Part shown: positions 1-64,000 of the stretch, one piece after another
Layout of the letters: every line of letters starts with the position of its first letter
Position numbering within the stretch: position 1 is the stretch's first letter
IMG/VR virus record: IMGVR_UViG_3300041964_000082
Span: 30,715-94,714 of that record
From: a virus
DNA: 64,000 nt
Direction: 5' to 3' (one strand)
The notes under the pieces: model-generated
Database searches by the model: none
The model's input: the letters and a program-made list of their open reading frames with translations, nothing else
What the model was told of the DNA's origin: nothing
Translations under genes and position numbers: made by a program

Positions 1-2191
1 CACGCAACAACGTGTGTATATTGTCGCAAGCGCCAATTAAGGCGCTATTCCCTGCAATCTTTTCCAGGTTTCCTGCTTCTTTGTTTTTGTTGAAGTGATG
101 GATCAAGTAACCCGACACTTTCAACATTGAGAGTCTGGATTGAAGGTCGTAGACAGGGGCAGCAAACGCCTGTGAATTTTCATCGCACCCCGTCGATTTG
201 CTCGCCATTCGTAAGGAGTCGATCATCACAATGTCGGCGCGATGTTCAACAATCCACTGCTCTAGCGTGTCGAGGTCATCGATCGACCACTGTCGCTCAA
301 CCCGCAAGCTACCTGCTAAAAGCACCTCTGGGTCATAGAGAACATTTACGCAATCAAGGTTGTCTCGGATTTGCTCTTCGTTTTCCTCAAGCTGAACCAG
401 CAACACACGCGCCTTGGTTGTTGGTGTCTGCCCTAAGAACGGCTTGCCAGTCAGCAGTGAAGCGACTTTTTCATACATCAGCGTCGATTTACCGTCTTTG
501 GCAAATCCAGCAAGCATCGTCAGCCCGACCTTAGGTGTAAATCGAGGAATGAGCCAGCGCGTACCTGATGACTCAAGATTTATGAGGTCTTGAAGGCTGT
601 ATGACGTTTTAGCGGTGTTGTGCCGCTTGCTGATTTCGGTCACAATGCGCCGAACAAGCGCCATAGGCACAGAAAATTTAGAAGAGACACGGATCAGCGT
701 TAGCTCTTTTTCAAGCGGGTCACTGTGCAATAGAGCGTCGGTAATCGCTAGCCGCAATTCGGCGTAGCCATTGTCCTGCGATACCGTGGACTCGATCGCC
801 TGCTTCGTCGTCTTGGCAGCAGCAACCGGCGTTAGAACCTCTGTCAAAATTGGCTTCGAGATTTTAACGCCGGTCTGCTCTTGCAGCGTCGGCCAGAAAA
901 ATACGTCCAACTCTGGCTGATTGTGTTCACCGATCGATTGGGAAAACTCGCTAGCCGCATCCATGACGGCTTGCAACTTGGCATCGGTGAGCGGCAAGCC
1001 CTGCTCCTCGACTAGCTTTTGTGCTTCAAACCGCAGACCATGCACCCGCCCGTCGATGTGCGATCGCCAAGCGTCCATGCCGTTTGCGATCACAAATTCA
1101 TCGGGGTCGAGTTTGTCGGCAGCACCGGGGCGCAGTAGGTTTTGATGCCTGCCGCTGCCAAGTGCTTGATTCCATCTCTAGTGCCTTTGTCACCGGCTCC
1201 ATCCGGGTCAAGGCAGAATGTGACTGACTGCACCCGACGCTTGACTAAGGTTTCGATCTGGTCTTGAGACGGGTTAGCTGCCACCCATGCCACAACGCGG
1301 CTATCGCCTCTGGCTTGCAGTAGAGCGGCATCGAATACGCCTTCGACGACTACCAGATCGCGATGATTGTCTGCCAGCGCCCGATCGAGGTAGAGGGGCG
1401 ATCGCTTAGAGCGCAGCCACACCTCGTCGCCGGTTCCAGGGTTGCGCAGAGCAGTTGTTTTGGGCTTGCCTTGGGGCGGCGTTTTGGTGTGGTAGCGACC
1501 GTAGATTGTGAGCGGTCTGCCGTTTTCGTCTGCCCAAGGGATCGTGATATAGCCTTCAAGCGGGGCATAGTAGCCACCCTTTGGTGTGCCATGCTCATCA
1601 CGATTCGATAGAGGATGCCGTTTTCCTCTAGATCTTCGATCGAGAACACTTGCAGCAGATGAGCAGCAGCGCGATCGGCAGATGGGAAAATGCCCAAGCC
1701 TAGATCTTCGATGTCTAGCGCTGTAAAGCCGCGCTCATCCGTCAGATAGGCGATCGCTTTTTTGCTCTCGCTCAGCAGCAGATTGTGGCAGTAGGTGGCG
1801 ACAGTTTCCAGCAGGTTGCGCCGGTTATCAACCTTCTGCATCTGCATCTTTTGTTCTGGCGTCATTTCCCGCTCTGGGAATTCAACCCCAGCGGTTTCGC
1901 CTAAGAATTTGGCAGCTTCAATAAAGCTTTGCCGCGTGGCGAACCGTTGCCGCCCATGACCTGGTGTAGGTATTGGATCGGTGTGCCGCCTACTTCACAC
2001 TGAGGGCAGCGCCACATCAGCGAATCGGGATTCATATAGAACGATGTGCCGCTCTTAGAATCGTGCCAAGGGCACTTACCGCGCCAGCGTCCTTTCGATT
2101 TGTGCCAGTCATGCTGGAATAGACCTTCGTAGATCTGTTCAGGCTGTAAGCGGCTGTAGACGGCTTGCAGAAATGTGTCGATCGGATTCAT
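1..2191 (-). CDS. Primase-helicase fusion (partial, three apparent indels)
   Basis: Replication protein joining a DnaG-type primase to a RecA-like helicase; it runs off the left edge. From the N-terminus it shows a CHC2 zinc finger (CPWH ... CPQC, about 2095-2000), a TOPRIM domain (EGVFD then DPDGAGD, about 1350-1150; the DPDEF motif follows), and a RecA/RepA-like ATPase with Walker A GFAKDGKST near 500 and Walker B IVMIDSL near 215. The chosen ATG overlaps the upstream stop (TAATG) and has GGAGG 8 bases before it. The frame breaks near 1930, 1580 and 1108; adding one base at each restores a continuous conserved protein (the first as TTT to TTTT). Function by domain is well supported; the indels are most likely sequence errors. 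Confidence 0.85.
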
Positions 2192-2721
2192 TACGCCGCC
2201 CTCCGTACTGCTTTGCTGTAAGCACATCTTCCGTATTCACCGGTTAGTCGAAGCTCTGTCGGTCGCTGCACTTGTTGCAAAATCCATTCGGCGTTGATCG
2301 TGTATGTTTCAACGTCGAGACGGTTAAGAACTCCTGCTTTGTATTCAGTAACGGGGTGTTTGTGGACAACCTCAAAGGCGTAAATAATGCTGCCCTTGTG
2401 CTGAATGGCAACGTCAAAAATGATGTCCGGTCGATCGCCTGCTTTGACTAGCTGCTCAAAAGTTGGAACTGTACCCCAGTGCGTTTCATCCCAAGCGTGA
2501 ACATAGCCACCCCATTCAACAGATTTAGAAACCGGATACTCCTCAAAGATCCCCCACGTAGGTTCTCCTCGATTTGTGCGCCAAGAGATATCACCGATGC
2601 GGGCGTAGGTGTCATTGTCTTTGTAGGCAGCTTCTCCGAGTTCTCGAAGCCACTGCGTTAGCGTTTGCTTGGCGAATTTGTGCTTGTAGCTTTCAACCGA
2701 TCGATTTTCAGGAGTTGTCAT
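2191..2721 (-). CDS. CoiA-like / PD-(D/E)XK nuclease-family protein
   Basis: 176 residues. The N-terminal helix with H-x3-K-x2-L-x2-WL and the later PDIIFDVAI ... YAFEVVHKH arrangement resemble CoiA-type restriction-endonuclease-fold proteins (D, then E-x-x-H/K in adjacent strands). Members of this fold act in DNA uptake, recombination or cleavage; the specific role here is unknown. Its stop shares a base with the primase start, so the two are probably translationally coupled. It sits between primase and an HNH-AP2 gene in the leftward replication operon. Confidence 0.55.
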   Translation of the reverse strand: MTTPENRSVESYKHKFAKQTLTQWLRELGEAAYKDNDTYARIGDISWRTNRGEPTWGIFEEYPVSKSVEWGGYVHAWDETHWGTVPTFEQLVKAGDRPDIIFDVAIQHKGSIIYAFEVVHKHPVTEYKAGVLNRLDVETYTINAEWILQQVQRPTELRLTGEYGRCAYSKAVRRAA

Positions 2722-2723
2722 GA

Positions 2724-3336
2724 CTAGGCGACCTCCTGTACTTGCTCGATCGAGTTCAGCCGACCGATTGGGCCCGTCTTCTGCAAAACTTCCCAGTTGT
2801 ATCGGACGATCGCTTCTTCCAGCGTCTTGAACGACCCCAGCCGCTTCGTCTCACCGTTGGCTCGAAACTTGGCGACGTAAAATTCGCCCTCTTTCGAGAT
2901 GCCCTTGTGCGCGATCGCTTCCCTCTGCGCGGCGGATGGTTCTGCACGTTCTCCGCATGGGTCACAACTCTGAGATTGCAGATCCATCGGTTATCCAGCG
3001 TGTCGCCATTGCCATGATCGATCTGCTTGCCGCGTGTGCTAACGCCGTGCAGTTGAGCGATCTCTTCGTGCAGTCTGGGCGCTGTGTGGCGATCGACTCT
3101 GCGGCGGGCGTAGACAAGCTGTGATTTGTCTGGGCGCGTCCGGTTCACATCTGCGTAGTATTTCCGCCCTGCAGCTTGAGCGCGTCCTCTTGATGCACGA
3201 TCGCCTCCAGTCCTTTCGACAGCGGCAGGCGGGCGATCGGGCGACCGCAGGTGCAGTATTCGGTTTTCTGGGCATTAGAGCGATCGATTGTACCAACCGA
3301 ATTTGGTACAGTTCTGTGTAAAGTTTGCATGACCAT
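2724..3336 (-). CDS. HNH endonuclease with C-terminal AP2 domain (two apparent indels)
   Basis: Reassembled from three frames. The N-terminal part ends in an HNH-type motif (IDHGNGDTLDN ... NLRVVTHAENVQN). The C-terminal part matches an AP2 DNA-binding domain (G-I-S ... Y-V-A-K-F-R ... LGSFKTLEEAI). Such HNH-AP2 proteins are free-standing homing endonucleases. Breaks lie near 3155 and 2910; one extra base at each joins the parts (for example GGG to GGGG before EAIAHKG). The first break may instead be a real start at 3148. Placed inside the replication operon, it is a likely selfish insertion. Confidence 0.7.
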
Positions 3337-3411
3337 TGTTTGCTTCTGTGTAGGCGTGGTCGGGGCGATCGCTGTCCGTGGAAAGTCAAGCGATCGCCTT
3401 TTGGTTTGGAT

Positions 3412-4176
3412 TTAGAACGGCGACTCTGATGGGTCGCTAGATACGTCAATGAGTTCTGCTGTCGTTGGGGCGTTGTAGATTTCGGGCTGCGAAGAATCGT
3501 CAGCGATTTCGCAGATTTCGTCGTAGCGATCGACCGTGATGTCGTAGAACGACTCAAAGCCCAAAACCCGATAGGCAGTCTACGCACACCCTCTGCTGTG
3601 AACCCTGATTTCTTCGCGATCGCCCACAAGCGCTTGCCCTGCTTCTCGCTGATTACGGCAGGCTTGCCAGCTTCAAAAGCTGCTGCACCCATTTGCGCGT
3701 TTGGGATTGTTTCGACCTCTGTCTCGTCGAGCATTCCTAGCCCGCACATTGACAGAGTGACGCGCCGCTTAGCCTTTAGAAATAGCTTTAAGGATGGCAT
3801 TGGCTCTCGCTTCACCTTGCAGGCTTCCAAGCGCTACAGCGCCGATATCGCTGTCTTCTCGACCATGACGATCGCGAGCAGTTACGGTGACAACGACAAG
3901 ACCATCCTCAAACTGAATCTCAGGCTTGGTGATAGAAATGTGATTGATTTTGCGTAGCTGGTCAGTCGCGCCTTTAAGTGCGTACAGGGTTAGCTTTCCA
4001 TTTAGTTTCAAGTAGCTAAATGGCTGTGTTAGTGGGTTCAATCCGACCGATTCGCACACCTGCATGTAGTAGCTGATGCGTTCCGGTTCCGACAGTCTAG
4101 ACAGGTCATTTTCAAGCAATACCTTTTCAATTGCTGCGGCTTTGTCGGTGTCGTGGCTAACAGTAATTGCGGTCAT
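3412..4176 (-). CDS. Phage single-strand annealing protein, RecT-like (two apparent indels)
   Basis: About 254 residues. Recognisable segments are CESVGLNPLTQPF, KLTLYALKGATDQLR, GRED-SDIGAVALG-L-GEA-ANA, then TKAKRRVTLSMCGLGMLDE. This block is common to a large phage family usually labelled recombination/annealing protein. It would pair complementary single strands during phage replication or recombination. The frame breaks near 3780 and near 3580; single-base corrections join the three pieces and give the C-terminus ESFYDITVDRYDEI up to the stop at 3412. The family-level call is good; the assignment to RecT rather than another annealing superfamily is inference. Confidence 0.6.
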
Positions 4177-4206
4177 TATGTTTCTCCTGAGAAGTGAATT
4201 TTGAAC

Positions 4207-4344
4207 TTAGGCTGCGTCGTCGCCAGTTGGGGCTGTCACTCGATCGCCCCGCTGATGGTGTGGCAGAGGCGCGATCGCTGGGCGGTGCTGGCGTGGGATG
4301 CGATCGCGCAGCTTTCGGTGCTGATCTAGGCTGATTACTTTCAT
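4207..4344 (-). CDS. Small hypothetical protein (45 aa)
   Basis: Short ATG-started frame between the annealing protein and the next small gene, very rich in Arg, His and Pro with HIP1 sites in the coding sequence. No recognised domain and no clear ribosome-binding site, so it may not be translated. It fills an otherwise empty 220-base stretch in the leftward operon. Confidence 0.3.
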   Translation of the reverse strand: MKVISLDQHRKLRDRIPRQHRPAIAPLPHHQRGDRVTAPTGDDAA

Positions 4345-4395
4345 GGTGGTATGTGGTGAAGGTGTGCAGAGGGCGGCAGAACACCGCCCGCAAAT

Positions 4396-4608
4396 CTAGA
4401 ACGGTGTGCCAACTCGATCGACCCTGCGAACGATCGCGCCGGGAATCTGTCGCCAAACTTCGAGGATTGTCTCTAGCGGCGAATCTTTGTGCATGAGGAT
4501 GTCTGCAACCTGTGCCGTGCGATCGTCTGGATTCGGCCAGAACTCCACACGGAAGGCGATCGGATTGCGGCAACTGAGAGCGTTTAGAGAGGAGAGGTAG
4601 CGTGTCAT
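4396..4608 (-). CDS. Small conserved-looking hypothetical protein (70 aa)
   Basis: Begins MTRYLSSLNALSC and contains WPNPDDRTAQVADILMHKDS. The start codon follows the methyltransferase stop directly (TAGATG), with GGAGG at the end of that gene serving as its ribosome-binding site, so translation is probably coupled. No domain recognised. The composition is ordinary protein-like, unlike the overlapping alternative frame. Confidence 0.6.
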   Translation of the reverse strand: MTRYLSSLNALSCRNPIAFRVEFWPNPDDRTAQVADILMHKDSPLETILEVWRQIPGAIVRRVDRVGTPF

Positions 4609-5583
4609 CTATGCCACCTCCTGGGAGTGGAGTTGCAAAACTCGCTGGAGTGCGATCGCTGCTACTTGTGGGACTACTGAGTTGCCGAGTCCTTTAATGC
4701 GGTGTGTCCGATCGGGTATCCCATGAGCCACTCGCAAAACGCTGGATTCAGTTGCCCAAGGGTTTGATCGCCCGCTTCGTGGCGAAGATAGTCGATGATG
4801 TGTTTCTGTTTGTTGGAGTTCCAGCGCTCCTTTGACGCACAACCCCTGATCCCATCGTTGGCGTCCAGTGTCGGCATTAGCCCCATTGCTTTCGCCTTCT
4901 TCGTGTTGCTGCTGCCGCCAAAAGGATTTCTCTGGCTGGTTAGCGTTGGCATTAGCTTCACAAATCTGGCTAGCGACACACTGCCATCTACTCCGTTGTT
5001 GCTGATCTTGCGAGGCTTTCCACTCTTGAGCCAATAAATTTGTGTATTCTCGTTCAGAATTGCCCCCATTGTTCCGTCTGATGCGGTGACAGTTGGTAGC
5101 AACGATGAAGACTCTTTCGCGTAAATGAGGCGCACCCACTGACGCCGCTGAAATAGTCTGCCATTCCGCATCGTACCCGCCTTGGGAAAGCTCCCAGAGA
5201 ACGGTTCCCATAATGCGACCTCGCTGTTTCCGAAGCATCTCTGCGACGTTTTCCAGTACGAGGTAACGGGGTCTGCACTCGCGAACGATTCGCATGAGTT
5301 CAAAGAAGAGTCCAGACCGTTCACCTTCCAGTCCTCGCCCGTTGGGGTTGGCGCATGAAATGTCCTGACAGGGAAAACCTCCGGTGATGAGATCGAAATC
5401 TCCAGGCTTAGCTGAGTAGGTTCTGATGTCGTCATGGATGGGGATTCCAGGGAAATTCTTAGCTAGAACCTTTTGGCAGTAGGGATCGATTTCCACGAAT
5501 TGCCGTGTCTCAATTCCTCCGACCATTTGAGCGGCAAGGGAAAAACCGCCAATACCTGAGAACAGATCAAGATGTTGCAGCAT
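4609..5583 (-). CDS. dcm: DNA (cytosine-5-)-methyltransferase
   Basis: Full-length (324 aa) C5-cytosine methyltransferase using S-adenosylmethionine. Visible motifs: I (DLFSGIGGFSLA), IV with the catalytic Cys (TGGFPCQDIS), VI (LVLENV), VIII (RERVFIVA), and X (KGLGNSVVPQVAA). The stretch between VIII and X is the target-recognition region and gives no specificity by eye. No restriction partner is nearby, so it is a solitary phage methylase, probably protecting the genome from host restriction or matching host methylation. The start overlaps the end of the upstream 61-residue gene by 17 bases. Confidence 0.92.
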   Translation of the reverse strand: MLQHLDLFSGIGGFSLAAQMVGGIETRQFVEIDPYCQKVLAKNFPGIPIHDDIRTYSAKPGDFDLITGGFPCQDISCANPNGRGLEGERSGLFFELMRIVRECRPRYLVLENVAEMLRKQRGRIMGTVLWELSQGGYDAEWQTISAASVGAPHLRERVFIVATNCHRIRRNNGGNSEREYTNLLAQEWKASQDQQQRSRWQCVASQICEANANANQPEKSFWRQQQHEEGESNGANADTGRQRWDQGLCVKGALELQQTETHHRLSSPRSGRSNPWATESSVLRVAHGIPDRTHRIKGLGNSVVPQVAAIALQRVLQLHSQEVA

Positions 5584-5752
5584 CGATCGCCTCCTTCACC
5601 TGCTGAGTTGCTTCGCCCTCTGTTTTGCACTCCTCGCTTTCAAAGCGATCGGTATGGGCAACGTAGAGCGGGTAGGGGGCGAACCCCCCATCTGCATCTA
5701 TGTTCTGTGTGGTGTGAATTTCGATCGTGTAGCCCTTGTAGGTGAGTGACAT
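5567..5752 (-). CDS. Small hypothetical protein (61 aa)
   Basis: Begins MSLTYKGYTIEIHTT; the pattern Y-K-G-Y-T-I with later EGEATQQVKEAIDAA resembles small phage proteins with a beta hairpin and a C-terminal helix. It overlaps the methyltransferase by 17 bases and follows the next upstream gene without a gap. Function unknown. Confidence 0.65.
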   Translation of the reverse strand: MSLTYKGYTIEIHTTQNIDADGGFAPYPLYVAHTDRFESEECKTEGEATQQVKEAIDAATS

Positions 5753-5971
5753 CTACGCCACCCCCTGCGCTGCTACAGGCTTGCCAGCGTCTTTCCATCC
5801 AGCGTTGTAAGCCCACTGATAGGACACGCCGATCGAGCGCTTGGTGCGTCCTGATGTGCGATCGTCTTTGCCCTGCTGATAGGCGCGATCGACTTGGTTC
5901 TGTAGATGAATGGCGCTGTGAGAAGTGTTGTACGAGGCGTTTACCTCATGCTCCAGCGGTTGACGTGCCAT
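5753..5971 (-). CDS. Small hypothetical protein (72 aa), first gene of the leftward operon
   Basis: Begins MARQPLEHEVNASYN and contains paired aromatic/basic segments (RAYQQGKDDRTSGR and YQWAYNAGWKDAGK). The frame stays open further upstream, but that extension crosses the promoter region and the divergent regulator gene, so I start at the ATG near 5971. It is the first gene downstream of the leftward promoter at 6053-6081. Function unknown. Confidence 0.6.
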   Translation of the reverse strand: MARQPLEHEVNASYNTSHSAIHLQNQVDRAYQQGKDDRTSGRTKRSIGVSYQWAYNAGWKDAGKPVAAQGVA

Positions 5972-6052
5972 AGTGTAGTTACCTCTGTTTGGGGTGCTCA
6001 CCTGCTGCGTCGTGGAAAACTGGCGGGTGAGCTTTTGCTTTGTTACCCCTCT

Positions 6053-6114
6053 ATTATGACGCGATACTAGTATCCTGTCAACAGCTAGACAGTATCGCGT
6101 TATCGTGCTATCTT
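6053..6114. promoter_or_regulatory. Divergent promoters with palindromic operator
   Basis: Leftward promoter on the minus strand: TTGACA (6081-6076), 17-base spacer, CATAAT (6058-6053). Rightward promoter: TAGACA (6086-6091), 17-base spacer, TATCTT (6109-6114). A perfect 12-bp palindrome GATACTAGTATC (6063-6074) fills the leftward spacer, and a related half-site GTATCGCG lies at 6092-6099 in the rightward spacer. This is the layout of a repressor-controlled switch; the XRE protein at 6135 is the obvious candidate binder (inference). Confidence 0.6.
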
Positions 6115-6134
6115 GAGATGGTACGATAGGGGCT

Positions 6135-6371
6135 ATGAAGATGAGATGCAAACTACCTGAACTGATGAAGGCGCGAAACCTTGACCAGAAGACTCTTGCC
6201 GCTGAGACGGGCTTGAGTCCTACAACCGTAGGGAAGTTGTACCGCAGCCATTTCGATCGCATTGACAACCACACAGTTACAACGCTGTGCAAATATTTCG
6301 GATTGCGGACGCTTGATAGCTTGATCGAGTTGGTTTGGGAAAGTGGTGACACAGAAGGACGGCAAGCATGA
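6135..6371 (+). CDS. XRE-family transcriptional regulator, Cro/CI-like (78 aa)
   Basis: Compact helix-turn-helix: LMKARNLDQKTLAAETGLS with recognition segment PTTVGKLYRSHFDRID and a helix TLCKYFGL. This matches the small HTH_26-like phage repressors. It is divergent from the leftward replication operon, with palindromic operator sequence in the 160-base gap, and overlaps the next gene by ATGA. Confidence 0.8.
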   Translation: MKMRCKLPELMKARNLDQKTLAAETGLSPTTVGKLYRSHFDRIDNHTVTTLCKYFGLRTLDSLIELVWESGDTEGRQA

Positions 6372-6949
6372 CTCTCACAACCATCGACCCATTGACCTTG
6401 CCGTCTATCCCGCTGTCCGATCGTCGAAATCTGCCTGAATCGGCTGGAATCTATTTCGCAATCGCTGCTGATGGCTCGATTCAATACATCGGCAGGGCAA
6501 AGAACTTTAGAGCTAGATGGGGTTCTCATCACAGGCTTAAAAAGTTGGCAGAAATCGAAAGCGTAAAGATTGCTTGGCTTGAGGTTTCTGATTTGCTGCT
6601 GTTGCCCGAAATTGAGTCTTTGCTGATTGCTCATTTCCAACCGCCTTTTAACAAGGAATATGAGGTAAGGTTCAAACCGTCTGGCTTGACTGCTGCTTCT
6701 CTTCCGTGCGCAACTTCTTTTAGAAAATTCACTCCGACAGGGTGGCGACTTCGAGCGCTAATGGCTGAAAAGCGGATAACAAACCAGCAGCTAGCCGATC
6801 GATTGCAAGAAATTACAGGCAAGCCAAGGCATCGCCAAACTATTACTCGCTGGCGCAACGCTGATACGATGCCACTGCTCGACGGCAAAGATTTAGACGC
6901 ATTGCAGCAAATCCTTGAATGCTCTCGCGACGACCTGTTAGGAGACTGA
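6368..6949 (+). CDS. GIY-YIG endonuclease fused to an HTH domain
   Basis: 193 aa. Residues about 20-100 are a GIY-YIG domain: GIYFAIAADGSIQYIGR, then ARWGSHH and the Glu-containing helix LPEIESLLIAHFQPPFN. Residues about 115-190 are an XRE-like helix-turn-helix: WRLRALMAEKRITNQQLADRL ... RHRQTITRWRNADTMP. It would be a nickase or endonuclease directed or regulated by its own DNA-binding domain. The ATGA overlap with the XRE gene suggests coupled expression from the rightward promoter. Domain calls are firm; the biological role is not known. Confidence 0.75.
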   Translation: MTLTTIDPLTLPSIPLSDRRNLPESAGIYFAIAADGSIQYIGRAKNFRARWGSHHRLKKLAEIESVKIAWLEVSDLLLLPEIESLLIAHFQPPFNKEYEVRFKPSGLTAASLPCATSFRKFTPTGWRLRALMAEKRITNQQLADRLQEITGKPRHRQTITRWRNADTMPLLDGKDLDALQQILECSRDDLLGD

Positions 6950-7000
6950 GTAATACCGATCGATCGATCAGTATTTGTAGAATTTTGAATAAAGCTCACC

Positions 7001-7156
7001 ATGTCGTTTCTTATCTCAATCGGAAGATGGGGCGGAATTTATTGGTCTAGCGGGTACACAAAGCGGCTGTGCTTGGGGTGGATTGCGTTCACCTTTATTC
7101 CGATGGATGATGATTTCCTGCGTCCTCGCGATGGACAAGAAAATATTCAAAACTAG
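7001..7156 (+). CDS. Small hypothetical protein (51 aa)
   Basis: ATG frame giving MSFLISIGRWGGIYWSSG, then RLCLGWIAFTFIPMDDDFL. The aromatic, Trp/Gly-rich N-terminus and acidic tail look like a genuine small protein rather than a chance frame. No good ribosome-binding site is visible. Function unknown. Confidence 0.45.
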   Translation: MSFLISIGRWGGIYWSSGYTKRLCLGWIAFTFIPMDDDFLRPRDGQENIQN

Positions 7157-7233
7157 GAACGCGATCGACCACCAGAGCAGGACGCGATTCGCTGTAGTTG
7201 GCGTTTGCAGAAATTTGAATAGGAGCGATTCTT

Positions 7234-7455
7234 GTGAAATTCGTCATGAGTAAAACGTCCGATCAAAAGAACAAATATGAGCAGGAGTTTTCTTCTTTCG
7301 AGGAGCTTATAGCTTGGGCGAAACAGCAATATGCTCGCGTAGACGGTCAAGTTGAGATCATCCTTAAAGTGCCTGTACCAAGAGAAGGAGTGCCTTTCAT
7401 TGAGGTGCAGCCAGAGTTGGAAATTCATGACGACTGCCGAGATCTTGGGTGGTAG
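7234..7455 (+). CDS. Small hypothetical protein (73 aa)
   Basis: Starts at GTG with AGGAG eight bases upstream (7221-7225). Contains FSSFEELIAWAKQQYARVDG followed by a beta-rich acidic C-terminus. No recognised domain. Confidence 0.6.
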   Translation: MKFVMSKTSDQKNKYEQEFSSFEELIAWAKQQYARVDGQVEIILKVPVPREGVPFIEVQPELEIHDDCRDLGW

Positions 7456-7545
7456 GAAAGCGATCGCCGCGTGAACAGGGACAGCGATCGCAGTTTGTGT
7501 AGTTGCTGATAGAAATTTGCATAACAGTGCCGTCTAAAAAGCTGT

Positions 7546-8019
7546 CTACTGGAGGCGATAGGGGTATCCATTGGTGCGTCCGTCATAGATGCCGCAACCT
7601 GCATTTCTCAGGTATTCCGTCATGCTCCGAAGCGTTGCAGTGTCAACCGTTAGAGTCGATCGCCCCTGATCCACCTGCTCTCGATCGATTCCCGCAGCCT
7701 TTGCGATCGCTGTTAGCAACTCCTCAAGCGCTTCGCGGTTCTCTCGGTGGGTTAATCCCTTTGCTAGTGCCAGTTGGAAGGTTCGCAGCGGCAGCGTTAG
7801 TTCGATCGTTGTTGGTTTCAGTGCTTCGTCTGCCTCGAATTCTGCGCAGGGTATCAGCACAGAAGAAAACAGGTTTAGCCGCTCTTGGCTGTCAATTTCT
7901 AATCTTTTCGACGCTTCCCAGTAGGGAGCATTAACAGCACAGCCGCGATCGGCGTTGTATTTGCAGTTTTTACAGATTGGTGGGGTCATAGTTTCAGGTG
8001 GTGATTTGGTTTCTTGCAT
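7546..8019 (-). CDS. Hypothetical protein with N-terminal Cys cluster (157 aa)
   Basis: Has C-x2-C ... C (PPICKNCKYNADRGCAV) near residues 14-28, suggesting a small metal-binding knuckle, then a helical body containing RENREALEELLTAIAKAAG. It overlaps the methyltransferase start by one base, so the pair is probably an operon. Confidence 0.6.
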   Translation of the reverse strand: MQETKSPPETMTPPICKNCKYNADRGCAVNAPYWEASKRLEIDSQERLNLFSSVLIPCAEFEADEALKPTTIELTLPLRTFQLALAKGLTHRENREALEELLTAIAKAAGIDREQVDQGRSTLTVDTATLRSMTEYLRNAGCGIYDGRTNGYPYRLQ

Positions 8020-9161
8020 TACGCTGTTGCCTCCTGTAGGTTAAAAATAGTGAGTTGCTGGCAGCCGTCCGCAACCTTGAGCAGCTTGGGTTTGCTGACT
8101 CCAGGCGCGTGTTTTTCTAGCCATTCTTCGCGCTCTTGCTCAGAAGGCAAATACTTAAAATGTCCTAGCCGCTGGCAGCATCGACTAATCCAGTGCGGAT
8201 CAATTTCAATGCCGATCGCCTGCCTGCCTAAGCTTTTCGCAGCGATCAGTGTTGAGCCTGATCCGGCAAAGCAATCGAGTACGACAGCGTTCGATCGAGT
8301 GGACGCGCTAATGATGTGTTGCAGCAGTTCTAGCGGCTTTTCGCAGGGGTGCTTACCTGGATATGCGCCAACGGTCGGAAATGTCCAAACATCGGTGTAT
8401 GGCACGTCAGCAGTGACAGAGAAGGGGCGGCGTAGCGATTCGTATTCTTGGCGTAGCGATTCGTATTCTTGGCGTAGCGATTCGTAGCTGCGTTCAAAGT
8501 AGCCGGGGAATGCTAGCTGGAGTTTTGCGTAGTGTTCTGGTGTTGGACAGTTCTTACCCTTCTCCCAGTTAGAGCAAGCACCCCCATGATTTACAGTGCC
8601 GTATGCCCCTACAACCTCGGTTAACTGCTTCGATGACAGCTTATGCTCCGCTCTAATTTGTTTAATGTAGTTACCCCAAACCGCTTGCGCTGCTTCGTCG
8701 CATTTAGACCAGTAACCGCTTTCATCTTTTGCGCCTTCATCAGATCCATAGTGTTCGCAAAAAATAATAGATTCCGTGTTAGGCAGAAACGATCGAACCT
8801 GCTCTTTGTCTGCACACCAATTTCTATTCCCGTTGGACTTGTACCAGCGGATGCTATTCAGCACATTAAATCGATCGCCCAACATCACCTCAACTCTTGC
8901 TGCCATTCTCGGAGAGGCAAAACAGTAGAGCGAGCCATTCGGCCTTAGCAGTCTTTGCCACTGCTCAGCGACTTTATCTAGCCAAGACAGGAAAGCTGCG
9001 GGCTTCTCCCACTGACAATCCCACCATTCATCTTTTTTCACCTGAAAAAAAGGTGGATCTGTGAGGATTAGATCGACACTGCTATCAGGCAGCGATCGCA
9101 TTACTGCCAAGCAATCGCCCTGGTACAAGCTGATTTGTGGTGTTTCAAAGCACGGTTTCAT
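8019..9161 (-). CDS. Beta-class DNA N4/N6 methyltransferase with internal HTH-like segment
   Basis: 380 aa. Catalytic motif DPPF (motif IV) near residue 36 precedes the SAM-binding motif VVLDCFAGSGSTLIAAKSLG (motif I) near residue 285, the beta-class order of the N6_N4_Mtase family. The central target-recognition region holds an XRE-like helix-turn-helix (IRAEHKLSSKQLTEVVG ... HGGACSNWEKGKNCPTPEHY), then three tandem heptads YESLRQE, likely a short coiled coil. No restriction partner is seen. The HTH may contribute to sequence specificity (inference). Confidence 0.88.
   Translation of the reverse strand: MKPCFETPQISLYQGDCLAVMRSLPDSSVDLILTDPPFFQVKKDEWWDCQWEKPAAFLSWLDKVAEQWQRLLRPNGSLYCFASPRMAARVEVMLGDRFNVLNSIRWYKSNGNRNWCADKEQVRSFLPNTESIIFCEHYGSDEGAKDESGYWSKCDEAAQAVWGNYIKQIRAEHKLSSKQLTEVVGAYGTVNHGGACSNWEKGKNCPTPEHYAKLQLAFPGYFERSYESLRQEYESLRQEYESLRRPFSVTADVPYTDVWTFPTVGAYPGKHPCEKPLELLQHIISASTRSNAVVLDCFAGSGSTLIAAKSLGRQAIGIEIDPHWISRCCQRLGHFKYLPSEQEREEWLEKHAPGVSKPKLLKVADGCQQLTIFNLQEATA
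8431..8487. repeat. Tandem 21-bp repeat inside the methyltransferase gene
   Basis: Unit CGTAGCGATTCGTATTCTTG plus one G, two full copies (8431-8451, 8452-8472) and a third partial copy to 8487. It encodes heptads YESLRQE on the minus strand. Identity at DNA level points to recent duplication or slippage, so copy number may vary between relatives. Confidence 0.85.
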
Positions 9162-9230
9162 CGTTTGCTTTAGATGGTGATTGGTGGGCGGCGATCGCCC
9201 CTCTTTCCTGAAGCGATCGCCTGTCTGCTG

Positions 9231-9338
9231 TTAGTGGGCAGCAGATTGTTTATTGCGGTAGATCTCCTGTAGCTTGGTTGCCACTAGAAACAGCCAAGCG
9301 GAACTGACGAAAAATGCGAGAGCCAATTTCAAGAGCAT
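9231..9338 (-). CDS. Single-pass membrane micropeptide (35 aa)
   Basis: Starts MLLKLALAFFVSSAWLFLVA, one transmembrane helix, then a short basic tail ending KQSAAH. A strong ribosome-binding site (GGAGG, seven bases before ATG) lies within the end of the upstream gene, which it overlaps by 10 bases. Lysis-accessory or membrane-targeting roles are possible but unsupported. Confidence 0.55.
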   Translation of the reverse strand: MLLKLALAFFVSSAWLFLVATKLQEIYRNKQSAAH

Positions 9339-9583
9339 TTCTGTACCTCCTCAAGAGTTTCAGGCGGTGAAACAGCACCCGCAACGCCTGCTCGCTCCCA
9401 AGCGTGTACTCGCCCTAGCACTTCCTGACGTGCCAGCAGCAGAGCATCGATCGCTTGTCGAGATTGCTTCAGCAGAGCGATGTAGGACTGGCAGTCAGGC
9501 GTAATTGCTGAGTTTGCTGCCGATCGTTCAACTGCAACGATTTGAATTCGTAGTTCGTGAATGGGGTGAAGGTCGATCGACAT
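9329..9583 (-). CDS. Hypothetical helical protein (84 aa)
   Basis: Helical sequence around QSYIALLKQSRQAIDALLLA and REVLGRVHAWERAG-like segment; no known domain. It begins directly after the upstream gene stop and overlaps the micropeptide downstream. Confidence 0.6.
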   Translation of the reverse strand: MSIDLHPIHELRIQIVAVERSAANSAITPDCQSYIALLKQSRQAIDALLLARQEVLGRVHAWERAGVAGAVSPPETLEEVQKCS

Positions 9584-9880
9584 CTATTTACCTCCTAGAG
9601 CAAAAGTGTTGTTGTAGATATCACTCACACGCTGAGCTGTGACGATCGCTGCATGATGCCGCCCCAACTGAACGCTTAAACTCCTGTTTCTGGACTGGAG
9701 ATCGTTGTTTCTGGCTTGTAAATCGCTGTTCTCATCCAGCAGATTTCCACAGAGAGATTTGACCGCGGGCTGTAGTTTTGCTGATATCTGCTGACGGTGA
9801 TCGGGGTTTGGTTCTGCTGCGAGTTGAGCGATCGCCTCGCAGATTAGGCGTTGCGCTTCTTCAACAAATTCAGCTTGCAT
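9584..9880 (-). CDS. Hypothetical coiled-coil protein (98 aa)
   Basis: I start at ATG 9880 because AGGAG sits seven bases upstream; a GTG at 9922 overlapping the previous stop (GTGA) is an alternative. Contains a Leu/Asn/Asp repeat NSDLQARNNDLQSRNRSLSV, probably a short coiled coil. Function unknown. Confidence 0.6.
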   Translation of the reverse strand: MQAEFVEEAQRLICEAIAQLAAEPNPDHRQQISAKLQPAVKSLCGNLLDENSDLQARNNDLQSRNRSLSVQLGRHHAAIVTAQRVSDIYNNTFALGGK

Positions 9881-9918
9881 AGAATCTCCTTGCAGTAAAT
9901 TAGGCGGCTGGCTAATCG

Positions 9919-10893
9919 TCACGCTGCATTGCTCCTTTCAGCTCGCTCCAGTTCTCGATCGCACAGTTGCTCGATCGCCTTCTGCGCTCGTTTTTTCAGC
10001 TTCGGTCGAAGTTCGAGCGCTTCATTTGGCGCGTTGGCGCGAAGAACTAGCTCAGAGAGGGTGAATGGCTGATCGGCTGCAATCAACTCGTCTAGAGCCT
10101 TTTGCAAACGAACTACCAAATCAGCCCATTGCTCCTGGGTGTAATAGCGGCGGGCGTGGAAGTGTCCAGTCGTGAGCAATCGCCCTTCCTGCACTAAGCC
10201 TGACAAGGTACACGAAAAGCTTCTCTGAGGCAGATCGGGGTCAAGTTCTTTGATGTCACTGGCAAGCAATCCACCGCCAGATTCTTCGACCATCTGCATT
10301 ACGCGGTCTTTGTTGGTGAACCGTCTTTTTGTTAAGCTGTGTGCCTTTATAGGCTTGCTGCTGTAGATGTAGTGATGACTCTTTTTGGCGCGATCGCGGT
10401 AGATCTGCCCCTCTTGCGCCAGTACAGTCAAAAACTGTGTCAGTGATGCAGGCGGTAAGATGCCTTCTTTCCGGCAGCGCGAAGTCAGAGTGGCGGTAGT
10501 GCCTGTACCAAACCGCTTAACGATCTGCAGCGTCTGATCCTTTTCGTCGTCCTCGCTGATAGGTTGCAGTGGCGGTCGTTCGATCGTGAGCCGTGCAGAC
10601 TTTGCCGCTAAGTCAGGAAGAACAATTTTTAACTTGCCACCGCAACCGTCATTTACCAGGTCAAAGCACGATCGACACAAGAACCGAGTATTCCACTGAT
10701 GCCCGTGATCAGTCTCGGTGACGATCTTTGCTGCGGCAGACTTGAAATCAGGCAGGCCACAGTAACGGCATAGTGCGCAGCTTTGATATGGCTGAGCGAC
10801 CGCGAACTTGTGAATAGTGCTGTAGGTGCGATCGATCTTGGCGGCAGTAATCCACCCATTCAGGGCTTGAGCAGGATTGCGGGGTTTCATCAA
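9919..10893 (-). CDS. Zinc-ribbon and winged-helix hypothetical protein (324 aa)
   Basis: N-terminal region has two Cys knuckles (CALCRYCG near residue 40 and CRSCFD near residue 74) with an intervening DHGHQ, typical of a structural zinc site. Two later segments look like winged helices: VKRFGTGTTATLTSRCRKE with a following LAQEGQIYRDR wing, and VMQMVEESGGGLLASDIKE with LVQEGRLLTTG. It probably binds nucleic acid. Adjacent genes overlap by about four bases on both sides. Confidence 0.6.
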   Translation of the reverse strand: MMKPRNPAQALNGWITAAKIDRTYSTIHKFAVAQPYQSCALCRYCGLPDFKSAAAKIVTETDHGHQWNTRFLCRSCFDLVNDGCGGKLKIVLPDLAAKSARLTIERPPLQPISEDDEKDQTLQIVKRFGTGTTATLTSRCRKEGILPPASLTQFLTVLAQEGQIYRDRAKKSHHYIYSSKPIKAHSLTKRRFTNKDRVMQMVEESGGGLLASDIKELDPDLPQRSFSCTLSGLVQEGRLLTTGHFHARRYYTQEQWADLVVRLQKALDELIAADQPFTLSELVLRANAPNEALELRPKLKKRAQKAIEQLCDRELERAERSNAA

Positions 10894-11162
10894 ACAACCC
10901 TCCCGTCAGCTAGGGGAACGCGGTAGCCACGCCAGCCGGGATAGCTAGCGTCCAAATAGGCGATCGTGTCGTTCCACCAGTCGTAGCCCCTTGAGTAGCC
11001 GAGAAATTTAGCGACCTCTTGAATTGCTCTTTCGACTCGATGAGGTGTTTCGCCGCATTCGTGCTGTAGTTGTTCTAGGAGGGATTCAGGAATCTCGATC
11101 GATCGGGCTTCGATGGGTGAAGCAGGTGTAATCGTTCGTACGAGTGTGCTAATCTGCGGCAT
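10890..11162 (-). CDS. Hypothetical protein (90 aa)
   Basis: ATG chosen at 11162 (MPQISTLVRTITPAS); the open frame continues further upstream into a neighbouring gene. Contains LLEQLQHECGETPHRVERAI and GYSRGYDWWNDTIAYLD. No domain recognised and the ribosome-binding site is weak. It overlaps the zinc/winged-helix gene by 4 bases. Confidence 0.5.
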   Translation of the reverse strand: MPQISTLVRTITPASPIEARSIEIPESLLEQLQHECGETPHRVERAIQEVAKFLGYSRGYDWWNDTIAYLDASYPGWRGYRVPLADGRVV

Positions 11163-11220
11163 GTTATTTGCAAGTTTGTTTGGGTCATGGGGCGGGCTGA
11201 ATGCCCGCTTTTTCTTTGGC

Positions 11221-11858
11221 CTAGAGAAAAGTTTCAGACGCTCCTGGCTTGCCGGGGCGAATGTCGTAAACACAATCGCTAATCTGACGCCCTGAGACAG
11301 CTACGCCGTTCTTCAGATAGGCCACGCGACCTTGAATCAGATAGCGATGGTGGATGTGGCAATCCAGCCGCTTAAAGTAGTCACCCCGCGCTTTGCTCTG
11401 GAACACATCGCAGGGCAGCAAGTAGAGCAGGCGGGCGTGTTCGTAAGAGCGATCGAGCAGTTCAAGACTGCGCTCGAGAATGCCGATCGCCCCTCCATCG
11501 CCTCTAGACAGGCAATTAGCACGAACAGAAGCGCGATCGCCTCTTCGCTGTACAGCGCTTGGAATTTGCCACTGCGGACGCTTACTATGTCCCACTGGAT
11601 GGGATGCTCGATCGTCAGCGGCAGTTGATGCAAGCGAAACATGCGCTTGAAAATGATGCACACCTCAATCAAGTCGGCGCGATCGGGTTTGGCTGCGTTC
11701 TCAAGCTCGTAGCCGCAAAGCTCGTTGTCTAGCCAAAAGCTTTGATTGCCTTCCAGCATCGAATCTGTGCGGATGCACAGATTGGGTTTGACTGCTGCCA
11801 GTTGATCGAGCAGCGCGGTTAAATCAATCGTTGCAACTGGTGCGTTTGTATCAGTCAT
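11221..11858 (-). CDS. Hypothetical protein with Cys/His-rich C-terminus (one apparent indel)
   Basis: About 212 residues across two frames: MTDTNAPVATIDLTALLDQL to ACLEAMEG, then AIGILERSLELLDRSYEHA to PGASETFL. The break is at GGGG near 11490; GGGGG gives the continuous reading MEGAIGIL. The C-terminal part contains KRLDCHIHHRYLIQG. No domain recognised. A strong hairpin terminator lies just upstream. Confidence 0.55.
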
Positions 11859-11887
11859 CGTTATAATACGGGTGTGGTTTGTACTCA

Positions 11888-11932
11888 ACAAAAGCCCCGA
11901 TCGCGTTACCACTGCCCGATCGGGGCTTTTGT
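11888..11932. terminator. Bidirectional intrinsic terminator
   Basis: Perfect 16-bp inverted repeat, ACAAAAGCCCCGATCG (11888-11903) and its complement (11917-11932), 13-base loop, T-rich on both sides. It sits after the small leftward HTH gene (11937-12104). Confidence 0.75.
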
Positions 11933-11936
11933 TTGT

Positions 11937-12104
11937 CTATGCGGCAGATTGTTGAGAAGCTTGCTTGAGTTGTCGCCATTCACGACGAAACCGGACGACA
12001 GTTGCCCTAGAGACAGGGACGCGATCAGGGATGCTGTCGATGACAACGCCGCGATCGAATAATTGAAAAACCTGTTGCTTGAGAGCCTGTGTTGCTACTG
12101 CCAT
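11937..12104 (-). CDS. Small helix-turn-helix protein (55 aa)
   Basis: Contains a resolvase-like helix-turn-helix: FDRGVVIDSIPDRVPVSRA then TVVRFRREWRQLKQ. The size suggests a regulator or DNA-binding accessory. No clear ribosome-binding site. It lies between a minus-strand intrinsic terminator upstream (12131-12150) and a strong terminator downstream, so its expression may depend on reading through the first (inference). Confidence 0.55.
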   Translation of the reverse strand: MAVATQALKQQVFQLFDRGVVIDSIPDRVPVSRATVVRFRREWRQLKQASQQSAA

Positions 12105-12130
12105 AGGTTCAATTGAGCATTTGAGCGGTT

Positions 12131-12150
12131 AAAAAGACCCCGAAAGTGGG
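12131..12150 (-). terminator. Intrinsic terminator in the leftward leader
   Basis: On the minus strand GACCCC, short loop, GGGGTC, then TTTTT. It stands about 70 bases downstream of the leftward promoter and 27 bases before the small HTH gene, so transcripts should stop before the gene unless termination is prevented. Confidence 0.6.
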
Positions 12151-12215
12151 GTCAGAAGCTTTTGTATTGCCGAAGGAGGAGACGCCGGAGCAGCGGTTAG
12201 CATGTCCGGTGCGCT
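12131..12215 (-). ncRNA. Candidate short leader RNA of the repressor region
   Basis: Inferred only from the spacing of a promoter-like pair (TTGACG 12250-12245, 18-base spacer, AAGATA 12226-12221) and the intrinsic terminator at 12131-12150. The product would be about 80 nt and lacks a convincing reading frame. It could be an attenuated leader or a regulatory RNA comparable in position to immunity RNAs of temperate phages. Confidence 0.3.
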
Positions 12216-12220
12216 GGTTC

Positions 12221-12321
12221 TATCTTGGCGTAAAACCGGAACTCCGTCAACTAAAACCGGAGGAGCGGTTTTATAGCTAGTACAACCGTAGTTGTGCATA
12301 AAACCGGAACTCCGGTACACT
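12221..12321. promoter_or_regulatory. Divergent promoters with three operator-like repeats
   Basis: Three copies of TAAAACCGGA: site A at 12231-12247 followed by ACTCCG; site B at 12252-12273 forming TAAAACCG-N6-CGGTTTTA; site C at 12299-12316 forming ACCGGA-AC-TCCGGT. Site A lies in the spacer of a leftward promoter (12221-12250). Site C lies in the spacer of a rightward one (TTGTGC 12292-12297, TACACT 12316-12321). Layout resembles a lambda-type operator set for the repressor gene at 12351. Confidence 0.6.
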
Positions 12322-12350
12322 TGGGTCAGAAAGTGACAGCGTACTGACAT

Positions 12351-13058
12351 ATGGTCAATGAACTGACAGATACCGAGATTGAAAGGAAGCGCTGGTTTTC
12401 CGCCCTGATTGCAGAGTTGCAGGGCGATCGAACACAGGAAGAGCTTGGACTCCAGATCGGTGCAGCGACTTCAACTGTGCAAGATTGGCTGGGCAAAGAT
12501 GGGATCGCCAAGACTGACCCGCATAAGGTGAGAATTCCTTACTGGAGAGCGATCGCGCAGGCTAAGGGCACAACCGTAGATGCCCTGCTCGAAGAGATGA
12601 ACAAAGCGATCGCAGGGGAGGAGTCAGGCGTAAAGCCTGCCCCAAAGTCTGATCGATCGGTCTATGACCAGCTTGCAGAAATGTGCAGTTTGGCAAGTAT
12701 CCTGCAATCCAAGTTGCAGAAATTTGAGAAACAATTGTTAGGGAATGCTATGTGCAGCAACGCCGTTGTCAGGCTGATTCAGGCAGCTTTTGAGGCTAAA
12801 AGGATGTCGGTCAACAACCCGAGTCATATGCGCCGATTTCTCAATGGGGTCGATTTGGAGGATGTATCTGCTGAGGAAATTCGGCTGGTCGCGATCGGGC
12901 GATATCCCCCAAATTCTGAAAACATTCCAGCGATCGCAGCCGCCCTCACGGAATTTACGGGCACTGAATACACCCAAGAAGAGTTAGAGCATCTAAACCT
13001 GCTACCAGTGGATGCGGATCAAGGGCAGGACTGCCGTACCCTCAATCCGATCGACTAG
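12351..13058 (+). CDS. XRE-family repressor-like protein (235 aa)
   Basis: N-terminal helix-turn-helix: DRTQEELGLQIGAATSTVQD-type segment followed by WLGKDGIAK. A central linker carries QSKLQKFEKQLL (coiled), and the C-terminal region (SAEEIRLVAIGRYPPNSENI) resembles a second small helical DNA-binding or dimerisation unit. No LexA-type protease motif is visible. It is the likely master regulator of the operator array directly upstream. Its stop overlaps the convergent neighbour's stop at CTAG. Confidence 0.75.
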   Translation: MVNELTDTEIERKRWFSALIAELQGDRTQEELGLQIGAATSTVQDWLGKDGIAKTDPHKVRIPYWRAIAQAKGTTVDALLEEMNKAIAGEESGVKPAPKSDRSVYDQLAEMCSLASILQSKLQKFEKQLLGNAMCSNAVVRLIQAAFEAKRMSVNNPSHMRRFLNGVDLEDVSAEEIRLVAIGRYPPNSENIPAIAAALTEFTGTEYTQEELEHLNLLPVDADQGQDCRTLNPID

Positions 13059-13753
13059 CCCGCTTGGGTTTTCAGGCTCTTAGCGTAGTTCTGCCAGTAT
13101 CCGGTCTGCCAGCAATCGCCTTCTTTGACCGTTACAATAACTTCGCCTTCTGCCAAACTAAAGACGCGATTGTGAAGCAGCCAGTTCATATCCTGCCAGC
13201 GATTTTCGTAGGAAACCTGCTGCTCCTCTCCTGTCTCCAAGAACTGCTCAATTGCCTGACGACGCGGCATGGCGATCGCTTCTGCCCAGACACTAAGCGG
13301 CTGTCCGATTAGTTCGTTGATCCGTCGGTTGAATTGCTTTTCAGCGAATTCGTATTTTGCAGCCAAGCACGGAAAGCCTTTGTCACGATCTGCGCTATAG
13401 ACGATCGCGCACCCTTCCAACCTTTTAAACAAGAGTGGATTTGCCCTAGCCCACGAACTTAAAAAATCTGTTTGAGTTTGCATTTTGTCCTCAGTAATGT
13501 ACGGCTGATTTAATTGAAGGACATTGTTAGTCGCGGCGTACAGACGGTTATTGACCCGAATTACTACGCGCTTTTGCTGAAGTGCTGGGGGGTGGCTTTT
13601 CCAATCTAGCGATCGCCATAGCCGATCGGCTGATTTTACGTCAGGACAGTTAACTAAATATTCATCATCTAAAGAGCAAAATTCTAGACGCCTATAGTCT
13701 TGATCTTGCTGGAGCCAATTCAGAAACTCGGAGTTGGTATGGGAGTCAGTCAT
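13055..13753 (-). CDS. PAS-like regulatory protein (232 aa)
   Basis: Start chosen at ATG 13753 (MTDSHTNSEFLNWL). The C-terminal half resembles a PAS sensor domain: CAIVYSADRDKGFPCLAAK, then FNRRINELIGQPLSVWAEA, a variable part, and strand-rich VFSLAEGEVIVTV. It lacks an obvious output domain. Convergent with the repressor gene and overlapping it at the stop codons, so each may affect the other's mRNA. Ligand and role unknown. Confidence 0.45.
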   Translation of the reverse strand: MTDSHTNSEFLNWLQQDQDYRRLEFCSLDDEYLVNCPDVKSADRLWRSLDWKSHPPALQQKRVVIRVNNRLYAATNNVLQLNQPYITEDKMQTQTDFLSSWARANPLLFKRLEGCAIVYSADRDKGFPCLAAKYEFAEKQFNRRINELIGQPLSVWAEAIAMPRRQAIEQFLETGEEQQVSYENRWQDMNWLLHNRVFSLAEGEVIVTVKEGDCWQTGYWQNYAKSLKTQAG

Positions 13754-13853
13754 GATCACGATCGTTGCTAACGGGAGTACGGTTCTTGCTGGGCTGTGGG
13801 GCTTAGCCAGTGATCCGCCGTCATGCCTCGCTGAGGATTTCGACAGTTCCATA

Positions 13854-14247
13854 ATTGTCGAGACTGCGATCGATCTCTGATCAACCTGGCCTCAAGCAAT
13901 CAAGTTTTGCTAATTTCTTTCCCTAGCCTACTCGTGTTTTTACGGGGAAGACACCCCTTTATCTAAAAAAGTCTCTCTATCTTTTGGATTAGGTAGCATC
14001 TGCTTCACAATTGCTTTCTCATGCGCAGAAGGGCTTTGAGCAATTGTATACGATCGCGCTTCATGAAACTTTTACACAAGGGTGGGCTGAGTCACCTCAT
14101 GGGTGGGTGCGATCGACTGTGAGAAAATAACGGGAAACCGACGCAGCCAAGCTTTGCAAGGGCAGCCGCGTCGGTTTTGTCGTAACTGGACAATTGCACT
14201 CACAGGTTTAGACGTTCGGTTTAGACCAGTGGGTGTAACCCCTCACT
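13854..14247. other. Intergenic region with inverted repeat and terminator
   Basis: No convincing gene. It holds a perfect 9-bp inverted repeat ACAATTGCT (14007-14015) / AGCAATTGT (14039-14047) overlapping a TATACGAT-like sequence, a 19-codon ATG frame (MKLLHKGGLSHLMGGCDRL) ending near 14122, and the hairpin at 14135-14177. A short peptide or RNA transcribed rightward to that terminator is possible but unproven. Confidence 0.4.
14135..14177 (+). terminator. Intrinsic terminator or structured hairpin
   Basis: AAACCGACGC (14135-14144) pairs with GCGTCGGTTT (14168-14177), a 10-bp stem with a 23-base loop, followed by TTGTCGT. It stands upstream of the small XRE gene and has no annotated gene feeding into it. 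Confidence 0.5.
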
Positions 14248-14487
14248 ATGGTAAAACAAGGCGATCGATTTACGTTGGGTGAACTGCGCAGAATTAGGGG
14301 AATAACGCAGCGGCAAGTAGCGGATGCAATGGGCGTCACCGGAAAGGCTGTGAGCGAATGGGAGCGCGGCATTAACGAGCCGCATATCACGCCGCTGCAA
14401 ACGCAGAAAATGATGGAAGCCTATGGCTGTGACACAGTTCAAGAATTGGTAGACGCGGTTGCTGCTTGCCGCCAACAAAATGCGTAA
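14248..14487 (+). CDS. XRE-family regulator (79 aa)
   Basis: Classic helix-turn-helix: LGELRRIRGITQRQVADAMG then VTGKAVSEWERGINEPHI. Cro-like in size. It is the third XRE-type regulator in the window, transcribed against the leftward small-gene operon that ends at 14525. Confidence 0.85.
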   Translation: MVKQGDRFTLGELRRIRGITQRQVADAMGVTGKAVSEWERGINEPHITPLQTQKMMEAYGCDTVQELVDAVAACRQQNA

Positions 14488-14524
14488 AAGCCTTCTGTAG
14501 CCGACGCGATCGAGCGGTCGAATG

Positions 14525-14782
14525 TCAAGCATCGGTGCTGCTCTCTTTATTCGCTTCCTTTCGCTGGCGAATCAGCACCTTCAGATCACCCCAAACCTGA
14601 TAATTGTGAGCGGTGCTGGTAATGCGTTTAACCCATCCTCTCAGCGCTGTATCCCACAATTCGGCAATGACAGCGAAACAGATAAACAGTGCTGCTACTA
14701 GCCCAGCGATCGTGACCGTGGCCACAATGTAAGGCGTAATTGCTTGGCAGAAATTCAAATAGCGAACTGGTAGATCAAGCAT
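14525..14782 (-). CDS. Small membrane protein (85 aa)
   Basis: Start chosen at ATG 14782 with GGAG upstream. One or two transmembrane helices in ITPYIVATVTIAGLVAALF and the following ICFAVIAELW, then a basic cytoplasmic tail. Overlaps the upstream gene by 8 bases. Holin-like size, but no supporting context. Confidence 0.6.
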   Translation of the reverse strand: MLDLPVRYLNFCQAITPYIVATVTIAGLVAALFICFAVIAELWDTALRGWVKRITSTAHNYQVWGDLKVLIRQRKEANKESSTDA

Positions 14783-15089
14783 CGGTGTCACTCCTCAGCG
14801 CAGCAATCTCCATCAATCTAGCTTCCACCATTTCGATCGAAGGGTGCGACTCAAAATCGCCTAAACCTGATACGCGATTTGCCACTGCTAAGGCTTTTGC
14901 GGAAAACAAACCAGGTGAAAACCTCAACCTAAACTGCTCGATGTCTGAATCAAAATAATATTTAGGATTGTCATGCAATACAATTTGAAACGATCCTTGA
15001 TTGTCAATCCCACCCTCTGAGTGTCCTGCAATCCCATAGTAAAGAGCCGTCCTAGGGTAATGCGCTCCACCTGTCCATAGTTCGGTCAT
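14775..15089 (-). CDS. Hypothetical protein (104 aa)
   Basis: Start chosen at ATG 15089 because AGGAG lies six bases before it. Contains YYGIAGHSEGGIDNQGSFQI and PKYYFDSDIEQFRLRFSPG, then a helical C-terminus (EMVEARLMEIAAL). Part of a leftward run whose members end or begin with similar SDTDA/GMLxxx sequences. Function unknown. Confidence 0.6.
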   Translation of the reverse strand: MTELWTGGAHYPRTALYYGIAGHSEGGIDNQGSFQIVLHDNPKYYFDSDIEQFRLRFSPGLFSAKALAVANRVSGLGDFESHPSIEMVEARLMEIAALRSDTDA

Positions 15090-15140
15090 ATTTGCTCCTT
15101 TGTAAAACTCAAAACGGCGGCAAAACCTCACGCCCACAGA

Positions 15141-15323
15141 TCAAGCATCGGTGTCATTCTTCAGCGCAGCGATCGCTGCTTCCATATCTTCTGTACTCGT
15201 CACCTGCTGCACCCGTCTGCCGCGCGGCTGCTCGTACACAGTCCATTGGTCATACTCCCAAACTAGCCAGCGGTTATCACAGGATAGGCGGGCGTTTTGG
15301 GTTTTGAGGAATTGTTCAAGCAT
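15141..15323 (-). CDS. Small hypothetical protein (60 aa)
   Basis: ATG 15323 (MLEQFLKTQNARLSCDNR). Contains WLVWEYDQWTVYEQPRG and a C-terminal STEDMEAAIAAL. Ends in NDTDA, like its neighbour ending SDTDA, which suggests related junction sequence around the next ATG (GATGCTTGA). Confidence 0.55.
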   Translation of the reverse strand: MLEQFLKTQNARLSCDNRWLVWEYDQWTVYEQPRGRRVQQVTSTEDMEAAIAALKNDTDA

Positions 15324-15334
15324 CGCGATCGTCC

Positions 15335-15556
15335 TCACTCCAGTAGTAACGCTTGACGACAATTAGAATTATCTTGCTCATCTTCATCCGCAATCTGAAA
15401 CTTGCCTTCCCACCAAGGATTGCTTGGCTGTGGAATGACAGCTACAGCTTTAACCTCCTGCACTGGATCTGCGCCCTCTTCATGCCCAGGAACGACGATC
15501 AAAAGTTCATCCGGGTATCGATCGAGGATTTCCTTGAGCTGCTTGACGTTAAGCAT
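15335..15556 (-). CDS. Small hypothetical protein (73 aa)
   Basis: ATG 15556 with GGAGG about 11 bases upstream. Contains KQLKEILDRYPDELLIVVPG, a pattern of small phage proteins with an LKxxLxxxPDD-type helix followed by a strand. Overlaps the 3' end of the next upstream frame by 58 bases. Confidence 0.6.
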   Translation of the reverse strand: MLNVKQLKEILDRYPDELLIVVPGHEEGADPVQEVKAVAVIPQPSNPWWEGKFQIADEDEQDNSNCRQALLLE

Positions 15557-16110
15557 CGGCGATCGCCCTCCTCTGCACCGGAGTTGCCAGTTATCCTTGC
15601 AAAAGGCCACCATTCAACCTCATGACCTGTAAATCCTGGCAAGACCTTGATTTCCATCTTTGAGGCGTTCGCATACCAGTGACCGTAGGAGTCAACGGAG
15701 TAGCGATCGCGAAGCATTTGCTCTACTGCTTGCTTCAGATCCTCCTCGCTGCCCATTACGGTGAACCCTCGAATCAATAGCGGATGGCTAGGAGCGCCCT
15801 GCCGAGTTGCAGTGACCGCATACTGCCAGATATAGAGTGGTTCAGGAGGCTCAGGAAAAAGCGAAACCTCCTCTATAGGTGGTAGATTGGCTCCCGTCTC
15901 CATGTCAACGCCTGTACAAATTGTTTCGCAGTTGTAGGCCTTAAATCCTGGTTTCAGTGAAGTCAAGACACTCGATCGAAACTCACTGATCGCTTTTTCA
16001 AACGAGACTCCACTGATAGTAATCATCGAGTGGATAGAGTAGGCTTCCCAGCCCTTGCTATCCACCTTAAGCGCGATTCCTGAGCAGCTTAGCATCCACA
16101 AAATTGTCAT
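15499..16110 (-). CDS. Hypothetical protein (203 aa)
   Basis: Contains EVSLFPEPPEPLYIWQYAVT and EEDLKQAVEQMLRDRYSVDS. The last 20 residues (Ser/Arg-rich) overlap the next gene and may be spurious; a one-base indel near 15605 would end the protein at about WWPF. No domain recognised. Confidence 0.5.
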   Translation of the reverse strand: MTILWMLSCSGIALKVDSKGWEAYSIHSMITISGVSFEKAISEFRSSVLTSLKPGFKAYNCETICTGVDMETGANLPPIEEVSLFPEPPEPLYIWQYAVTATRQGAPSHPLLIRGFTVMGSEEDLKQAVEQMLRDRYSVDSYGHWYANASKMEIKVLPGFTGHEVEWWPFARITGNSGAEEGDRRCLTSSSSRKSSIDTRMNF

Positions 16111-16161
16111 TTTCTTGGGTAAAAGTAGTTGGGTTGGCTGTCGATTGAGGGTGAGAACTGG

Positions 16162-16407
16162 CTATGATTGATCGCCCTCCTTCTGCTCTTGCGCAAATCG
16201 ATCGCACCACGCTTTTGCCGCTGCGTCGATCTTCGCTTGGTCGGGAATGCCTTTTTCGTTGGCCTTGGCGAGAACAATCTACACTGCCTCGAAAATCTTC
16301 ACCTGAGTCACCTTGAGATTTCTGTGAGCGATTTCGGCATCAAGTTGCTGCTTGAATCGCTGGCCGAAGCTTGAAAGGTCTACTATGCCTGGGTTTGGGG
16401 TTGTCAT
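16162..16407 (-). pseudogene. Small hypothetical gene with an in-frame TAG
   Basis: Reads MTTPNPGIVDLSSFGQRFKQ through KIFEAV, then TAG at 16281-16279, then IVLAKANEKGIPDQAKIDAA to EGDQS at 16162. Both halves look protein-like in the same frame, so a CAG to TAG change, a sequence error or stop read-through are the options. Start overlaps the upstream gene by ATGA. Confidence 0.5.
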
Positions 16408-16805
16408 GGTTGCATTGCCTCCTGAGAATTGAGATCGGTACGAGCAGCAATAATCGCCTCAAGAGTAGTGAAGCCATCGTTCTCAGACATAGCACGGCGA
16501 AGTTCAGCAGAATCTCGTGCATCCTCAAGTGCTTTCATACGTGCCATGAACGCTGCATGACGTGCCTCTTCCTCTGCATCCATCCTTTTAAGGTCAATTT
16601 CTAGCTTGATTCGATAGAAGATGATTTGCCCTGCAACGGTTATTGCAATGGCTCCGGCAGATCCGCCTAGCTCTGACTTGGGAAATGGGAACTGTCCTTT
16701 GCTGAAGCTATATCCAACCCAGATCAGAAAAGCCAGAGCTAGCAGGGTTACTCCGTTGTAAATAGCCAGCACTAGATCTACTTCGCGATCGTCATGGTCG
16801 TGCAT
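16404..16805 (-). CDS. Two-helix membrane protein with coiled tail (133 aa)
   Basis: Two transmembrane segments: GVTLLALAFLIWVGYSF and SAGAIAITVAGQIIFYRI. A charged helical tail follows (KRMDAEEEARHAAFMARMKA). Could be a membrane-anchored phage protein; no family recognised. Confidence 0.6.
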   Translation of the reverse strand: MHDHDDREVDLVLAIYNGVTLLALAFLIWVGYSFSKGQFPFPKSELGGSAGAIAITVAGQIIFYRIKLEIDLKRMDAEEEARHAAFMARMKALEDARDSAELRRAMSENDGFTTLEAIIAARTDLNSQEAMQP

Positions 16806-16851
16806 TTGGTTTGTCCTCGTGAATGGTTCAAATCTTTGCGGTGTGCGATCG

Positions 16852-17205
16852 TCAACTCGCTTTATTGTTCGAGCGATACTGCTCGACCCTTTTCTGCCAG
16901 TGCAGTTTGCCTTTCAAAGCCGTTGTACCGTGTGGCGAGTTTAGATTCGGCTGCAATTCATTAATGTAGAAAAGCTCCCAGCCTAAAAGATCGGAAAGGC
17001 GAGCGTTTTTTGTTTCTCTCAAAATTTCAAGAGAAAAACTAAATACCCCGTTCTCATCGCAAACCTTTTGGAACTTTTTATTTGAATGTCGATTTCGGCT
17101 TAAACAGTAAATATGCTCAGAAAATCTTGCTTCAATGCAAACACTTGATCCGACATACGAATCGCCTGTCGCAACGCAAGTAATTCGATAAACACCAACT
17201 GTCAT
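16852..17205 (-). CDS. GIY-YIG endonuclease (117 aa)
   Basis: Motifs in order: GVYRITCVATGDSYVGSS, then R and H in EARFSEHIYCL, then the helix with Glu (LLGWELFYINELQPNLN). This is a minimal GIY-YIG nuclease without a visible extra binding domain, typical of free-standing homing endonucleases. Overlaps the upstream ribbon-helix-helix-like gene by four bases. Confidence 0.8.
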   Translation of the reverse strand: MTVGVYRITCVATGDSYVGSSVCIEARFSEHIYCLSRNRHSNKKFQKVCDENGVFSFSLEILRETKNARLSDLLGWELFYINELQPNLNSPHGTTALKGKLHWQKRVEQYRSNNKAS

Positions 17206-17471
17206 TCGCTGGCTCCTGTGTCTTTGATAAGCGAATCTTGAATCTCAGCAATTCGCACATTAATTGCGCTCAATGTCGGCGTCACGCCTTCTGCATTCAA
17301 CTGATGGTACGCTTCATAAAACAAAATTAGCTGCTCTACCTGAGATCCTTCGTTGCGCCCTTGTCGTTCAGAAATGCGGGTCAATAGTGCGCGCAGGTCA
17401 CTATCTAGTTTGTAATTAACGCGATCTGTAGGTCGCGATCGTCGTGGTCTTCCCAAAATTGTTTCGGTCAT
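17202..17471 (-). CDS. Ribbon-helix-helix-like regulator (89 aa)
   Basis: N-terminal basic strand then helices: RPTDRVNYKLDSDLRALLTR and RNEGSQVEQLILFYEAY, which fit a CopG/Arc-like fold. It would dimerise and bind the tandem inverted repeats immediately upstream (17502-17553). Domain fit is by eye only. Confidence 0.5.
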   Translation of the reverse strand: MTETILGRPRRSRPTDRVNYKLDSDLRALLTRISERQGRNEGSQVEQLILFYEAYHQLNAEGVTPTLSAINVRIAEIQDSLIKDTGASE

Positions 17472-17501
17472 CTCGTCGCCCTAATTAAACATGAAAAACA
17501 T

Positions 17502-17553
17502 CTGTATTTGTCTATAATACAGCAGTTATCAGTATTTTATCTGTACAAAATAC
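17502..17553. promoter_or_regulatory. Tandem inverted-repeat operators
   Basis: CTGTATT-N7-AATACAG (17502-17508/17516-17522) and GTATTTT-N8-AAAATAC (17532-17538/17547-17553). A further TCTGTACAAAA occurs near 17609-17618. AT-rich spacing suggests promoters on both strands between the regulator at 17471 and the rightward small-gene run. Confidence 0.5.
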
Positions 17554-17646
17554 ATGAGAATAAATTATCAATATCTGCTATTACATAAGAATTCTGTCTG
17601 TTTTTCGTCTGTACAAAAGGCATACGGTTGAGCCATACTGTTTTAC

Positions 17647-17718
17647 AAGGCGGAACCGACAGAGACAACCCGGCTGCTCTGCGGAACCAGCGGCAACCAA
17701 CCTGGATCGCTCCGCCTT
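17647..17718 (+). promoter_or_regulatory. Structured 5' leader
   Basis: AAGGCGGA (17647-17654) pairs with TCCGCCTT (17711-17718), closing a 56-base loop that contains a repeated GCGGAACC / GGCGGAACC element and CGGCTG ... CAGCGG complementarity. The following gene has AAAGGAG as its ribosome-binding site outside the stem. It looks like a folded RNA leader; ligand or partner unknown. Confidence 0.35.
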
Positions 17719-17748
17719 TAACTCACCCAAGCAAAGGAGCCAAGTAAA

Positions 17749-17992
17749 ATGATTGCCACATACGCCAAGCAGCTAGCACAGATTGAAGAGTTTGAGAAAG
17801 CCTACGATCATTGCGTTGAAAACTTTCAAGCCCCATTAAAAAAAACTCTTAGAAAAGTTAGAAGGCAAAGACGCTGAAAGTAAATTTTTGGTGTGTTCTG
17901 GAATTGTTAAAGATCCTGCTTTTAGTGCGGCAGTAAAACTATGTGCAATGGCAGTTATAGCTATTGCCTTGGGATTGCGCCCGACAGTCTAG
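17749..17992 (+). CDS. Small hypothetical protein with A8 frame disruption (about 80 aa)
   Basis: Starts MIATYAKQLAQIEEFEKAYD; after APLKK the frame breaks at a run of eight A (about 17838-17845). Removing one A gives LLEKLEGKDAESKFLVCSG and a hydrophobic end (AMAVIAIALGLRPTV). Here the assembly has one base too many, or the gene relies on slippage. First of a rightward series of tiny genes; shares its start MIATY with the next gene. Confidence 0.5.
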
Positions 17993-18073
17993 ATGGCGAT
18001 TAAGGGGGGAGGCTTGAATGTACACCGCACACTGCCAACCCCTCATTTAACTCACTCACTACTGGAGAATCTA

Positions 18074-18325
18074 ATGATCGCCACATACATCACTAGGAAA
18101 GGTGCTTCTTACTTCTGTAGCGAACGACTAGCCCATGACGCAGCCGCAAGAAGCAAAACTGAAATCCTGCTCAGGATCACCTCTGGCTTTTTCGTGGACG
18201 GTTTTTATTGGTGGATTGAGAAGCTAACCCCGGAGTTTGGATGGATTGCCGTAGAAGCGTGTGACGACATGGATGAGGCTTACTCATCTGCTAAAGAACG
18301 AATTTTGCAAGAAATGGCAGACTAG
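18074..18325 (+). CDS. Small hypothetical protein (83 aa)
   Basis: ATG 18074 preceded by GGAG. Contains YFCSERLAHDAAARSKTEIL and FFVDGFYWWIEKLTPEFGWI. No domain recognised. Starts with MIATY like the preceding gene, suggesting duplicated leader and start sequence. Confidence 0.6.
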   Translation: MIATYITRKGASYFCSERLAHDAAARSKTEILLRITSGFFVDGFYWWIEKLTPEFGWIAVEACDDMDEAYSSAKERILQEMAD

Positions 18326-18338
18326 CGCACGAGCATCT

Positions 18339-18551
18339 ATGATGATCAATTTTATTGACAAATACCGCATACAAGAACCGTTTTACGGTGTTTTTATTGT
18401 CAAAAAGCGCTACTTTTGTTTTTGGCGTATTGCATCATGGACTGGCTCAAAAAATGGCAGTTGCCCACACATTTTTGAGTCTATAGATGATGCTGAGCGA
18501 TGGATAAAGCTGGATATTTACAACGACCGCAAAAGATTCAACCGGGAGTGA
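18339..18551 (+). CDS. Small hypothetical protein (70 aa)
   Basis: Begins MMINFIDKYRIQEPFYGVF; contains RYFCFWRIASWTGS and FESIDDAERWIKLDIYN. Strong aromatic content, protein-like codon use. The ribosome-binding site is weak. Function unknown. Confidence 0.5.
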   Translation: MMINFIDKYRIQEPFYGVFIVKKRYFCFWRIASWTGSKNGSCPHIFESIDDAERWIKLDIYNDRKRFNRE

Positions 18552-18656
18552 TGCGGTTTTGCAGAAATGGAAGAGATTCGCGAGGGCAGCGCAGAGATTC
18601 TGCGGCAGTGGGCAGAGGGCGATCGCGCTTAGAGAACGCACATCACAGGAGTATTT

Positions 18657-18977
18657 ATGCAATTCACAGCACTAGATGGATACGCGATCGAAGCGGTTAG
18701 CAGTTTTTGCGACTGGTTGGATCCTGATCGCGTTCGACTGCGAGACGAAAAGCGGCGGTACTACCAAATTGAAAACGTCTGCAAGCTTTCAGAGTCTCCC
18801 GAAACCATAGCGCGATCGTTTGTCGCAATGGTTGATAACGGACTATGGACTATTGAGCAAATGTGCGAAATGTTGACCTTAGTTCCTGCTGAGAAATACA
18901 CCGCCATCGTTAACGCAATCGAAATCTTGAAGGAACGAAGAATCGATACGCGCCTCTTGAAGGCACACAAAGGATAG
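18657..18977 (+). CDS. Hypothetical protein (106 aa)
   Basis: ATG with AGGAG eight bases upstream. Helical sequence with SPETIARSFVAMVDNGLWTI and YTAIVNAIEILKERRIDTR. No recognised domain. Confidence 0.65.
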   Translation: MQFTALDGYAIEAVSSFCDWLDPDRVRLRDEKRRYYQIENVCKLSESPETIARSFVAMVDNGLWTIEQMCEMLTLVPAEKYTAIVNAIEILKERRIDTRLLKAHKG

Positions 18978-19106
18978 CGATCGCGCCCAAGCCGTCCAGT
19001 GCAGGGAAGACGACATAAAAGCTTCTGCATACCAAAAGCGATCGCCTCCCCGTCGAAAGTTTGGCGATCGCCTTTCACTCACCACCGTTAGATAGGAGCA
19101 ATCATC

Positions 19107-19340
19107 ATGCTACGACGATTTGCCGCCGTTTCCGCGATCGCTCTTTCGCTGTCTATTCCTGCTCAAGCCGCGCTTGCCAATGTCCAGCCGATCGATCGAT
19201 GCCCGCTAAAGCCTCATGAATGCGTCCAGACGACGCTACCAGAGTTGCAGGGCAGCAGACAGAAGGGACAGACAACGTACACGCCCCCAAATCGAGGTGG
19301 CCCCACATCCACACAAGGCACTGGCACTCGGTATCGTTAG
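19107..19340 (+). CDS. Small secreted protein with signal peptide (77 aa)
   Basis: Signal peptide MLRRFAAVSAIALSLSIPAQ with probable cleavage after AQAALA, then a short mature part containing two Cys (DRCPLKPHEC) and a Pro/Gly/Thr-rich tail. AGGAG upstream. Exported to periplasm or outside; a rare type in a phage early region, possibly a host-modifying moron. Confidence 0.65.
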   Translation: MLRRFAAVSAIALSLSIPAQAALANVQPIDRCPLKPHECVQTTLPELQGSRQKGQTTYTPPNRGGPTSTQGTGTRYR

Positions 19341-19418
19341 GCGATAGGAGCGATCGCTCCTCGCAAAACGCCCCTCCACAGGGGCACTGCACACTACTCA
19401 CCACACACTCACAAAGCC

Positions 19419-19553
19419 ATGTCTGTAGAAAAATTTGTAGCCAGCTTGAACGACGAACAACTACAAGCTTTGCTAGAAGCGTTAGAAAACGATGAATCCG
19501 TGAAAGAGCTTTATGAATGCGTTGAAGCTTTGATGGATGCAAGGGGTCTCTAG
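19419..19553 (+). CDS. Small acidic protein (44 aa)
   Basis: MSVEKFVASLNDEQLQALLE followed by ALENDESVKELYECVEALMD; an amphipathic, acidic helical peptide. No clear ribosome-binding site, but composition is strongly protein-like. Confidence 0.5.
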   Translation: MSVEKFVASLNDEQLQALLEALENDESVKELYECVEALMDARGL

Positions 19554-19595
19554 TTAGCCAATCGCGATCGCCCCTAATGGAGGACTAGCAGCAGT

Positions 19596-19832
19596 ATGAC
19601 AAGGTACACCCAATCTCAAATCAATGCCGCCAAGAAAATTGCAGAACTGCATGGATATGACCCAAATCTAGTTTCTGATGAAATTGCGATTAAGTTTATC
19701 GATTGGTGGCATAACTCCAAAACCGAATACGCCTCAGTGGAAGAGGCTACGCGAGCAGGCTTAAGCGGCCTCGTGACAAACGGGATTGCTCAGCAAGAAG
19801 CATTTTGGCAAGACGAATTCCCCTTACGTTAG
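19596..19832 (+). CDS. Small hypothetical protein (78 aa)
   Basis: Begins MTRYTQSQINAAKKIAELHG; contains KFIDWWHNSKTEYASVEEAT and ends QDEFPLR, like the C-terminus ADEFPLG of the gene ending at 20333. GGAGG lies upstream. Function unknown. Confidence 0.6.
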   Translation: MTRYTQSQINAAKKIAELHGYDPNLVSDEIAIKFIDWWHNSKTEYASVEEATRAGLSGLVTNGIAQQEAFWQDEFPLR

Positions 19833-19846
19833 GAAAATTGATCGAA

Positions 19847-20104
19847 ATGACCCTTAAAGTATGTGTCTGGCAGTGCAGTCAATGCCTGTTCTCTGCCAAC
19901 AAAATAGTGAGCGATCGCCGCAAAAAGCAGATCCTTGCTGAGTGCCGAGCAAATGATCAGCATTTCATTTGCCACAAGAGCGAGGATACGGTCTGTCGCG
20001 GATTCTACGATCGCTTCAGTACCAACCTGATTAGGATCATGGGTCGCTTGAACGGGATTGAATTTGTAGAACCAGAGAAGGAGAGCGATCGAAATGACCC
20101 TTAA
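19847..20104 (+). CDS. Small Cys-rich hypothetical protein (85 aa)
   Basis: ATG 19847 (MTLKVCVWQCSQCLFSANK); the C-x3-C-x2-C start with later FICHKSEDTVCRGFYDRF suggests a zinc site. Overlaps the next gene by 11 bases and shares its first residues MTLK, so the junction region is duplicated sequence. Confidence 0.6.
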   Translation: MTLKVCVWQCSQCLFSANKIVSDRRKKQILAECRANDQHFICHKSEDTVCRGFYDRFSTNLIRIMGRLNGIEFVEPEKESDRNDP

Positions 20105-20333
20105 AGAAGCGCTACAGCAAGCGATCGACTCTAGATCCTACTTCACCATCTATGCCGAAGTTTCACCCGATGGCGGCTGCTTCATGCTCGATAGCGAGGC
20201 TTCTTTTGCGAACAGGAAGGAATGCAATTCTTTGCAGCCGCACAGTATATTCGTGAGAGCGTGGATCATTTCCAGCTATCGGCTAGAGCAGATTTTGGAC
20301 GAAGTGAACGCAGACGAGTTCCCACTAGGTTAG
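20094..20333 (+). CDS. Small hypothetical protein (79 aa)
   Basis: MTLKEALQQAIDSRSYFTIY, then DSEASFANRKECN and a C-terminal YRLEQILDEVNADEFPLG. Overlaps the previous gene. Function unknown. Confidence 0.6.
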   Translation: MTLKEALQQAIDSRSYFTIYAEVSPDGGCFMLDSEASFANRKECNSLQPHSIFVRAWIISSYRLEQILDEVNADEFPLG

Positions 20334-20345
20334 GAGGCGCGATCG

Positions 20346-20609
20346 ATGAACCTTTGCAAAGAAATTGACTGCCCATTCTTTTCTGATGACCACACGAAGT
20401 CTTGGGGATGCCAGCGCTGGAAGTCTTCTGGTGTCTGCCACCTTAAAAAAGTTCATCCTGAGTTAGATTCTCGCAGTGGTTACGTTCTGGACGTTTACAC
20501 AGAAGTAGACGTTGCTGGATTACGCAGAGAGAATGAAGCGTTCTTTCAAGAAGATCGCTACTTCGGTGAGGTTCGCTCTCACTACGAGGAATACCCCGAA
20601 GACTTTTGA
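20346..20609 (+). CDS. Small hypothetical protein with Cys motif (87 aa)
   Basis: MNLCKEIDCPFFSDDHTKSW with further Cys in GCQRWKSSGVCHL; four Cys in the first 37 residues suggest metal binding. An AGGAGG ribosome-binding site lies just upstream. No family recognised. Confidence 0.6.
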   Translation: MNLCKEIDCPFFSDDHTKSWGCQRWKSSGVCHLKKVHPELDSRSGYVLDVYTEVDVAGLRRENEAFFQEDRYFGEVRSHYEEYPEDF

Positions 20610-20657
20610 GGGGAAATTTGTCCCGCGGAAAATATAGCTAACTCCAGGAGAAACACA

Positions 20658-20999
20658 GTGCCTATCAATTTGGACGGTATTAAGCCTAAATTCCACGTCC
20701 GACTATCCGTAACTAACAACAACCCGTCGATTGTATTTAATTTTGCAAGACCTCCAGGAACAGAGGTGATTGCGGAGTTTAACGCTTTGAAGAATCATTC
20801 TTTCGTTAAATTCTTGATTACTAGCCAAGTGCATCAAAGCGGGATTATTGAATTGACTCCTGAAGTCGATTCCTTTGAGGTAGCAGAGGCGATCGCAACC
20901 TGCTTAGAAAACGATCACGGCTTGACCGTCAACAGGGTTCAGTGTACTTCCATCGCAGGACGGTTTGCTGAATCTGCGGTTGCAAAGTTTGGAGCGTGA
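20658..20999 (+). CDS. Hypothetical protein (113 aa)
   Basis: Starts at GTG with AGGAG upstream. Contains SIVFNFARPPGTEVIAEFNA and a C-terminal EVAEAIATCLENDHGLTV. No domain recognised. Confidence 0.6.
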   Translation: MPINLDGIKPKFHVRLSVTNNNPSIVFNFARPPGTEVIAEFNALKNHSFVKFLITSQVHQSGIIELTPEVDSFEVAEAIATCLENDHGLTVNRVQCTSIAGRFAESAVAKFGA

Positions 21000-21013
21000 C
21001 TCAGGAGGCGCTG

Positions 21014-21418
21014 ATGACACCACAAGAGCAACAGTTTTACGAGAACCTTTTTCCCTGCCTGCGCGATCGCGATTGGTGGCACACAGGGGCGCAAAGCTTC
21101 GGTTTGGTTTGGTGGAGGATTAACCTGCCATACATCACGGTAGATGAGATTACTGCTGCTGTTCAGGTAGGTTTGGTTAAGCTGCCGAATAGTTCCAAGC
21201 TGTTTGCTCAGATCAACACTGACGGCTATCCCAGCTTGGGATATACCTGCGATCTGCCAATCAATGTTAGACAGGCAAGTAGTGAGGAAGTGAAGGCGAA
21301 TGCAATGTCGATCGCGCTTCAATTGCTCAGTGACAAAACTGAGGTGATTCGCCAGCGTCGGCAGCAGTGGCTAGATGAACTAGAGGAGATGCGATCGAAT
21401 GGCGCTAACCTACTCTGA
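21014..21418 (+). CDS. Hypothetical protein (134 aa)
   Basis: ATG 21014 is favoured by AGGAGG eight bases before it; a GTG at 20996 overlapping the previous stop is an alternative. Contains WWHTGAQSFGLVWWRINLPY and a charged C-terminal helix. Overlaps the next gene by 20 bases. Confidence 0.6.
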   Translation: MTPQEQQFYENLFPCLRDRDWWHTGAQSFGLVWWRINLPYITVDEITAAVQVGLVKLPNSSKLFAQINTDGYPSLGYTCDLPINVRQASSEEVKANAMSIALQLLSDKTEVIRQRRQQWLDELEEMRSNGANLL

Positions 21419-21674
21419 AACTGCCGCACGTGCGATCGCGCTCCACCCCGGCACGATTGCCACCCGCGATGATTTCTATCGGCTGTATCGGCGGCTAATT
21501 GAAGCCAACGCCCCGATCCAAGATGCACAGGTTGCGGCAGGTGCTATTGCCCGATGGAGACACGAAAGAGTCCCGCCTAACGCCACTCAGAAAAGGTCGA
21601 TCGCGTACCTTAAAGACGTACTAGAGCGATTGAATTTGTACGTGAAGGATTGGAGTCAGCATGATTTCCATTAG
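21399..21674 (+). CDS. Hypothetical protein (91 aa)
   Basis: Helical protein with RDDFYRLYRRLIEANAPIQD and RSIAYLKDVLERLNLYVKD. Overlaps both neighbours by 14-20 bases, consistent with a compact phage operon. Confidence 0.6.
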   Translation: MALTYSETAARAIALHPGTIATRDDFYRLYRRLIEANAPIQDAQVAAGAIARWRHERVPPNATQKRSIAYLKDVLERLNLYVKDWSQHDFH

Positions 21675-21900
21675 AACTGACAGCTACAACCAAGCCAATC
21701 AACTAATCGCAGCGCTGGCAGAAGCGGATATAGAAGCAGGGATAACTGAGGGCGGCGTTACTTTGCGCGTAACACCGGATCAGATTCCCCTGTCTAGCCA
21801 AATCGCAGCAAGCTATGGTCTGACATTGACAGCAGGCAATGCAATTCCTATGGGCGGTGGATGGGAAGAGTGTTTCTCAAATAAGGCGAAGCACTGCTAG
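21661..21900 (+). CDS. Small hypothetical protein (79 aa)
   Basis: MISIRTDSYNQANQLIAALA, then EADIEAGITEGGVTLRVTPD. Alternating helix and strand pattern; no known family. Confidence 0.6.
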   Translation: MISIRTDSYNQANQLIAALAEADIEAGITEGGVTLRVTPDQIPLSSQIAASYGLTLTAGNAIPMGGGWEECFSNKAKHC

Positions 21901-21904
21901 AAGA

Positions 21905-22065
21905 ATGGCTAGCCTAGCGCGATCGCCTCAGCCGTACCACGTCCCTATAACATAAGCGACTTTGAAGAGTTCGATCCTGATGAGGATTACGAGATTGTTC
22001 AAGATAGCCAGCTTTTGGGCTATTTCTCTGAGGCAGTGAAAGATTTTATTAAAACGGACTCTTAA
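21905..22065 (+). CDS. Small acidic protein (about 53 aa, one apparent indel)
   Basis: MASLARSPQPYHVP then, one frame over, NISDFEEFDPDEDYEIVQDS and YFSEAVKDFIKTDS to TAA at 22065. One more C in the CCC near 21943 joins the halves. Last gene of the rightward run before the terminator/IS end. Confidence 0.4.
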
Positions 22066-22128
22066 GTTGAGGCTTGAGGCAGTTTTACCGATTGTCTTTC
22101 CGATGACCAAATATTTGGGATGCAAGCC

Positions 22129-22150
22129 CCGTCGTTTACGACGGCTTTTT
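22129..22150 (+). terminator. Terminator hairpin at the IS left end
   Basis: CCGTCGT-TT-ACGACGG followed by CTTTTTAG. It closes the upstream operon and, by resemblance to the right-end hairpin (CCCCGTGCG...), is probably part of the IS left-end structure. Confidence 0.5.
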
Positions 22151-22276
22151 AGGGAGTCGCAACCTACGGATCAACTCTCTCAGTACGTCAGACTTCGTTC
22201 TGCAGACTGCCTCGCAATAAGCCTCTAGCAATGCAAACTCTTCATCATTCAACCGGAAAAACACACTTTTACTCAT
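22136..22276 (-). CDS. Ribbon-helix-helix protein of the TnpB element (46 aa)
   Basis: MSKSVFFRLNDEEFALLEAY followed by CRTKSDVLRELIRRLRL: strand-helix-helix of the CopG/Arc type. Encoded divergently from tnpB inside the element; its start codon is 35 bases from the TnpB start and faces a palindrome at 22283-22301. A likely autoregulator and repressor of TnpB expression (inference). Confidence 0.7.
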   Translation of the reverse strand: MSKSVFFRLNDEEFALLEAYCEAVCRTKSDVLRELIRRLRLPKKPS

Positions 22277-22282
22277 GGCAAG

Positions 22283-22301
22283 GTATATCGTTATGATATA
22301 C
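22283..22301. promoter_or_regulatory. Palindromic operator between tnpB and the RHH gene
   Basis: GTATATC-N5-GATATAC, perfect, immediately upstream of both start codons. AT-rich sequence GATATACAATAG downstream could be part of the tnpB promoter. Suitable for dimer binding by the ribbon-helix-helix protein. Confidence 0.55.
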
Positions 22302-22310
22302 AATAGTAGC

Positions 22311-23522
22311 ATGAAACTTCGCTACCGCTATCGTCTTTATCCCAATTCCGAGCAGGTTAAACTGCTCTCTAAGCTGTTTGGCTGCACTCGTGTAGTTTGG
22401 AACGACGCTTTAGCTTTTTGCCAGCAGACGTGGAAGGAGGGAATCAAATACCCTGGTGCTAGCGAGTTGATGAAGCAGTTCATCACACAAGCGAAAGCCA
22501 ATCCTTTGCGCTGCTGGTTAAGCGAGGTTTCTAACATCCCATTGCAACAGTCGATTCGAGATCTAGACGCTGCCTTTCGCAACTTCTGGAACTCGATCAA
22601 AGGCAGCCGCAAGGGGCAGAAAGTAAAGCCACCCAGGTTTAAGAAACGGCATTCTAGACAGACTGCCAGATTCACCACGGGTGGATTCAGCATCAAGGCT
22701 GAGAAGGTCTACTTTGCCAAGATTGGCAAGGTCAGAACGGTATGGAGTAGACCTTTGCCATCTACTCCATCCTCCGCAACTGTAATCAAGGATGCAGCCG
22801 GACGCTACTTTGTCAGCTTTGTCTGCGAAGTCGAGGTTGCTACACTGTCAACTTGCCCTAACGCGGTCGGCATAGACTTGGGCATCCAGACCTTTGCCGC
22901 CCTGAGCACGGGTGAGAAGATTGATGCCCCCAAGCCGCTCAAAGCTGCACTCAAAAAGCTCAAACGATTACAACAGAGCCTCAGCCGCAAGGTGAAAGGA
23001 TCAAAACGTAGAGAGCAAGCAAAGTTAGCCGTAGCGAAGCTTCACGCCTTCATTGCTGATGCCCGCACCGATTTCCTGCACAAACTCTCAACTCGACTGA
23101 TTCGCGAGAACCAAGCAATCAGTTTAGAAGACCTAAATGTGTCAGGGATGGTCAAGAACCGCAAACTCGCAAGAGCGATTAGCGATCTAGGGTGGAGAAC
23201 CTTTCGAGAGATGTTGGTCGCCAAAGGTGGGATGTATGGCCGTGAAGTCAGCATCATCAACCGTTGGGAGCCGACATCGCAAGCCTGCTCAAACTGTGGG
23301 CATCGTGGCGGCAAACTCAATTTGTCTGTCCGATTGTGGGAGTGCCTGTATTGCGGTGTAAGTCATGACCGAGACATCAACGCTGCCATAAACATCAAAG
23401 TCGCGGGAGGACATTCCGAGACTCAAAACGGACGTGGAGAGACTGTCAGACTGCCATTGGCAGCAGGTTTCAGTGAAGCGTCAACCCATCAATTAGGAGA
23501 GCAGCTATGCCTGGACTTCTAG
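22311..23522 (+). CDS. tnpB: TnpB RNA-guided nuclease (OrfB)
   Basis: About 403 aa from ATG 22311 (MKLRYRYRLYPNSEQ). N-terminal HTH_OrfB domain, RuvC residues present: D in GIDLGIQTF, E in SLEDLNVSG, D in HDRDINAAIN; zinc finger CSNCGH ... CLYCG between the last two. All three catalytic acids and four Cys are intact, so it should be active. TnpB cuts DNA guided by an omegaRNA from the element's right end and helps retain the element. No frame break occurs over 1.2 kb. Confidence 0.92.
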   Translation: MKLRYRYRLYPNSEQVKLLSKLFGCTRVVWNDALAFCQQTWKEGIKYPGASELMKQFITQAKANPLRCWLSEVSNIPLQQSIRDLDAAFRNFWNSIKGSRKGQKVKPPRFKKRHSRQTARFTTGGFSIKAEKVYFAKIGKVRTVWSRPLPSTPSSATVIKDAAGRYFVSFVCEVEVATLSTCPNAVGIDLGIQTFAALSTGEKIDAPKPLKAALKKLKRLQQSLSRKVKGSKRREQAKLAVAKLHAFIADARTDFLHKLSTRLIRENQAISLEDLNVSGMVKNRKLARAISDLGWRTFREMLVAKGGMYGREVSIINRWEPTSQACSNCGHRGGKLNLSVRLWECLYCGVSHDRDINAAINIKVAGGHSETQNGRGETVRLPLAAGFSEASTHQLGEQLCLDF

Positions 23523-23583
23523 ATTGGGAATCCCCGTGCGTTCACGCCGGGGAGGATGTCAAATAAGCGACCTCTGCCTGCTC
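23400..23583 (+). ncRNA. Probable omegaRNA (reRNA) region
   Basis: Inferred from family knowledge: the RNA overlaps the 3' part of tnpB, includes the right-end hairpin (23532-23552) and ends with a guide copied from flanking DNA, here starting about 23564 (ATAAGCGACC...). Boundaries are approximate; nothing else in the sequence proves transcription. Confidence 0.4.
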
Positions 23584-23808
23584 CCAGTTGTCGCTACTGA
23601 TTTTGATCTTGGATATGTGGCGTTCGCCAAACGATCGAGTCGGCATCGTTGAAAATATTGCACTTACTCTGGCATTGTCATGATCCCGGCTGGCTTCTTG
23701 CAGGTTGCTGATCGTCTGGTTTAGCATCTTTCCATCGAACAGAGAAATTTGCTCCAGTATCTCAGCGATCGGCAGGCAGTCATCCCAGCTTTGTGTGTTT
23801 TCGCTCAT
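23542..23808 (-). pseudogene. Hypothetical gene truncated by the IS (88 aa left)
   Basis: MSENTQSWDDCLPIAEILEQ ... SRDHDNARVSAIFSTMPTRS ... ISSDNWEQAEVAYL; the last residues (TSSPA and stop) are read from the IS right end. The original C-terminus must lie beyond the left end or has been lost. Function unknown. Confidence 0.6.
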
Positions 23809-23931
23809 GGCTCGATCAAGTGCGATGAATAGATTCTAGCTGCCGACATTCTGCCGCAGAACGCCCCAACATCGAGTTGCGCGATCAGGCTTGGGGTCGC
23901 TGGGTGGGGAAGCGATCGATAAACTCTAAAA

Positions 23932-23983
23932 TTAATGGTTGACCATTAAAGTAGAATCGAGTATATTAATGGTGTACCAGTAA
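23932..23983 (+). promoter_or_regulatory. Promoter with two palindromic operators
   Basis: TTGACC (23939-23944), 17-base spacer, TATATT (23962-23967). Operator 1, TTAATGGT-TG-ACCATTAA (23932-23949), is perfect and covers the -35. Operator 2, TTAATGGT-GT-ACCAGTAA (23966-23983), one mismatch, covers the start region; centres are 34 bp apart. The binding protein is not evident nearby. Confidence 0.65.
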
Positions 23984-24000
23984 ATCAAAAGGCGGTCAAA

Positions 24001-24291
24001 ATGCAGCCCAAAACATTTAGTAAAAAATGGTATCCCGGAATGCCTAAATTCTCAGATCCTTTAGATGAGATTGACTGGCTAGAAGAGTACGAAGCAAAAC
24101 ACGGATTGCGTGAGCCTGAATTTGATGTGGATGGAGCAATTGGAGAGATTGCAAAATATCTCCCAATGGATTCAAACCCATCCGAAGCCAACCTCTTGAG
24201 CAAAGCATACCAAGTAGCTGAGGGCGCGATGTCTGCCCAGGAAGCTGCAAATTTACTCAGCAGCAAGAAAATCGTTATCAAGAAAAGGTAG
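24001..24291 (+). CDS. Hypothetical protein (96 aa), operator-controlled
   Basis: First gene after the strongly operator-flanked promoter. Sequence includes DPLDEIDWLEEYEAKHGL and EANLLSKAYQVAEGAMSAQE, ends in a basic KKIVIKKR. No DNA-binding motif is visible, so it is probably not the regulator of its own promoter. Confidence 0.6.
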   Translation: MQPKTFSKKWYPGMPKFSDPLDEIDWLEEYEAKHGLREPEFDVDGAIGEIAKYLPMDSNPSEANLLSKAYQVAEGAMSAQEAANLLSSKKIVIKKR

Positions 24292-24301
24292 GGCAAAGCT
24301 A

Positions 24302-24550
24302 ATGCTAGGTGAAGTGAAAAATATTGCCAATCTTGGCGTAAAGCCTGCTACAGGAGAACACTCCTATCAGGTTTTCAGAATGAAAAACGGGCACTACAAA
24401 GAGGCTCAATATCAGATTGGCACAGTATTTCAAATTGAGGAGGAAGGTGATTCAGGAAGAATGATTCTTCTTGACCCTGACGGAGATCGCGTTTTTGTGC
24501 CTGCCGAAGAGCGTCAATGCTTTGAGGAGGTAGATGACTCCCCAAAGTAA
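24302..24550 (+). CDS. Hypothetical protein (82 aa)
   Basis: MLGEVKNIANLGVKPATGEH then strand-rich YQIGTVFQIEEEGDSGRMIL and DPDGDRVFVPAEE; a small beta-barrel-like protein. In operon with the preceding gene. Confidence 0.6.
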   Translation: MLGEVKNIANLGVKPATGEHSYQVFRMKNGHYKEAQYQIGTVFQIEEEGDSGRMILLDPDGDRVFVPAEERQCFEEVDDSPK

Positions 24551-24723
24551 AACGCGGTCGCCCCGAAGGTTTCAGCCCTATCAACGGTGAAGGTGGGGCC
24601 ATGCTCAAAAAGAGCAAAGCATGGTCAATGCCTGACGAGGACTGGAAGTGGCTAGAGTCTCAAGATAACCAGTCCGAAACGCTTCGACAGGCGATCGCGT
24701 TTTACCGACAGCAGTCAGAATAG
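24534..24723 (+). CDS. Small plasmid-type hypothetical protein (about 62 aa, one indel)
   Basis: MTPK then KRGRPEGFSP and AMLKKSKAWSMPDEDWKWLE, ending LRQAIAFYRQQSE. The K-R-G-R-P start and D-W-x-W-L segment resemble small plasmid/phage DNA-associated proteins. One C fewer in CCCC near 24541 joins start and body; the downstream ATG at 24601 alone would give 40 residues. Confidence 0.45.
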
Positions 24724-24739
24724 ACGCGCAGCCAACAGA

Positions 24740-24782
24740 AAAACCGCAGCACTGGGCTGAAAAGCTTGCGTACTGCGGTTTT
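24740..24782. terminator. Bidirectional terminator
   Basis: AAAACCGCAG (24740-24749) pairs with CTGCGGTTTT (24773-24782), 10 bp, T-rich on both strands; placed between convergent operons. Confidence 0.7.
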
Positions 24783-24807
24783 GGCGTGGTTTGTACTAGC
24801 GATCGAT

Positions 24808-25119
24808 CTAGCGTCGTCTCAGCTTGTCATTGGCGCTATTCCAAACAGCATCAACCATGATTTCTACCAAATCGCTTGTAATCCGATCTTTAACCATCTG
24901 CTCTAGGGTTGCATGAAAATCTCTTTGCACAATTATCTGAATTTGCCGCAAGATTTCTTCCTCGACAACCTTCTTGATCGGGTTGTCATAAGTGGCAGAC
25001 AGTTTGCCAATCTGCTGCTCAATCTCGGTCTTTAATTTGTCGCCAATTACGCTGTTAAGAATGGCATCAGAAACCATTTGATTGATCTGCTCTGCGTCGA
25101 TGTTGACTTGAATACTCAT
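24808..25119 (-). CDS. Hypothetical helical protein (103 aa)
   Basis: All-helical, with EQINQMVSDAILNSVIGDKL and DRITSDLVEIMVDAVWNSAN. Preceded by GGAAT/AATTCC-type weak site. No recognised domain. Confidence 0.6.
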   Translation of the reverse strand: MSIQVNIDAEQINQMVSDAILNSVIGDKLKTEIEQQIGKLSATYDNPIKKVVEEEILRQIQIIVQRDFHATLEQMVKDRITSDLVEIMVDAVWNSANDKLRRR

Positions 25120-25146
25120 TGAAAATTCCTGTTTGTTTGGTTTGTA

Positions 25147-25413
25147 CTAGTGGTTAGTAAAGGAACTTTGCCCTGTCATCTCGACATGAATGGTCTTGTC
25201 TTGATCGTCACACCACACAATGCCGTCTGCATCCCATAGTTTTCTAGTGCCTTCAAGAGCATTTTTTATGCCCTCTGTTTTCGCCACCGTGTCTGCCAGG
25301 TGAACAAGCTTGACGCCTGCGGTCAATTCTCTTAGGCAGTCGTCAAGGCGATCGGGTGGAATGTCCAGCAGATCAGAGATCGATCGGATTGTGTATTTGG
25401 TGTGTTGCGTCAT
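25147..25413 (-). CDS. Hypothetical protein (88 aa)
   Basis: Contains IRSISDLLDIPPDRLDDCLR and AVAKTEG-like helix, then WCDDQDKTIHVEMTG. The C-terminus SSFTNH ends at 25147. No domain recognised. Confidence 0.55.
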   Translation of the reverse strand: MTQHTKYTIRSISDLLDIPPDRLDDCLRELTAGVKLVHLADTVAKTEGIKNALEGTRKLWDADGIVWCDDQDKTIHVEMTGQSSFTNH

Positions 25414-25461
25414 GGCGTTTTGTGGGTGGTTAGCGCAGGACTGGAGAGCCGCGATCGATGC

Positions 25462-25893
25462 TCAACCATTCACCAACCAATTTAATACCATTGGCAGTAA
25501 GTATCGCCAGGTCACCGTAATGCCGATCGCAATACACAGCCAGCGCTGTATTTCGCTAGAGATTTGATCTTGCCACAACAGCCGCCGATTGGGCTTTTCC
25601 TTGCGCTTATTGAGGGGTGGTCGATGCTTAGCTATGGCGATCGCTTCTTCGTGCTTAAGTTTTCGCTCATTCTTTATGATTCGATACTCAATATGAGTTG
25701 CGCCTAAAGCATCGAGCTGTTTTTCTCGATGGTGACTGCCGTAGCCAAAATTATTGCCCCATCGTTCATGCAAATTTTTGCTGATGCCGATGTAAAGCAG
25801 CTTGCGGGTAAATGGGTTGCGACCTGCGTAGACATAATAGATGCCAGGTTCTTTCGGGAGAGAGGCGCGATCGCTCCAAGGAATGGATTTCAT
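25462..25893 (-). CDS. GIY-YIG nuclease with C-terminal membrane segment (143 aa)
   Basis: GIYYVYAGRNPFTRKLLYIG, then NLHERWGNN, H in GSHHREKQ, and the Glu helix KLKHEEAIAIAKHRPPLN. Residues about 115-140 (WLCIAIGITVTWRYLLPMVL) form a hydrophobic helix. Overlaps the helicase stop by four bases. Confidence 0.75.
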   Translation of the reverse strand: MKSIPWSDRASLPKEPGIYYVYAGRNPFTRKLLYIGISKNLHERWGNNFGYGSHHREKQLDALGATHIEYRIIKNERKLKHEEAIAIAKHRPPLNKRKEKPNRRLLWQDQISSEIQRWLCIAIGITVTWRYLLPMVLNWLVNG

Positions 25894-27539
25894 TGGGCAG
25901 ATTCTCCAAATTCTCTCGCTATTTCTCTTTCAATTTTGCCTTCATCCCAATCCAAAATATAAGGTGGTTTTGTCAGGCGATGCAGGCGCGATCGATAAAG
26001 CGATCGCAGTTCTTCAGAATGTGGACTTTCAAATATGGAACCTAGCCAAAAATCAGGATCGTTCAGTGGTGTATCAATTCCTAACTTATTGCATTTAGCA
26101 GCCGCTGCATAGGGATTCCATTCATTCAAATACGCAATTTTGCGCCATTGGCGAAAGTAAGCGATCGCTCCTTCTCTCGACTGCTTGGCGCTGAGTTCGC
26201 TGCCCAGAGTTAGCAACTTGCCTGTAGCTGGATCAACCAAGAAAACGCTCGATCGCGGCTGCTCAGCTTGGCAGTGAGGGCAGACAATCATGCAGGCTAG
26301 AATGCTTTTCTTGCAGCTAGCACAGCGCTTCTGAGGTGCATCACCTTCTAGCTTGGCAACAGGTGACAAGATCGAGTGATCGATTGATTCACTTAAATCT
26401 TCAATTTTGGGATGCAGCCCACTATCGCCAAGCTGCACATTACCCGCAAAATCAAACACATGGCCTGATTGCTTACCAGATGCAGAGCAAGGGCGCGATA
26501 CTCTGCCAACCGCCTGCACATAGCGATCGCGGCTTTTGATTGCTCTGAATAGCAACGCCGACTGAGTACAGGGCATATCCCAGCCTGTAGACAAAGCTTG
26601 AACACATAGCAGGTTAGTTTGCCCTGTCTCATACTCAACCATCAGTCGTTCGTAGTCGGCTTGCTTTGTCTCTTCACCGATGATTTCAAAGCGATGCCCT
26701 AACCTGCTTGCAATTGCTTGCACCCGTTCAATTTGGCTGAATCCCCCTTGCTTAGGCTTGCAAAAACCAACAGCATGAATCGGCGCGATCTGTTGCTGCT
26801 GACAGGTATTGAGCCACTGTTGCAGCATCCACTCGATCGCGCTGTCAGAGTCCAGATCGAGCTTTTCTTTGTCCTTCAGCGGGCGAATGAGAGAATGATA
26901 GACCAATGGCGACAAATAGCCCTTTGCCTGCATCTGCCTGTAAGAGGGCAATGTAACAACTGCGGTATGCCGCTCTAAATCTCCATGCCGCAGATCCACA
27001 CCCATCGATCGATTAAATGGCGTAGCGGTGAAGCTGATGATCTTCTTCCACTGCCAGCGCTTGTAAATATCTTCTACTTCCTTAAAAAAACTGCCTGTGT
27101 GCCCTTCATCAATCAACACCACTGCGCTATCAGATAGCCACTGATGGAGCGCAGGACGTGATGCAAGCGTTTGCAGCGTGACGATCTGAATCGGTGCATG
27201 AATGTCTTCAAGCTCAGGAAATGCACCTGAAAGCACCCCGTACCTGCCAGCTAAACCCATGCGATCGAGCGCACCGACCATCTGAGTGTGATTGGTTGCC
27301 GACCTTGTAACAACGCAGTTGAAGGGCACTAGAATCGCGCATTTCTGCCGTGCATTGTAGGCTTGACGAGCGATCGCAGCTTGCAGGTTGGTTTTGCCTG
27401 TGCCAGGTGATCCGCTCACCAAAATCCGGCTATGACCTTGATAAAAACAGCGATCGATTTCCGCGATCGCTGTTTTCTGATAGTCCCTCAGCTTGACCAG
27501 CGGTTGAGGGAGATAGGAAGGAAGAATGGGCGATCTCAT
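25890..27539 (-). CDS. Superfamily 2 DNA/RNA helicase (549 aa)
   Basis: DEAD/DEAH-like helicase: Q-like LRDYQKTAI, motif I SGSPGTGKTNL, motif II VVLIDEGHT, motif III SFTATPF, motif V SLTGWDMP-type ALSTGWDMP, motif VI YVQAVGRVSR. A C-terminal zinc knuckle follows (CASCKKS ... CPHC). Start at ATG 27539 (MRSPILPSYLPQPLVKLRDY). Phage relatives act in replication or recombination. No frame break. Confidence 0.88.
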   Translation of the reverse strand: MRSPILPSYLPQPLVKLRDYQKTAIAEIDRCFYQGHSRILVSGSPGTGKTNLQAAIARQAYNARQKCAILVPFNCVVTRSATNHTQMVGALDRMGLAGRYGVLSGAFPELEDIHAPIQIVTLQTLASRPALHQWLSDSAVVLIDEGHTGSFFKEVEDIYKRWQWKKIISFTATPFNRSMGVDLRHGDLERHTAVVTLPSYRQMQAKGYLSPLVYHSLIRPLKDKEKLDLDSDSAIEWMLQQWLNTCQQQQIAPIHAVGFCKPKQGGFSQIERVQAIASRLGHRFEIIGEETKQADYERLMVEYETGQTNLLCVQALSTGWDMPCTQSALLFRAIKSRDRYVQAVGRVSRPCSASGKQSGHVFDFAGNVQLGDSGLHPKIEDLSESIDHSILSPVAKLEGDAPQKRCASCKKSILACMIVCPHCQAEQPRSSVFLVDPATGKLLTLGSELSAKQSREGAIAYFRQWRKIAYLNEWNPYAAAAKCNKLGIDTPLNDPDFWLGSIFESPHSEELRSLYRSRLHRLTKPPYILDWDEGKIEREIAREFGESAQ

Positions 27540-27546
27540 GGTTGCG

Positions 27547-27696
27547 CTATCTTTCCCACTCACGCCAAACAACAAATGAAACAGCAAACAATACGGTGAT
27601 TAGCAAAAGCCAGATCAACGGCGTATTTGTCCACGCTCCAAACAAAGAGATTGCAAAACTGAATGCAATAACTGCCGTATGTTCAGAGGAAGTCAT
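27547..27696 (-). CDS. Small two-helix membrane protein (49 aa)
   Basis: MTSSEHTAVIAFSFAISLFG and LIWLLLITVLFAVSFVVW: two transmembrane segments around a short loop. Overlaps the upstream gene by ATGA. Role unknown. Confidence 0.6.
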   Translation of the reverse strand: MTSSEHTAVIAFSFAISLFGAWTNTPLIWLLLITVLFAVSFVVWREWER

Positions 27697-27902
27697 GACT
27701 CTTTCCCCTTAGCTCCCAAAACAATTGCATTCAGAGCGGATTCACTTACAGAGTAGTAATAGCAGTCTGATCCCATGTTCAAGAATTCGGCATAGCTTTG
27801 TGCTTCTGCAAGAGTCTTGAAACCCGATTTATAAAGTCTTCTTGTTGAAGGCCATCCTTCTTCCCATATAGAGTAATTGTCTTCCCTGGATTGATGTGTC
27901 AT
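27693..27902 (-). CDS. Small hypothetical protein (69 aa)
   Basis: MTHQSREDNYSIWEEGWPST, then FKTLAEAQSYAEFLN and YYYSVSE. ATGA overlaps with both neighbours. Function unknown. Confidence 0.6.
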   Translation of the reverse strand: MTHQSREDNYSIWEEGWPSTRRLYKSGFKTLAEAQSYAEFLNMGSDCYYYSVSESALNAIVLGAKGKES

Positions 27903-28561
27903 GACTGTTCACCTCGAATAATGCTTGCTTTGCCATTATTTACTTCGATCGCTTTCCCTGGATTCGATCGCCATATGTCGATCAACTCTTGAGGCAATTT
28001 GCCAGCCTTCGCTTCAAACCAACTATCAACCAGAGCAGCAGGTACAAGATAATGCGCTGGCTCTGTTGTTGGTTGAGCCGCTTCAGGGTCAAAGTCACCC
28101 GTAGGATCAGCCATTGTTGCTGTAGCTGTCTGCGGCTGTTGCTGGGCTTGCTGGAGTGCCTGCCGTGCTTCGTAGTTGGGAGGTCTAACACCGATTACCT
28201 CAGCAAATTCCTCATGCCGATCGATGGGGATTAGGCCATACAACTGCTCAGCTTCGTCAATTTCTTTGAGCTTTTCACCGATTTGAATTTCTTTGCGGAT
28301 GCGTTCTGATTTGACTTCTTTTTCCAGTCCCTCAGCGCGATCGAGAGAGGCTACCTCATCCTCACGAATGCGCTCAACTGCCACTGACACACCGAAGAAG
28401 GCGATCGCCGCTAGCAGCCTGCCTGAGTTGGCAGGATTCTTGGGCTGCATTAAACAGGCGAGTAGCAAGCATCCACCGAAGATTCCCAGCCCTGTAGAGA
28501 GGCGATCGAATAGTGACACCGACTGCTTTTTAGCTGTCTTGTGCTGATGAAATAGGTTCAT
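27899..28561 (-). CDS. Membrane-anchored hypothetical protein (220 aa)
   Basis: Start at ATG 28561 (overlap ATGA). Two hydrophobic stretches (LGIFGGCLLLACLMQ and RLLAAIAFFGVSVAVERI) precede a long charged helix, a Gln-rich part, and a small C-terminal region with LVDSWFEAKAGKLPQELIDI. Probably phage membrane protein of unknown role. Confidence 0.55.
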   Translation of the reverse strand: MNLFHQHKTAKKQSVSLFDRLSTGLGIFGGCLLLACLMQPKNPANSGRLLAAIAFFGVSVAVERIREDEVASLDRAEGLEKEVKSERIRKEIQIGEKLKEIDEAEQLYGLIPIDRHEEFAEVIGVRPPNYEARQALQQAQQQPQTATATMADPTGDFDPEAAQPTTEPAHYLVPAALVDSWFEAKAGKLPQELIDIWRSNPGKAIEVNNGKASIIRGEQS

Positions 28562-28881
28562 GGCAACACCTGCTGATACTGCGGCTGGTAGGGCTGTGCA
28601 GGTGGTGCAGGCTGAAATAGCAGCGACATTGCAAACGAGCAAACGATCGCGCTTAGCGCTCCCCAAAACAGGCAGGTGTTTCGTAATTCTTGGATCTCGG
28701 TTGCCTGTCGTCGCTGTTCACGCTTGAGAATGTGGATTTCATCATCGATCGCTGCGATGTCTGCCGCAATTCTGCGCGTGTTGTCGCCTGTCAGTCGATG
28801 ATAGGTTTGCGCGGCTTGCGCTGCTCGTTCTGCTTCTACTGTACTGTCTTGAATTTGCCAGGATTCTCGTAATTGATGCAC
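28558..28881 (-). CDS. Coiled-coil membrane protein (107 aa)
   Basis: N-terminal coiled coil (AAIDDEIHILKREQRRQATE) followed by one transmembrane helix (FWGALSAIVCSFAMSLLF) and a Pro/Gln-rich tail. Topology resembles spanin- or holin-associated proteins, but that is only a size and topology argument. Confidence 0.55.
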   Translation of the reverse strand: MHQLRESWQIQDSTVEAERAAQAAQTYHRLTGDNTRRIAADIAAIDDEIHILKREQRRQATEIQELRNTCLFWGALSAIVCSFAMSLLFQPAPPAQPYQPQYQQVLP

Positions 28882-28894
28882 TTGCTTTCCTCCT

Positions 28895-29188
28895 TCAGAT
28901 AAGCTTGCCGATGCCGATTACTGCGGCGACCGACAGGCAAAACAAAATGGCATAGGGTAAAAATCGGGATGGGAAAAGTTGAGGCTCCACTTGGAACTCT
29001 TCGCCTGATTCTTGAGCTTTGGCAAGCATGAACGCCAGTACGATCGCCCCTACTCCAAGCACAAAGCTGATAAATAGAGTGGTCATTCCGAGTGATGCTG
29101 TTACCGAAAAATGCCCCGTTGCCAGCAATAGCGCGATCAGCAGTCCTGATTCGTTCCACCATTCAAAAAAGGGTCTGAGAGCTTTCAT
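28895..29188 (-). CDS. Three-helix membrane protein, holin-like (97 aa)
   Basis: Start at ATG 29188. Transmembrane helices: LLIALLLATGHFSV, LFISFVLGVGAIVLAFML, FLPYAILFCLSVAAVIGIG. Holin-like size and topology next to other membrane genes. No lysin is recognised in the window, so the lysis role is conjecture. Confidence 0.55.
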   Translation of the reverse strand: MKALRPFFEWWNESGLLIALLLATGHFSVTASLGMTTLFISFVLGVGAIVLAFMLAKAQESGEEFQVEPQLFPSRFLPYAILFCLSVAAVIGIGKLI

Positions 29189-29328
29189 GGCAACCACTCC
29201 TGAATTTGGTTGATTGGATTGAGTGCGGTTAGCTGCTGCTGAGCTTTTAGGGCAACGTAGGCACTGCCAGCGGCGATCGTCGTTGCGGTCAGGATGCCGC
29301 ACATAAAGCCGATCGAGAATCGAATCAT
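29185..29328 (-). CDS. Small membrane or exported peptide (47 aa)
   Basis: MIRFSIGFMCGILTATTIAA with a hydrophobic segment, then a polar tail LNPINQIQEWLP. ATGA overlap with the next gene. Confidence 0.55.
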   Translation of the reverse strand: MIRFSIGFMCGILTATTIAAGSAYVALKAQQQLTALNPINQIQEWLP

Positions 29329-29364
29329 GTTTTACCTCTAACGCTTTATGAGAAAAGAAAGAAA

Positions 29365-29387
29365 AGCGCGATCATGACGATCGCGCT
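29365..29387 (-). terminator. Minus-strand intrinsic terminator
   Basis: AGCGCGATC-GTCAT-GATCGCGCT followed by TTTCTTTCTTTTC on the minus strand; directly after the gene ending at 29402. Confidence 0.6.
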
Positions 29388-29401
29388 ACCAGGAAATGAT
29401 G

Positions 29402-29866
29402 CTAGATCGCAAACCGAGATGCGGCTTGACTGATTGCAGTGTTAAATGATGCCTTAGCATGGCCTTCACTAAGTTTGTGCTGTGCTTCGGCGTTGATTTG
29501 GGCAACTGCTTGACCTGCCTCGCCTGCTGCCATCGCAATATTGGCGCGACTTTTGGCGGCTGCTACATAGCCTTTTGTAGCAGCGATCAATGGCTTTTCA
29601 AGCATTTGCATTGTGTGGGCATCACGAATAACTGCGCCAATTTCTGCGCCAAGAGTACGCGCTTTTTCTTGAGTGAGTGGACGCTGAATTGCCTGCACAC
29701 CACGCATGATCTTTTGTCCGTTCTGCCGATCGATTGCGTTATTTTTGCCAACCGCTAGCAGCGCAGCATTGCTGATACCAAGCCCGTTAGTCGCAATCGC
29801 AACACTGGATTCACTTTGTGTATTCACTCGACTGATGCCCTGACTGACTGCTCGAACTAAACCCAT
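29402..29866 (-). CDS. Hypothetical helical protein (154 aa)
   Basis: Ala-rich helices (ARTLGAEIGAVIRDAHTMQM, ANIAMAAGEAGQAVAQINAE). Start at ATG 29866 (MGLVRAVSQGISRV). Followed by an intrinsic terminator. No family recognised. Confidence 0.55.
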   Translation of the reverse strand: MGLVRAVSQGISRVNTQSESSVAIATNGLGISNAALLAVGKNNAIDRQNGQKIMRGVQAIQRPLTQEKARTLGAEIGAVIRDAHTMQMLEKPLIAATKGYVAAAKSRANIAMAAGEAGQAVAQINAEAQHKLSEGHAKASFNTAISQAASRFAI

Positions 29867-29978
29867 GAGTCGATCCTCCAATAATCAGTAGTGCTGTAGC
29901 TGTGCCCGCTACTAGCAGGACTTTGTTTGCAGTATCTAAGCGATTAATTGCCGACGCCGATCGCCTCAGCAAGCTCGA
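29811..29978 (-). CDS. Small membrane peptide (55 aa)
   Basis: MSSLLRRSASAINRLDTANK then a transmembrane helix VLLVAGTATALLIIGG and a Ser-rich tail. It overlaps both neighbouring genes in a different frame by 35-56 bases. Moderately likely to be real. Confidence 0.4.
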   Translation of the reverse strand, partial: SSLLRRSASAINRLDTANKVLLVAGTATALLIIGGSTHGFSSSSQSGHQSSEYTK

Positions 29979-30318
29979 CATTCGCAGCGTCACCCAAACG
30001 ATCGAGGGCATCCGCTGTAAATCGATCGAGAGTTGCCGCAATTCTTTCATCGACACGCCGAAAGGAGTCGGCTAGCTTGCGATCCACCTCCTGCATTTTG
30101 CGTTCGACGTGGGATTCAAGGTTCGTAGCATTCGATTCAATCTTTGCGGCAAGGCGATCGACTTCACCGATCATCTTTTGATGCTGCGTGTCGGCATTGC
30201 GATCGGCTTGCGCCAACTTGTCAGCGATTGATCGACTGCCTGACTTTGCTAGCTTGCCGTTACTGTCGCCATTGAGTGAGGGGCGATCGGGTTGCTTGGG
30301 TAGACCTTCTAGAGCCAT
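29944..30318 (-). CDS. Coiled-coil hypothetical protein (124 aa)
   Basis: ATG 30318 with AGGAG upstream (MALEGLPKQPDRPSLNG). Long helical region (VDRLAAKIESNATNLESHVE ... KMQEVDRKLADSFRRVDERI). First gene of a leftward operon; divergent from 30463. Confidence 0.65.
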   Translation of the reverse strand: MALEGLPKQPDRPSLNGDSNGKLAKSGSRSIADKLAQADRNADTQHQKMIGEVDRLAAKIESNATNLESHVERKMQEVDRKLADSFRRVDERIAATLDRFTADALDRLGDAANVELAEAIGVGN

Positions 30319-30350
30319 ATGACATCTCCTGAATTTGCTCTTTTTCGGAC

Positions 30351-30424
30351 AATAACACAGGTTACCGTTATTTGGTACAAATTCGGGCTTATTTTGGACA
30401 CCTAGCGAAAATTCACTGTAGAAT
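30351..30424. promoter_or_regulatory. Divergent promoter region
   Basis: Inverted repeat AATAAC (30351-30356) / GTTATT (30367-30372). Rightward promoter candidate TTGGAC (30394-30399) and TAGAAT (30419-30424) with an extended TG. Spacing of 19 is long, so this is tentative. Confidence 0.35.
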
Positions 30425-30462
30425 GACACCTAATCAGCCATACCGTAGGATTAAAAGCATCC

Positions 30463-30756
30463 ATGCCAGATACACTCATGCCCGCTAAAGACGATCGACT
30501 CCGCATTTCCTCGCTTGGGGAGTACTACGAAGACTTGCTTGCAGTTGACAGCCGCATCAACGATCGAACACCTGCACAGCAAGGATCGAGCTTGCTGTGT
30601 GCAAAACTCCAAGAGCGAGAGCAGCGCATTAAAGATCGGGTGGGCTATTTGGCGTGGAAACGTGGGTTGTCGTTTGATGAAATGTGGAAGCAGTTGGTGC
30701 AGGACAACTACAGCAAAATCACCCCAGAAGAAGCGGTATTTCTAAGGGAAGAGTAG
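30463..30756 (+). CDS. Hypothetical protein (97 aa)
   Basis: Helical, with SSLLCAKLQEREQRIKDRVG and WKRGLSFDEMWKQLVQDNY. Followed by an intrinsic terminator. No domain recognised. Confidence 0.6.
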   Translation: MPDTLMPAKDDRLRISSLGEYYEDLLAVDSRINDRTPAQQGSSLLCAKLQEREQRIKDRVGYLAWKRGLSFDEMWKQLVQDNYSKITPEEAVFLREE

Positions 30757-30806
30757 TTTTCGGCCTGTCTGTACTGCGGCAGCAGGCAAAATCAGTAGAT
30801 CAAAGG

Positions 30807-30833
30807 CTCCGCAGAAACTTTTGCGGAGTTTTT
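30807..30833 (+). terminator. Intrinsic terminator
   Basis: CTCCGCA (30807-30813), loop, TGCGGAG (30822-30828), TTTTT. Ends the monocistronic gene at 30463-30756. Confidence 0.75.
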
Positions 30834-30855
30834 ATTAATTGCAGGGGTTTCGAGA

Positions 30856-31386
30856 ATGACCACTCAGGATATCTACAGCAGCGCATCAGCTCGAAAGATT
30901 TGCACATTGCTCTATGGCAAGGCAATTCATCCGAGTACTTGGGCGAGTTGGCGAAAACTCGCAGATATTGATAGCAACCAAAAGAGGCTAACCAAACATC
31001 AATACCTTTTGGTTTGCGCGATCGCTTACATCAGAAGCATCCACCCTAAAAAGCATCTGACCTGGAGCTTTGTAGAACCTGTGATGCTTGAAATTGAATT
31101 GCACATTGCAGCGGCTCTTAAAAGAACTTCTGCTGCATACAAAATTGCCAACAAAGCGATTAAACCTTCCAAGGAGTCGCGGCTTATTAAAGGCAGAGAT
31201 ATTCCGTCTTACTTGAAAAGCAGAGGGATTAATCCGCCTCATATCAGCACTGTCTATAGAAAAATTGCAGGCTTTTCGCTGGAAGAATACTACAGCGATC
31301 GCCAAGTTCTGGCAATTTTCAAGCACCACAAGTCAATTCAGAGCTTCAATCGAACCTATAAAATCAGATCCCTACAGTTTGCTTAG
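30856..31386 (+). CDS. Hypothetical protein (176 aa)
   Basis: Basic, helical protein: STWASWRKLADIDSNQKRLT, IELHIAAALKRTSAAYKIAN, and INPPHISTVYRKIAGFSLEE. The last segment could be a helix-turn-helix, but the match is weak. Shortly after it comes the long inverted repeat at 31416-31506. Confidence 0.6.
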   Translation: MTTQDIYSSASARKICTLLYGKAIHPSTWASWRKLADIDSNQKRLTKHQYLLVCAIAYIRSIHPKKHLTWSFVEPVMLEIELHIAAALKRTSAAYKIANKAIKPSKESRLIKGRDIPSYLKSRGINPPHISTVYRKIAGFSLEEYYSDRQVLAIFKHHKSIQSFNRTYKIRSLQFA

Positions 31387-31415
31387 TTTTTGAGATGCAA
31401 TTATAAAGATCCAGA

Positions 31416-31506
31416 CTGGGTAAGGGTTTCAGCGATTGGCGGATCAATACAGTATGGATTTCGCACTATTTTTGCCTGTTTTGCAATCGCTGAAACTCTT
31501 GCCCAG
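31416..31506. repeat. 23-bp imperfect inverted repeat with 45-base loop
   Basis: Left arm 31416-31438 (CTGGGTAAGGGTTTCAGCGA then TTG) and right arm 31484-31506 pair at 21 of 23 positions. Located outside any good gene, between a rightward and a leftward gene. It could be a recombination/attachment site, a folded RNA, or a miniature mobile element. Confidence 0.75.
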
Positions 31507-31561
31507 AAAGGATTCGCACGGAGTTGGCGATCGCCTGTTTTCTTGCGAACGTCGATCGGGC

Positions 31562-31804
31562 TTAAATCGACTCAATCGTTCGTCCCGCAAAGGTTGTAGG
31601 CGTTTTGCAAACACGATCGATCGGCTGAGGTTTGGCTACCAACTGCTCAGCAGCGCGATCCGGTAGGTTTGTACGCCAAGTAGTATCGAATCGCTTACGC
31701 GCCAAACCACTTGGACTATCCTTTTCCGCTTTAGCTCGATCGCGCAGTGCTTCGATGTCGTGACTACTCAATCGGAGTGGAAAGACTAAAAGCTTAGTGG
31801 TCAT
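31562..31804 (-). CDS. Small ribbon-helix-helix-like protein (80 aa)
   Basis: LVFPLRLSSHDIEALRDRAK then SPSGLARKRFDTTWRTN: strand plus two helices of a CopG-like fold. C-terminal part is Pro/Thr-rich. By-eye assignment. Confidence 0.45.
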   Translation of the reverse strand: MTTKLLVFPLRLSSHDIEALRDRAKAEKDSPSGLARKRFDTTWRTNLPDRAAEQLVAKPQPIDRVCKTPTTFAGRTIESI

Positions 31805-31964
31805 TGATGCTGCTTTGAGAGTGCTTATACCCTGTCTAACGGCATCTCAGGGATAAAAGCAACGTTTGGACGACTATCTTGATTTGTGTTGCAAAGTCTT
31901 TACATTTGCTGCCCGATCGCCCCTTATGACAGATTTCTCCCAATGCTCCCACTAAGGCGTAGCG
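31805..31964. other. Intergenic, no feature seen
   Basis: 160 bases between the last fibre-operon gene and the small ribbon-helix-helix-like gene; I see no gene or clear terminator. Confidence 0.5.
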
Positions 31965-32369
31965 TCAGACATTCTCAGTGCTTGCTTCTAGAAGCTGGAT
32001 TGACGGGAATTCATCAGGCAGCGCAATCTTGACCTTTAGAGTTAGCAACAGCGATCGAATGCTGCCATAGGTTTCGCCACCGCGACAGTCAGTAAGCAGA
32101 TCGAGCGGAATCAGTCGCTCGCCCGCGATCGTCGTTCTCCAGCCAATTTTGTTCGTGCGGCTGGCGTTAAAAGACTCGATCTCAGCAACGCGAGAAGCTG
32201 GAAGCAGTAGCCAGCGATTCTTGAGCCAATCTCTTGCACTAACTGAAAACCCTTTACCAGAAGCGGGGCGCAGCAGACGGGCGAGATCTTGCTGAATTTC
32301 AGCAGACGCCTCGGCAAAAGATCGATCGCCGTTGGCAAAGAATGCTTCGACTTCCTCGGTTGTCGCCAT
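31965..32369 (-). CDS. Hypothetical virion-operon protein (134 aa)
   Basis: Last gene of the leftward structural operon. Contains AEIQQDLARLLRPASGKGFS and DWLKNRWLLLPASRVAEIES. Start overlaps the fibre-like gene stop by one base (shared position 32369). No domain recognised. Confidence 0.55.
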   Translation of the reverse strand: MATTEEVEAFFANGDRSFAEASAEIQQDLARLLRPASGKGFSVSARDWLKNRWLLLPASRVAEIESFNASRTNKIGWRTTIAGERLIPLDLLTDCRGGETYGSIRSLLLTLKVKIALPDEFPSIQLLEASTENV

Positions 32370-33176
32370 TAAACGTTTCTCCCCATTGCCGTCTCTTTGG
32401 CCTGAATTCCGTTGTAATAGTTTGTGTGTTGTGCTGCCGTCAAGCCTCGTCCTACGCCAATGTGAGTCATGAGTCGATTGGCAAAATTCGCAGGCCCAGC
32501 CGTCACATTAAACGCAAAAGCGTAAATTGAGTTTGTCGGCAACGTTCCCGCTGAACTGCTGATAGAAGCTAAAGATGTTGCATTGCGATAAATTGCCGCT
32601 GAGTTGTTGGCGGTTCGGTTGCCTGTGAATAGTCCTAGCGTGTTTGTGTTTGAGGTTGATGTGCGAGAGGTTTGATTTGAGTAGCAATCAAAAGTGAAAA
32701 CATCGCTGGCCGAAGCGTGAAGCAAAAAAGATGAGGATCCAGACAAATAGGCTCCAATATCAACCGCCCCGGTTGATCCGCTTTGCTGCCTGCGAGAATA
32801 AAAGGCTAACCGCCCAGACGTAGACGTAGAAACTTCTGAAGGAATGATGCCAAGATCCAAGTATTTTGAGATTATTGCTTCGTTCCAGCATCCAGTCCAG
32901 TCGCTTCCGTCCAATCCCCTGCACGAAAGTTAACGATGAAATAGTCTTGCCTGTTGGGATGTATAGAGGCGTCAATGCAGCAGCAAGATTTGTCCCCAAG
33001 AACGGCATCTCTAGCCCGATGCGGATGGTCGAGAGAATGCCTGCAAGCTCCCACCGTAAGCACCATGCTGTTCGCAAGGCATCGAATGCCGTGCCCGATA
33101 TCGTCCCACCCGCAGTCGTAGCGCGATCGAACCAACTCACAACGTCAGGATGGGGCTCGTAAATGCCTGAGAGCAT
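32369..33176 (-). CDS. Tail fibre or receptor-binding-like protein (apparent indels)
   Basis: About 268 aa from two or three frames. N-terminal part MLSGIYEPHPDVVSWFDRAT; centre NLAAALTPLYIPTGKTISSL; then GLDAG-T-KYLDLGIIPSEV and a beta-rich lectin-like segment (GRLAFYSRRQQSGSTGAVDI ... YLSGSSSFLLHASASDVFTF). The pattern of 'KYL(D/N)LG..P' followed by strands is common in phage side-tail or concanavalin-like domains. Breaks fall about 32870-32930. Role in adsorption is inference. Confidence 0.5.
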
Positions 33177-33528
33177 TAGACTGCCGCTCCATGAAAGACC
33201 CAGGTGTTAGCCGACAAACGTCTCAGCACGATCGACTTGTAGCGAGCAGTAATGACCACAGTCGTTGCTGCTCCGTTCAAGGTGACGTTGGTTGCAGGCG
33301 CGATCGAAACCGTGCCAGCACCATTCCGCGCAACAACAATCTCAGCGTTGTCGCTAAAAGGTACTGGCAGGGATAGTGATCGTGAATGCTGAGCGTTCGT
33401 GCAGTTTTGATAGGTGAGGTTGTCTGACAGTGCCAGCGTTTTGATGCTGTGACTGTAACGATAGGGTAGGCAGCGACACCGCCGCCGCTGCCAGAGATCG
33501 AAGGGGAAGCAATTGTTCCGTATTGCAT
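33176..33528 (-). CDS. Fibre-associated protein with TITIP-type repeat (apparent indels)
   Basis: MQYGTIASPSISGSGGGVAA then, in other frames, TLALSDNLTYQNCTNAQ and FSDNAEIVVARNGAGTVSIA, ending STNTWV-like SANTWVFHGAAV. This matches the recurrent phage stalk module 'LSDaG-Y..c...TITIP...I...G-GtVTI...W...G'. At least two indels. Confidence 0.55.
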
Positions 33529-33531
33529 GGC

Positions 33532-34552
33532 TTAACCTACCAATACAGTCCAAGTGCCCGTAATCGTGCCAAAACTGGTCATATCAAGCGCTAGAGCGGT
33601 TGCACTGGTATAGGTAATATCGTCGGGGTCGCCAATCTTCTTGAAGTTGTTATCCACCAATGTCACAGGCACAACCCGCTGACCCAAGTTGTGAGTGACA
33701 GTAAGAACACCGCCGACTAAGCTTGCACTGGTAAATGTCTGCGCGAAGTAACGGGCGATCGCCAGTTCCGATCCGGCTAGCCCTGCAACAAATCGATCGT
33801 TCGCCTCATCCCAAATAATGCTTGCCGCAGTCAGTGACCCGCGATTGACTTCAAAGCCTGCATTCTCAGTTGGGGACGATCCCGAATAATCTGAGTTGAG
33901 CCGCAGAATGTTATCTGCGATCGTTACAGTCTCAGTGTTGATGGTCGTTGTCGTGCCGGAAACCGTTAGATTTCGCACAACCAGATCGGCATAAGCCTGT
34001 GTCGCCTGCGTTACGAACAGCAGCAACACCTGACTCATCTTTGAGTCCGAACGCCAGTGCCGCCACTGTTGACCTAAGAAGCTAGCTTGCGTCGGTTCCA
34101 GTGTCGGTGTTCTGGTTGTGGAATCGGGAGTCGTTGCCCGCCGCTACTGTGTTTGCAGTCGTACCGACAAAGCTTGAAATATCGGCATATCCGATCGATC
34201 GCATCGTTGGCGCTCCGCTGGAACCAGACGGAGAGGCGAGAAACTGACTTGCCGATTGACTAGCAAACGTTGCGGTTAGTGTTCCAGAAGTCGTGACGGG
34301 AGATCCGGTGACTGTGAAGATCGATGGCAACGACAGACCGACCGAGGAAACGCCACCACCACCCGATGCGCCATAACTGATCGTGCCATCTGTCGCCACA
34401 ATCAGGGCAGAAGATGACCCTGGCAGTGCGTTAGGCAGTGTCCAAGTGTAGGACGTTGCGATCGCAGCAGGGGGCTTGATGGCGACGAATGTACCGCCCA
34501 AGGCGACAAGCACTCGAAGCTCTTTTACGACTTCTAATAATCCAGTTAGCAT
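33532..34552 (-). CDS. Tail fibre protein (apparent indels)
   Basis: About 340 aa. MLTGLLEVVKELRVLVALGG ... YTWTLPNALPGSSSALIVAT, Gly-rich linker, HNQNTDTGTDAS, then LVVRNLTVSGTTTTINTETV TIADNILRLNSD and a beta C-terminus TVTHNLGQRVVPVTLVDNN. This 'NLTVNGTTTTINTETVTIxDN' stalk is widespread in tail fibres. Breaks between 34085 and 34020 (GTDAS to SGVAAVRNATQAYAD). Confidence 0.65.
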
Positions 34553-34555
34553 TTG

Positions 34556-35046
34556 TTAGGCTCCGATTGATATACGCCAAGTTCCAACCAACGGTCTGAA
34601 GCTCTCCAACGTGACAGCGATCGCATTGCTGCCGCTGAAATCAACCCTGTCAGCAGATAAAGGAATGCCTGTGTTTGTCCAGACCGTAACGGCGCTGGGA
34701 TAGGTATTAAGGTTGTGAATAACAGGTAAAACGCCAGCGACACTCAAGCTTGCTTCAGTAAAGGTTTGCTCAAACTGAGTTGCGCCCACTGCGGCGATCG
34801 CGCCTGCAACTTCAGCTTCTAGTGCGTACTGCGGCAGTGGATCGGGTTCGCGCGAAAGGCGTCGATCGCGGCCTCCGCACCTTCAATTCCAATAATGTCG
34901 GCAATGACTTGCAGCATCACTGTTGCAGTGCGAGAGCCTTCAGGCGCAGCGGCATCCCATAACAGCATTCGAGAGGTCGAGAAGGAGATCTCTGCGGCAG
35001 TCTTAAGCGGTATGCTTCCGAAGTCTTTCTTCTCAATTAGTGCCAT
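34556..35046 (-). CDS. Virion-operon protein, fibre-like C-terminus (one indel)
   Basis: About 163 aa. MALIEKKDFGSIPLKTAAEI ... ADIIGIEGAEAAIDAFRANP, then PLPQYALEAEVAGAIAAVGA and VIHNLNTYPSAVTVWTNTGI. The join needs one extra G near 34840 (CCG ATC to CCG GAT). Its C-terminal 'VxHNLxxxPxxVTV' segment is shared with the fibre gene at 33532. Confidence 0.55.
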
Positions 35047-35509
35047 CAGTCAAACTCCAGAATGATGCCGTCTTCTGTCGCAAGGACACCGCCATTAACA
35101 TCGATCGCAAAGTTGATCCAAGTAATCGGCTTGGGCTGAAAATAGCCACGCACCTTGTCCACCAAATCAATACCTACAGAAGCCACAAAAGGGTTTCTCT
35201 GCGTTCGCTCTAACCAAAACTGCCCACCCTCTTCATCGACCACTGCCAAGCACTGCTGATGAGGAGCGATCGAGCTTGGCAAGGGTCGAGGAGACACGAG
35301 ATAGCCTTCAAACCAGATCGCCTGAGCGTCTACTCCAGGAGATCGATCGCGGTTGGGATCTCTCTTTTGCTGTAGCAGGGCAGTACCTTCGATCTCTTGC
35401 TGCTCACTTGGCGCAACATTGCCCAGCGCATCCGCAACCAAAGCGCCCGTCGAGACACGAAGCGCAGTTGAGCGTTAGCGTAAGGGGCGAAAGGCGATCG
35501 AGCGGTCAT
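35046..35509 (-). CDS. Hypothetical virion-operon protein (about 154 aa, one indel)
   Basis: MTARSPFAPYANAQLRFVS, then one frame over TGALVADALGNVAPSEQQE to VDVNGGVLATEDGIILEFD-like end. The break is near 35455. Contains GYLVSPRPLPSSIAPHQQCL. Position after the head genes suggests a head-completion or neck role, but no family is recognised. Confidence 0.5.
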
Positions 35510-35608
35510 GCCATCTCCTAGCGAACTAACCGAACACCACCACGACTAGTCAGATGATCCAACAACAGCGATCGAGCTACAGCACGGCGTAGTCGGCTCA
35601 TCTCTGAC

Positions 35609-35869
35609 TTAATGCCCGCCGTTTTGCCGCCCAAGCGCCCACTCAAGCACGTCTGCCTTGACCAGTCCGGCATTCTCTGTCCCTTCACTCAGCGCCTGTT
35701 TCTTGCGCTCGTATTGGTCGAGATAGCCCTCAATCCGCGTCACCGCAGGCTCACCGCCATACGCTTCTGCGTGATTGAGGGCATCTTGCACGTTTTGGCA
35801 GTAATAGATGGTTACAGGCAGCTCAAGCAACCCATAACCCGATCGCGTGTGGTCGCGGCAAACGGCATG
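35609..35869 (-). CDS. Hypothetical virion-operon protein (about 86 aa, possible indel at start)
   Basis: Reads AVCRDHTRSGYGLLELPVTI then QNVQDALNHAEAYGGEPAVT and KADVLEWALGRQNGGH. The conserved frame extends upstream of the internal ATG at 35830 to the ATG at 35868 if one base is added. Function unknown. Confidence 0.45.
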   Translation of the reverse strand, partial: HAVCRDHTRSGYGLLELPVTIYYCQNVQDALNHAEAYGGEPAVTRIEGYLDQYERKKQALSEGTENAGLVKADVLEWALGRQNGGH

Positions 35870-36403
35870 TTACATCACCCTCAGCCCAGAAGCAGGCGGC
35901 ATTGTGGCGCGAACTTTGTTAAGGGCAACAATGCGACCGTTACCCATCGGCACTTTCGTCACTTGGGGCGATCGGGCTGGCTGGCTTGCGCGATTTACGG
36001 GTGCGATCGATTGGATCCGGGGTAAGGATGGGTGTTTCACTGGGTTGTCCCTCTAGTAGTTTCTGGGTTTCGTCAACCGTTTTCAACGGGGCATCGGTCT
36101 TGAGCGATTCCAAGTTTTCAGGGTGATTCTTTTGGTTATCCCCTGGCTTGGTTGCCGCAGAGTAGGGCAGTCCGGTGTAGTCCGGTTCTGTATCCACTCC
36201 TTTGTTGTTGTCGCCTTCTCCTCTCCGATCGAGGCAGGTTTGCGCTCGTCGTAGTCTTTCACGATGTCCGCCTCTGCTTTGGTCTTGGACTTCACCTCAG
36301 CGTCAGCAGTTTCGCCAACGCCAAGGTAATGATCGGTCGCCTCTGGATAGGAAACGTTTTCGTTTGTTAGTCGGCGCGATCGCTGAAATCCTGTAAGTCC
36401 CAT
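35870..36403 (-). CDS. Hypothetical virion-operon protein (about 178 aa, two indels)
   Basis: MGLTGFQRSRRLTNENVSYP, then GVDTEPDYTGLPYSAATKPG, then APQVTKVPMGNGRIVALNKV to RVM. Breaks near 36195 and 35962 (CCCC to CCCCC). Placed directly after the coat protein; head decoration or completion is possible. Confidence 0.5.
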
Positions 36404-36412
36404 GTCGCCCTC

Positions 36413-37381
36413 CTAGTTGGTGATGAGTTGAACGATCGGGATATTCTTCCGGCTCAGCACAGCCTGCCAGTTCGTGCCCGTTTCCAGTTCAGCATTCGTG
36501 GGAGAAACACCCGCAGGCGTACCGATCCACTTTGCGCCCGTTGGGTGCAGAACGAATTGGCGACGGTTAACGAGGTACTCTTCGCCCCATAAAGATGTCA
36601 CTGTCCATTTCTACTGGAGCCTTGGCGTCAGCTTCGCCAAAAGCAACAGCACCATCACCGAACAAGTAGGACGTGTACTTGAAGCCGTTCGTGGTAGCAA
36701 CGCGAGGCAGAGAGTCATCCACAATCACCCGCTTGCCTAGATAGGTGCGGATGGGTGTACCCTGCTCCGATCGCTGCTCAAACTGAATCAAGTCTTGCTT
36801 GAACAGCTGTGATATTGCTTGGAGTGGACAGCGATCGCGGTAATGTCGCCGGAAGCATCGCCCAAGATATCGCGCATCGATCGTTGCTTCTGCGCTGATT
36901 TTGTTGGCAGCAGTGCAGCAGCAGCATCGGTGATAGAGATATCCACCGTTGCATCAGCTCATCGAAGCAGCGGCGAAGAATCCCTTGAGTGAGGACAGCA
37001 GAGTCTTCTGCATATCCGCGCCCACCAGTCAGCAACGAGGTCACCGATCGCGGCTACAGGGTCAACACCTGCCAGTGCAGCCACTAGATCGTGACTACCC
37101 CAGGCTTTACCGCGAAAGTGCTTGGCGGAAATCTGGGATCCGGTCGTAATTTTGTTTACTGTGAGCGGCACGGTATCCGAAAGGACTTCAGACACGCCGA
37201 CAGATCATTGAAAAATGGAATATTCGCGCTTGTGCCTGGGCCCTTGCGCTGCTTCGTTCAAATCTTCGTTGAATGCAACGATTCCAGACTGAAATAGCTG
37301 TGAAACTTCCCGAGTGCGCACTTGCACGTAGGGAAGCCAAGTTTGCGGCAGGATTATGTCTGCTATCTTGACGGCGGCCAT
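36413..37381 (-). CDS. Major capsid (coat) protein (several indels)
   Basis: About 322 aa reconstructed: MAAVKIADIILPQTWLPYVQ, FQSGIVAFNEDLNEAAQGP, SEVLSDTVPLTVNKITTGSQ, RGKAWGSHDLVAALAGVDP, DLIQFEQRSEQGTPIRTYLG, VIVDDSLPRVATTNG, WGEEYLVNRRQFVLHPTGAK. The N-terminal 'W.pYv..r..E.s.l..SGiv' and later 'iDDs.P' are typical of phage coat proteins. It lies downstream of the scaffold gene. At least four single-base breaks (about 37195-37230, 37000-37040, 36780-36860, 36590). Confidence 0.7.
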
Positions 37382-37473
37382 AGGTTTTAGGGAGGGGGAT
37401 AAGTTGTCTTTTCCCCTTGGCATTGCCTCTAGGGGTAACCCATCGGGTTTTTCTAGAGGCAGCATTCCCTCAC

Positions 37474-38451
37474 CTACAAAAGAGGAATTTGAGTGTAAGT
37501 TCCCTCACTCTTCCCTAGCAACTTCAAGATCTTCAGCCATTGCCGACGATCGAAAAACGACTGCCGACTATACCACTCCAGCGGATCTGCATTGTGCTTT
37601 GATGAGTTGCACGATTTACAGCATGGGAGTAGATTCCCCAATGCATCAGATCCACCTCTAGAGACCGGAATAAAATGATCAATGCTTGTTCCACGACTTG
37701 AAAGACAGTAGGAACAAAGCCCACCAAATACCTGCAAGCGATCGCGCAAGTCGTTGTGGCTGTAGTCTGAGGAGTGATTCTCTGCTTTTCTCGCTCTGCG
37801 GCGAATGCGTCGTTTTTGAGCTACAAGCCTGCCTTGCTCGGTTTTTCTGTATTCGTCAAGATATTGATTGATTTTGTCTCGATTCTGCTGCTGATATGAC
37901 TGGTAGTATTTCCTGAATCGATCGCGATTAGCCTTCATCCATTCTTTAGCCTTGGCTTGCTTGCGATCTCTGTTCGCTAAATACCAGTCTCTAGCTTTGG
38001 CACGGCGACTCTCTCTGTTGTTTTGGTGGTGACGCCTTGCGCTATTCCGCATGTCTTTGAATGTATGCCGGGTTTTTTCTGTTCTCAATGTGCTTTTCAC
38101 GTTCACATTCAACACAGCTTTTGTTGATCCGTCTTCTTAAGCTGCCACCGTTCCTTGATAGTCGTGCCCTTTTATGCAAAGGACACCCAAGTAAAACAAC
38201 TCACCTATAGAAAGATTCGCACCACGACTCTGAATTGCTTCTAGCTGCTGTTTCTGCTGCTGTCTTTGCTGCTGCCTAGATTCAGCAATAGCTGGTTGCG
38301 ATGAACTTCTGCGGCACTCGAGACACCTATTTGTGTTCAGCGATCGCAGACTTTGCTCTGTGTCACGCCACTTGTGCCCAAATCTGCATAGACTGCCAAG
38401 GTAAAACCTGCTGGCATCAAACCCCAGATCTTCTAAACTATTCATAGCCAT
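37474..38451 (-). CDS. HNH homing endonuclease with zinc N-terminus (two indels)
   Basis: About 326 aa. N-terminus has paired zinc-like knuckles (LGSLCRFGHKWRDT ... RCLECRR and LGVLCIKGHDYQGT ... CVECERE). A long basic helical region of repeated (Y/W)xxxNRDxxxx follows, and the C-terminal HNH motif is CSYCLSSRGTSIDHFIPVSR with GNLLPCCKSCNSSKHNADP. Breaks near 38140 and 38035. It separates scaffold from coat protein, a position expected for an invading homing gene. Confidence 0.75.
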
Positions 38452-38570
38452 TCCTTACTTCCGATAAGGTGTTGGTTAGCGATCGCCACTGTTATCAGCA
38501 GATAGGCGATCGCGGTATCTAATTTTAACCCGAAAACCTTACACAGTAAAGGTTTCAGGCTTTTAATCAC

Positions 38571-39307
38571 CTATTTAACGCCTGCCGCCGCTTTCAACCG
38601 TTCGTACTCAGCAGGTTTCTCTTGAAGATTCGAGTCTGCTCTGTGAGGTTGAACGTTTCCTTTTTGAACGGATTCACGATCGGCGTTCGCCCACCTCCAG
38701 GACTAGGCAGCGCACCACTACCCGATGCACCATTCGGCTTGAACTGGTTTAGGTAACGGGGTTGCTCTTTCAATTCCTTGACGAACTCAGCAAGCTCGAA
38801 AGATTTGTACTCATCACCCGCGATGATTTTGCCTTCTTCGTTGCGGCGAATCTTGTGTCCAACCAGAGTAAATAGTTGCTCAGGATCAAAAACACCATGC
38901 TCAGGTTTGGCGAACTCTCCGATCGCTTCGGTTCTGAGTTGTGCAGCTTCGAGCGCAATCTTTTCACGAGCGCGTTCTTCTTTTTCTGCTGCCCGTTCCT
39001 GCTCGATCGCTTCCAAGCGCTGCTCTAGCTTGCTCTTGTCCTTCTGATAGAGATCAGCGTATTTGCTCTTTTCAGAGGTTTCCAATTCTTCGTAGCGCTG
39101 CTTGATTTGCAGCAGTTCGTCAATGTCGAGATCGGCGTGGGCTTCAAACTTTTTGAACTTTGCAACTTTGCCAAGGAGTTCATCGCGCTTGGCAAGGAGA
39201 CGGTTCTTTTCGTCTTTGAGTCCGGTAACTTCGGCACTCAGCCCTTCGATCGTGGTTTCTTGCTCTTTAATCTTCGCTAACGCTTGCTCTAATTCCATGA
39301 GTCCCAT
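38571..39307 (-). CDS. Capsid scaffold protein (one indel)
   Basis: About 245 aa. Long coiled coil (LAKIKEQETTIEGLSAEVTG ... KSKLEQRLEAIEQERAAEKE), then Gly/Ser-rich linker GASGSGALPSPGGGRTP and a basic end. Correct C-terminus FKEKPAEYERLKAAAGVK is reached with one more base near 38625; without it the frame stops at 38594. Scaffolds guide coat assembly inside the procapsid. Position before the coat gene agrees. Confidence 0.7.
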
Positions 39308-39345
39308 TGGGCGGGCATAGCCCTTATACTTCGCCCGCAGGATTC

Positions 39346-39798
39346 CTACAAATCGACCTGACTAAGAGCTTGGCGTAACTGCATGACAGCATTAACCGGA
39401 TCTTCGTAGTAAAGCTGCTCTGAAGCTAAGAAGCGCTCTACCTCGACTTTCAAGACTTCCAATCTGGCAAGCCTTGCGTCAGCATCAACGCCCGATCGAT
39501 CGCTGGATACTTTTAACGTCCGCAGTTGTGCGAGTTCTTCTAGAACGCCTGCAAGCCAACCCGATCGCATTGTCTTTTCTCTTGCAATTTCATCAAATGC
39601 AGTTTCAAGCTCAATTAGGGATGCGTGTGAGACCTCTCCGAATCCACTGGTAAATTCAGCGCTATGTAGCAGATCGCCCACTTTTTCGTACAGGTTCTCA
39701 AACTTGGCAAACATATCCTGCCGCTTCTCTTGGCTGAGCGATCGCAGTTTGTCTATGCCGTTCTGAGAGTCGCCATATTGAGAGCCGGATTCAGTCAC
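39346..39798 (-). CDS. Hypothetical virion-operon protein (150 aa)
   Basis: Helical: DKLRSLSQEKRQDMFAKFEN, LIELETAFDEIAREKTMRSG, DPVNAVMQLRQALSQVDL. Lies between portal and scaffold, where phages often encode small head-assembly proteins. No match recognised. Confidence 0.55.
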   Translation of the reverse strand: MTESGSQYGDSQNGIDKLRSLSQEKRQDMFAKFENLYEKVGDLLHSAEFTSGFGEVSHASLIELETAFDEIAREKTMRSGWLAGVLEELAQLRTLKVSSDRSGVDADARLARLEVLKVEVERFLASEQLYYEDPVNAVMQLRQALSQVDL

Positions 39799-39835
39799 AA
39801 GTAAACACCAAGAATTAATGCCTACATTTTATAGG

Positions 39836-41398
39836 TCAACTCTTCTTGGTACATTCTGCATTCGATCTAGATCTCCAACCTGGTATTGGCGTCAACTGCC
39901 GCTGACTAAGTGGAATTGCATTCACATCGATCGTATTAGTATCACTTGGTACGGGCGCAGCCTGTCGCTTGAATTCAGATTCCAACTTGGCGATCTCTTC
40001 TTCAATATCAAACTCATCGTCAAATATTTCGCCTTTTTTCAGCAGCGTTAGCAGTGTTTCTAGGCTGATCTGACTGGCGCTGTGCAAACGGCTAAAGGCA
40101 TCGATCGCTTGTGGCGTCAACTCTGCCACGTCAAAGTCACGATTCACCTGGCAAGTGCCTGCTGGTTGGTTCATATAGGCAGCGTGGAACTCTAGGCACA
40201 GATCGAACGCATCTTGCAGCCCTTGAGCGATCACCGACATAATCGAATCACCCTGGACTCGATCGAGCTTTTTCGCCTCTGCTGATTCGCCTACATTCTT
40301 CTGGCCAACCAGCGTAGACAGCCCCAGCATCGCCATCTGCTGCTCTAGCTTGTCAATCCGGCTATTCAGTCCATCAAATGAGGTGGGCGGTGGTGCAATC
40401 CATTCTGCCCGTCCATCTGGGTTATCAAATACCAGCGCTTCATCTGCACCCACCACGACATCACCTTGATCGGTGTTGTAGCCGTACAAACGAGCTTAGG
40501 GTGAGCAGTGATATGCAAGCTGTGGTTAAGGTCAGAAGATAGCTGGAAGTGATTGATATTCAGATAGGCGACCTCCAGCATCGGCGGACGGGTGACTGAT
40601 TCTCGCTTTCTTGTCCGTATAGATAACGTGAATGGAATGTAGGGCAGTGATAGAAAACCATCGTCCCCCACCTGCATCCAATTACCGTCAATCTCTGAAA
40701 GAGTCGATAGCGGCAGCGCCCCTCAAACAAGTCGTAAACCTTGATCCGCTCGACTTCTGCCTCACCAAACTCTCCAGAAGGCTCGATCGAGTTTTCGCGA
40801 TCCTCAATTGAGTGAATACGCGTCCGATTGCCAATCGTGCTATAGCGCCATCCAATAATCTCAGGTGCGGTGTAATGCACCCAGTAAGGGCGATAGCCTC
40901 TTTCCACCTCATCGGCACGAGTGCGAACGTCTCCTCTTCAACCTTGGGATAATTCACAAAGATCCCGGTGTAGCCAAAGTCGATCGCTGCCTCAAACACC
41001 TCACGCGCAAAGCTGTTGAGGTCGTCTCCCAGCAGGTTGATATTATCGAGGTGAGACTCGATCGCAGGCACTACGTCCTGGAGTGCGATCGGCTTGCGCA
41101 AGACCATCCCAACTACGCCACGCACTAAGCGGACATACCAAGGCGCAAAGCACGATCGCCCTAGCCTGCGTCCATAGGCGTCCTCTCGCTCGAAAGGTTC
41201 GTGAGGCAGAAACGCTTTGCCACCCTTGCGGATGTCGGGAGTACCGCCCTTGACGGACTTGATCACCTCCCACCAAGGCCGCATCTGTTCGTAGGCATTG
41301 CAAGGCGCATCTACCCCATGTGTCGAGGGTAGAGGCGCGGTTCTGGCATCAGGTAGCGGAGTGAGTTTACTTCGCTCGGCAATAAAGTTATAGGTCAT
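39836..41398 (-). CDS. Portal protein, DUF4055-like (several indels)
   Basis: About 520 aa over four frames: MRPWWEVIKSVKGGTPDIRK, FLPHEPFEREDAYGRRLGRS, VRGVVGMVLRKPIALQDV, FGYTGIFVNYPKVEEETF, RPYWVHYTAPEIIGWRYS, then DNPDGRAEWIAPPPTSFDGL, a coiled part and EEEIAKLESEFK at the C-terminus. WVHYTAPEIIGWR is the signature of the DUF4055 phage portal family. Forms the dodecameric channel at one capsid vertex. Breaks near 40900, 40680 and 40480. Confidence 0.75.
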
Positions 41399-41436
41399 CA
41401 GCAGGGGCGATCGCTGCTGTGAGCGTTCCTACTGAG

Positions 41437-43823
41437 TTAGTAGAGTTGAATTCCTGATCTGCGGATAGCTGTAGAAGTGTTGCGAATCAAGGGTTCCAGT
41501 CCGTATCTGGCAGAGTCTAGGCAGTTATGGACTAGAACGCCATTAGCAAAAAACTCGTGTTGATCTTCGATCGTCAAGTCATACACTTTTTCTGCGACGC
41601 GAGTGCTTGAGACGATTTGCACACGATCGGCTACAAGTTTCAGTTTTGGAGTATTTGTTTGCTCTAAAAGTGATGCTGCAAATTGGGCATACAGCGTCGA
41701 TGTCATCAATTCCGCTATCTCTTCTCCATTTTGACTTGCAAGCGTTTGAGCAGAATCTAGATTGAGTGCCGCATGCGTCTGATTCAAATGATTTGCTGCA
41801 GCAATCGCAAACTCTTTCAATTGACACTCGGTTCTCTTTTGAGAAATTCTTAGCCAGTTTTGCGTGAAGTTTTTTGCCTTCTTCTGAGGAGTGCCACTGC
41901 CTTGTGAGCGGTCGAATGCGATCAAGATGGGCAAGCTGCTGCTCTTTGTTTTCTTGAATCCATTTACGCGCATGATGCGACATATGCTCGGTGACAGAAA
42001 TACACTCAAAATTTTCGAGATCGTTGTTGTCTGTGTCGCCATCTTTGTGATGGATATGATGCCCTTCTGGAATTGCTCCAAAATTGCCAACCCAGATTTG
42101 TCTGTGCAGATACCATTCATGTCCTGCAAGATGCGCTGCTGTTGACTTGTAATAGACGCGATCGTTTCTGCGTTCTGAATCGGGGTATCGCGTGTAAACA
42201 AATCCTTTGTATGTGATTTGCGCTCTTTGGTTGGTTGTTCTTCTGGGCATAGTTCGTTTGCTTCCAGAGTCAATACCTTATCATTATATCGCAGTGCATC
42301 GACTCTAACGAAACCACGCTGTGTAAGGATTTCATGATTTTCGGTAGCTTCAAATTGCTTGCCGAATTTGGTTTTTACTGTAAAGACTGTACGATTTGAA
42401 TCTGTTGCACCTGACCATAAGACGCGCTTAAAGCCAGCACGAGTTAAAACCTTTTCTCCAACTTGTATTTCTTCAATTGGGCGATCGCCTTTGTCGGTTG
42501 TAATTAATGTCCCAGCCGCCAAGCAATGATTGTGTGCATCCACAACGATCGGCAGCACATCACCCGTCAATCGATCGACCTTGTAGGAATAGAGTCGCGC
42601 TTCCTCAATCGTGTTCTTGCAGCGTGGATGGATGATGATCTTGTCATAGCTGCGCAAATGAGCAATGCCATCCTCAACAGACCCAGCACCCTTAGAGACA
42701 GCGACAATCTTGGGGATGCCATGCCGCTTTAGGTAAGAAATGGATTCAGGACGGGCATTGTCTGCGCGAACTGTGTAGAGGTGGCAGTCGGGTATGTCTA
42801 GCTTCCAGCGATCGGCTGTGTGATCAAGCTCTAAACCCACAGCGTAGGATTCGCGTTCAACATGGAGACAGCGATCGTGTATCCACAGCTTGATTAGCAC
42901 GGTCGGGTCTTGAGCAAATCCAAAGTCTGCGCCAAGGTAGGGGCCATCCCATCCAGCCTTGACCTGCACGTCTCCATTAACAGTAGGTTCATAGGGGCTA
43001 AATTCATCTACAAACCACTTGCCATTGAGAATCTGAGCATCTGACTTGATGTTGTAGTGCCCCATCCAAATATGCAAATACGCTTGCATGTCCTGCTTGC
43101 GGGCGGTGTTGGCAAGCGCGATCGCTTCCTCGCTAATAAATGGGTTATCGGTGTAATTGACATTGACCAGAATCGTGCCATCAGGAAGCCCTGACTCACC
43201 CCTGAAGAAGCGATCGACAGGGTTCTCAGGCTGATCAGGGTTCCAGCTAAACCAAATCTCAGAACCAGGCTTACGGATAGTTGGCAGCAACAGATCGATC
43301 GATCGTTGGCTGAGGTTCTGCGCTTCTTCTGCCCAAACAATATCGATGCCTTCTAAACCTTTCACCGAGTCGGCTGTGTGGTCTTGCATCCCCTGGAAGA
43401 TAATGAAGCCGTCGCCCTGCGTCGATCGCACCTCTCCCACCATTTCACGGACTAAATGCTTAACGCCAAAGGATCTGATCTTGTCTTCAATCAGGCTTTA
43501 GCAGAATACTTGAGAGACTTTTGAATCTCCCGAATGCAGACAATCCGCTAGGTCAGGATTCTCGATAAACCGTTGACAATCTGCTCACCAAAGAAGTGAG
43601 ACTTGCCGCCCGATCGCCCACCATATGCGCCTTTGTAGCGAGACTTTGCAAGTAGAGGTTTTGCCCAATCTGGAACGGCAGCAATTTGATCAAGGTTGCG
43701 AACTAGCGATCGCCTTCTTCTCTCCTGCTCAGCCTTTGCCCTCAGTTGCAGGCTAGTTAAGGATGTTGCCGGGTTCGACGCCACTGGCGATCGCTTCGAG
43801 TTCTTCATCGCTGAGCGTGGCAA
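41437..43823 (-). CDS. terL: Terminase large subunit with intein
   Basis: Packaging motor ATPase/nuclease. N-terminal frame has Walker A-like GAYGGRSGGKSHFFG, then (other frames) LRIVCIREIQKSLKYSAKS; the main frame from 43443 has the Walker B GIDIVWAEEAQ, SWNPDQPENPVDRFF, nuclease GADFGFAQDPTV, and the last nuclease motif DAHNH-CLDSARYG, which is split by a 334-aa intein (41524-42525). Indels at about 43450-43560 break the N-terminal part. The start at 43823 overlaps the small subunit and is uncertain. Confidence 0.85.
41524..42525 (-). other. Class 1 mini-intein in TerL (334 aa)
   Basis: Begins CLAAGTLITTDKGDRPIEEI (block A), block B as EATENHEILTQ, block F/G as YDLTIEDQHEFFANGVLVHN followed by Cys of the C-extein. 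Cys1, block B TxNH, penultimate His and terminal Asn are all present, so it should splice. No endonuclease domain is seen in its own frame between blocks B and F. It interrupts the conserved last nuclease motif of terminase between His and Cys. Confidence 0.9.
41579..42250 (-). CDS. HNH homing endonuclease nested out of frame in the intein (223 aa)
   Basis: Complete gene on the same strand as TerL, in a different reading frame, wholly within the intein. N-terminal GFVYTRYPD and YYKSTAAHLAGHEWYLHRQ, HNH_3 motif IPEGHHIHHKDGDTDNND then LENFECISVTEHMSHHARKW, and C-terminal zinc motifs CDCCSKSF ... CSNACKSKW and CPICSITF ... CSRSCANRL. A weak GGAAG site is upstream of the ATG. Both frames are open for all 672 bases. 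Confidence 0.85.
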   Translation of the reverse strand: MPRRTTNQRAQITYKGFVYTRYPDSERRNDRVYYKSTAAHLAGHEWYLHRQIWVGNFGAIPEGHHIHHKDGDTDNNDLENFECISVTEHMSHHARKWIQENKEQQLAHLDRIRPLTRQWHSSEEGKKLHAKLAKNFSKENRVSIERVCDCCSKSFESDACGTQSRFCSNACKSKWRRDSGIDDIDAVCPICSITFRANKYSKTETCSRSCANRLKHSRRRKSV

Positions 43824-44187
43824 GATCGATGCTGACGTTTACTTCTTTGCGATCGGTGCTGAGTCCCATTGCCAAGCGCCTCAGTATTGCGTTGCAGCGT
43901 TTCACCCAAGAGACTAGACCTCTTTCGCGTCTTTGATCTTCAGGTCTAACAGTCACGTCGCGCCGCCCTGGCAGATCAAGGGATGTGCAGGCTTTTGCCA
44001 TCTGAAGATGAAAGGGGTGATTACTTCGGCAGCATCGATCAATGATGAGGTTTGCGCCGACTCGCGCTTTGAGCAGCAACTGCACGTTCGCGCAACCCTG
44101 GTTGCGGATTGGTTCCCTAAAAACTTTGCCGATGTCAACCCAGGGACTCAACCATAGAGCGCTTTTTGATAGTGTGACCTTGGGCAT
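43753..44187 (-). CDS. Probable terminase small subunit (144 aa)
   Basis: Start at ATG 44187 (MPKVTLSKSALWLSPWVDIG). Middle NVQLLLKARVGANLIID and C-terminal VNVSIDLATLSDEELEAIAS, then GVEPGNILN: 'LSDEELxAIAxG' endings recur in small terminases and related head genes. Directly precedes the large subunit, which is the main support. Possible frame problems in the centre. Confidence 0.45.
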   Translation of the reverse strand: MPKVTLSKSALWLSPWVDIGKVFREPIRNQGCANVQLLLKARVGANLIIDRCCRSNHPFHLQMAKACTSLDLPGRRDVTVRPEDQRRERGLVSWVKRCNAILRRLAMGLSTDRKEVNVSIDLATLSDEELEAIASGVEPGNILN

Positions 44188-44330
44188 TTGGTTGACTTGC
44201 AGATATGAAAACGTCACCGAGTATCACCACTCACGTACTTCATGTCATCGCAAATACTCCCAATCGATCGCAGTTCGTGCCATTCGTCCAAACAGGTGCT
44301 ATCTACTGTGAAGATTCCCCGATCGCCCCG

Positions 44331-45207
44331 CTAAATCGCTGCCATTGCCCGCTGTTTGCGTCGTCTCCAGATGGGATCCCATGCCTGTAGCGCTTCCTTC
44401 TGTGGATGCTCAGGATCAAACAGCAGAATTGGCAAACCCTCTCGATCGCGCCACTGCAACCACCCAGGCGGATCAGTCTCATCCCAATCACCCGCCCATG
44501 TAAAAGCGCGATTGTGTACAGGGTTGAAATTCAAATCAAAATCTTTCCAGGTGTGATAGAGCAGAGCTTCGTAGGTCATCCAGCGCGGAAATGCTTTTCC
44601 TTCAGGCGTACCCCAAAACGATCGATCCTTGCTGCTTCCGACATGGCGCATCAGATGCCATCTACCCTCTGGCAGCATTGGCAGCATGAAATCTCGGTAC
44701 TCTTGAAAGTAAATTGCTTTATTCGGCTTGTAGCCTTGATCGTGGCAGTGATTAACAAAATCCTGCTGCACAGGAAAAGTCTTGGCGTACATCTCGCGGT
44801 ATGGCTTGAAAAAGTCCGATCGCTCTGGTTGCCCGCTGCTGTAAACTTCCATGCCGTGCTGTCGAGCGATTTTTTTGACGCGATCGCAATAGGCAGTCGC
44901 TTCTGACTTGTCGCGCTTCTTGGCTTTGGTCAATAAGTCCTCACCAATCGCTTGTCTGCCACGCTCAGACATGCCACCAATCTGTTTGTAGTTCAAGTGC
45001 AGCGGTGGAACCCAAACGCCTTCAACACCAACAGAGGTAAGTTCACGGCACAATCGATCGGGATCTTGCACCCACTCTTCGACACATGGGTTAATCCCTA
45101 CGACGAAGCGGTGTCCGAGTTCTCGCGCTTTGGCGATCATGCGAATTCGTTCGGTTGGTGTTGCGACGCTGAGGCTTAAAGTCGGATAGTTTTTTAGGTT
45201 TTGTCAT
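44331..45207 (-). CDS. Radical-SAM-like C-terminal half joined to a ParB-like N-terminal stub
   Basis: The 20-residue start MTKPKKLSDFKPQRRNTNR (ATG 45207) is like phage ParB/Srx-type proteins. One frame over, MIAKARELGHRFVVGINPCV then CRELTSVGVEGVWVPPLHLN resembles the C-terminal half of a radical SAM barrel, with a long unassigned tail (HLMRHVGSSKDRSFWGTPEG). No C-x3-C-x2-C cluster motif is present, so the N-terminal half appears deleted. A frame change near 45140 is required to join the stub. Confidence 0.4.
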
Positions 45208-45250
45208 TACTGTAGATTATGTAGAAACTTCAGTTAGGCAAATAAACATC

Positions 45251-45469
45251 ATGCAGCAGCACGTAACTTTGGGGCAAATAATTCAAATCTTGGAGACAGT
45301 GCCTTCTGCGATGAGCATTGCCGCTGATTCACTTGGCGTCTCTCCTGCTGAACTTAGGAAGATGCTGGAAGAGGGGAAAATCGTAAAAGATGAGTTCTTT
45401 CCTAAATTCTTAGCTCAATGCGCGACTGTCAGGCTGGAAGAACTGAGATCACAGGAAAACGATCGCTAG
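45251..45469 (+). CDS. Small protein resembling a tape-measure segment (72 aa)
   Basis: Contains AADSLGVSPAELRKMLEEGK then DEFFPKFLAQ, close in pattern to the tape measure here (ALGVTTGEVKGLISAGNVSS then ADFIPKFAAAL). Rightward gene in a mostly leftward area. It could be a detached module or merely a similar helical pattern. Confidence 0.5.
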   Translation: MQQHVTLGQIIQILETVPSAMSIAADSLGVSPAELRKMLEEGKIVKDEFFPKFLAQCATVRLEELRSQENDR

Positions 45470-45535
45470 TCGTCATTATCAGACTACAGAATCGATCGAG
45501 TGCCATAATGAGCATCAACTTAGTGAAACCTGGTC

Positions 45536-45790
45536 ATGATTTGCACCTACTGCCTTGTCGATGTGGATATAGATCCTTACGGCGGCAACTTTGGCAAAAT
45601 CGTTGCCTGTCCTAGTTGTGGGTGCAAAAGCACGTTGGATGGAGATGAGGTGATTGACGAGGAAAATGAAGACGGTTACTACTGGCATTACAGGCTAGAG
45701 CGGGCAGAAGACAGGATTGTGATTTTGCAGCCTGCCAATTCAAGTGCAGATGCAGCGACCGAAGCAATCGTGGTGAAGGCAAGGGAATAA
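45536..45790 (+). CDS. Zinc-ribbon protein (84 aa)
   Basis: C-x2-C ... C-x2-C (ICTYCLVDVD, ACPSCGCKST) near residues 3-32, then acidic DGDEVIDEENEDGYYWHYRL. A small zinc-binding protein of unknown role. Confidence 0.6.
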   Translation: MICTYCLVDVDIDPYGGNFGKIVACPSCGCKSTLDGDEVIDEENEDGYYWHYRLERAEDRIVILQPANSSADAATEAIVVKARE

Positions 45791-45848
45791 AATCACCCCA
45801 GCACCTTGTTAGCTTCCGCCAAAAACACCTACAAAAATGCTAATGGCA

Positions 45849-46703
45849 TTATCCCAGCACCTTACTAGCTTCAGCAATAAACGATCGCGCCCGATCATAG
45901 TCGCACTCTCCAGCAACGAACCCCTGGACAAGTTCAACACCCTCCCTTAAGTAATCAGTAAGTAGTCGGGTTCGCATTTGTGCCACTCGATTTGCAGATT
46001 CCAGCCCTTCCACTCGATCGACTGTCTGCTGTTTTGTCGGAGGTTCAATGGTCTTACTCTCGATCGGGTTGAGGTTTTGCGCCTGCAACTGCGTCCCCAC
46101 CTGATTAATCAGCAACCACGCTTTCGACTCTGGATTATCAAAAGCAAGCTGAATCGCCAAGCCGGATCGCTCAACCACTTGACCTGCCCGATTAAACAAT
46201 AGATGAGAGCGATCGATTACATAGAGCGTCTGTCCTGCTGCAAACTCCTGCTGAGGCGATCGCGCTGCCTCTGCCGCTCGCTTATAGTCCTCAGCGATCG
46301 GCGTGTTGAGCGATCCACCTTCGACCAGGGCATCCACGGCTTCGACTGCTGCCTGCTGCTGATCACGAGTTAGAGAGGTAAGCGGGCGCAATTGTCGCTC
46401 ATTTCTGGGAGCCGTGGCTCCCAAACTGCGAAGATAGTCTTGGGTTTCTCCAGCGTTAATAAGCTGATTGACATAGCGCCTGCCTTTGTCCCACCGCTCT
46501 TGGCAGTACTCCTCAAAGGTGGCGTAATTTTCCCGGTAGAGTCGGTTGTCTCGAATCATCTGAAATGCCCGCCAAGCTTTGCTCAACCCGCGATCGGCTT
46601 CATCAAAACCCGCCTCGATTGCAACCTCGTAATGCCAGAGCTTGATTTTTTCTTCATCAGTCAATTCAGATTTGAGTACCGATGTTTCGACAACTTCTAT
46701 CAC
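45849..46703 (-). CDS. ParB-like / plasmid-type regulator (284 aa)
   Basis: Has YATFEEYCQERWDKGRRYVN then QLINAGETQDYLRSLGATAP and NERQLRPLTSLTRDQQQAAV: the pattern 'tFeeYc..RW...rryv..li.a......l...lPtnE.q.RpL..l' of ParB-related plasmid and phage proteins. The C-terminal half is unassigned. Just downstream of the sigma-factor gene, so probably regulatory or replication related. Confidence 0.55.
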   Translation of the reverse strand: MIEVVETSVLKSELTDEEKIKLWHYEVAIEAGFDEADRGLSKAWRAFQMIRDNRLYRENYATFEEYCQERWDKGRRYVNQLINAGETQDYLRSLGATAPRNERQLRPLTSLTRDQQQAAVEAVDALVEGGSLNTPIAEDYKRAAEAARSPQQEFAAGQTLYVIDRSHLLFNRAGQVVERSGLAIQLAFDNPESKAWLLINQVGTQLQAQNLNPIESKTIEPPTKQQTVDRVEGLESANRVAQMRTRLLTDYLREGVELVQGFVAGECDYDRARSFIAEASKVLG

Positions 46704-46705
46704 AG

Positions 46706-47376
46706 TTAGGACTCCAGGGCAGTTCTGAGGGCGTTTAGGGCGGCAGACTCACAGCACTTTAATTCGGGCAAGCTCAAGTCATGGTGGGTTGCTATCTGCT
46801 GATCAGACATTCCCAAGTAATAGCGATCGATCGTGACTTCGTACTGCAAAAAAGGAAGGCGGGCGATCGCTTCTTGCAAGGGTTGATGCTCAGGATCTTC
46901 TGAAATTGCGGTTCTGCGGACTGCTGCCACTCCTCATCAAGTGGGGCGATCGACTTGCTAGCGGTTGCCTCCTCTAGCCACTTCCACACTTCCTCTTTAA
47001 TCCCCATCGCCGCCGCAACTTTAACGATCGGAAAATCAAGCCCCTGCGAAACAAGTTGGCGATGCTGTTTTTTTACGCTTGCCGCAGTTTCACGAGCACG
47101 GCGCGGCACTTTCATTAACTCCCCATGATCGCGCAGAAAATGCATGATTTCTCCGCGAATGCAGGGCACAGCAAACGAACTAAATTTAAGCCCTAAAGTC
47201 GGATCGTATCCCTTAAGGGCTTTGGTCAATCCAACTAGTGCAAGTTGCTCTAGGTCTTCTAGTGGTTCACCACAAAGCGACTGCATTCGCCTCGCAACTT
47301 TCAATGCAAGCGGGCGGTGACGATTCAGCAGTTTTGCAATAGGAATGCTTGACCGAACAGAGGAAGCAGATCGCAT
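46706..47376 (-). CDS. Sigma-70 family sigma factor (one indel)
   Basis: Region 2: LALKVARRMQSLCGEPLEDL and GLTKALKGYDPTLGLKFSSF, AVPCIRGEIMHFLRDHGELM, then KVPRRARE. Region 4-like C-terminus: LPFLQYEVTIDRYYLGMSDQ then IATHHDLSLPELKCCESAAL. Matches cyanobacterial group 3 (SigF/B-like) factors. Break near 46885 (add one base after CAATTT). Divergent from the MuF/tail operon, which it may switch on (inference). ATG at 47376 chosen; longer starts exist. Confidence 0.8.
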
Positions 47377-47484
47377 CGAAGCGGCGGCAATGGCTGAGGG
47401 CACGATCAAAAGTACTAATGAGTTGTACTAAATCTAGCGTCCAACGCTTGTGATGTCGAGCTATTTAGCGTTTTAGGGCAAAGT

Positions 47485-50400
47485 GTGAGTAGTGAAGCGG
47501 CAGCACAATTAATCGAGAGAACCGATCGCACTCTTCAAGATATGGAAGATGCGGAAGTCGAACGACTTTATGCAGCCTTAGACGCTTCTTATCGACGACT
47601 CGAAGCTGATCTACTGCGTCGATATCCCAACTACACCGCAGAATCAAAACCGGATTTGCTAGCGACTCAGCGCGGCGTTCTTCTGGTTAATGATCTGCAA
47701 GCGCAACTTGCACTAATTGACCCCGATCGTGAGCAAGAGTTGCGCGATCGCTATGAAAAGTTGCTGTCAACTGCCTCGAAAGAGGGAACGACGCTGGGTG
47801 ATGAGTTAGTAGCGCTTGAGCAGGGCGATAGCTTTGTCAAGGCAACTGCAACTGTACCGATCGAGGCTGCTGCTTTTGCGGCGAGGGATGCAGTCGATCG
47901 CCTCAAGAAACACGATCAGACATTCCGTGAAGAAGCATCCACGATCATCACTCAAGGATTGATTCAAGGGCAAGGAGCGCAAAAGGTTGCTGGATTTCTG
48001 CGGCAGCGGCTAGGAGTAACTAAGGGTAAGGCAGAGACGATCGCCCGCACTGAAATTATTTCGGCTCAAGATTCAGCCACTCGATCGAGATATAAGGAAT
48101 ATGGGGTGGCTTACATTCAGCGAATTGCTACGCAAGACCGTAGGGTCTGTTTTTTTTGCGCCGATCGCGCTGGCAATGTATATCCCGTTGACGCTGCGCC
48201 TGCTGTAATTCATCCGCGAGATCGTTGTTTTAATTCGCCGTATTTCCCTGAGCAAGAGGCATCCGACCCTAAGGCTAACGAGTGGGTTAAGCAACACGCT
48301 CAAAAAGTAAAAGCGACAACTACTGATCAATCGACTGGCAATGTTGCGCCATTTGAACGCGCTGCCAATATCTCTCCGCCTAAGCCAGTTTGGACGCCTG
48401 CCGATGGCTACCTCGATCGCTCAGTGCAGGTCAAGGGCGAACAGTGGGCAGTTGGCAAGCTAGTAGCGCAACTGCTCAAAGATCGATCGCAGCGACAGAC
48501 TCCACAGGAGCAAGTCAACAACGATCTGCTGATTGCGCTCACGGTTGGGGCGGCGGTCGCAGGTACGACAGTCGGCAGCTACTATCTAGCTCGATCGCGC
48601 TATCGCAAAGGGTTTAAGCGATCGGCAACAATGGCACAAGAACTGTCGCAAAAGTTTCGCAAAGGGGTAGAAGCTGACCCCAGCGAAAACGATGAGCAAG
48701 TGACGTTTGTTGTGGGTGGCTTTTCAGGAGAGCAGGGCGGGCAGGGCATTTATCTAGCGAACTACTTTCAAAAAGTCGTACTGCCCAAGCATCGAGTTGT
48801 GGGGGTACGCACACCCGAATTCGATGTAGAAGATCCGGGCGGAGCGCCCACACCTCGCAAGGTAAGCCAAATCTTCTCGAAGTTCCTTTCGACCTGCGAT
48901 CGTCGAAGGTCGCAACATGGCATCCGTGAGAGTGGCAGCGCAAGCCTATGCTTTTCATCAGAAATACCCTGACAAACCGATCAATATCATCGGCTACAGT
49001 GCAGGCGGTGCAACGGCATTCGAGGCAGCAGAGATCCTTAAGGAGATGGGCATCACTGCCAAGGTAGTCGCGATCGGGTCGCCTTATTTCGGCTTCAACG
49101 AAATGTCGCCAGAGCAGGGCATCACGATCGCTGGCACAGGTGATCCGTGGGCACAGCTTAGCGCTCTCAATCGCGTTCCACTTGCCAATGTCAAAAACCA
49201 CTCATTAGAGCAGTATTTGCCGGACGAGGAATTCGTCGCCACGATCAAGCAATTTCTGAAAGGCAGACATTCCGCCCAAAGAACGATCGAGCGAAGCGGC
49301 TGAGCCTGTCAAGACGAGCGAACCATTGACGACGATGTACTAGCACGGCAGATTGACGAACTGATCCCGCAACTGCTGTTGCTCAGTGCTGACGAGATTC
49401 GATTGCTTCCCCCTGCGATCGCGCAAAAGGTTCTTGCTGCCCGTAACGCTGCGGATTACTACCCGGACGCGCTGATCCGAAAGCCTTGCCGGGGCTAGCA
49501 GAACCGAAAGCTCTGCCAGGATATGAGCCATTGCTGGCACTACCTGAAGCACAACCCGTTAAAGGACTGCTGCGGGGTGAGTTGCCACGATTGGCGCTGC
49601 CAGCAGGTGTAGAGCTTGCGCCATTGACACCCGTTGAACGGCAAGCACTGGAAACGAAGATCGCCCGCAATTTGTACAAGCAAGCCCGATCGATCGATCG
49701 GGGAGCCTCACGACTGGCAGAGTTTCGACTGCGGCAGGCGATCGATGAAATCAAGCGGCAGGATATGCCCTGCACAGGCAAAAGGTGCAGCCTATCGCAA
49801 GGCAGTTTTCGAGCAGTTGCAAGGCACGATCGAGACGGCAGAAGCTACGCCACCCGGAGCAAAAGACGCTGAGCAGTTCGATCGCTTTCGATTTAAGGGC
49901 GTCGATTGGTACGTCCCCAAACTAGGAGAAAACAGCCCCACCCTTGACCTATTGCGCAAGGTAGCAGAACTTGACTTGCCTGAGAATGCGCTTGGCAGTG
50001 GGGATATTTACATCACTCGGCAGCGCAACGCTTCAGAGCAGTATTGGCGCAAAAAGCTGAAGCTGAACACGCCTAAAGTAAACGGCATGGTCGCATTCGA
50101 CGAAGGGGCGATCGCGCTCTACGGAGGACGTGCCAAGATTGACGATCTGCTGCTGCAAGCTGGCTATCTGAGGGCGTATCAGCAGTTTGGACAACTGACG
50201 CCACCTGAGCGCTCTGAATACGCCCGTGCCATGCAAGAGACGCGCATGGCGTATCAGAACCGACCCGATCGCGACTTTGCCGAATCGGTGAAAGAGTTTT
50301 TCCTCAATCCTGACTATCTGAAGAAGTTCGCACCCGCCCGCTACGAAACGATCGCCCGCGCTTTTAACTATCGCCATCCGGTCAAGCAACCTGCTGCAAA

Positions 50401-52930
50401 ACCAGTTCCCGTAGCAGAACCTACGACTGAGCAACCAGCTTACGTCCGTCGATTGAGCGACACAACCGATCAAGAGTTAGATCGGTGGATGGCTGAAGCA
50501 CAAAGAATTGAGAAATCAATCGCGCCCAGCCTGAAGGGGCGGATTGAAGAGAGTTTAAGTCTTTTAGAGACACTGAAAGAAGCGATCGCAGAAAGCCCAA
50601 GCACCAAGAAAAACATTCGCGAGATCCGGGACGCTAACAATAATTTGCAGGCGATTGGTCTAATTCAGGTTCGGCGCAGAGGAAGCCAAGATTATATCCA
50701 CGTGGGTGTGTTAGCAACCGCACCCAGCAACATCACAAGAGAGCCTGATTCTGTTAGTGGTGCTGGAAGCGCATTTATGAAGAACTTGGCTCAAGAAGCG
50801 CTGCTTTTGGGTGCAGATTCGATCGAGCTAGATGCAGGTGACGATGCGGAAGGGTTCTACTTCAAACTTGGGTTTACCAAACCTAATCCACCTCAATCTG
50901 CTGAGCCGCAGCAGCCGGATACACGCAGCCCGCAGATTGTTGAAGACTTGCGCACTGCTAACGCCACACTTGCCGATCGCATTCGCACCCAGCGAGAGCA
51001 GGCGAACGAACTCGCAACAGCGCAACGCAGCACCAAGAAAATTCAGCAGGCACTCGATCGAGTGGATCTGCCACGCACTGCGGTGCAGCAGGAGCAAGCG
51101 TCTCAGGAAATTCGCATCCAAGAGGAGGCGATCAACCGAGTCGAAGCGCAGATCGAAGCGATCGAGCAAGCGGGCAGCACAGCTACTAATCCACTCAACC
51201 CGCCCTATTTCTCGACCGTGCCGCAGCAGATTCGAGCAGCTAAGGCGCAACTGAAGCAAGCATCAAAGCAACTACAGGCGATCGAAAACATCGAGCAGAC
51301 CGCCATGAAGCTGCGAACTAACAGTGCAGAACTACAGAGGACGTTGAATGACCTCAGCACTCGTCGCGAATCCTTGCAGGCAGAGGGAGAACGGCGAGAT
51401 GTGGAGCGATCGATCACCACACTGAAACAAGATTTAGAAACCGCAGAGGAAGAGTTGTTGGATCTGCCTCGATCGAGTGAGAAGTCGCAGGCATTGCGAG
51501 ACTTGCAGCGATTGCGGGCAGCAGTAAACTCACAATCTACAGGCGTGAGTGTGGCAGACTTGCACCGCCAAGATCTAGAGCCGCGCATTCGGCAGGTATC
51601 GCAGGCGGCAGAGTCGCTTGAGGTTCTGACGGCTCGACTCGATTCTAGTCGGGACAAGCTAGACGATCTACTACAACGCCTGAATGGGCTACCTACCAAA
51701 ACTCAAGATCTAACCGCAGAACAGCGCGATCGCTACAGTGCAATTAAGCGCACCCGCAACGCTCAAGGCAAGCTGCCGCAGCGGGTAGAGCAGTATCGAC
51801 AGTTACGGGCTGAATTGAGTTCACAGCTTGCCACCCGCGCCAACACCACGCAGCAGCTATCCGACAATTACAGTACTCAGCGGCAGTCAGCGATCAACAA
51901 CCTGCAAGCGATCGTTAGCCGCGATGTCGAAACCGTTCGCACCAACCTACAGATCCTTGCTTCTCTTCGTCCCGGTTCAGTCGCTTGGCTGCTGGATAGC
52001 CGCAACTGGGAAGAAGGGGCGATGCCTTCAGATCTGGCGATCGTCTTGCAGCGCCAACCCGGAAAGACGCCAAACGAGCGCTTGCAGTCTGCCGCCAACG
52101 AAGTAGCAAAACTAGTGGGGCAGGTGAACGGGCGCATCCAATCGATTCAAAAGCAGCTTGACTACCCGGATCAGCTTGCACAGGCTACAACCGCTCAAGC
52201 CGCTGCCCAGATCGCTCAATGGCAGCAGTTGCGCGACGAGTTGGCGGATGAGGGCAGGTTGAGCGATCGCCAGATTCAACAGCTTTTGAAGACGCCAGAG
52301 CGCATTCGAGCGATCGATGTGGCGCGATCGGGCAATCAGTTGATCGAAGACTTGGCAGAGTTCAACCAAGACTTTGCCAACCTGCTTCTAACTGATGAGA
52401 ATGTTGATCCACGCCAAATCATTGATCAGTCGGAACTGTACCGACGCGCTCGTGATGGCTTCGCTGAGGAAACTGCACAGACCAAAGCAGCGATCGCTCG
52501 TGAGATTGAAGATGCTCTTGCAATTGCCACGGCACTACAGCAGCGCAGTGAACGCGATCAAGGGGCAGCGTTAATCTATGAGGTAGATGGTCGCGCGATT
52601 AGCGTGTCAGACTTGCGATCGCAGCTAGAGCAATACAATCAGCAGTTGCGAGAATTCTTGCAGATCCCTCAGATTGATGTAGCGGCAAGAGTGACGGCAG
52701 AAGAAGACGATCGCTTGCGTCGTCGTCAAAGTGAGGTAGAGAAATCTCAAGCGCAGATCGCACGACTGGCAGCACTTCAGGGTGAGCTATCAGAAGTTAA
52801 TTTAGAAATCCAAAAGCGAATTGAAGCCAGAGAGCGTGGGCAGAAACGAGGAATTGCAGTCGATCGCCTCGAAGCAAGACGCAGACGAATCCTAAAAGAC
52901 ATCGAGAACGCAGGCAACCCCAATGGATGA
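47485..52930 (+). CDS. MuF-headed giant polyvalent protein (several indels)
   Basis: About 1,810 aa if continuous. Residues 1-280: SPP1 gp7/Mu F head-morphogenesis domain (ARTEIISAQDSATRSRYKEY, DRRVCFFCADRAG, HPRDRCFNSPY). About 350-370: membrane segment LIALTVGAAVAGTTVGSYYL. About 410-590: alpha/beta hydrolase with GYSAGG (Ser), GTGDPW (Asp) and NHSLEQYL (His). Then Pro/Leu-rich linker, a degenerate ATLF-like metalloprotease region, a GNAT domain (about 50640-50880: GAGSAFMKNLAQEALLLGAD, FYFKLGF), and a coiled coil to the end. Breaks near 48900, 49265, 49325, 49490 and 49775; it might be two proteins split at one of these. Confidence 0.7.
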
Positions 52931-53168
52931 CACCACAGAACGGATTGAAGCAACCGAAAAAAATCCGCTACCTAATGGCGGGAAGTATGCGGTTGTTCGG
53001 TACGAGGGCGCAGACGGGCTACCTGCTACCAAGGCGACGGCAGCTAAGGCAGAAATCATCGAGTACAGTGCGGACGATCGCCCAATATCCCTAATTATTA
53101 TGAGGCTTGGTGATGGAAGAGGTGGATCTGATCGGGCTGAGGACAGCGATCGAGACAGCGCTGAGTGA
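52923..53168 (+). CDS. Small hypothetical protein (about 63-81 aa)
   Basis: MDDTTERIEATEKNPLPNGG, VRYEGADGLPATKATAAKAE, then ISLIIMRLGDG. Overlaps the giant gene by 8 bases. The last 18 residues overlap the next gene and are doubtful; a one-base change near 53112 would end the protein at MRLG. Confidence 0.45.
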   Translation: MDDTTERIEATEKNPLPNGGKYAVVRYEGADGLPATKATAAKAEIIEYSADDRPISLIIMRLGDGRGGSDRAEDSDRDSAE

Positions 53169-53535
53169 TGAACTGGGGATCTATGTTTTCCCAAACGGAC
53201 AGACCACGCCTGCGATCGTGCTGAGCATGGGAACCGATACCAGTCCGATCGTTGGGACTAAGGCGGAGGGGCTAGAGTGTGTGCTTGTGTTCCGTCCTGA
53301 TGTGCCGCTGCGTCCCTTGATGGGCAACGCTTTCGAGGAAACTTACACGGTTCAAATCCTGCTGAAGCAGTGGAGCGCTGAGCAGAACACATTGGGCGCA
53401 CTGTCGCGAATCCTGGAGACGATGATTACATTGCCTGGGTGGTCAGTGCAAAGCGGCAGTGTTCGGCGGCAGATCCCGATCGTAGAGCTTGGCAATATCG
53501 AGATTTTATCGATGGTTCTCACTCAAACTTGCTGA
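53113..53535 (+). CDS. Neck/tail-completion-like protein (140 aa)
   Basis: EEVDLIGLRTAIETALSDEL, LVFRPDVPLRPLMGNAFEET, and ILETMITLPGWSVQSGS; pattern and position (before the tail tube) fit tail-completion or tail-terminator proteins. Family not named with confidence. Confidence 0.5.
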   Translation: MEEVDLIGLRTAIETALSDELGIYVFPNGQTTPAIVLSMGTDTSPIVGTKAEGLECVLVFRPDVPLRPLMGNAFEETYTVQILLKQWSAEQNTLGALSRILETMITLPGWSVQSGSVRRQIPIVELGNIEILSMVLTQTC

Positions 53536-53583
53536 GAGAAGCATAGGAACACTGCCCGCAGAACTAATTCTAAAGACTCTGCA

Positions 53584-54281
53584 ATGGCTAAAACTCCTTT
53601 TTTCACAGGGAAGGGCGTAGAACTGTGGCTAGCTGCGCTTCCCTGATGGTATTGAAACCGAGCCGATCGAATTTACGGCAACGGCATCCGCAGCAGCAAA
53701 AGGGGCAACCACAGTCACCATTACGCCCGCCCTGCCTGCCGATAGCTTCGTGCCCAAAGACAGCTATATCAATGCCATCAGTGCGCTAGGTTACGAGGTT
53801 CTGGTGCAGCTTAATGCTGATGCTGAGGCTGGAGATACAACGCTAACGACCAAGCCACTACCGAAGCGATCGTTGCGGGTTCGACGGTCGAATATCCGCT
53901 CAAGCTTCGCGCTCGTACCACTGCCGACCTTGATCGCTCTGGCAACCGAGTCACACGGTTACTTTTGATGATGATGCCTACGAATCCGGCGCACCACGAC
54001 GATCTCGATCGGACTGAATATGCAAGGTAACTGGTCGCCTCTCGATGCAGGCTACGCCACCGCTGAGCATTGGTTTAACGAGGGCTATCAGCAGCTTTAT
54101 TTCTGGATGCAGCTTCCCAATCCTCGCCCGACTGTTTACAGCAAGGGCAAGGTTTACAAGGGCACAGGGTCAATCACCTCAATGCCGCTATCTGCTCCGG
54201 CTGACGGCATTATCACAGGAAATATTGACGCCGCCTTTAACGGTAAGCCGACGATGGTTAACCCAGCGGCCGATCGTCTAA
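53584..54281 (+). CDS. Major tail tube protein (several indels)
   Basis: MAKTPFFTGKGVELWLAALP, DGIETEPIEFTATASAAAKG, DSYINAISALGYEVLVQLNA, AGSTVEYPLKLRARTTADLD, FDDDAYESGAPTTISIGLNM, GNWSPLDAGYATAEHWFNEG, FWMQLPNPRPTVYSKGKVYK. The closing segment ISMPLSAPADGIITGNIDAAFNG-like is typical of tube proteins. Breaks near 53650, 53860 and 53965. The stop at 54279-54281 assumes one further base corre­ction; the end is approximate. Confidence 0.65.
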
Positions 54282-54347
54282 GGATGATCCGCTCATTGCA
54301 GTCGCGCGGTGTCTTTTGCTGTGGCTGTACGTTGCAGCCCGATGGTG

Positions 54348-54403
54348 TCCAGGTCGCGATCTATATGACTGATGGTAGTCAAATAGGAAATCGCGACCTG
54401 GTA
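54348..54403. repeat. 12-bp perfect inverted repeat around the chaperone start
   Basis: CCAGGTCGCGAT and ATCGCGACCTGG enclosing ATGACTGATGG. It could fold over the start codon of the chaperone gene and lower its translation, or be chance. Confidence 0.5.
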
Positions 54404-54886
54404 GACCTCGACACAAACGATCGCTACACCGTGCAGCTTCCCCAGATCACAGAAAGCCCAACTTACAAGATTTTCTCTCCTATGCCCCTGCCCTACAAAA
54501 CGCTTAAGCCCGTTGAAACCGTCGAAGTAGGCGGGTTCACAATTCGGAAGCGAGGCAGCTTGACCGTAGCCGAAGAACACGCCATGCGCGATCTTGGCGC
54601 TGAAATCGAAACCGAATTGAAAGATCTGACTCCAATGCAGTCAGACTTGGCACTAAAACAGCGTGTAGTCACCATCCTGATTCAGTCACGCCTCGATCGC
54701 GAGTGGAGCCTTGAAAAAACTCAAGCTTCTGTTTGGCCTGTAGAGATGGATGGAGAGACAGCAGAGATTGAACCAGACATGGAAATGCTGGACGCACTGT
54801 TTGACTTCTTCATGGCTGAACAGCGGCGACACAAGTCGATCGAGGATTTAGAGACAGAACCGCAGTCGGCTAAAAAAAAGAAATAA
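54365..54886 (+). CDS. Tail assembly chaperone, short form (gpG-like, 173 aa)
   Basis: MTDGSQIGNRDLVDLDTNDR, LPQITESPTYKIFSPMPLPY, KRGSLTVAEEHAMRDLGAEI. Ends AKKKK and TAA at 54886. Located between tube and tape measure, as lambda gpG. The ATG at 54365 has no clear ribosome-binding site and sits in a 12-bp inverted repeat. Confidence 0.65.
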   Translation: MTDGSQIGNRDLVDLDTNDRYTVQLPQITESPTYKIFSPMPLPYKTLKPVETVEVGGFTIRKRGSLTVAEEHAMRDLGAEIETELKDLTPMQSDLALKQRVVTILIQSRLDREWSLEKTQASVWPVEMDGETAEIEPDMEMLDALFDFFMAEQRRHKSIEDLETEPQSAKKKK

Positions 54887-55263
54887 ATTGGACGGAAACC
54901 TACTGGCGACTGAAGCTGGCATATCCCGGTGAGGAACGCTTCAATGAGGATCGGTTTGGTGATTGTTCTCTGACTGAAGTTGAAGACGCACTAAATGCAC
55001 TCGATCGCCGCGACTTTGAAGCCGCCAATCGTGCCGCCATCCCGATCGCTTCTGTTGGGCAAATGGTCGCTGCTAGTAAGGGTGTTAAGGAAATTGACTC
55101 AGAGATGTTTAACCCCTACGCCAGTGTTCTCTATTCAGAAGAAGCCCGATCGATCATCGATCCAAAAGTTGCTCAAATTTGGCTGGATTTGGCAAATGAG
55201 CAACGCATTCCAAGTTGGGCGATCGCAGAAATTGACATGAAACTGATTCGAGCCGCAGTATGA
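54365..55263 (+). CDS. Tail assembly chaperone, long form via -1 frameshift (gpGT-like)
   Basis: At AAA AAA AAG (54872-54880) a -1 slip on A_AAA_AAG (54874-54880) continues as EINWTETYWRLKLAYPGEER, LTEVEDALNALDRRDFEAAN, then SIIDPKVAQIWLDLANEQ to 55263. The downstream frame has no good start of its own near the junction. This is the conserved G/GT mechanism of tailed phages. Confidence 0.7.
54874..54880 (+). promoter_or_regulatory. Programmed -1 ribosomal frameshift site
   Basis: Heptamer A_AAA_AAG in the zero frame of the chaperone gene, with the zero-frame TAA two codons later and the long downstream frame in -1. A_AAA_AAG is a strong bacterial slippery sequence. No clear stimulatory pseudoknot was evaluated. 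Confidence 0.65.
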
Positions 55264-55634
55264 GCAGCTATAAACTCAGCCTAAACATCACCGAGATCAA
55301 TAGAGCAGCAGAGCAGGCGTTTGTTGACACTGCTTTTCAGTTTGGCGCTGCTATGACTCGCGTAATCTCAGAGCCTCGATCGTGGGCGGGCTGGGATGAC
55401 ACACGAGACATCGTTGACACCGGACAACTGCGATCGAGTCAACTGATGGCCTTTAACAATCCTTTTGAAGCTGCCTACTCGTGGCCTACAGAGTACGCCG
55501 CCTACGTTCACGAAGGCTACACACTAAGAAACGGCGATCGAGTTGCGGGACGACCTTGGACGGTGATTGCACAGCAAGAATTTGACATCCAAGAGGCGTA
55601 TGCTGCGGCATATCAGAAATACATAAATTCGTAG
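55260..55634 (+). CDS. Tail-associated protein, HK97 gp10-like size (124 aa)
   Basis: MSSYKLSLNITEINRAAEQA, RDIVDTGQLRSSQLMAF, WPTEYAAYVHEGYTLRNGDR, GRPWTVIAQQEFDIQEAYAA. 'DTGqLr.S' followed by 'YA.yvHeG' and 'RPw' is typical of minor tail/tail-completion proteins. Overlaps the frameshift gene by ATGA. Confidence 0.6.
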   Translation: MSSYKLSLNITEINRAAEQAFVDTAFQFGAAMTRVISEPRSWAGWDDTRDIVDTGQLRSSQLMAFNNPFEAAYSWPTEYAAYVHEGYTLRNGDRVAGRPWTVIAQQEFDIQEAYAAAYQKYINS

Positions 55635-55723
55635 CCTCTTGTTTTCATCAAAACTTCACAGCCAGAGATTGCAGAATTTTATCCGACGACAAGCATACTA
55701 AAGGGGTCGATTCCATCTTCCTC

Positions 55724-56194
55724 ATGAAAGCTCAAGCATCTGCGATCGCTGTCTTGATTCTTTTGGCTGGCTGCGCTGCTCAATCTAAGCATCTGAGTGG
55801 ACAGGTACTCTTTCCTAGCGCTCCACCGGGGTATGATGGGCAACCCTGTGCTGCGCCAACAGGCTATGACGATATCAAAGCGGGGTTACAGGTTGTCGTC
55901 AAAAATGCAGCAGGCGAGATCGTAGGCAGTGGAACGCTTCAGGAAAGCACGTCAACGGCGAAACCCTTGAACGAAGAGCAGCAGCGAGGATTGCAAGATC
56001 CACAGGTGGCAGCACACCTTGCAGGCAGAGTACCAATTAGCTGTAGCTTCCCTTTCGAGGTTGAAGGAATACCAAAATCTGACTTTTACACGGTTCAGGT
56101 TGGAAATGACGATCGCGGCTCTCTAACTTTTAAGTTTGACCAACTTGAACAGCAGGATTGGAAGGTTGTTTTAACGCTGGGTGATGCGCCCTAG
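55724..56194 (+). CDS. Lipoprotein (156 aa)
   Basis: Signal MKAQASAIAVLILLAGCAAQ with lipobox LAGC, so acylated at Cys16 and held at a membrane. Mature part contains LFPSAPPGYDGQPCAAPTGY and beta-rich SFPFEVEGIPKSDFYTVQVG. Placed between tail genes, unlike a virion protein; it could act on host surface or superinfection (inference). Confidence 0.65.
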   Translation: MKAQASAIAVLILLAGCAAQSKHLSGQVLFPSAPPGYDGQPCAAPTGYDDIKAGLQVVVKNAAGEIVGSGTLQESTSTAKPLNEEQQRGLQDPQVAAHLAGRVPISCSFPFEVEGIPKSDFYTVQVGNDDRGSLTFKFDQLEQQDWKVVLTLGDAP

Positions 56195-56246
56195 CTCGAT
56201 CGCTTTGAGGTAGGAATTCTAGCCACGAAGTCTTTAAGCAAACTTT

Positions 56247-59200
56247 GTGGCAAGTCTCGGAACCCTCAATCTTGTTTTATCCGCAGACTCTAGTCCGCTA
56301 CGCAAAGAGCTAAGCGGAGTCACACGCGAAGCCCAATTTGCCGCCAAAGCAATTCAAGGCATCTCCACAGGCGAAAGCTTTAGCGGTGCAGGGCTTCAGG
56401 TTCTAAGCTCAACCATCATTGGACTAGTTGACGATACCCATCGGCTAGGCAATGAATTCAAGCTCACCACCTCGCTAGTTGAAAACCTAAAAAACGGAAT
56501 TGGTGGTCTTGCTGCCCTGCCGATTCCCGACTTTCAGGCAGAAGCTTTATCCTCACTGGGGCTAGGACAGGTTTCTAGCAGTCTAGAGGTTTTGAGTCTT
56601 GCCTCTACAGGGTTAAAGACGCTGGCGATCGCTCAAGGGATCGCTCAAAACGCGATTGTAGCTTTTAGCGGTGCGCTCGAAACGCTGAGAGTAAACCTCA
56701 AGTTAGTCAGCTATTTCTTCGAGGATATTGGCAATTCACTCAGGGCAGCAGGGGCAATGTTTGCGCCCCTGGTTGGCTTGATGGATGGCGCTGGTCGCGC
56801 ATTCGATCGACTGTCGGAAGGGGCGGGCGACGTTAAAGGCAGGATGATTCTGCCTGGGTTTCGGTTGGCAGCTTTGGGCAGCAACTCCAGAAATTTATCG
56901 GAGCCGCCGAAAAATTCCAGTCGGCAATGGAAGATCTAGGCGAAGCTGCGATCTTTTTAATCAGTGGCAAAACCTAACGACATCTTTGATGCGTTTTTTG
57001 GCGGACTTCAAGAGAATTTTGACGCCGCTCGCAACTTTGAAACGCTAAATAATCGCTTGAACTTACCTCTACATCAGCAGGGTGGAGCGAGAGAAGATCT
57101 AGCCTTCCTTCGGCAAACAGCCAAAGATCTAGGACTAGACTTCAAGGCGGTTAGTGAGGGTTTCGCCCAATTCTCAGCAGCAGCAAAACTAGCAGGGCTA
57201 CAGCGCGATCAGACCAAGCAAGTCTTCACAGATGTATCGCAAGCCGCCTCTGTGATGGGTCTGTCGGCTGAGAGACCTCTGGAGTATTTCTAGCACTGCG
57301 GCAAAGTTTATCAGGTGGAACAGTTCAGCTAGAAGAATTAAACCAATTAGCTGAGCGTGTACCAGGTGCATTTGCTGCTGCTGCCCAAGCGCTAGGGGTA
57401 ACGACAGGCGAGGTTAAAGGCTTGATTTCGGCGGGCAATGTTTCCTCAGCCGACTTTATTCCTAAATTTGCTGCTGCTCTTGCTTCTGTCACCGAGTCCG
57501 GCGTTACTGATGCGATGGGTTCTGGCACAGCAGCGGTCAATCGTTTTAATAACGCGCTGGGCGAAGTGTCGGTTTCACTTGGTAAAGATCTGCTATCATT
57601 CGGTACGCCTGCAATCAATGCCTTTGCCAAAGTGCTTGAATTTGGCGCAGAAAATGCTGAATTGTTGGAACTGCTGTCGATGCATTCCTCGTTGCCGCAG
57701 CAGTACGAGGGGCGGGCGCAGTAGGCAAGATGGGCAGCGTGAGTGCTAGCTTCGTCGCGCAAGGCGGCAAAGGCTCGATCGCAATGCAACTATTTGGGCA
57801 GCAAATCTCGCTTACGACTGCACAGATCGGGAAACTGGCAGCGCAAGCAGGCTTAACTTTCGCTGCCCTAACGGTTTTTTACAAAGTACTCGATCGATTT
57901 AAGGATGGCGGCGGCGAAACCCAAAAGGCAATCGACAGCCTTAACAAGTCCCTGGCTGATCTAAATCAAGCTGCTGGAAATACCACGCCACTTGCTGCAA
58001 TCATTCCTGAAAATCCACCTTCAACCGATTTTCTTGACACATTTGTCCACAAACTAAATGACGCCAACGCTGCAATCAATCGCTTGTTTGGACTGGATGA
58101 AGGCTTTGGCAGACTGACCACCAATGCTGATAAACAGCTAAACGATCAGCTGATCGCGATCGGAGAATTCGGACAAAAAGCGCAGGAGATTTTAGGGCAA
58201 TCGCTCAGCCTGCGTGAACAAAACAAAAGCGGCGACGGAGCGAATCAACGAACTGAAGCAGCTTGACGCAATGCTTGCCCAAATTGAGCAACGCAAAGTC
58301 AATGTTGACCCTGCCAATGAGGACGCGATCGCCCAGATCCGACAGGAAGAAGAAGCGCTATTGAAAGCGACGCGCGGACGCTCAAAAAGAGGTGCAAGCC
58401 ACCCAAAGCGCCATCAACAACGCGCTAACGCAGGCACGGCAAGAGCTTCAGAATCTTGATCCTGCTCAGATGGGGCAAGAGGGATACGATCGCGCTAAGG
58501 AGCAGATTGAGACTCAGATCACGCTCTTAGAGCGAGAGAAAACAGAACTCGATAAGGTTGCCAACGCTGCCACCCAAACCGCTCAAGTTACGGCTGACGC
58601 TTTCAGCAAGTCAAATCACGAGATTGAAGCGGCTACCAGCAGCGGCAGGCAGCGATCGCAGAAGCGCTGGCAAGTGGAGAAATTGACGAAGAGCAATCGA
58701 GAGAACGATCGCTACAGGCTGAGCAAGAATACTTACAGCAAAAGCTGGAACTGAACCGATCTCAGCTTGAAAAGTTGCGGGCAGAACTGGAGAAAAACGC
58801 CAAACTGCGGGCGATCGATCCTGCTGCTGCCACACTGACGGCAGATCAAGAGAAAGCAATACGCAGAGCAGGTAAAGCAGCTTGAACTGAGACGGCACAG
58901 ACCCGCATTCAGATCGCCCAGAACACCGCGAGGGCAAGCAGCAAGCGCTAGAGGATGAACTGAAAGGCATTGAGCAAGCCAACAGCGAGGCTGAGGCGGC
59001 AGTACGCCAAAGTCAGAGCGAACGCACAGCCGCTATCCGTCAGCAGCAGCTAGCAGGCACGGTGGGAGAGGAGGAAGCGCAGCCAGAATTGCCGAAATTC
59101 AGCGCGACTCGATCGCTGAGCAAATCGACCTTGAGCGCGACAAACTCGCTCAGCTTGCAGAACTGGAAGCGCTGGCACAATTCCAGCAGAGGAAGCCGCC

Positions 59201-61411
59201 AAGCGTCGACTAGACATCCAAAGCGAAATCAGTGACCTCAGCTTGCAGCAGATTGAAGCTGAACTCGATGCCCGTCTAGAAGCAGAACGCAAGGCGGCAG
59301 ACGAGGCAAAAGAACTGCGGGATTCGGTAAACGTCGATGCGACTCGCGAAACCACACAGGTGCGAGTGCGGCAGGCAGGCGGCGAAATTAATGAGGCAGA
59401 AGCCGCAGCAGAAATTGCAGAAATTACCGCTAACGCCACTGCGCGGCAGATTGAACTCGTAGAGCAGCGACTGGGAGTGGTGCGGCGTGGCAGCGACGAA
59501 GAGAAGGACTTAACCAGAGAACTTGCTGACTTGCAGCAGCAGTCCGCAGAACAGGAAATCGCCCGTCAAGAGCAGGTGAAGCAGGCGCGACTAGAGGCGA
59601 TCGAACGTGCCAACGAACAAGCTGCGGCGGCAATCGAGTCAGGCGCAAGACCGCAGAAATTACCGCAGTCCGGCAGTTGCAAGCTCAGCGAATTGTCAGC
59701 GCTGAAGAAGCAGAGGCAAGAATTGCTGCAATTCAGCAACGCGGATTGGCAGGTGAAGTAGCCCAAACCCAGCAGCAGATCGCCCAAATTCAGCAGCTTC
59801 GAGCGGAAGCGTTCTTAGTGAAGAAGAAGCGATCGAGCGACTGTCAGACCTAAGGGCGAACTTGGCGAACTAAATCAACAGCGAGTTGAAATGAAATCGA
59901 CGCGCAAGAGCGATTAAAGCAGGCTCGATTGGATGCAATGGAAAGCGCCAATCGTCAAGCAGAGCGGCGATCGATCAGTCGCAAACCGCAGGGATCACTG
60001 CAATTAGAGCTTGCAGGGCCAGCGAATAATTTCAGAGGAAGAAGCCCGCGAAGAAATCGCAGCGCTACAGCAGGAAGGACTTGATCAGGAGATTGCCCAA
60101 ACTCAAGAGCAAATTACAGAAATTCAGCGACTTCGATCTGAAGGCGTTCTCAGCGAAGAAGAAGCTACTAACAGGCTGATCGACCTAAATGGAGAATTAG
60201 GAGACCTTAACCAGGAACGAATCGACGCAGAAATTGACTCTCAAGAGAGACTAAGAGAGTCGCGAATAAAATCCCTTAATGAAGAGCTAGACTTCAAGCG
60301 CAAATCAGCAGAAGCCGATCAGGGACTCAACCAAATTGCGATCGACTCTATTAAAAATGAAAACAATCTTCTGTCTGCTCAAAGCAGTCTGCTTGAGGCT
60401 CAATCAGGGCTAGCAGAGCAGCGACTTCAATACGCATTAGAAGACGCTGAAACGGCAGGCAATAGCGCTCAGGCTGATCAGATCAGACAGCAAATTCTCA
60501 GCCAGCAAACTGTTGCTCAAGAAAAGCAGTTTGCGATCGCTCGACAGCAACTTGAACTTAAGCGTGAACAGGTCGCACTGGAATCACAGCAGCGGCAGAT
60601 TCAAGCTGACATCGCGATTACAGAAGCCGAAGTTGCGCTCTCCACAGCGGCAATCAATGGTGAAAATCAACAGGTGATCGCAGGGCTAGAGCGAATTTTA
60701 GACCTAAGACGGCAGCAGCGAAAGGCAGTCAATGACCAGAACAGAGCGCAAGAGCGATCGCTTGAACTTGAGCAGCAAACGCTCACCACTCAGCAGCAGC
60801 AAACGCGAGAGCAGCAGGCACGGCAGCGGGCGCAGGCAAACAACAGAAACTCAGGCAGCGGCAGTGGTTCGGGCGGTCAATCAGGATCGGGATCAGGATC
60901 TTCTGGAGGCTCAAGGAGTTCTGGATCAAGCTTCGGATCGAGATCTGGACTTGCACCCAGCCGATCGCTTGTCAGTCGAGAGTCGCTGGTCGCTGCAATG
61001 GGTGCGGGAAGTATGCCAGCTAACTTCAGCTATGGCGGATCGGTGGCAGTCAGATGCGGCAAGCGGAATGGCGCACACCAGAATGGAGCGATGGACGATC
61101 GACACCAGTACAAAGTCCTGCTGCTTCGACAATGGCAGCATCTAGGCAGTTAAGTCCTTTGCAGTTGCAAGGGCTATCACAGGCGGGCTTACAGCGCAAT
61201 GCGCAAGCAAATCGCGCAGCTCAGCCACAGACTACAGGAACGTTAACAGCTAGCCAATTCAATAGCGGAATTAATCAGCTATCGCAAAGGATCGTTCAGC
61301 TTGCGAATGCGCCCACGCGCTGTAACATTCCAAACACCCGAACCCGTTCGTGACTATCAGCGAATCTCCAGTGATTTAATGTCTTCTCGCGCTAGAGCAG
61401 CAGGAATATGA
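56247..61411 (+). CDS. Tape measure protein (many indels)
   Basis: About 1,720 aa if continuous. GTG start (MASLGTLNLVLSADSSPLRK), tape-measure N-domain with DLGLDFKAVSEGFAQFSAAA, RQSLSGGTVQLEELNQLAER, ALGVTTGEVKGLISAGNVSS, NRFNNALGEVSVSLGKDL. Then long coiled coil with internal repeats and a Gly/Ser-rich stretch (about 60850-60950), ending YQRISSDLMSSRARAAGI at 61411. At least ten single-base breaks (for example near 56880, 57290, 57690, 58210, 58390, 58650, 58870, 59050, 59760, 60010, 61000, 61320). Confidence 0.75.
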
Positions 61412-61860
61412 AACCAGGAACGATCGAACTCTACGCAGGCGGCATGATGCTCTTACTGGAACTATTCACTGAGGGGACTTTTCCGCGCGAAGATCTTGAG
61501 CCAACAGGCATCACTATCTCACCCTATGGAACGCCCGCGACAGACGGTACAACCTATCACATGAGCATCTGGAACTTGACGGTATTGCTAACTGAAAAAG
61601 ATGCTGAGAAATTAGCAAGAATGTATCGGCTCAGCAAAAGTCAAAATATTTTGATAGTCGATCGCACCGATCGCTATTGGGAACCCACACAAACCAGAGC
61701 GATCGCGTCTGGAGACGTGGCAGTCGTAGAAGACGGAATGACAGGTTACTTTGCTCAGTTTTATGGGCGAATCACTCAGGCGATCAAGCAAGACAAAGAA
61801 GGTAGAATGCGGGCGATACAGTTACAGTTGACCGAAACTGACAAAGTGCCGATCGCATGA
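61408..61860 (+). CDS. Minor tail-associated protein (150 aa)
   Basis: MKPGTIELYAGGMMLLLELF, GTTYHMSIWNLTVLLTEKDA, IVDRTDRYWEPTQTRAIASG. Overlaps the tape measure by TGA/ATG and is followed by ATGA overlap. Position between tape measure and hub suggests distal tail or similar; family not identified. Confidence 0.55.
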   Translation: MKPGTIELYAGGMMLLLELFTEGTFPREDLEPTGITISPYGTPATDGTTYHMSIWNLTVLLTEKDAEKLARMYRLSKSQNILIVDRTDRYWEPTQTRAIASGDVAVVEDGMTGYFAQFYGRITQAIKQDKEGRMRAIQLQLTETDKVPIA

Positions 61861-62109
61861 GCATGAGCGAAGATCTGCAATTACTAAAGCAATTAGGCTT
61901 GTCGCTGGTACTGCGCAATGGGCAATGGTATTGCGGTCAATTTGCGGCGACTTCGAGGGCGATGAAGGCTATTTAGACGAACATGGAAGGATTGATGGGC
62001 TTCTATACAATGCCGGGGTAGCTGATACCATCCCTAAAGCGATCGCGCTTGCTGTTGTCGCTCGTCAAAGTGTGCGGCAGCGATCGAAGAATTGAAATTA
62101 AATCAGTAG
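61857..62109 (+). CDS. Small tail-operon protein (about 83 aa, one or two indels)
   Basis: MSMSEDLQLLKQLGLSLVLR, WYCG-GDFEGDEGYLDEHGR, GLLYNAGVADTIPKAIALAV, CAAAIEELKLNQ. Breaks near 61940 and 62075. ATGA overlap with the previous gene. Function unknown. Confidence 0.5.
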
Positions 62110-62142
62110 GAATTCTCACGGCAGCTTATCTAGCGCTGCCTA

Positions 62143-63983
62143 ATGACCGTCGATCGCAGTTCCCGCCCTTTCAAAATCGTCGTTGCTGCGCCTGGTGAAT
62201 CGATCGCGCAAGGTCTGGATGTAACCGCGATCGTTAAGTCGTTCAGCGGTAGCTGCAACCTACTCGATCAAAGTGGAATTCAATCTTGGACAGGCGACAT
62301 AGTATTAAATGCTTATTCGCCAGGAATCACGATCGAGTGCAACCCCAGACGCGATCGCAGTTCGTTGGGCACGTGGCAATCGTGTAGTGATTTGGCTGGC
62401 AGACAGTACAGGTGCGCTAGTCAGATATAAGACGGTTCACATCCTCAAAGAACCGCTACCGCCCACGCCAAGAGTCCGCCCAACTATCACCCTAGACATT
62501 GGTGATAAGCTTGCGCTCCTTGACTTTAGGCAACCACCGGGGATGAAAGCGGCGTTGCACCCGGTACAACCAGCACTCGATCGGATGTCGTAGGCATCCC
62601 TGCTACGGGCGGCAGGGGCAGGCAATCTCACCGGATCAATTCCTGGTGATGTAATTGCCCATTGCAAAAGTTAGGCAGTGAAGGTTTATCCAGCAGGCAG
62701 GGCAGATTGCTTTGCCGCTGGAGATATCTCTGGTGTGATGCCACTGGAGATGTTCGCGCTTCGGCAATTCCTGACGATGAGGACGCAACCGCACCACGCC
62801 TGAATAGTAATCAGCAAGACGAACTTGGATGAAGCGATCAGCAGCGATGAAACGCCTTGTCGAAAATTGTCCGGTGTACGGGTATGACATATTACGAAGT
62901 TTACGGACGACTACATCAAAAGCACTGTTGAAACGTGGGGGCCAGCGCGAGCGTAAGCCCCAACGCAGGCGGCATCACAATCTTTGACAGAAGAAACGAT
63001 CGAGGAGTCTTGGGGACCAAACTCACGAACCGTCAGAACTACCGAGTAGAACGCGCGGGCTTGTCTTCCGATGTATGAGAGCATTCGAATTGCCTAGTGA
63101 CTAGCCTCGATCAAGAGGAAAACGTTCGTCTACGACCAGGATTAGAAGGGAAGCTGCTACGGATTGAGAAGCATGTTCGCAAAGCCTATGGCGTGGCACT
63201 GCGCGAATATTACGCCACCACAATCTGCGCAAGAGCATGGCAAACAATCGATCTAACATGAATCGCGGGCTGAGCGCACAATCACGACTATCGACTACAG
63301 CCTAGAGCAGACGATCGGAGTCTACAGCGATACGTCAGAACCACAGGGCGCGATCTTGCCTGGTGAAGATTGGACGTTTGGTAACCCTGCTTTTTTAGTG
63401 CCTTCTGCCGCTGAGAATCAAACCTGGAAAGAGGTCTATAAGGGTGAATGGAAATACACGAAATCGACCTATGAAGCAGTTGCGCGGGCATTTCCAGAGG
63501 TGATCGAGGCGATGCTGCCGGATACGCCAACCTCGGCAAAGTTGGGGATCTTGCTCACCGATAACAGACCGTAACTAGCAACTCAGGACAGGCGCAACCG
63601 CCTGCACCCGATCGACGGAAACCGAAAACAACCACAGAAGAAAGACCGATCGAAGGTGTGGCAGAATTCCGCTCTTACGCAGGCGCAGAGTATCAGGAGA
63701 GAGAGCGCACCTACGATGTACCCTACGCCGATCAAGAAGAGTTAAACGCCACAGCAAGACGACTAGGCAACTTACTGATCGGGCGACATTAGGGCAGAAT
63801 ATCGAGTTCGCGCTGAGTGACTATTGGCTGAACGATCGACCACCATTGCAGACAATATCGGTGATTGAGCCTGACAGTCGTGAGTATAAATTCCTGCTGA
63901 ATAATATTGCGATCGCGTTCGATAACCGCACCTGTTTTTTAGGGGGCGATGGCATTTGGCTAGGGGAGATTGTTGATGACTAA
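62143..63983 (+). CDS. Baseplate hub/tail tip-like protein (several indels)
   Basis: About 610 aa. SRPFKIVVAAPGESIAQGLD, IAVRWARGNRVVIWLADSTG, PTITLDIGDKLALLDFRQP, FDRRNDRGVLGTKLTNRQNY, EENVRLRPGLEGKLLRIEKH, LREYYATTICARAWQTIDL, TTIDYSLEQTIGVYSDTSEP, IAIAFDNRTCFLGGDGIWLG. The repeated beta-rich plan and position after the tape measure fit a tail hub or tip protein. Breaks near 62310, 62550, 62680, 62890, 63080, 63260 and 63575, 63790. Confidence 0.55.
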
Positions 63984-64000
63984 ACGCCTGAAGCTACCTT
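63976..64000 (+). CDS. Start of a downstream gene (partial)
   Basis: ATG 63976 (MTKRLKLP...) overlaps the hub gene's stop by eight bases and continues beyond the window. Too short to identify. Confidence 0.5.

Follow-up and report, generated by a model that had tools for sequence, protein, structure and literature searches.

A giant MuF protein of a cyanophage with a predicted membrane helix and lipase-like hydrolase

A single gene at 47485-52930

The DNA analyzed here, referred to as the window, is a 64,000-nucleotide stretch of a 94.7-kb IMG/VR virus record. The virus is a virus of cyanobacteria (a cyanophage), and on the plus strand of the window, at 47485..52930, it carries a large gene that is covered by four overlapping frames, i.e., there are three successive frame changes along the gene. 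The GTG start at 47485 aligns with the starts of the corresponding genes in two relatives. One of these, IMGVR_UViG_3300018877_000004 (L003), has ~91-92% DNA identity to the window and the same stretch is one open frame of 1650 codons. The other (L046) is a diverged cyanobacterial prophage (genome G071, sampled from the phylum to which a Leptolyngbyaceae MAG belongs), where a co-linear gene at 41% identity is one open frame of 1645 codons. Because single open frames are found in L003 and, independently, in L046, the breaks in the window are most likely sequencing errors and not gene boundaries. Start and end of the record overlap by 12.4 kb at 91% with ~150 gap openings, which agrees with an indel-prone assembly. 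A sequence-only reading of the window had already proposed one giant chain with indels in the assembly, to be given up if clean sequence revealed separate genes; the single ORFs of 1650 aa (L003) and 1645 aa (L046) support it.

As judged from these frames, the product is one functional protein of ~1,650 residues, or ~1,800 residues with an insert that is found in the window. Its predicted parts are, in order, a MuF domain, a membrane helix, a serine alpha/beta-hydrolase, a linker, a conserved region previously described as protease-like and a long coil. This order is constant in the window's relatives L003, L004 and L046, down to 41% identity. Comparison of the window with L003 revealed strong purifying selection on all compared parts (dN/dS 0.016-0.074), with values of 0.045 for the MuF domain, 0.039 for helix plus hydrolase, 0.016 for the linker, 0.074 for the protease-like region and 0.040 for the coil. 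The dS values in this comparison are mosaic along the gene. For the domain assignments below, unmended frame pieces of the window were used together with the intact proteins of the relatives.

Parts of the chain

The MuF (SPP1 gp7) domain at 47941..48228 (plus strand, as are all features below) is securely assigned, with matches above curated cut-offs: PF04233 matches the window with E=6.4e-10 (40.2 bits, cut-off 29.6) and TIGR01641, the SPP1 gp7 domain, matches the L003 protein with 1.2e-13 (51.4 bits, cut-off 39.65). In addition, phrog_115 (minor head protein) matches the window with 7e-26. The MuF motifs noted earlier are thus real family members. Terminase and head scaffold genes are found near the MuF gene in the window and terminase and portal genes in L003, while the gene order in L046 is terminase, a 485-aa ORF, the MuF-hydrolase gene and the major head protein. 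L003 and L046 each encode MuF and hydrolase within a single frame, which is the arrangement of polyvalent proteins, where MuF or another delivery domain is combined with several effector domains in one chain; delivery of the cyanophage protein is predicted.

The next part, at 48526..48594, is a predicted membrane helix (LLIALTVGAAVAGTTVGSYYLA) with which the hydrolase module begins. It is the best hydropathy peak (maximum 1.59, residues 348-370 of P0001), is present in an AlphaFold model and aligns with hydrophobic helices of other family members. The helix that had been noticed after MuF is therefore retained as a prediction from hydropathy, model and family alignment.

The alpha/beta-hydrolase domain at 48697..49300 crosses one of the frame changes. 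It is matched by PF00975 (Pfam Thioesterase) with 5.3e-7, over the cut-off, and an HMM of the hydrolase family matches the two frame pieces of the window with 1.2e-36 and 4e-53. The AlphaFold model (pTM 0.79; pLDDT >=90 for 130 of 277 residues) yielded LipA-type lipases and cutinases in a Foldseek search, where the best match, a lipase, had 4.6e-6, and a Trichoderma esterase (cutinase) was matched in a profile comparison at 1.9e-5. The putative catalytic residues follow each other in the order Ser-Asp-His: the nucleophile Ser in GYSAGG (48998..49000), kept in 29 of the 36 modules aligned there, the Asp in GTGDPW (49142..49144), kept in 35/35, and the His in KNHSLEQ (49199..49201), kept in 34/34. 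An alignment of 11 modules agrees with this wider table: Asp and His show no variation and Ser hardly any. In both diverged lineages the MuF-fused copies have the complete triad. In view of the modeled fold and the triad, assignment as a serine alpha/beta-hydrolase of the lipase/cutinase type is secure, and the three motifs originally picked out from the letters contain the putative triad in the proposed order. Bacterial LipA-type lipases and fungal cutinases share with this domain the small alpha/beta-hydrolase fold, the GxSxG motif and the residue order, but identity is only ~15-19%, and the cyanophage domain has a predicted membrane helix and is part of a giant virion-type protein.

A Pro/Leu-rich linker with a short helical region (49301..49783) crosses the other two frame changes and is continuous in L003. 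It leads to the conserved region at 49784..50380, which had been called ATLF-like and described as lacking HExxH. The second half of that description is correct: an HExxH zinc site was sought in the window, L003 and L046 and was not found, the residues at this position being LLLQAGYL (window, L003) or LLRQMAYL (L046). The proposed kinship to a protease could not be established. The sole family signal was PF06167 (M90) on the L046 protein, at E=0.0036 and below the cut-off; a search for a PDB match gave none, a profile comparison with a Scytonema MuF protein gave no match, and a structure model of this region together with the adjoining GNAT-like segment, built from two sequences, was unusable (pLDDT 39). 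A metalloprotease was rejected, as the region has neither motif nor significant match, and its similarity to zincins is marginal. At the same time, identity between L003 and L046 is higher in this region (52%) than in the hydrolase module (36%), which indicates that the region matters for something, though for a function other than that of a standard zinc protease.

The window alone has an insert of ~500 bp at 50379..50887, where L003 and L004 have ~16 bp; it is absent also in L046, i.e., it is missing in all three relatives of the MuF protein. The GC3 of the insert is 0.48, compared to 0.60 and 0.67 in the flanks. Its best part (~50639-50881) is matched by PF13673 with E=0.0012 (19.3 bits, cut-off 23.6) and, more weakly, by PF13508 and PF00583 at the same place, so that a GNAT identity is plausible. 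Relatives of the segment were sought in phages, plasmids, IMG/VR and 386 cyanobacterial genomes in a weak search run without a positive control, and none were found. The most reasonable view is that the insert is an optional module acquired recently, which may be a GNAT and whose reality depends on a single record. The similarity to GNAT proteins that had been pointed out is present, but it scores under the curated cut-off and lies outside the conserved protein; GNAT was rejected as a defining domain, and the combination of hydrolase and GNAT, which had been singled out as notable, is not supported as characteristic of the protein.

The remainder of the protein, to the C-terminus (50888..52927), is a long charged helical or coil region with 39% identity in L046. 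It comprises ~650 residues, 42% of which are D/E/K/R/Q, and has only weak SMC-type family matches. Relative to the other copy in the same record, 67 of 74 mismatches are at codon position 3, which shows that the coil is constrained. The coiled coil of about 600 residues that had been predicted is consistent with these data.

The helix and hydrolase module in other phages and prophages

Helix and hydrolase are found together again in further loci of phages and cyanobacterial prophages, and the pair constitutes a mobile cyanophage module. It is fused to MuF in the window, L003, L004 and L046. In three loci it resides within tape measure proteins (L038, with PF20155 at 3.8e-13, and L047 and L048, with several tape measure PHROGs). 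In another group, up to four modules are found per large protein directly upstream of the tape measure gene: gp047/gp048 of the Aphanizomenon phage vB_AphaS-CL131, L034 and L049, where the tape measure assignment of L049 is based on a weak match. The layout is the same in L017, L018 and L035, except that the next gene has no family match. Modules are also found in head gene clusters, flanked by a neck protein and a head maturation protease (L039) or located before a head maturation protease (L016). Three helix-hydrolase genes are found in L015, and stand-alone module proteins of 282 aa in L019-L021, with a further copy cut by the contig end (L022); in L019 a major head protein family is encoded a few genes away. 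The presence of the module in or beside tape measure proteins and in head clusters supports a virion protein that would be delivered at entry.

The CL131 proteins, annotated as hypothetical, are homologous to the window module (30% identity, E=6e-17). They differ in having four modules with Cys-rich spacers, and MuF is not in the same protein. MuF and hydrolase are separate proteins also in L015 and L016 but fused in the lineage of the window, which argues that the two may work in the same particle. In a phylogenetic tree the MuF-fused copies group together (96/92). The tape-measure-fused copies also form a group, in which long branches may attract each other.

The Ser has been lost in 7 of the 36 modules. 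In CL131, L017, L018, L034 and L035, Gly takes its place in the last of the tandem copies, and both copies in L049 are without Ser. Some modules are therefore not enzymes.

Proposed role and alternatives

In phage SPP1, portal binding targets a few copies of gp7 to the procapsid interior, and of the virions that lack gp7 only ~25% are infectious (PMC6316719). The cyanophage protein shares with such minor head proteins (PF04233, TIGR01641) the MuF domain and the company of head genes, but SPP1 gp7 is small, and the helix, hydrolase, conserved region and coil are found only in the cyanophage protein. By analogy, we propose that the MuF domain sends a few copies of the protein to the portal and capsid interior, and that the chain would leave the particle together with the DNA. 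The membrane helix would then place the serine hydrolase at the host membrane, where it could cleave an ester, likeliest in a membrane lipid or a lipid-linked group, and such cleavage might facilitate the entry of DNA or prepare the membrane in the first stage of infection. For the coil and for the conserved region that lacks an active site, a role in packing, oligomerization or translocation is probable.

We consider this proposal as a whole to be evenly poised between right and wrong. Delivery with the phage DNA is plausible, and the putative enzyme probably acts on the host membrane during entry, because related viruses carry it in or beside the tape measure protein. Against the proposal, a chain of ~1,800 residues would have to traverse the tail, and the fold can serve without catalysis, as indicated by the Ser-less modules of relatives. 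A broader idea, that cyanophages have a hitherto undescribed family of virion-carried, membrane-anchored lipases, on MuF or tape measure proteins, which open or remodel the cyanobacterial membrane at entry, is tentative, and the balance leans against it.

The MuF polyvalent protein as such is an already known kind. Delivery into the host has been proposed for MuF fusions, where a MuF N-terminus is combined with variable enzymatic C-terminal parts, and both GNATs and inactive domains occur among polyvalent proteins (PMC5576092 and PMC5512222 for MuF polymorphic toxins and polyvalent proteins, respectively; GNATs and inactive domains in the latter). The hydrolase could accordingly be an effector that acts on a host target, on competing phages or on defence instead of aiding DNA entry, and the gained GNAT-like insert and the mosaic dS fit such module shuffling. 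However, the cyanophage architecture is constant across 41% identity, without a polymorphic C-terminus, and the same hydrolase is found in tape measure proteins, which makes an effector unlikely. A further difference from the published proteins is the predicted membrane link of the enzyme. The prospects are poorer for a structural or assembly role, in which hydrolase fold and coil would be architectural in neck or tail and catalysis vestigial or used only in maturation. The retention of Asp and His in modules that lack Ser, the tandem copies and the occurrence in tape measure proteins and head clusters would be explained in this way, but not the full triad in the MuF-fused copies. Highly improbable is a late esterase that damages the envelope at release, as does LysB of mycobacteriophages, an alpha/beta-hydrolase esterase that these phages encode in the lysis cassette (PMC6116005). 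LysB acts on lipid esters, as is predicted for the cyanophage enzyme, and two matches point in this direction, a weak one to phrog_102 (endolysin, 0.04) and a distant one to a Lysin B in the fold search, but LysB has no fusion to head or tail proteins, whereas the cyanophage hydrolase is joined to head proteins or tape measure proteins and is not in a lysis cassette. Finally, separate genes for MuF, hydrolase and a helical protein, merged in appearance by the four overlapping frames, are barely conceivable and, from MuF to coil, ruled out by the intact frames of L003 and L046 and the error-prone record, such that the GNAT-like insert alone depends on the record of the window.

Tape measure proteins and proteins of the inner capsid are known carriers of virion enzymes (PMC6116005), and the tape measure proteins of L038, L047 and L048 likewise include an enzyme domain; the known muralytic domains cut peptidoglycan, whereas the modeled fold of the module would cut esters. 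Lipase and phospholipase are not mentioned in that review, and the words hydrolase and lipase are absent from the main text of PMC5576092 and PMC5512222. A literature search of partial coverage for tape measure or MuF proteins that contain a lipase gave nothing relevant. Neither the combination of MuF with a membrane-anchored, lipase-like hydrolase nor a hydrolase family common to MuF and tape measure proteins was encountered in the literature covered.

Peptidoglycan-cutting virion enzymes that act at entry are well known, whereas the part of the literature searched describes no enzyme that is delivered by the virion and directed at the membrane as such. The way in which phage DNA gets across the cytoplasmic membrane is poorly understood to date. 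The presence of the module on both MuF and tape measure proteins connects two delivery routes. The cultured phage CL131, with its four module copies, offers a testable handle, as its virions have already been analyzed by mass spectrometry, which identified 23 proteins (PMC6293099).

Overlap of the record ends and divergence along the MuF gene

The virus record has overlapping ends: over 12.4 kb, alignment of window 51568-64000 with record positions 1-12433 gives 91% identity, and in the coil part of this overlap most substitutions fall at codon position 3. The differences between the end copies are read not as plain sequencing error but as the result of two strains, of a genome that is circular or permuted, having been merged into a single contig.

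Synonymous divergence between the MuF gene (window 47485-52930, + strand) and its counterpart in the near relative L003 is uneven along the gene, i.e., dS is 0.64 in the MuF part, about 0.21 from the hydrolase to the protease-like region and 0.38 in the coil, a pattern that is a sign of recombination mosaicism.

Hydrolase modules that lack the serine

The putative catalytic serine is lost, while Asp and His are retained, in the last hydrolase modules of Aphanizomenon phage CL131 gp048 and of loci L017, L018, L034 and L035, as well as in both L049 modules. This serine-less subfamily consists of pseudo-enzymes that are conserved across lineages.

Recurrent CKxGKxCGxxCIPKxxxC cysteine motifs precede hydrolase modules in cyanophage proteins of L007, L015, L017, L018 and L034. 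Alongside its hydrolase modules, a large protein carries a DnaJ J-domain both in L016 (6830-11242; PF00226, 3.6e-16) and, recognized by eye, in L017 (6836-11467), possibly for recruitment of a host chaperone. The 2474-aa tape measure protein of L038 (8149-15573) contains a hydrolase module and also a segment resembling a metallopeptidase of the HEYTH type, with a match to PF20573 (0.00092) that falls short of the cut-off.

Other genes of the phage and a plasmid MuF domain

A sigma-70 region 2 gene (window 46792-47409, - strand; PF04542, 6.4e-14) directly adjoins the MuF gene in divergent orientation, an arrangement common to the window, L003 and the further relative L004. The intein-containing terminase large subunit (41437-43443, -; PF14890, 1.7e-14; Hint_2, 5.9e-11) comprises 668 aa, compared to 461 aa for its L003 relative. 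The same phage carries two DNA methyltransferase genes (4609-5583 and 8019-9161, both -) and a transposase-family gene (22275-23522, +; phrog_506).

The closest plasmid MuF domain (37%) is encoded on Scytonema sp. NIES-4073 plasmid2 (L008, 8001-9860), and the region after this domain contains FHEAGHH, in which the HExxH motif is intact. The same plasmid encodes a phage tail sheath.
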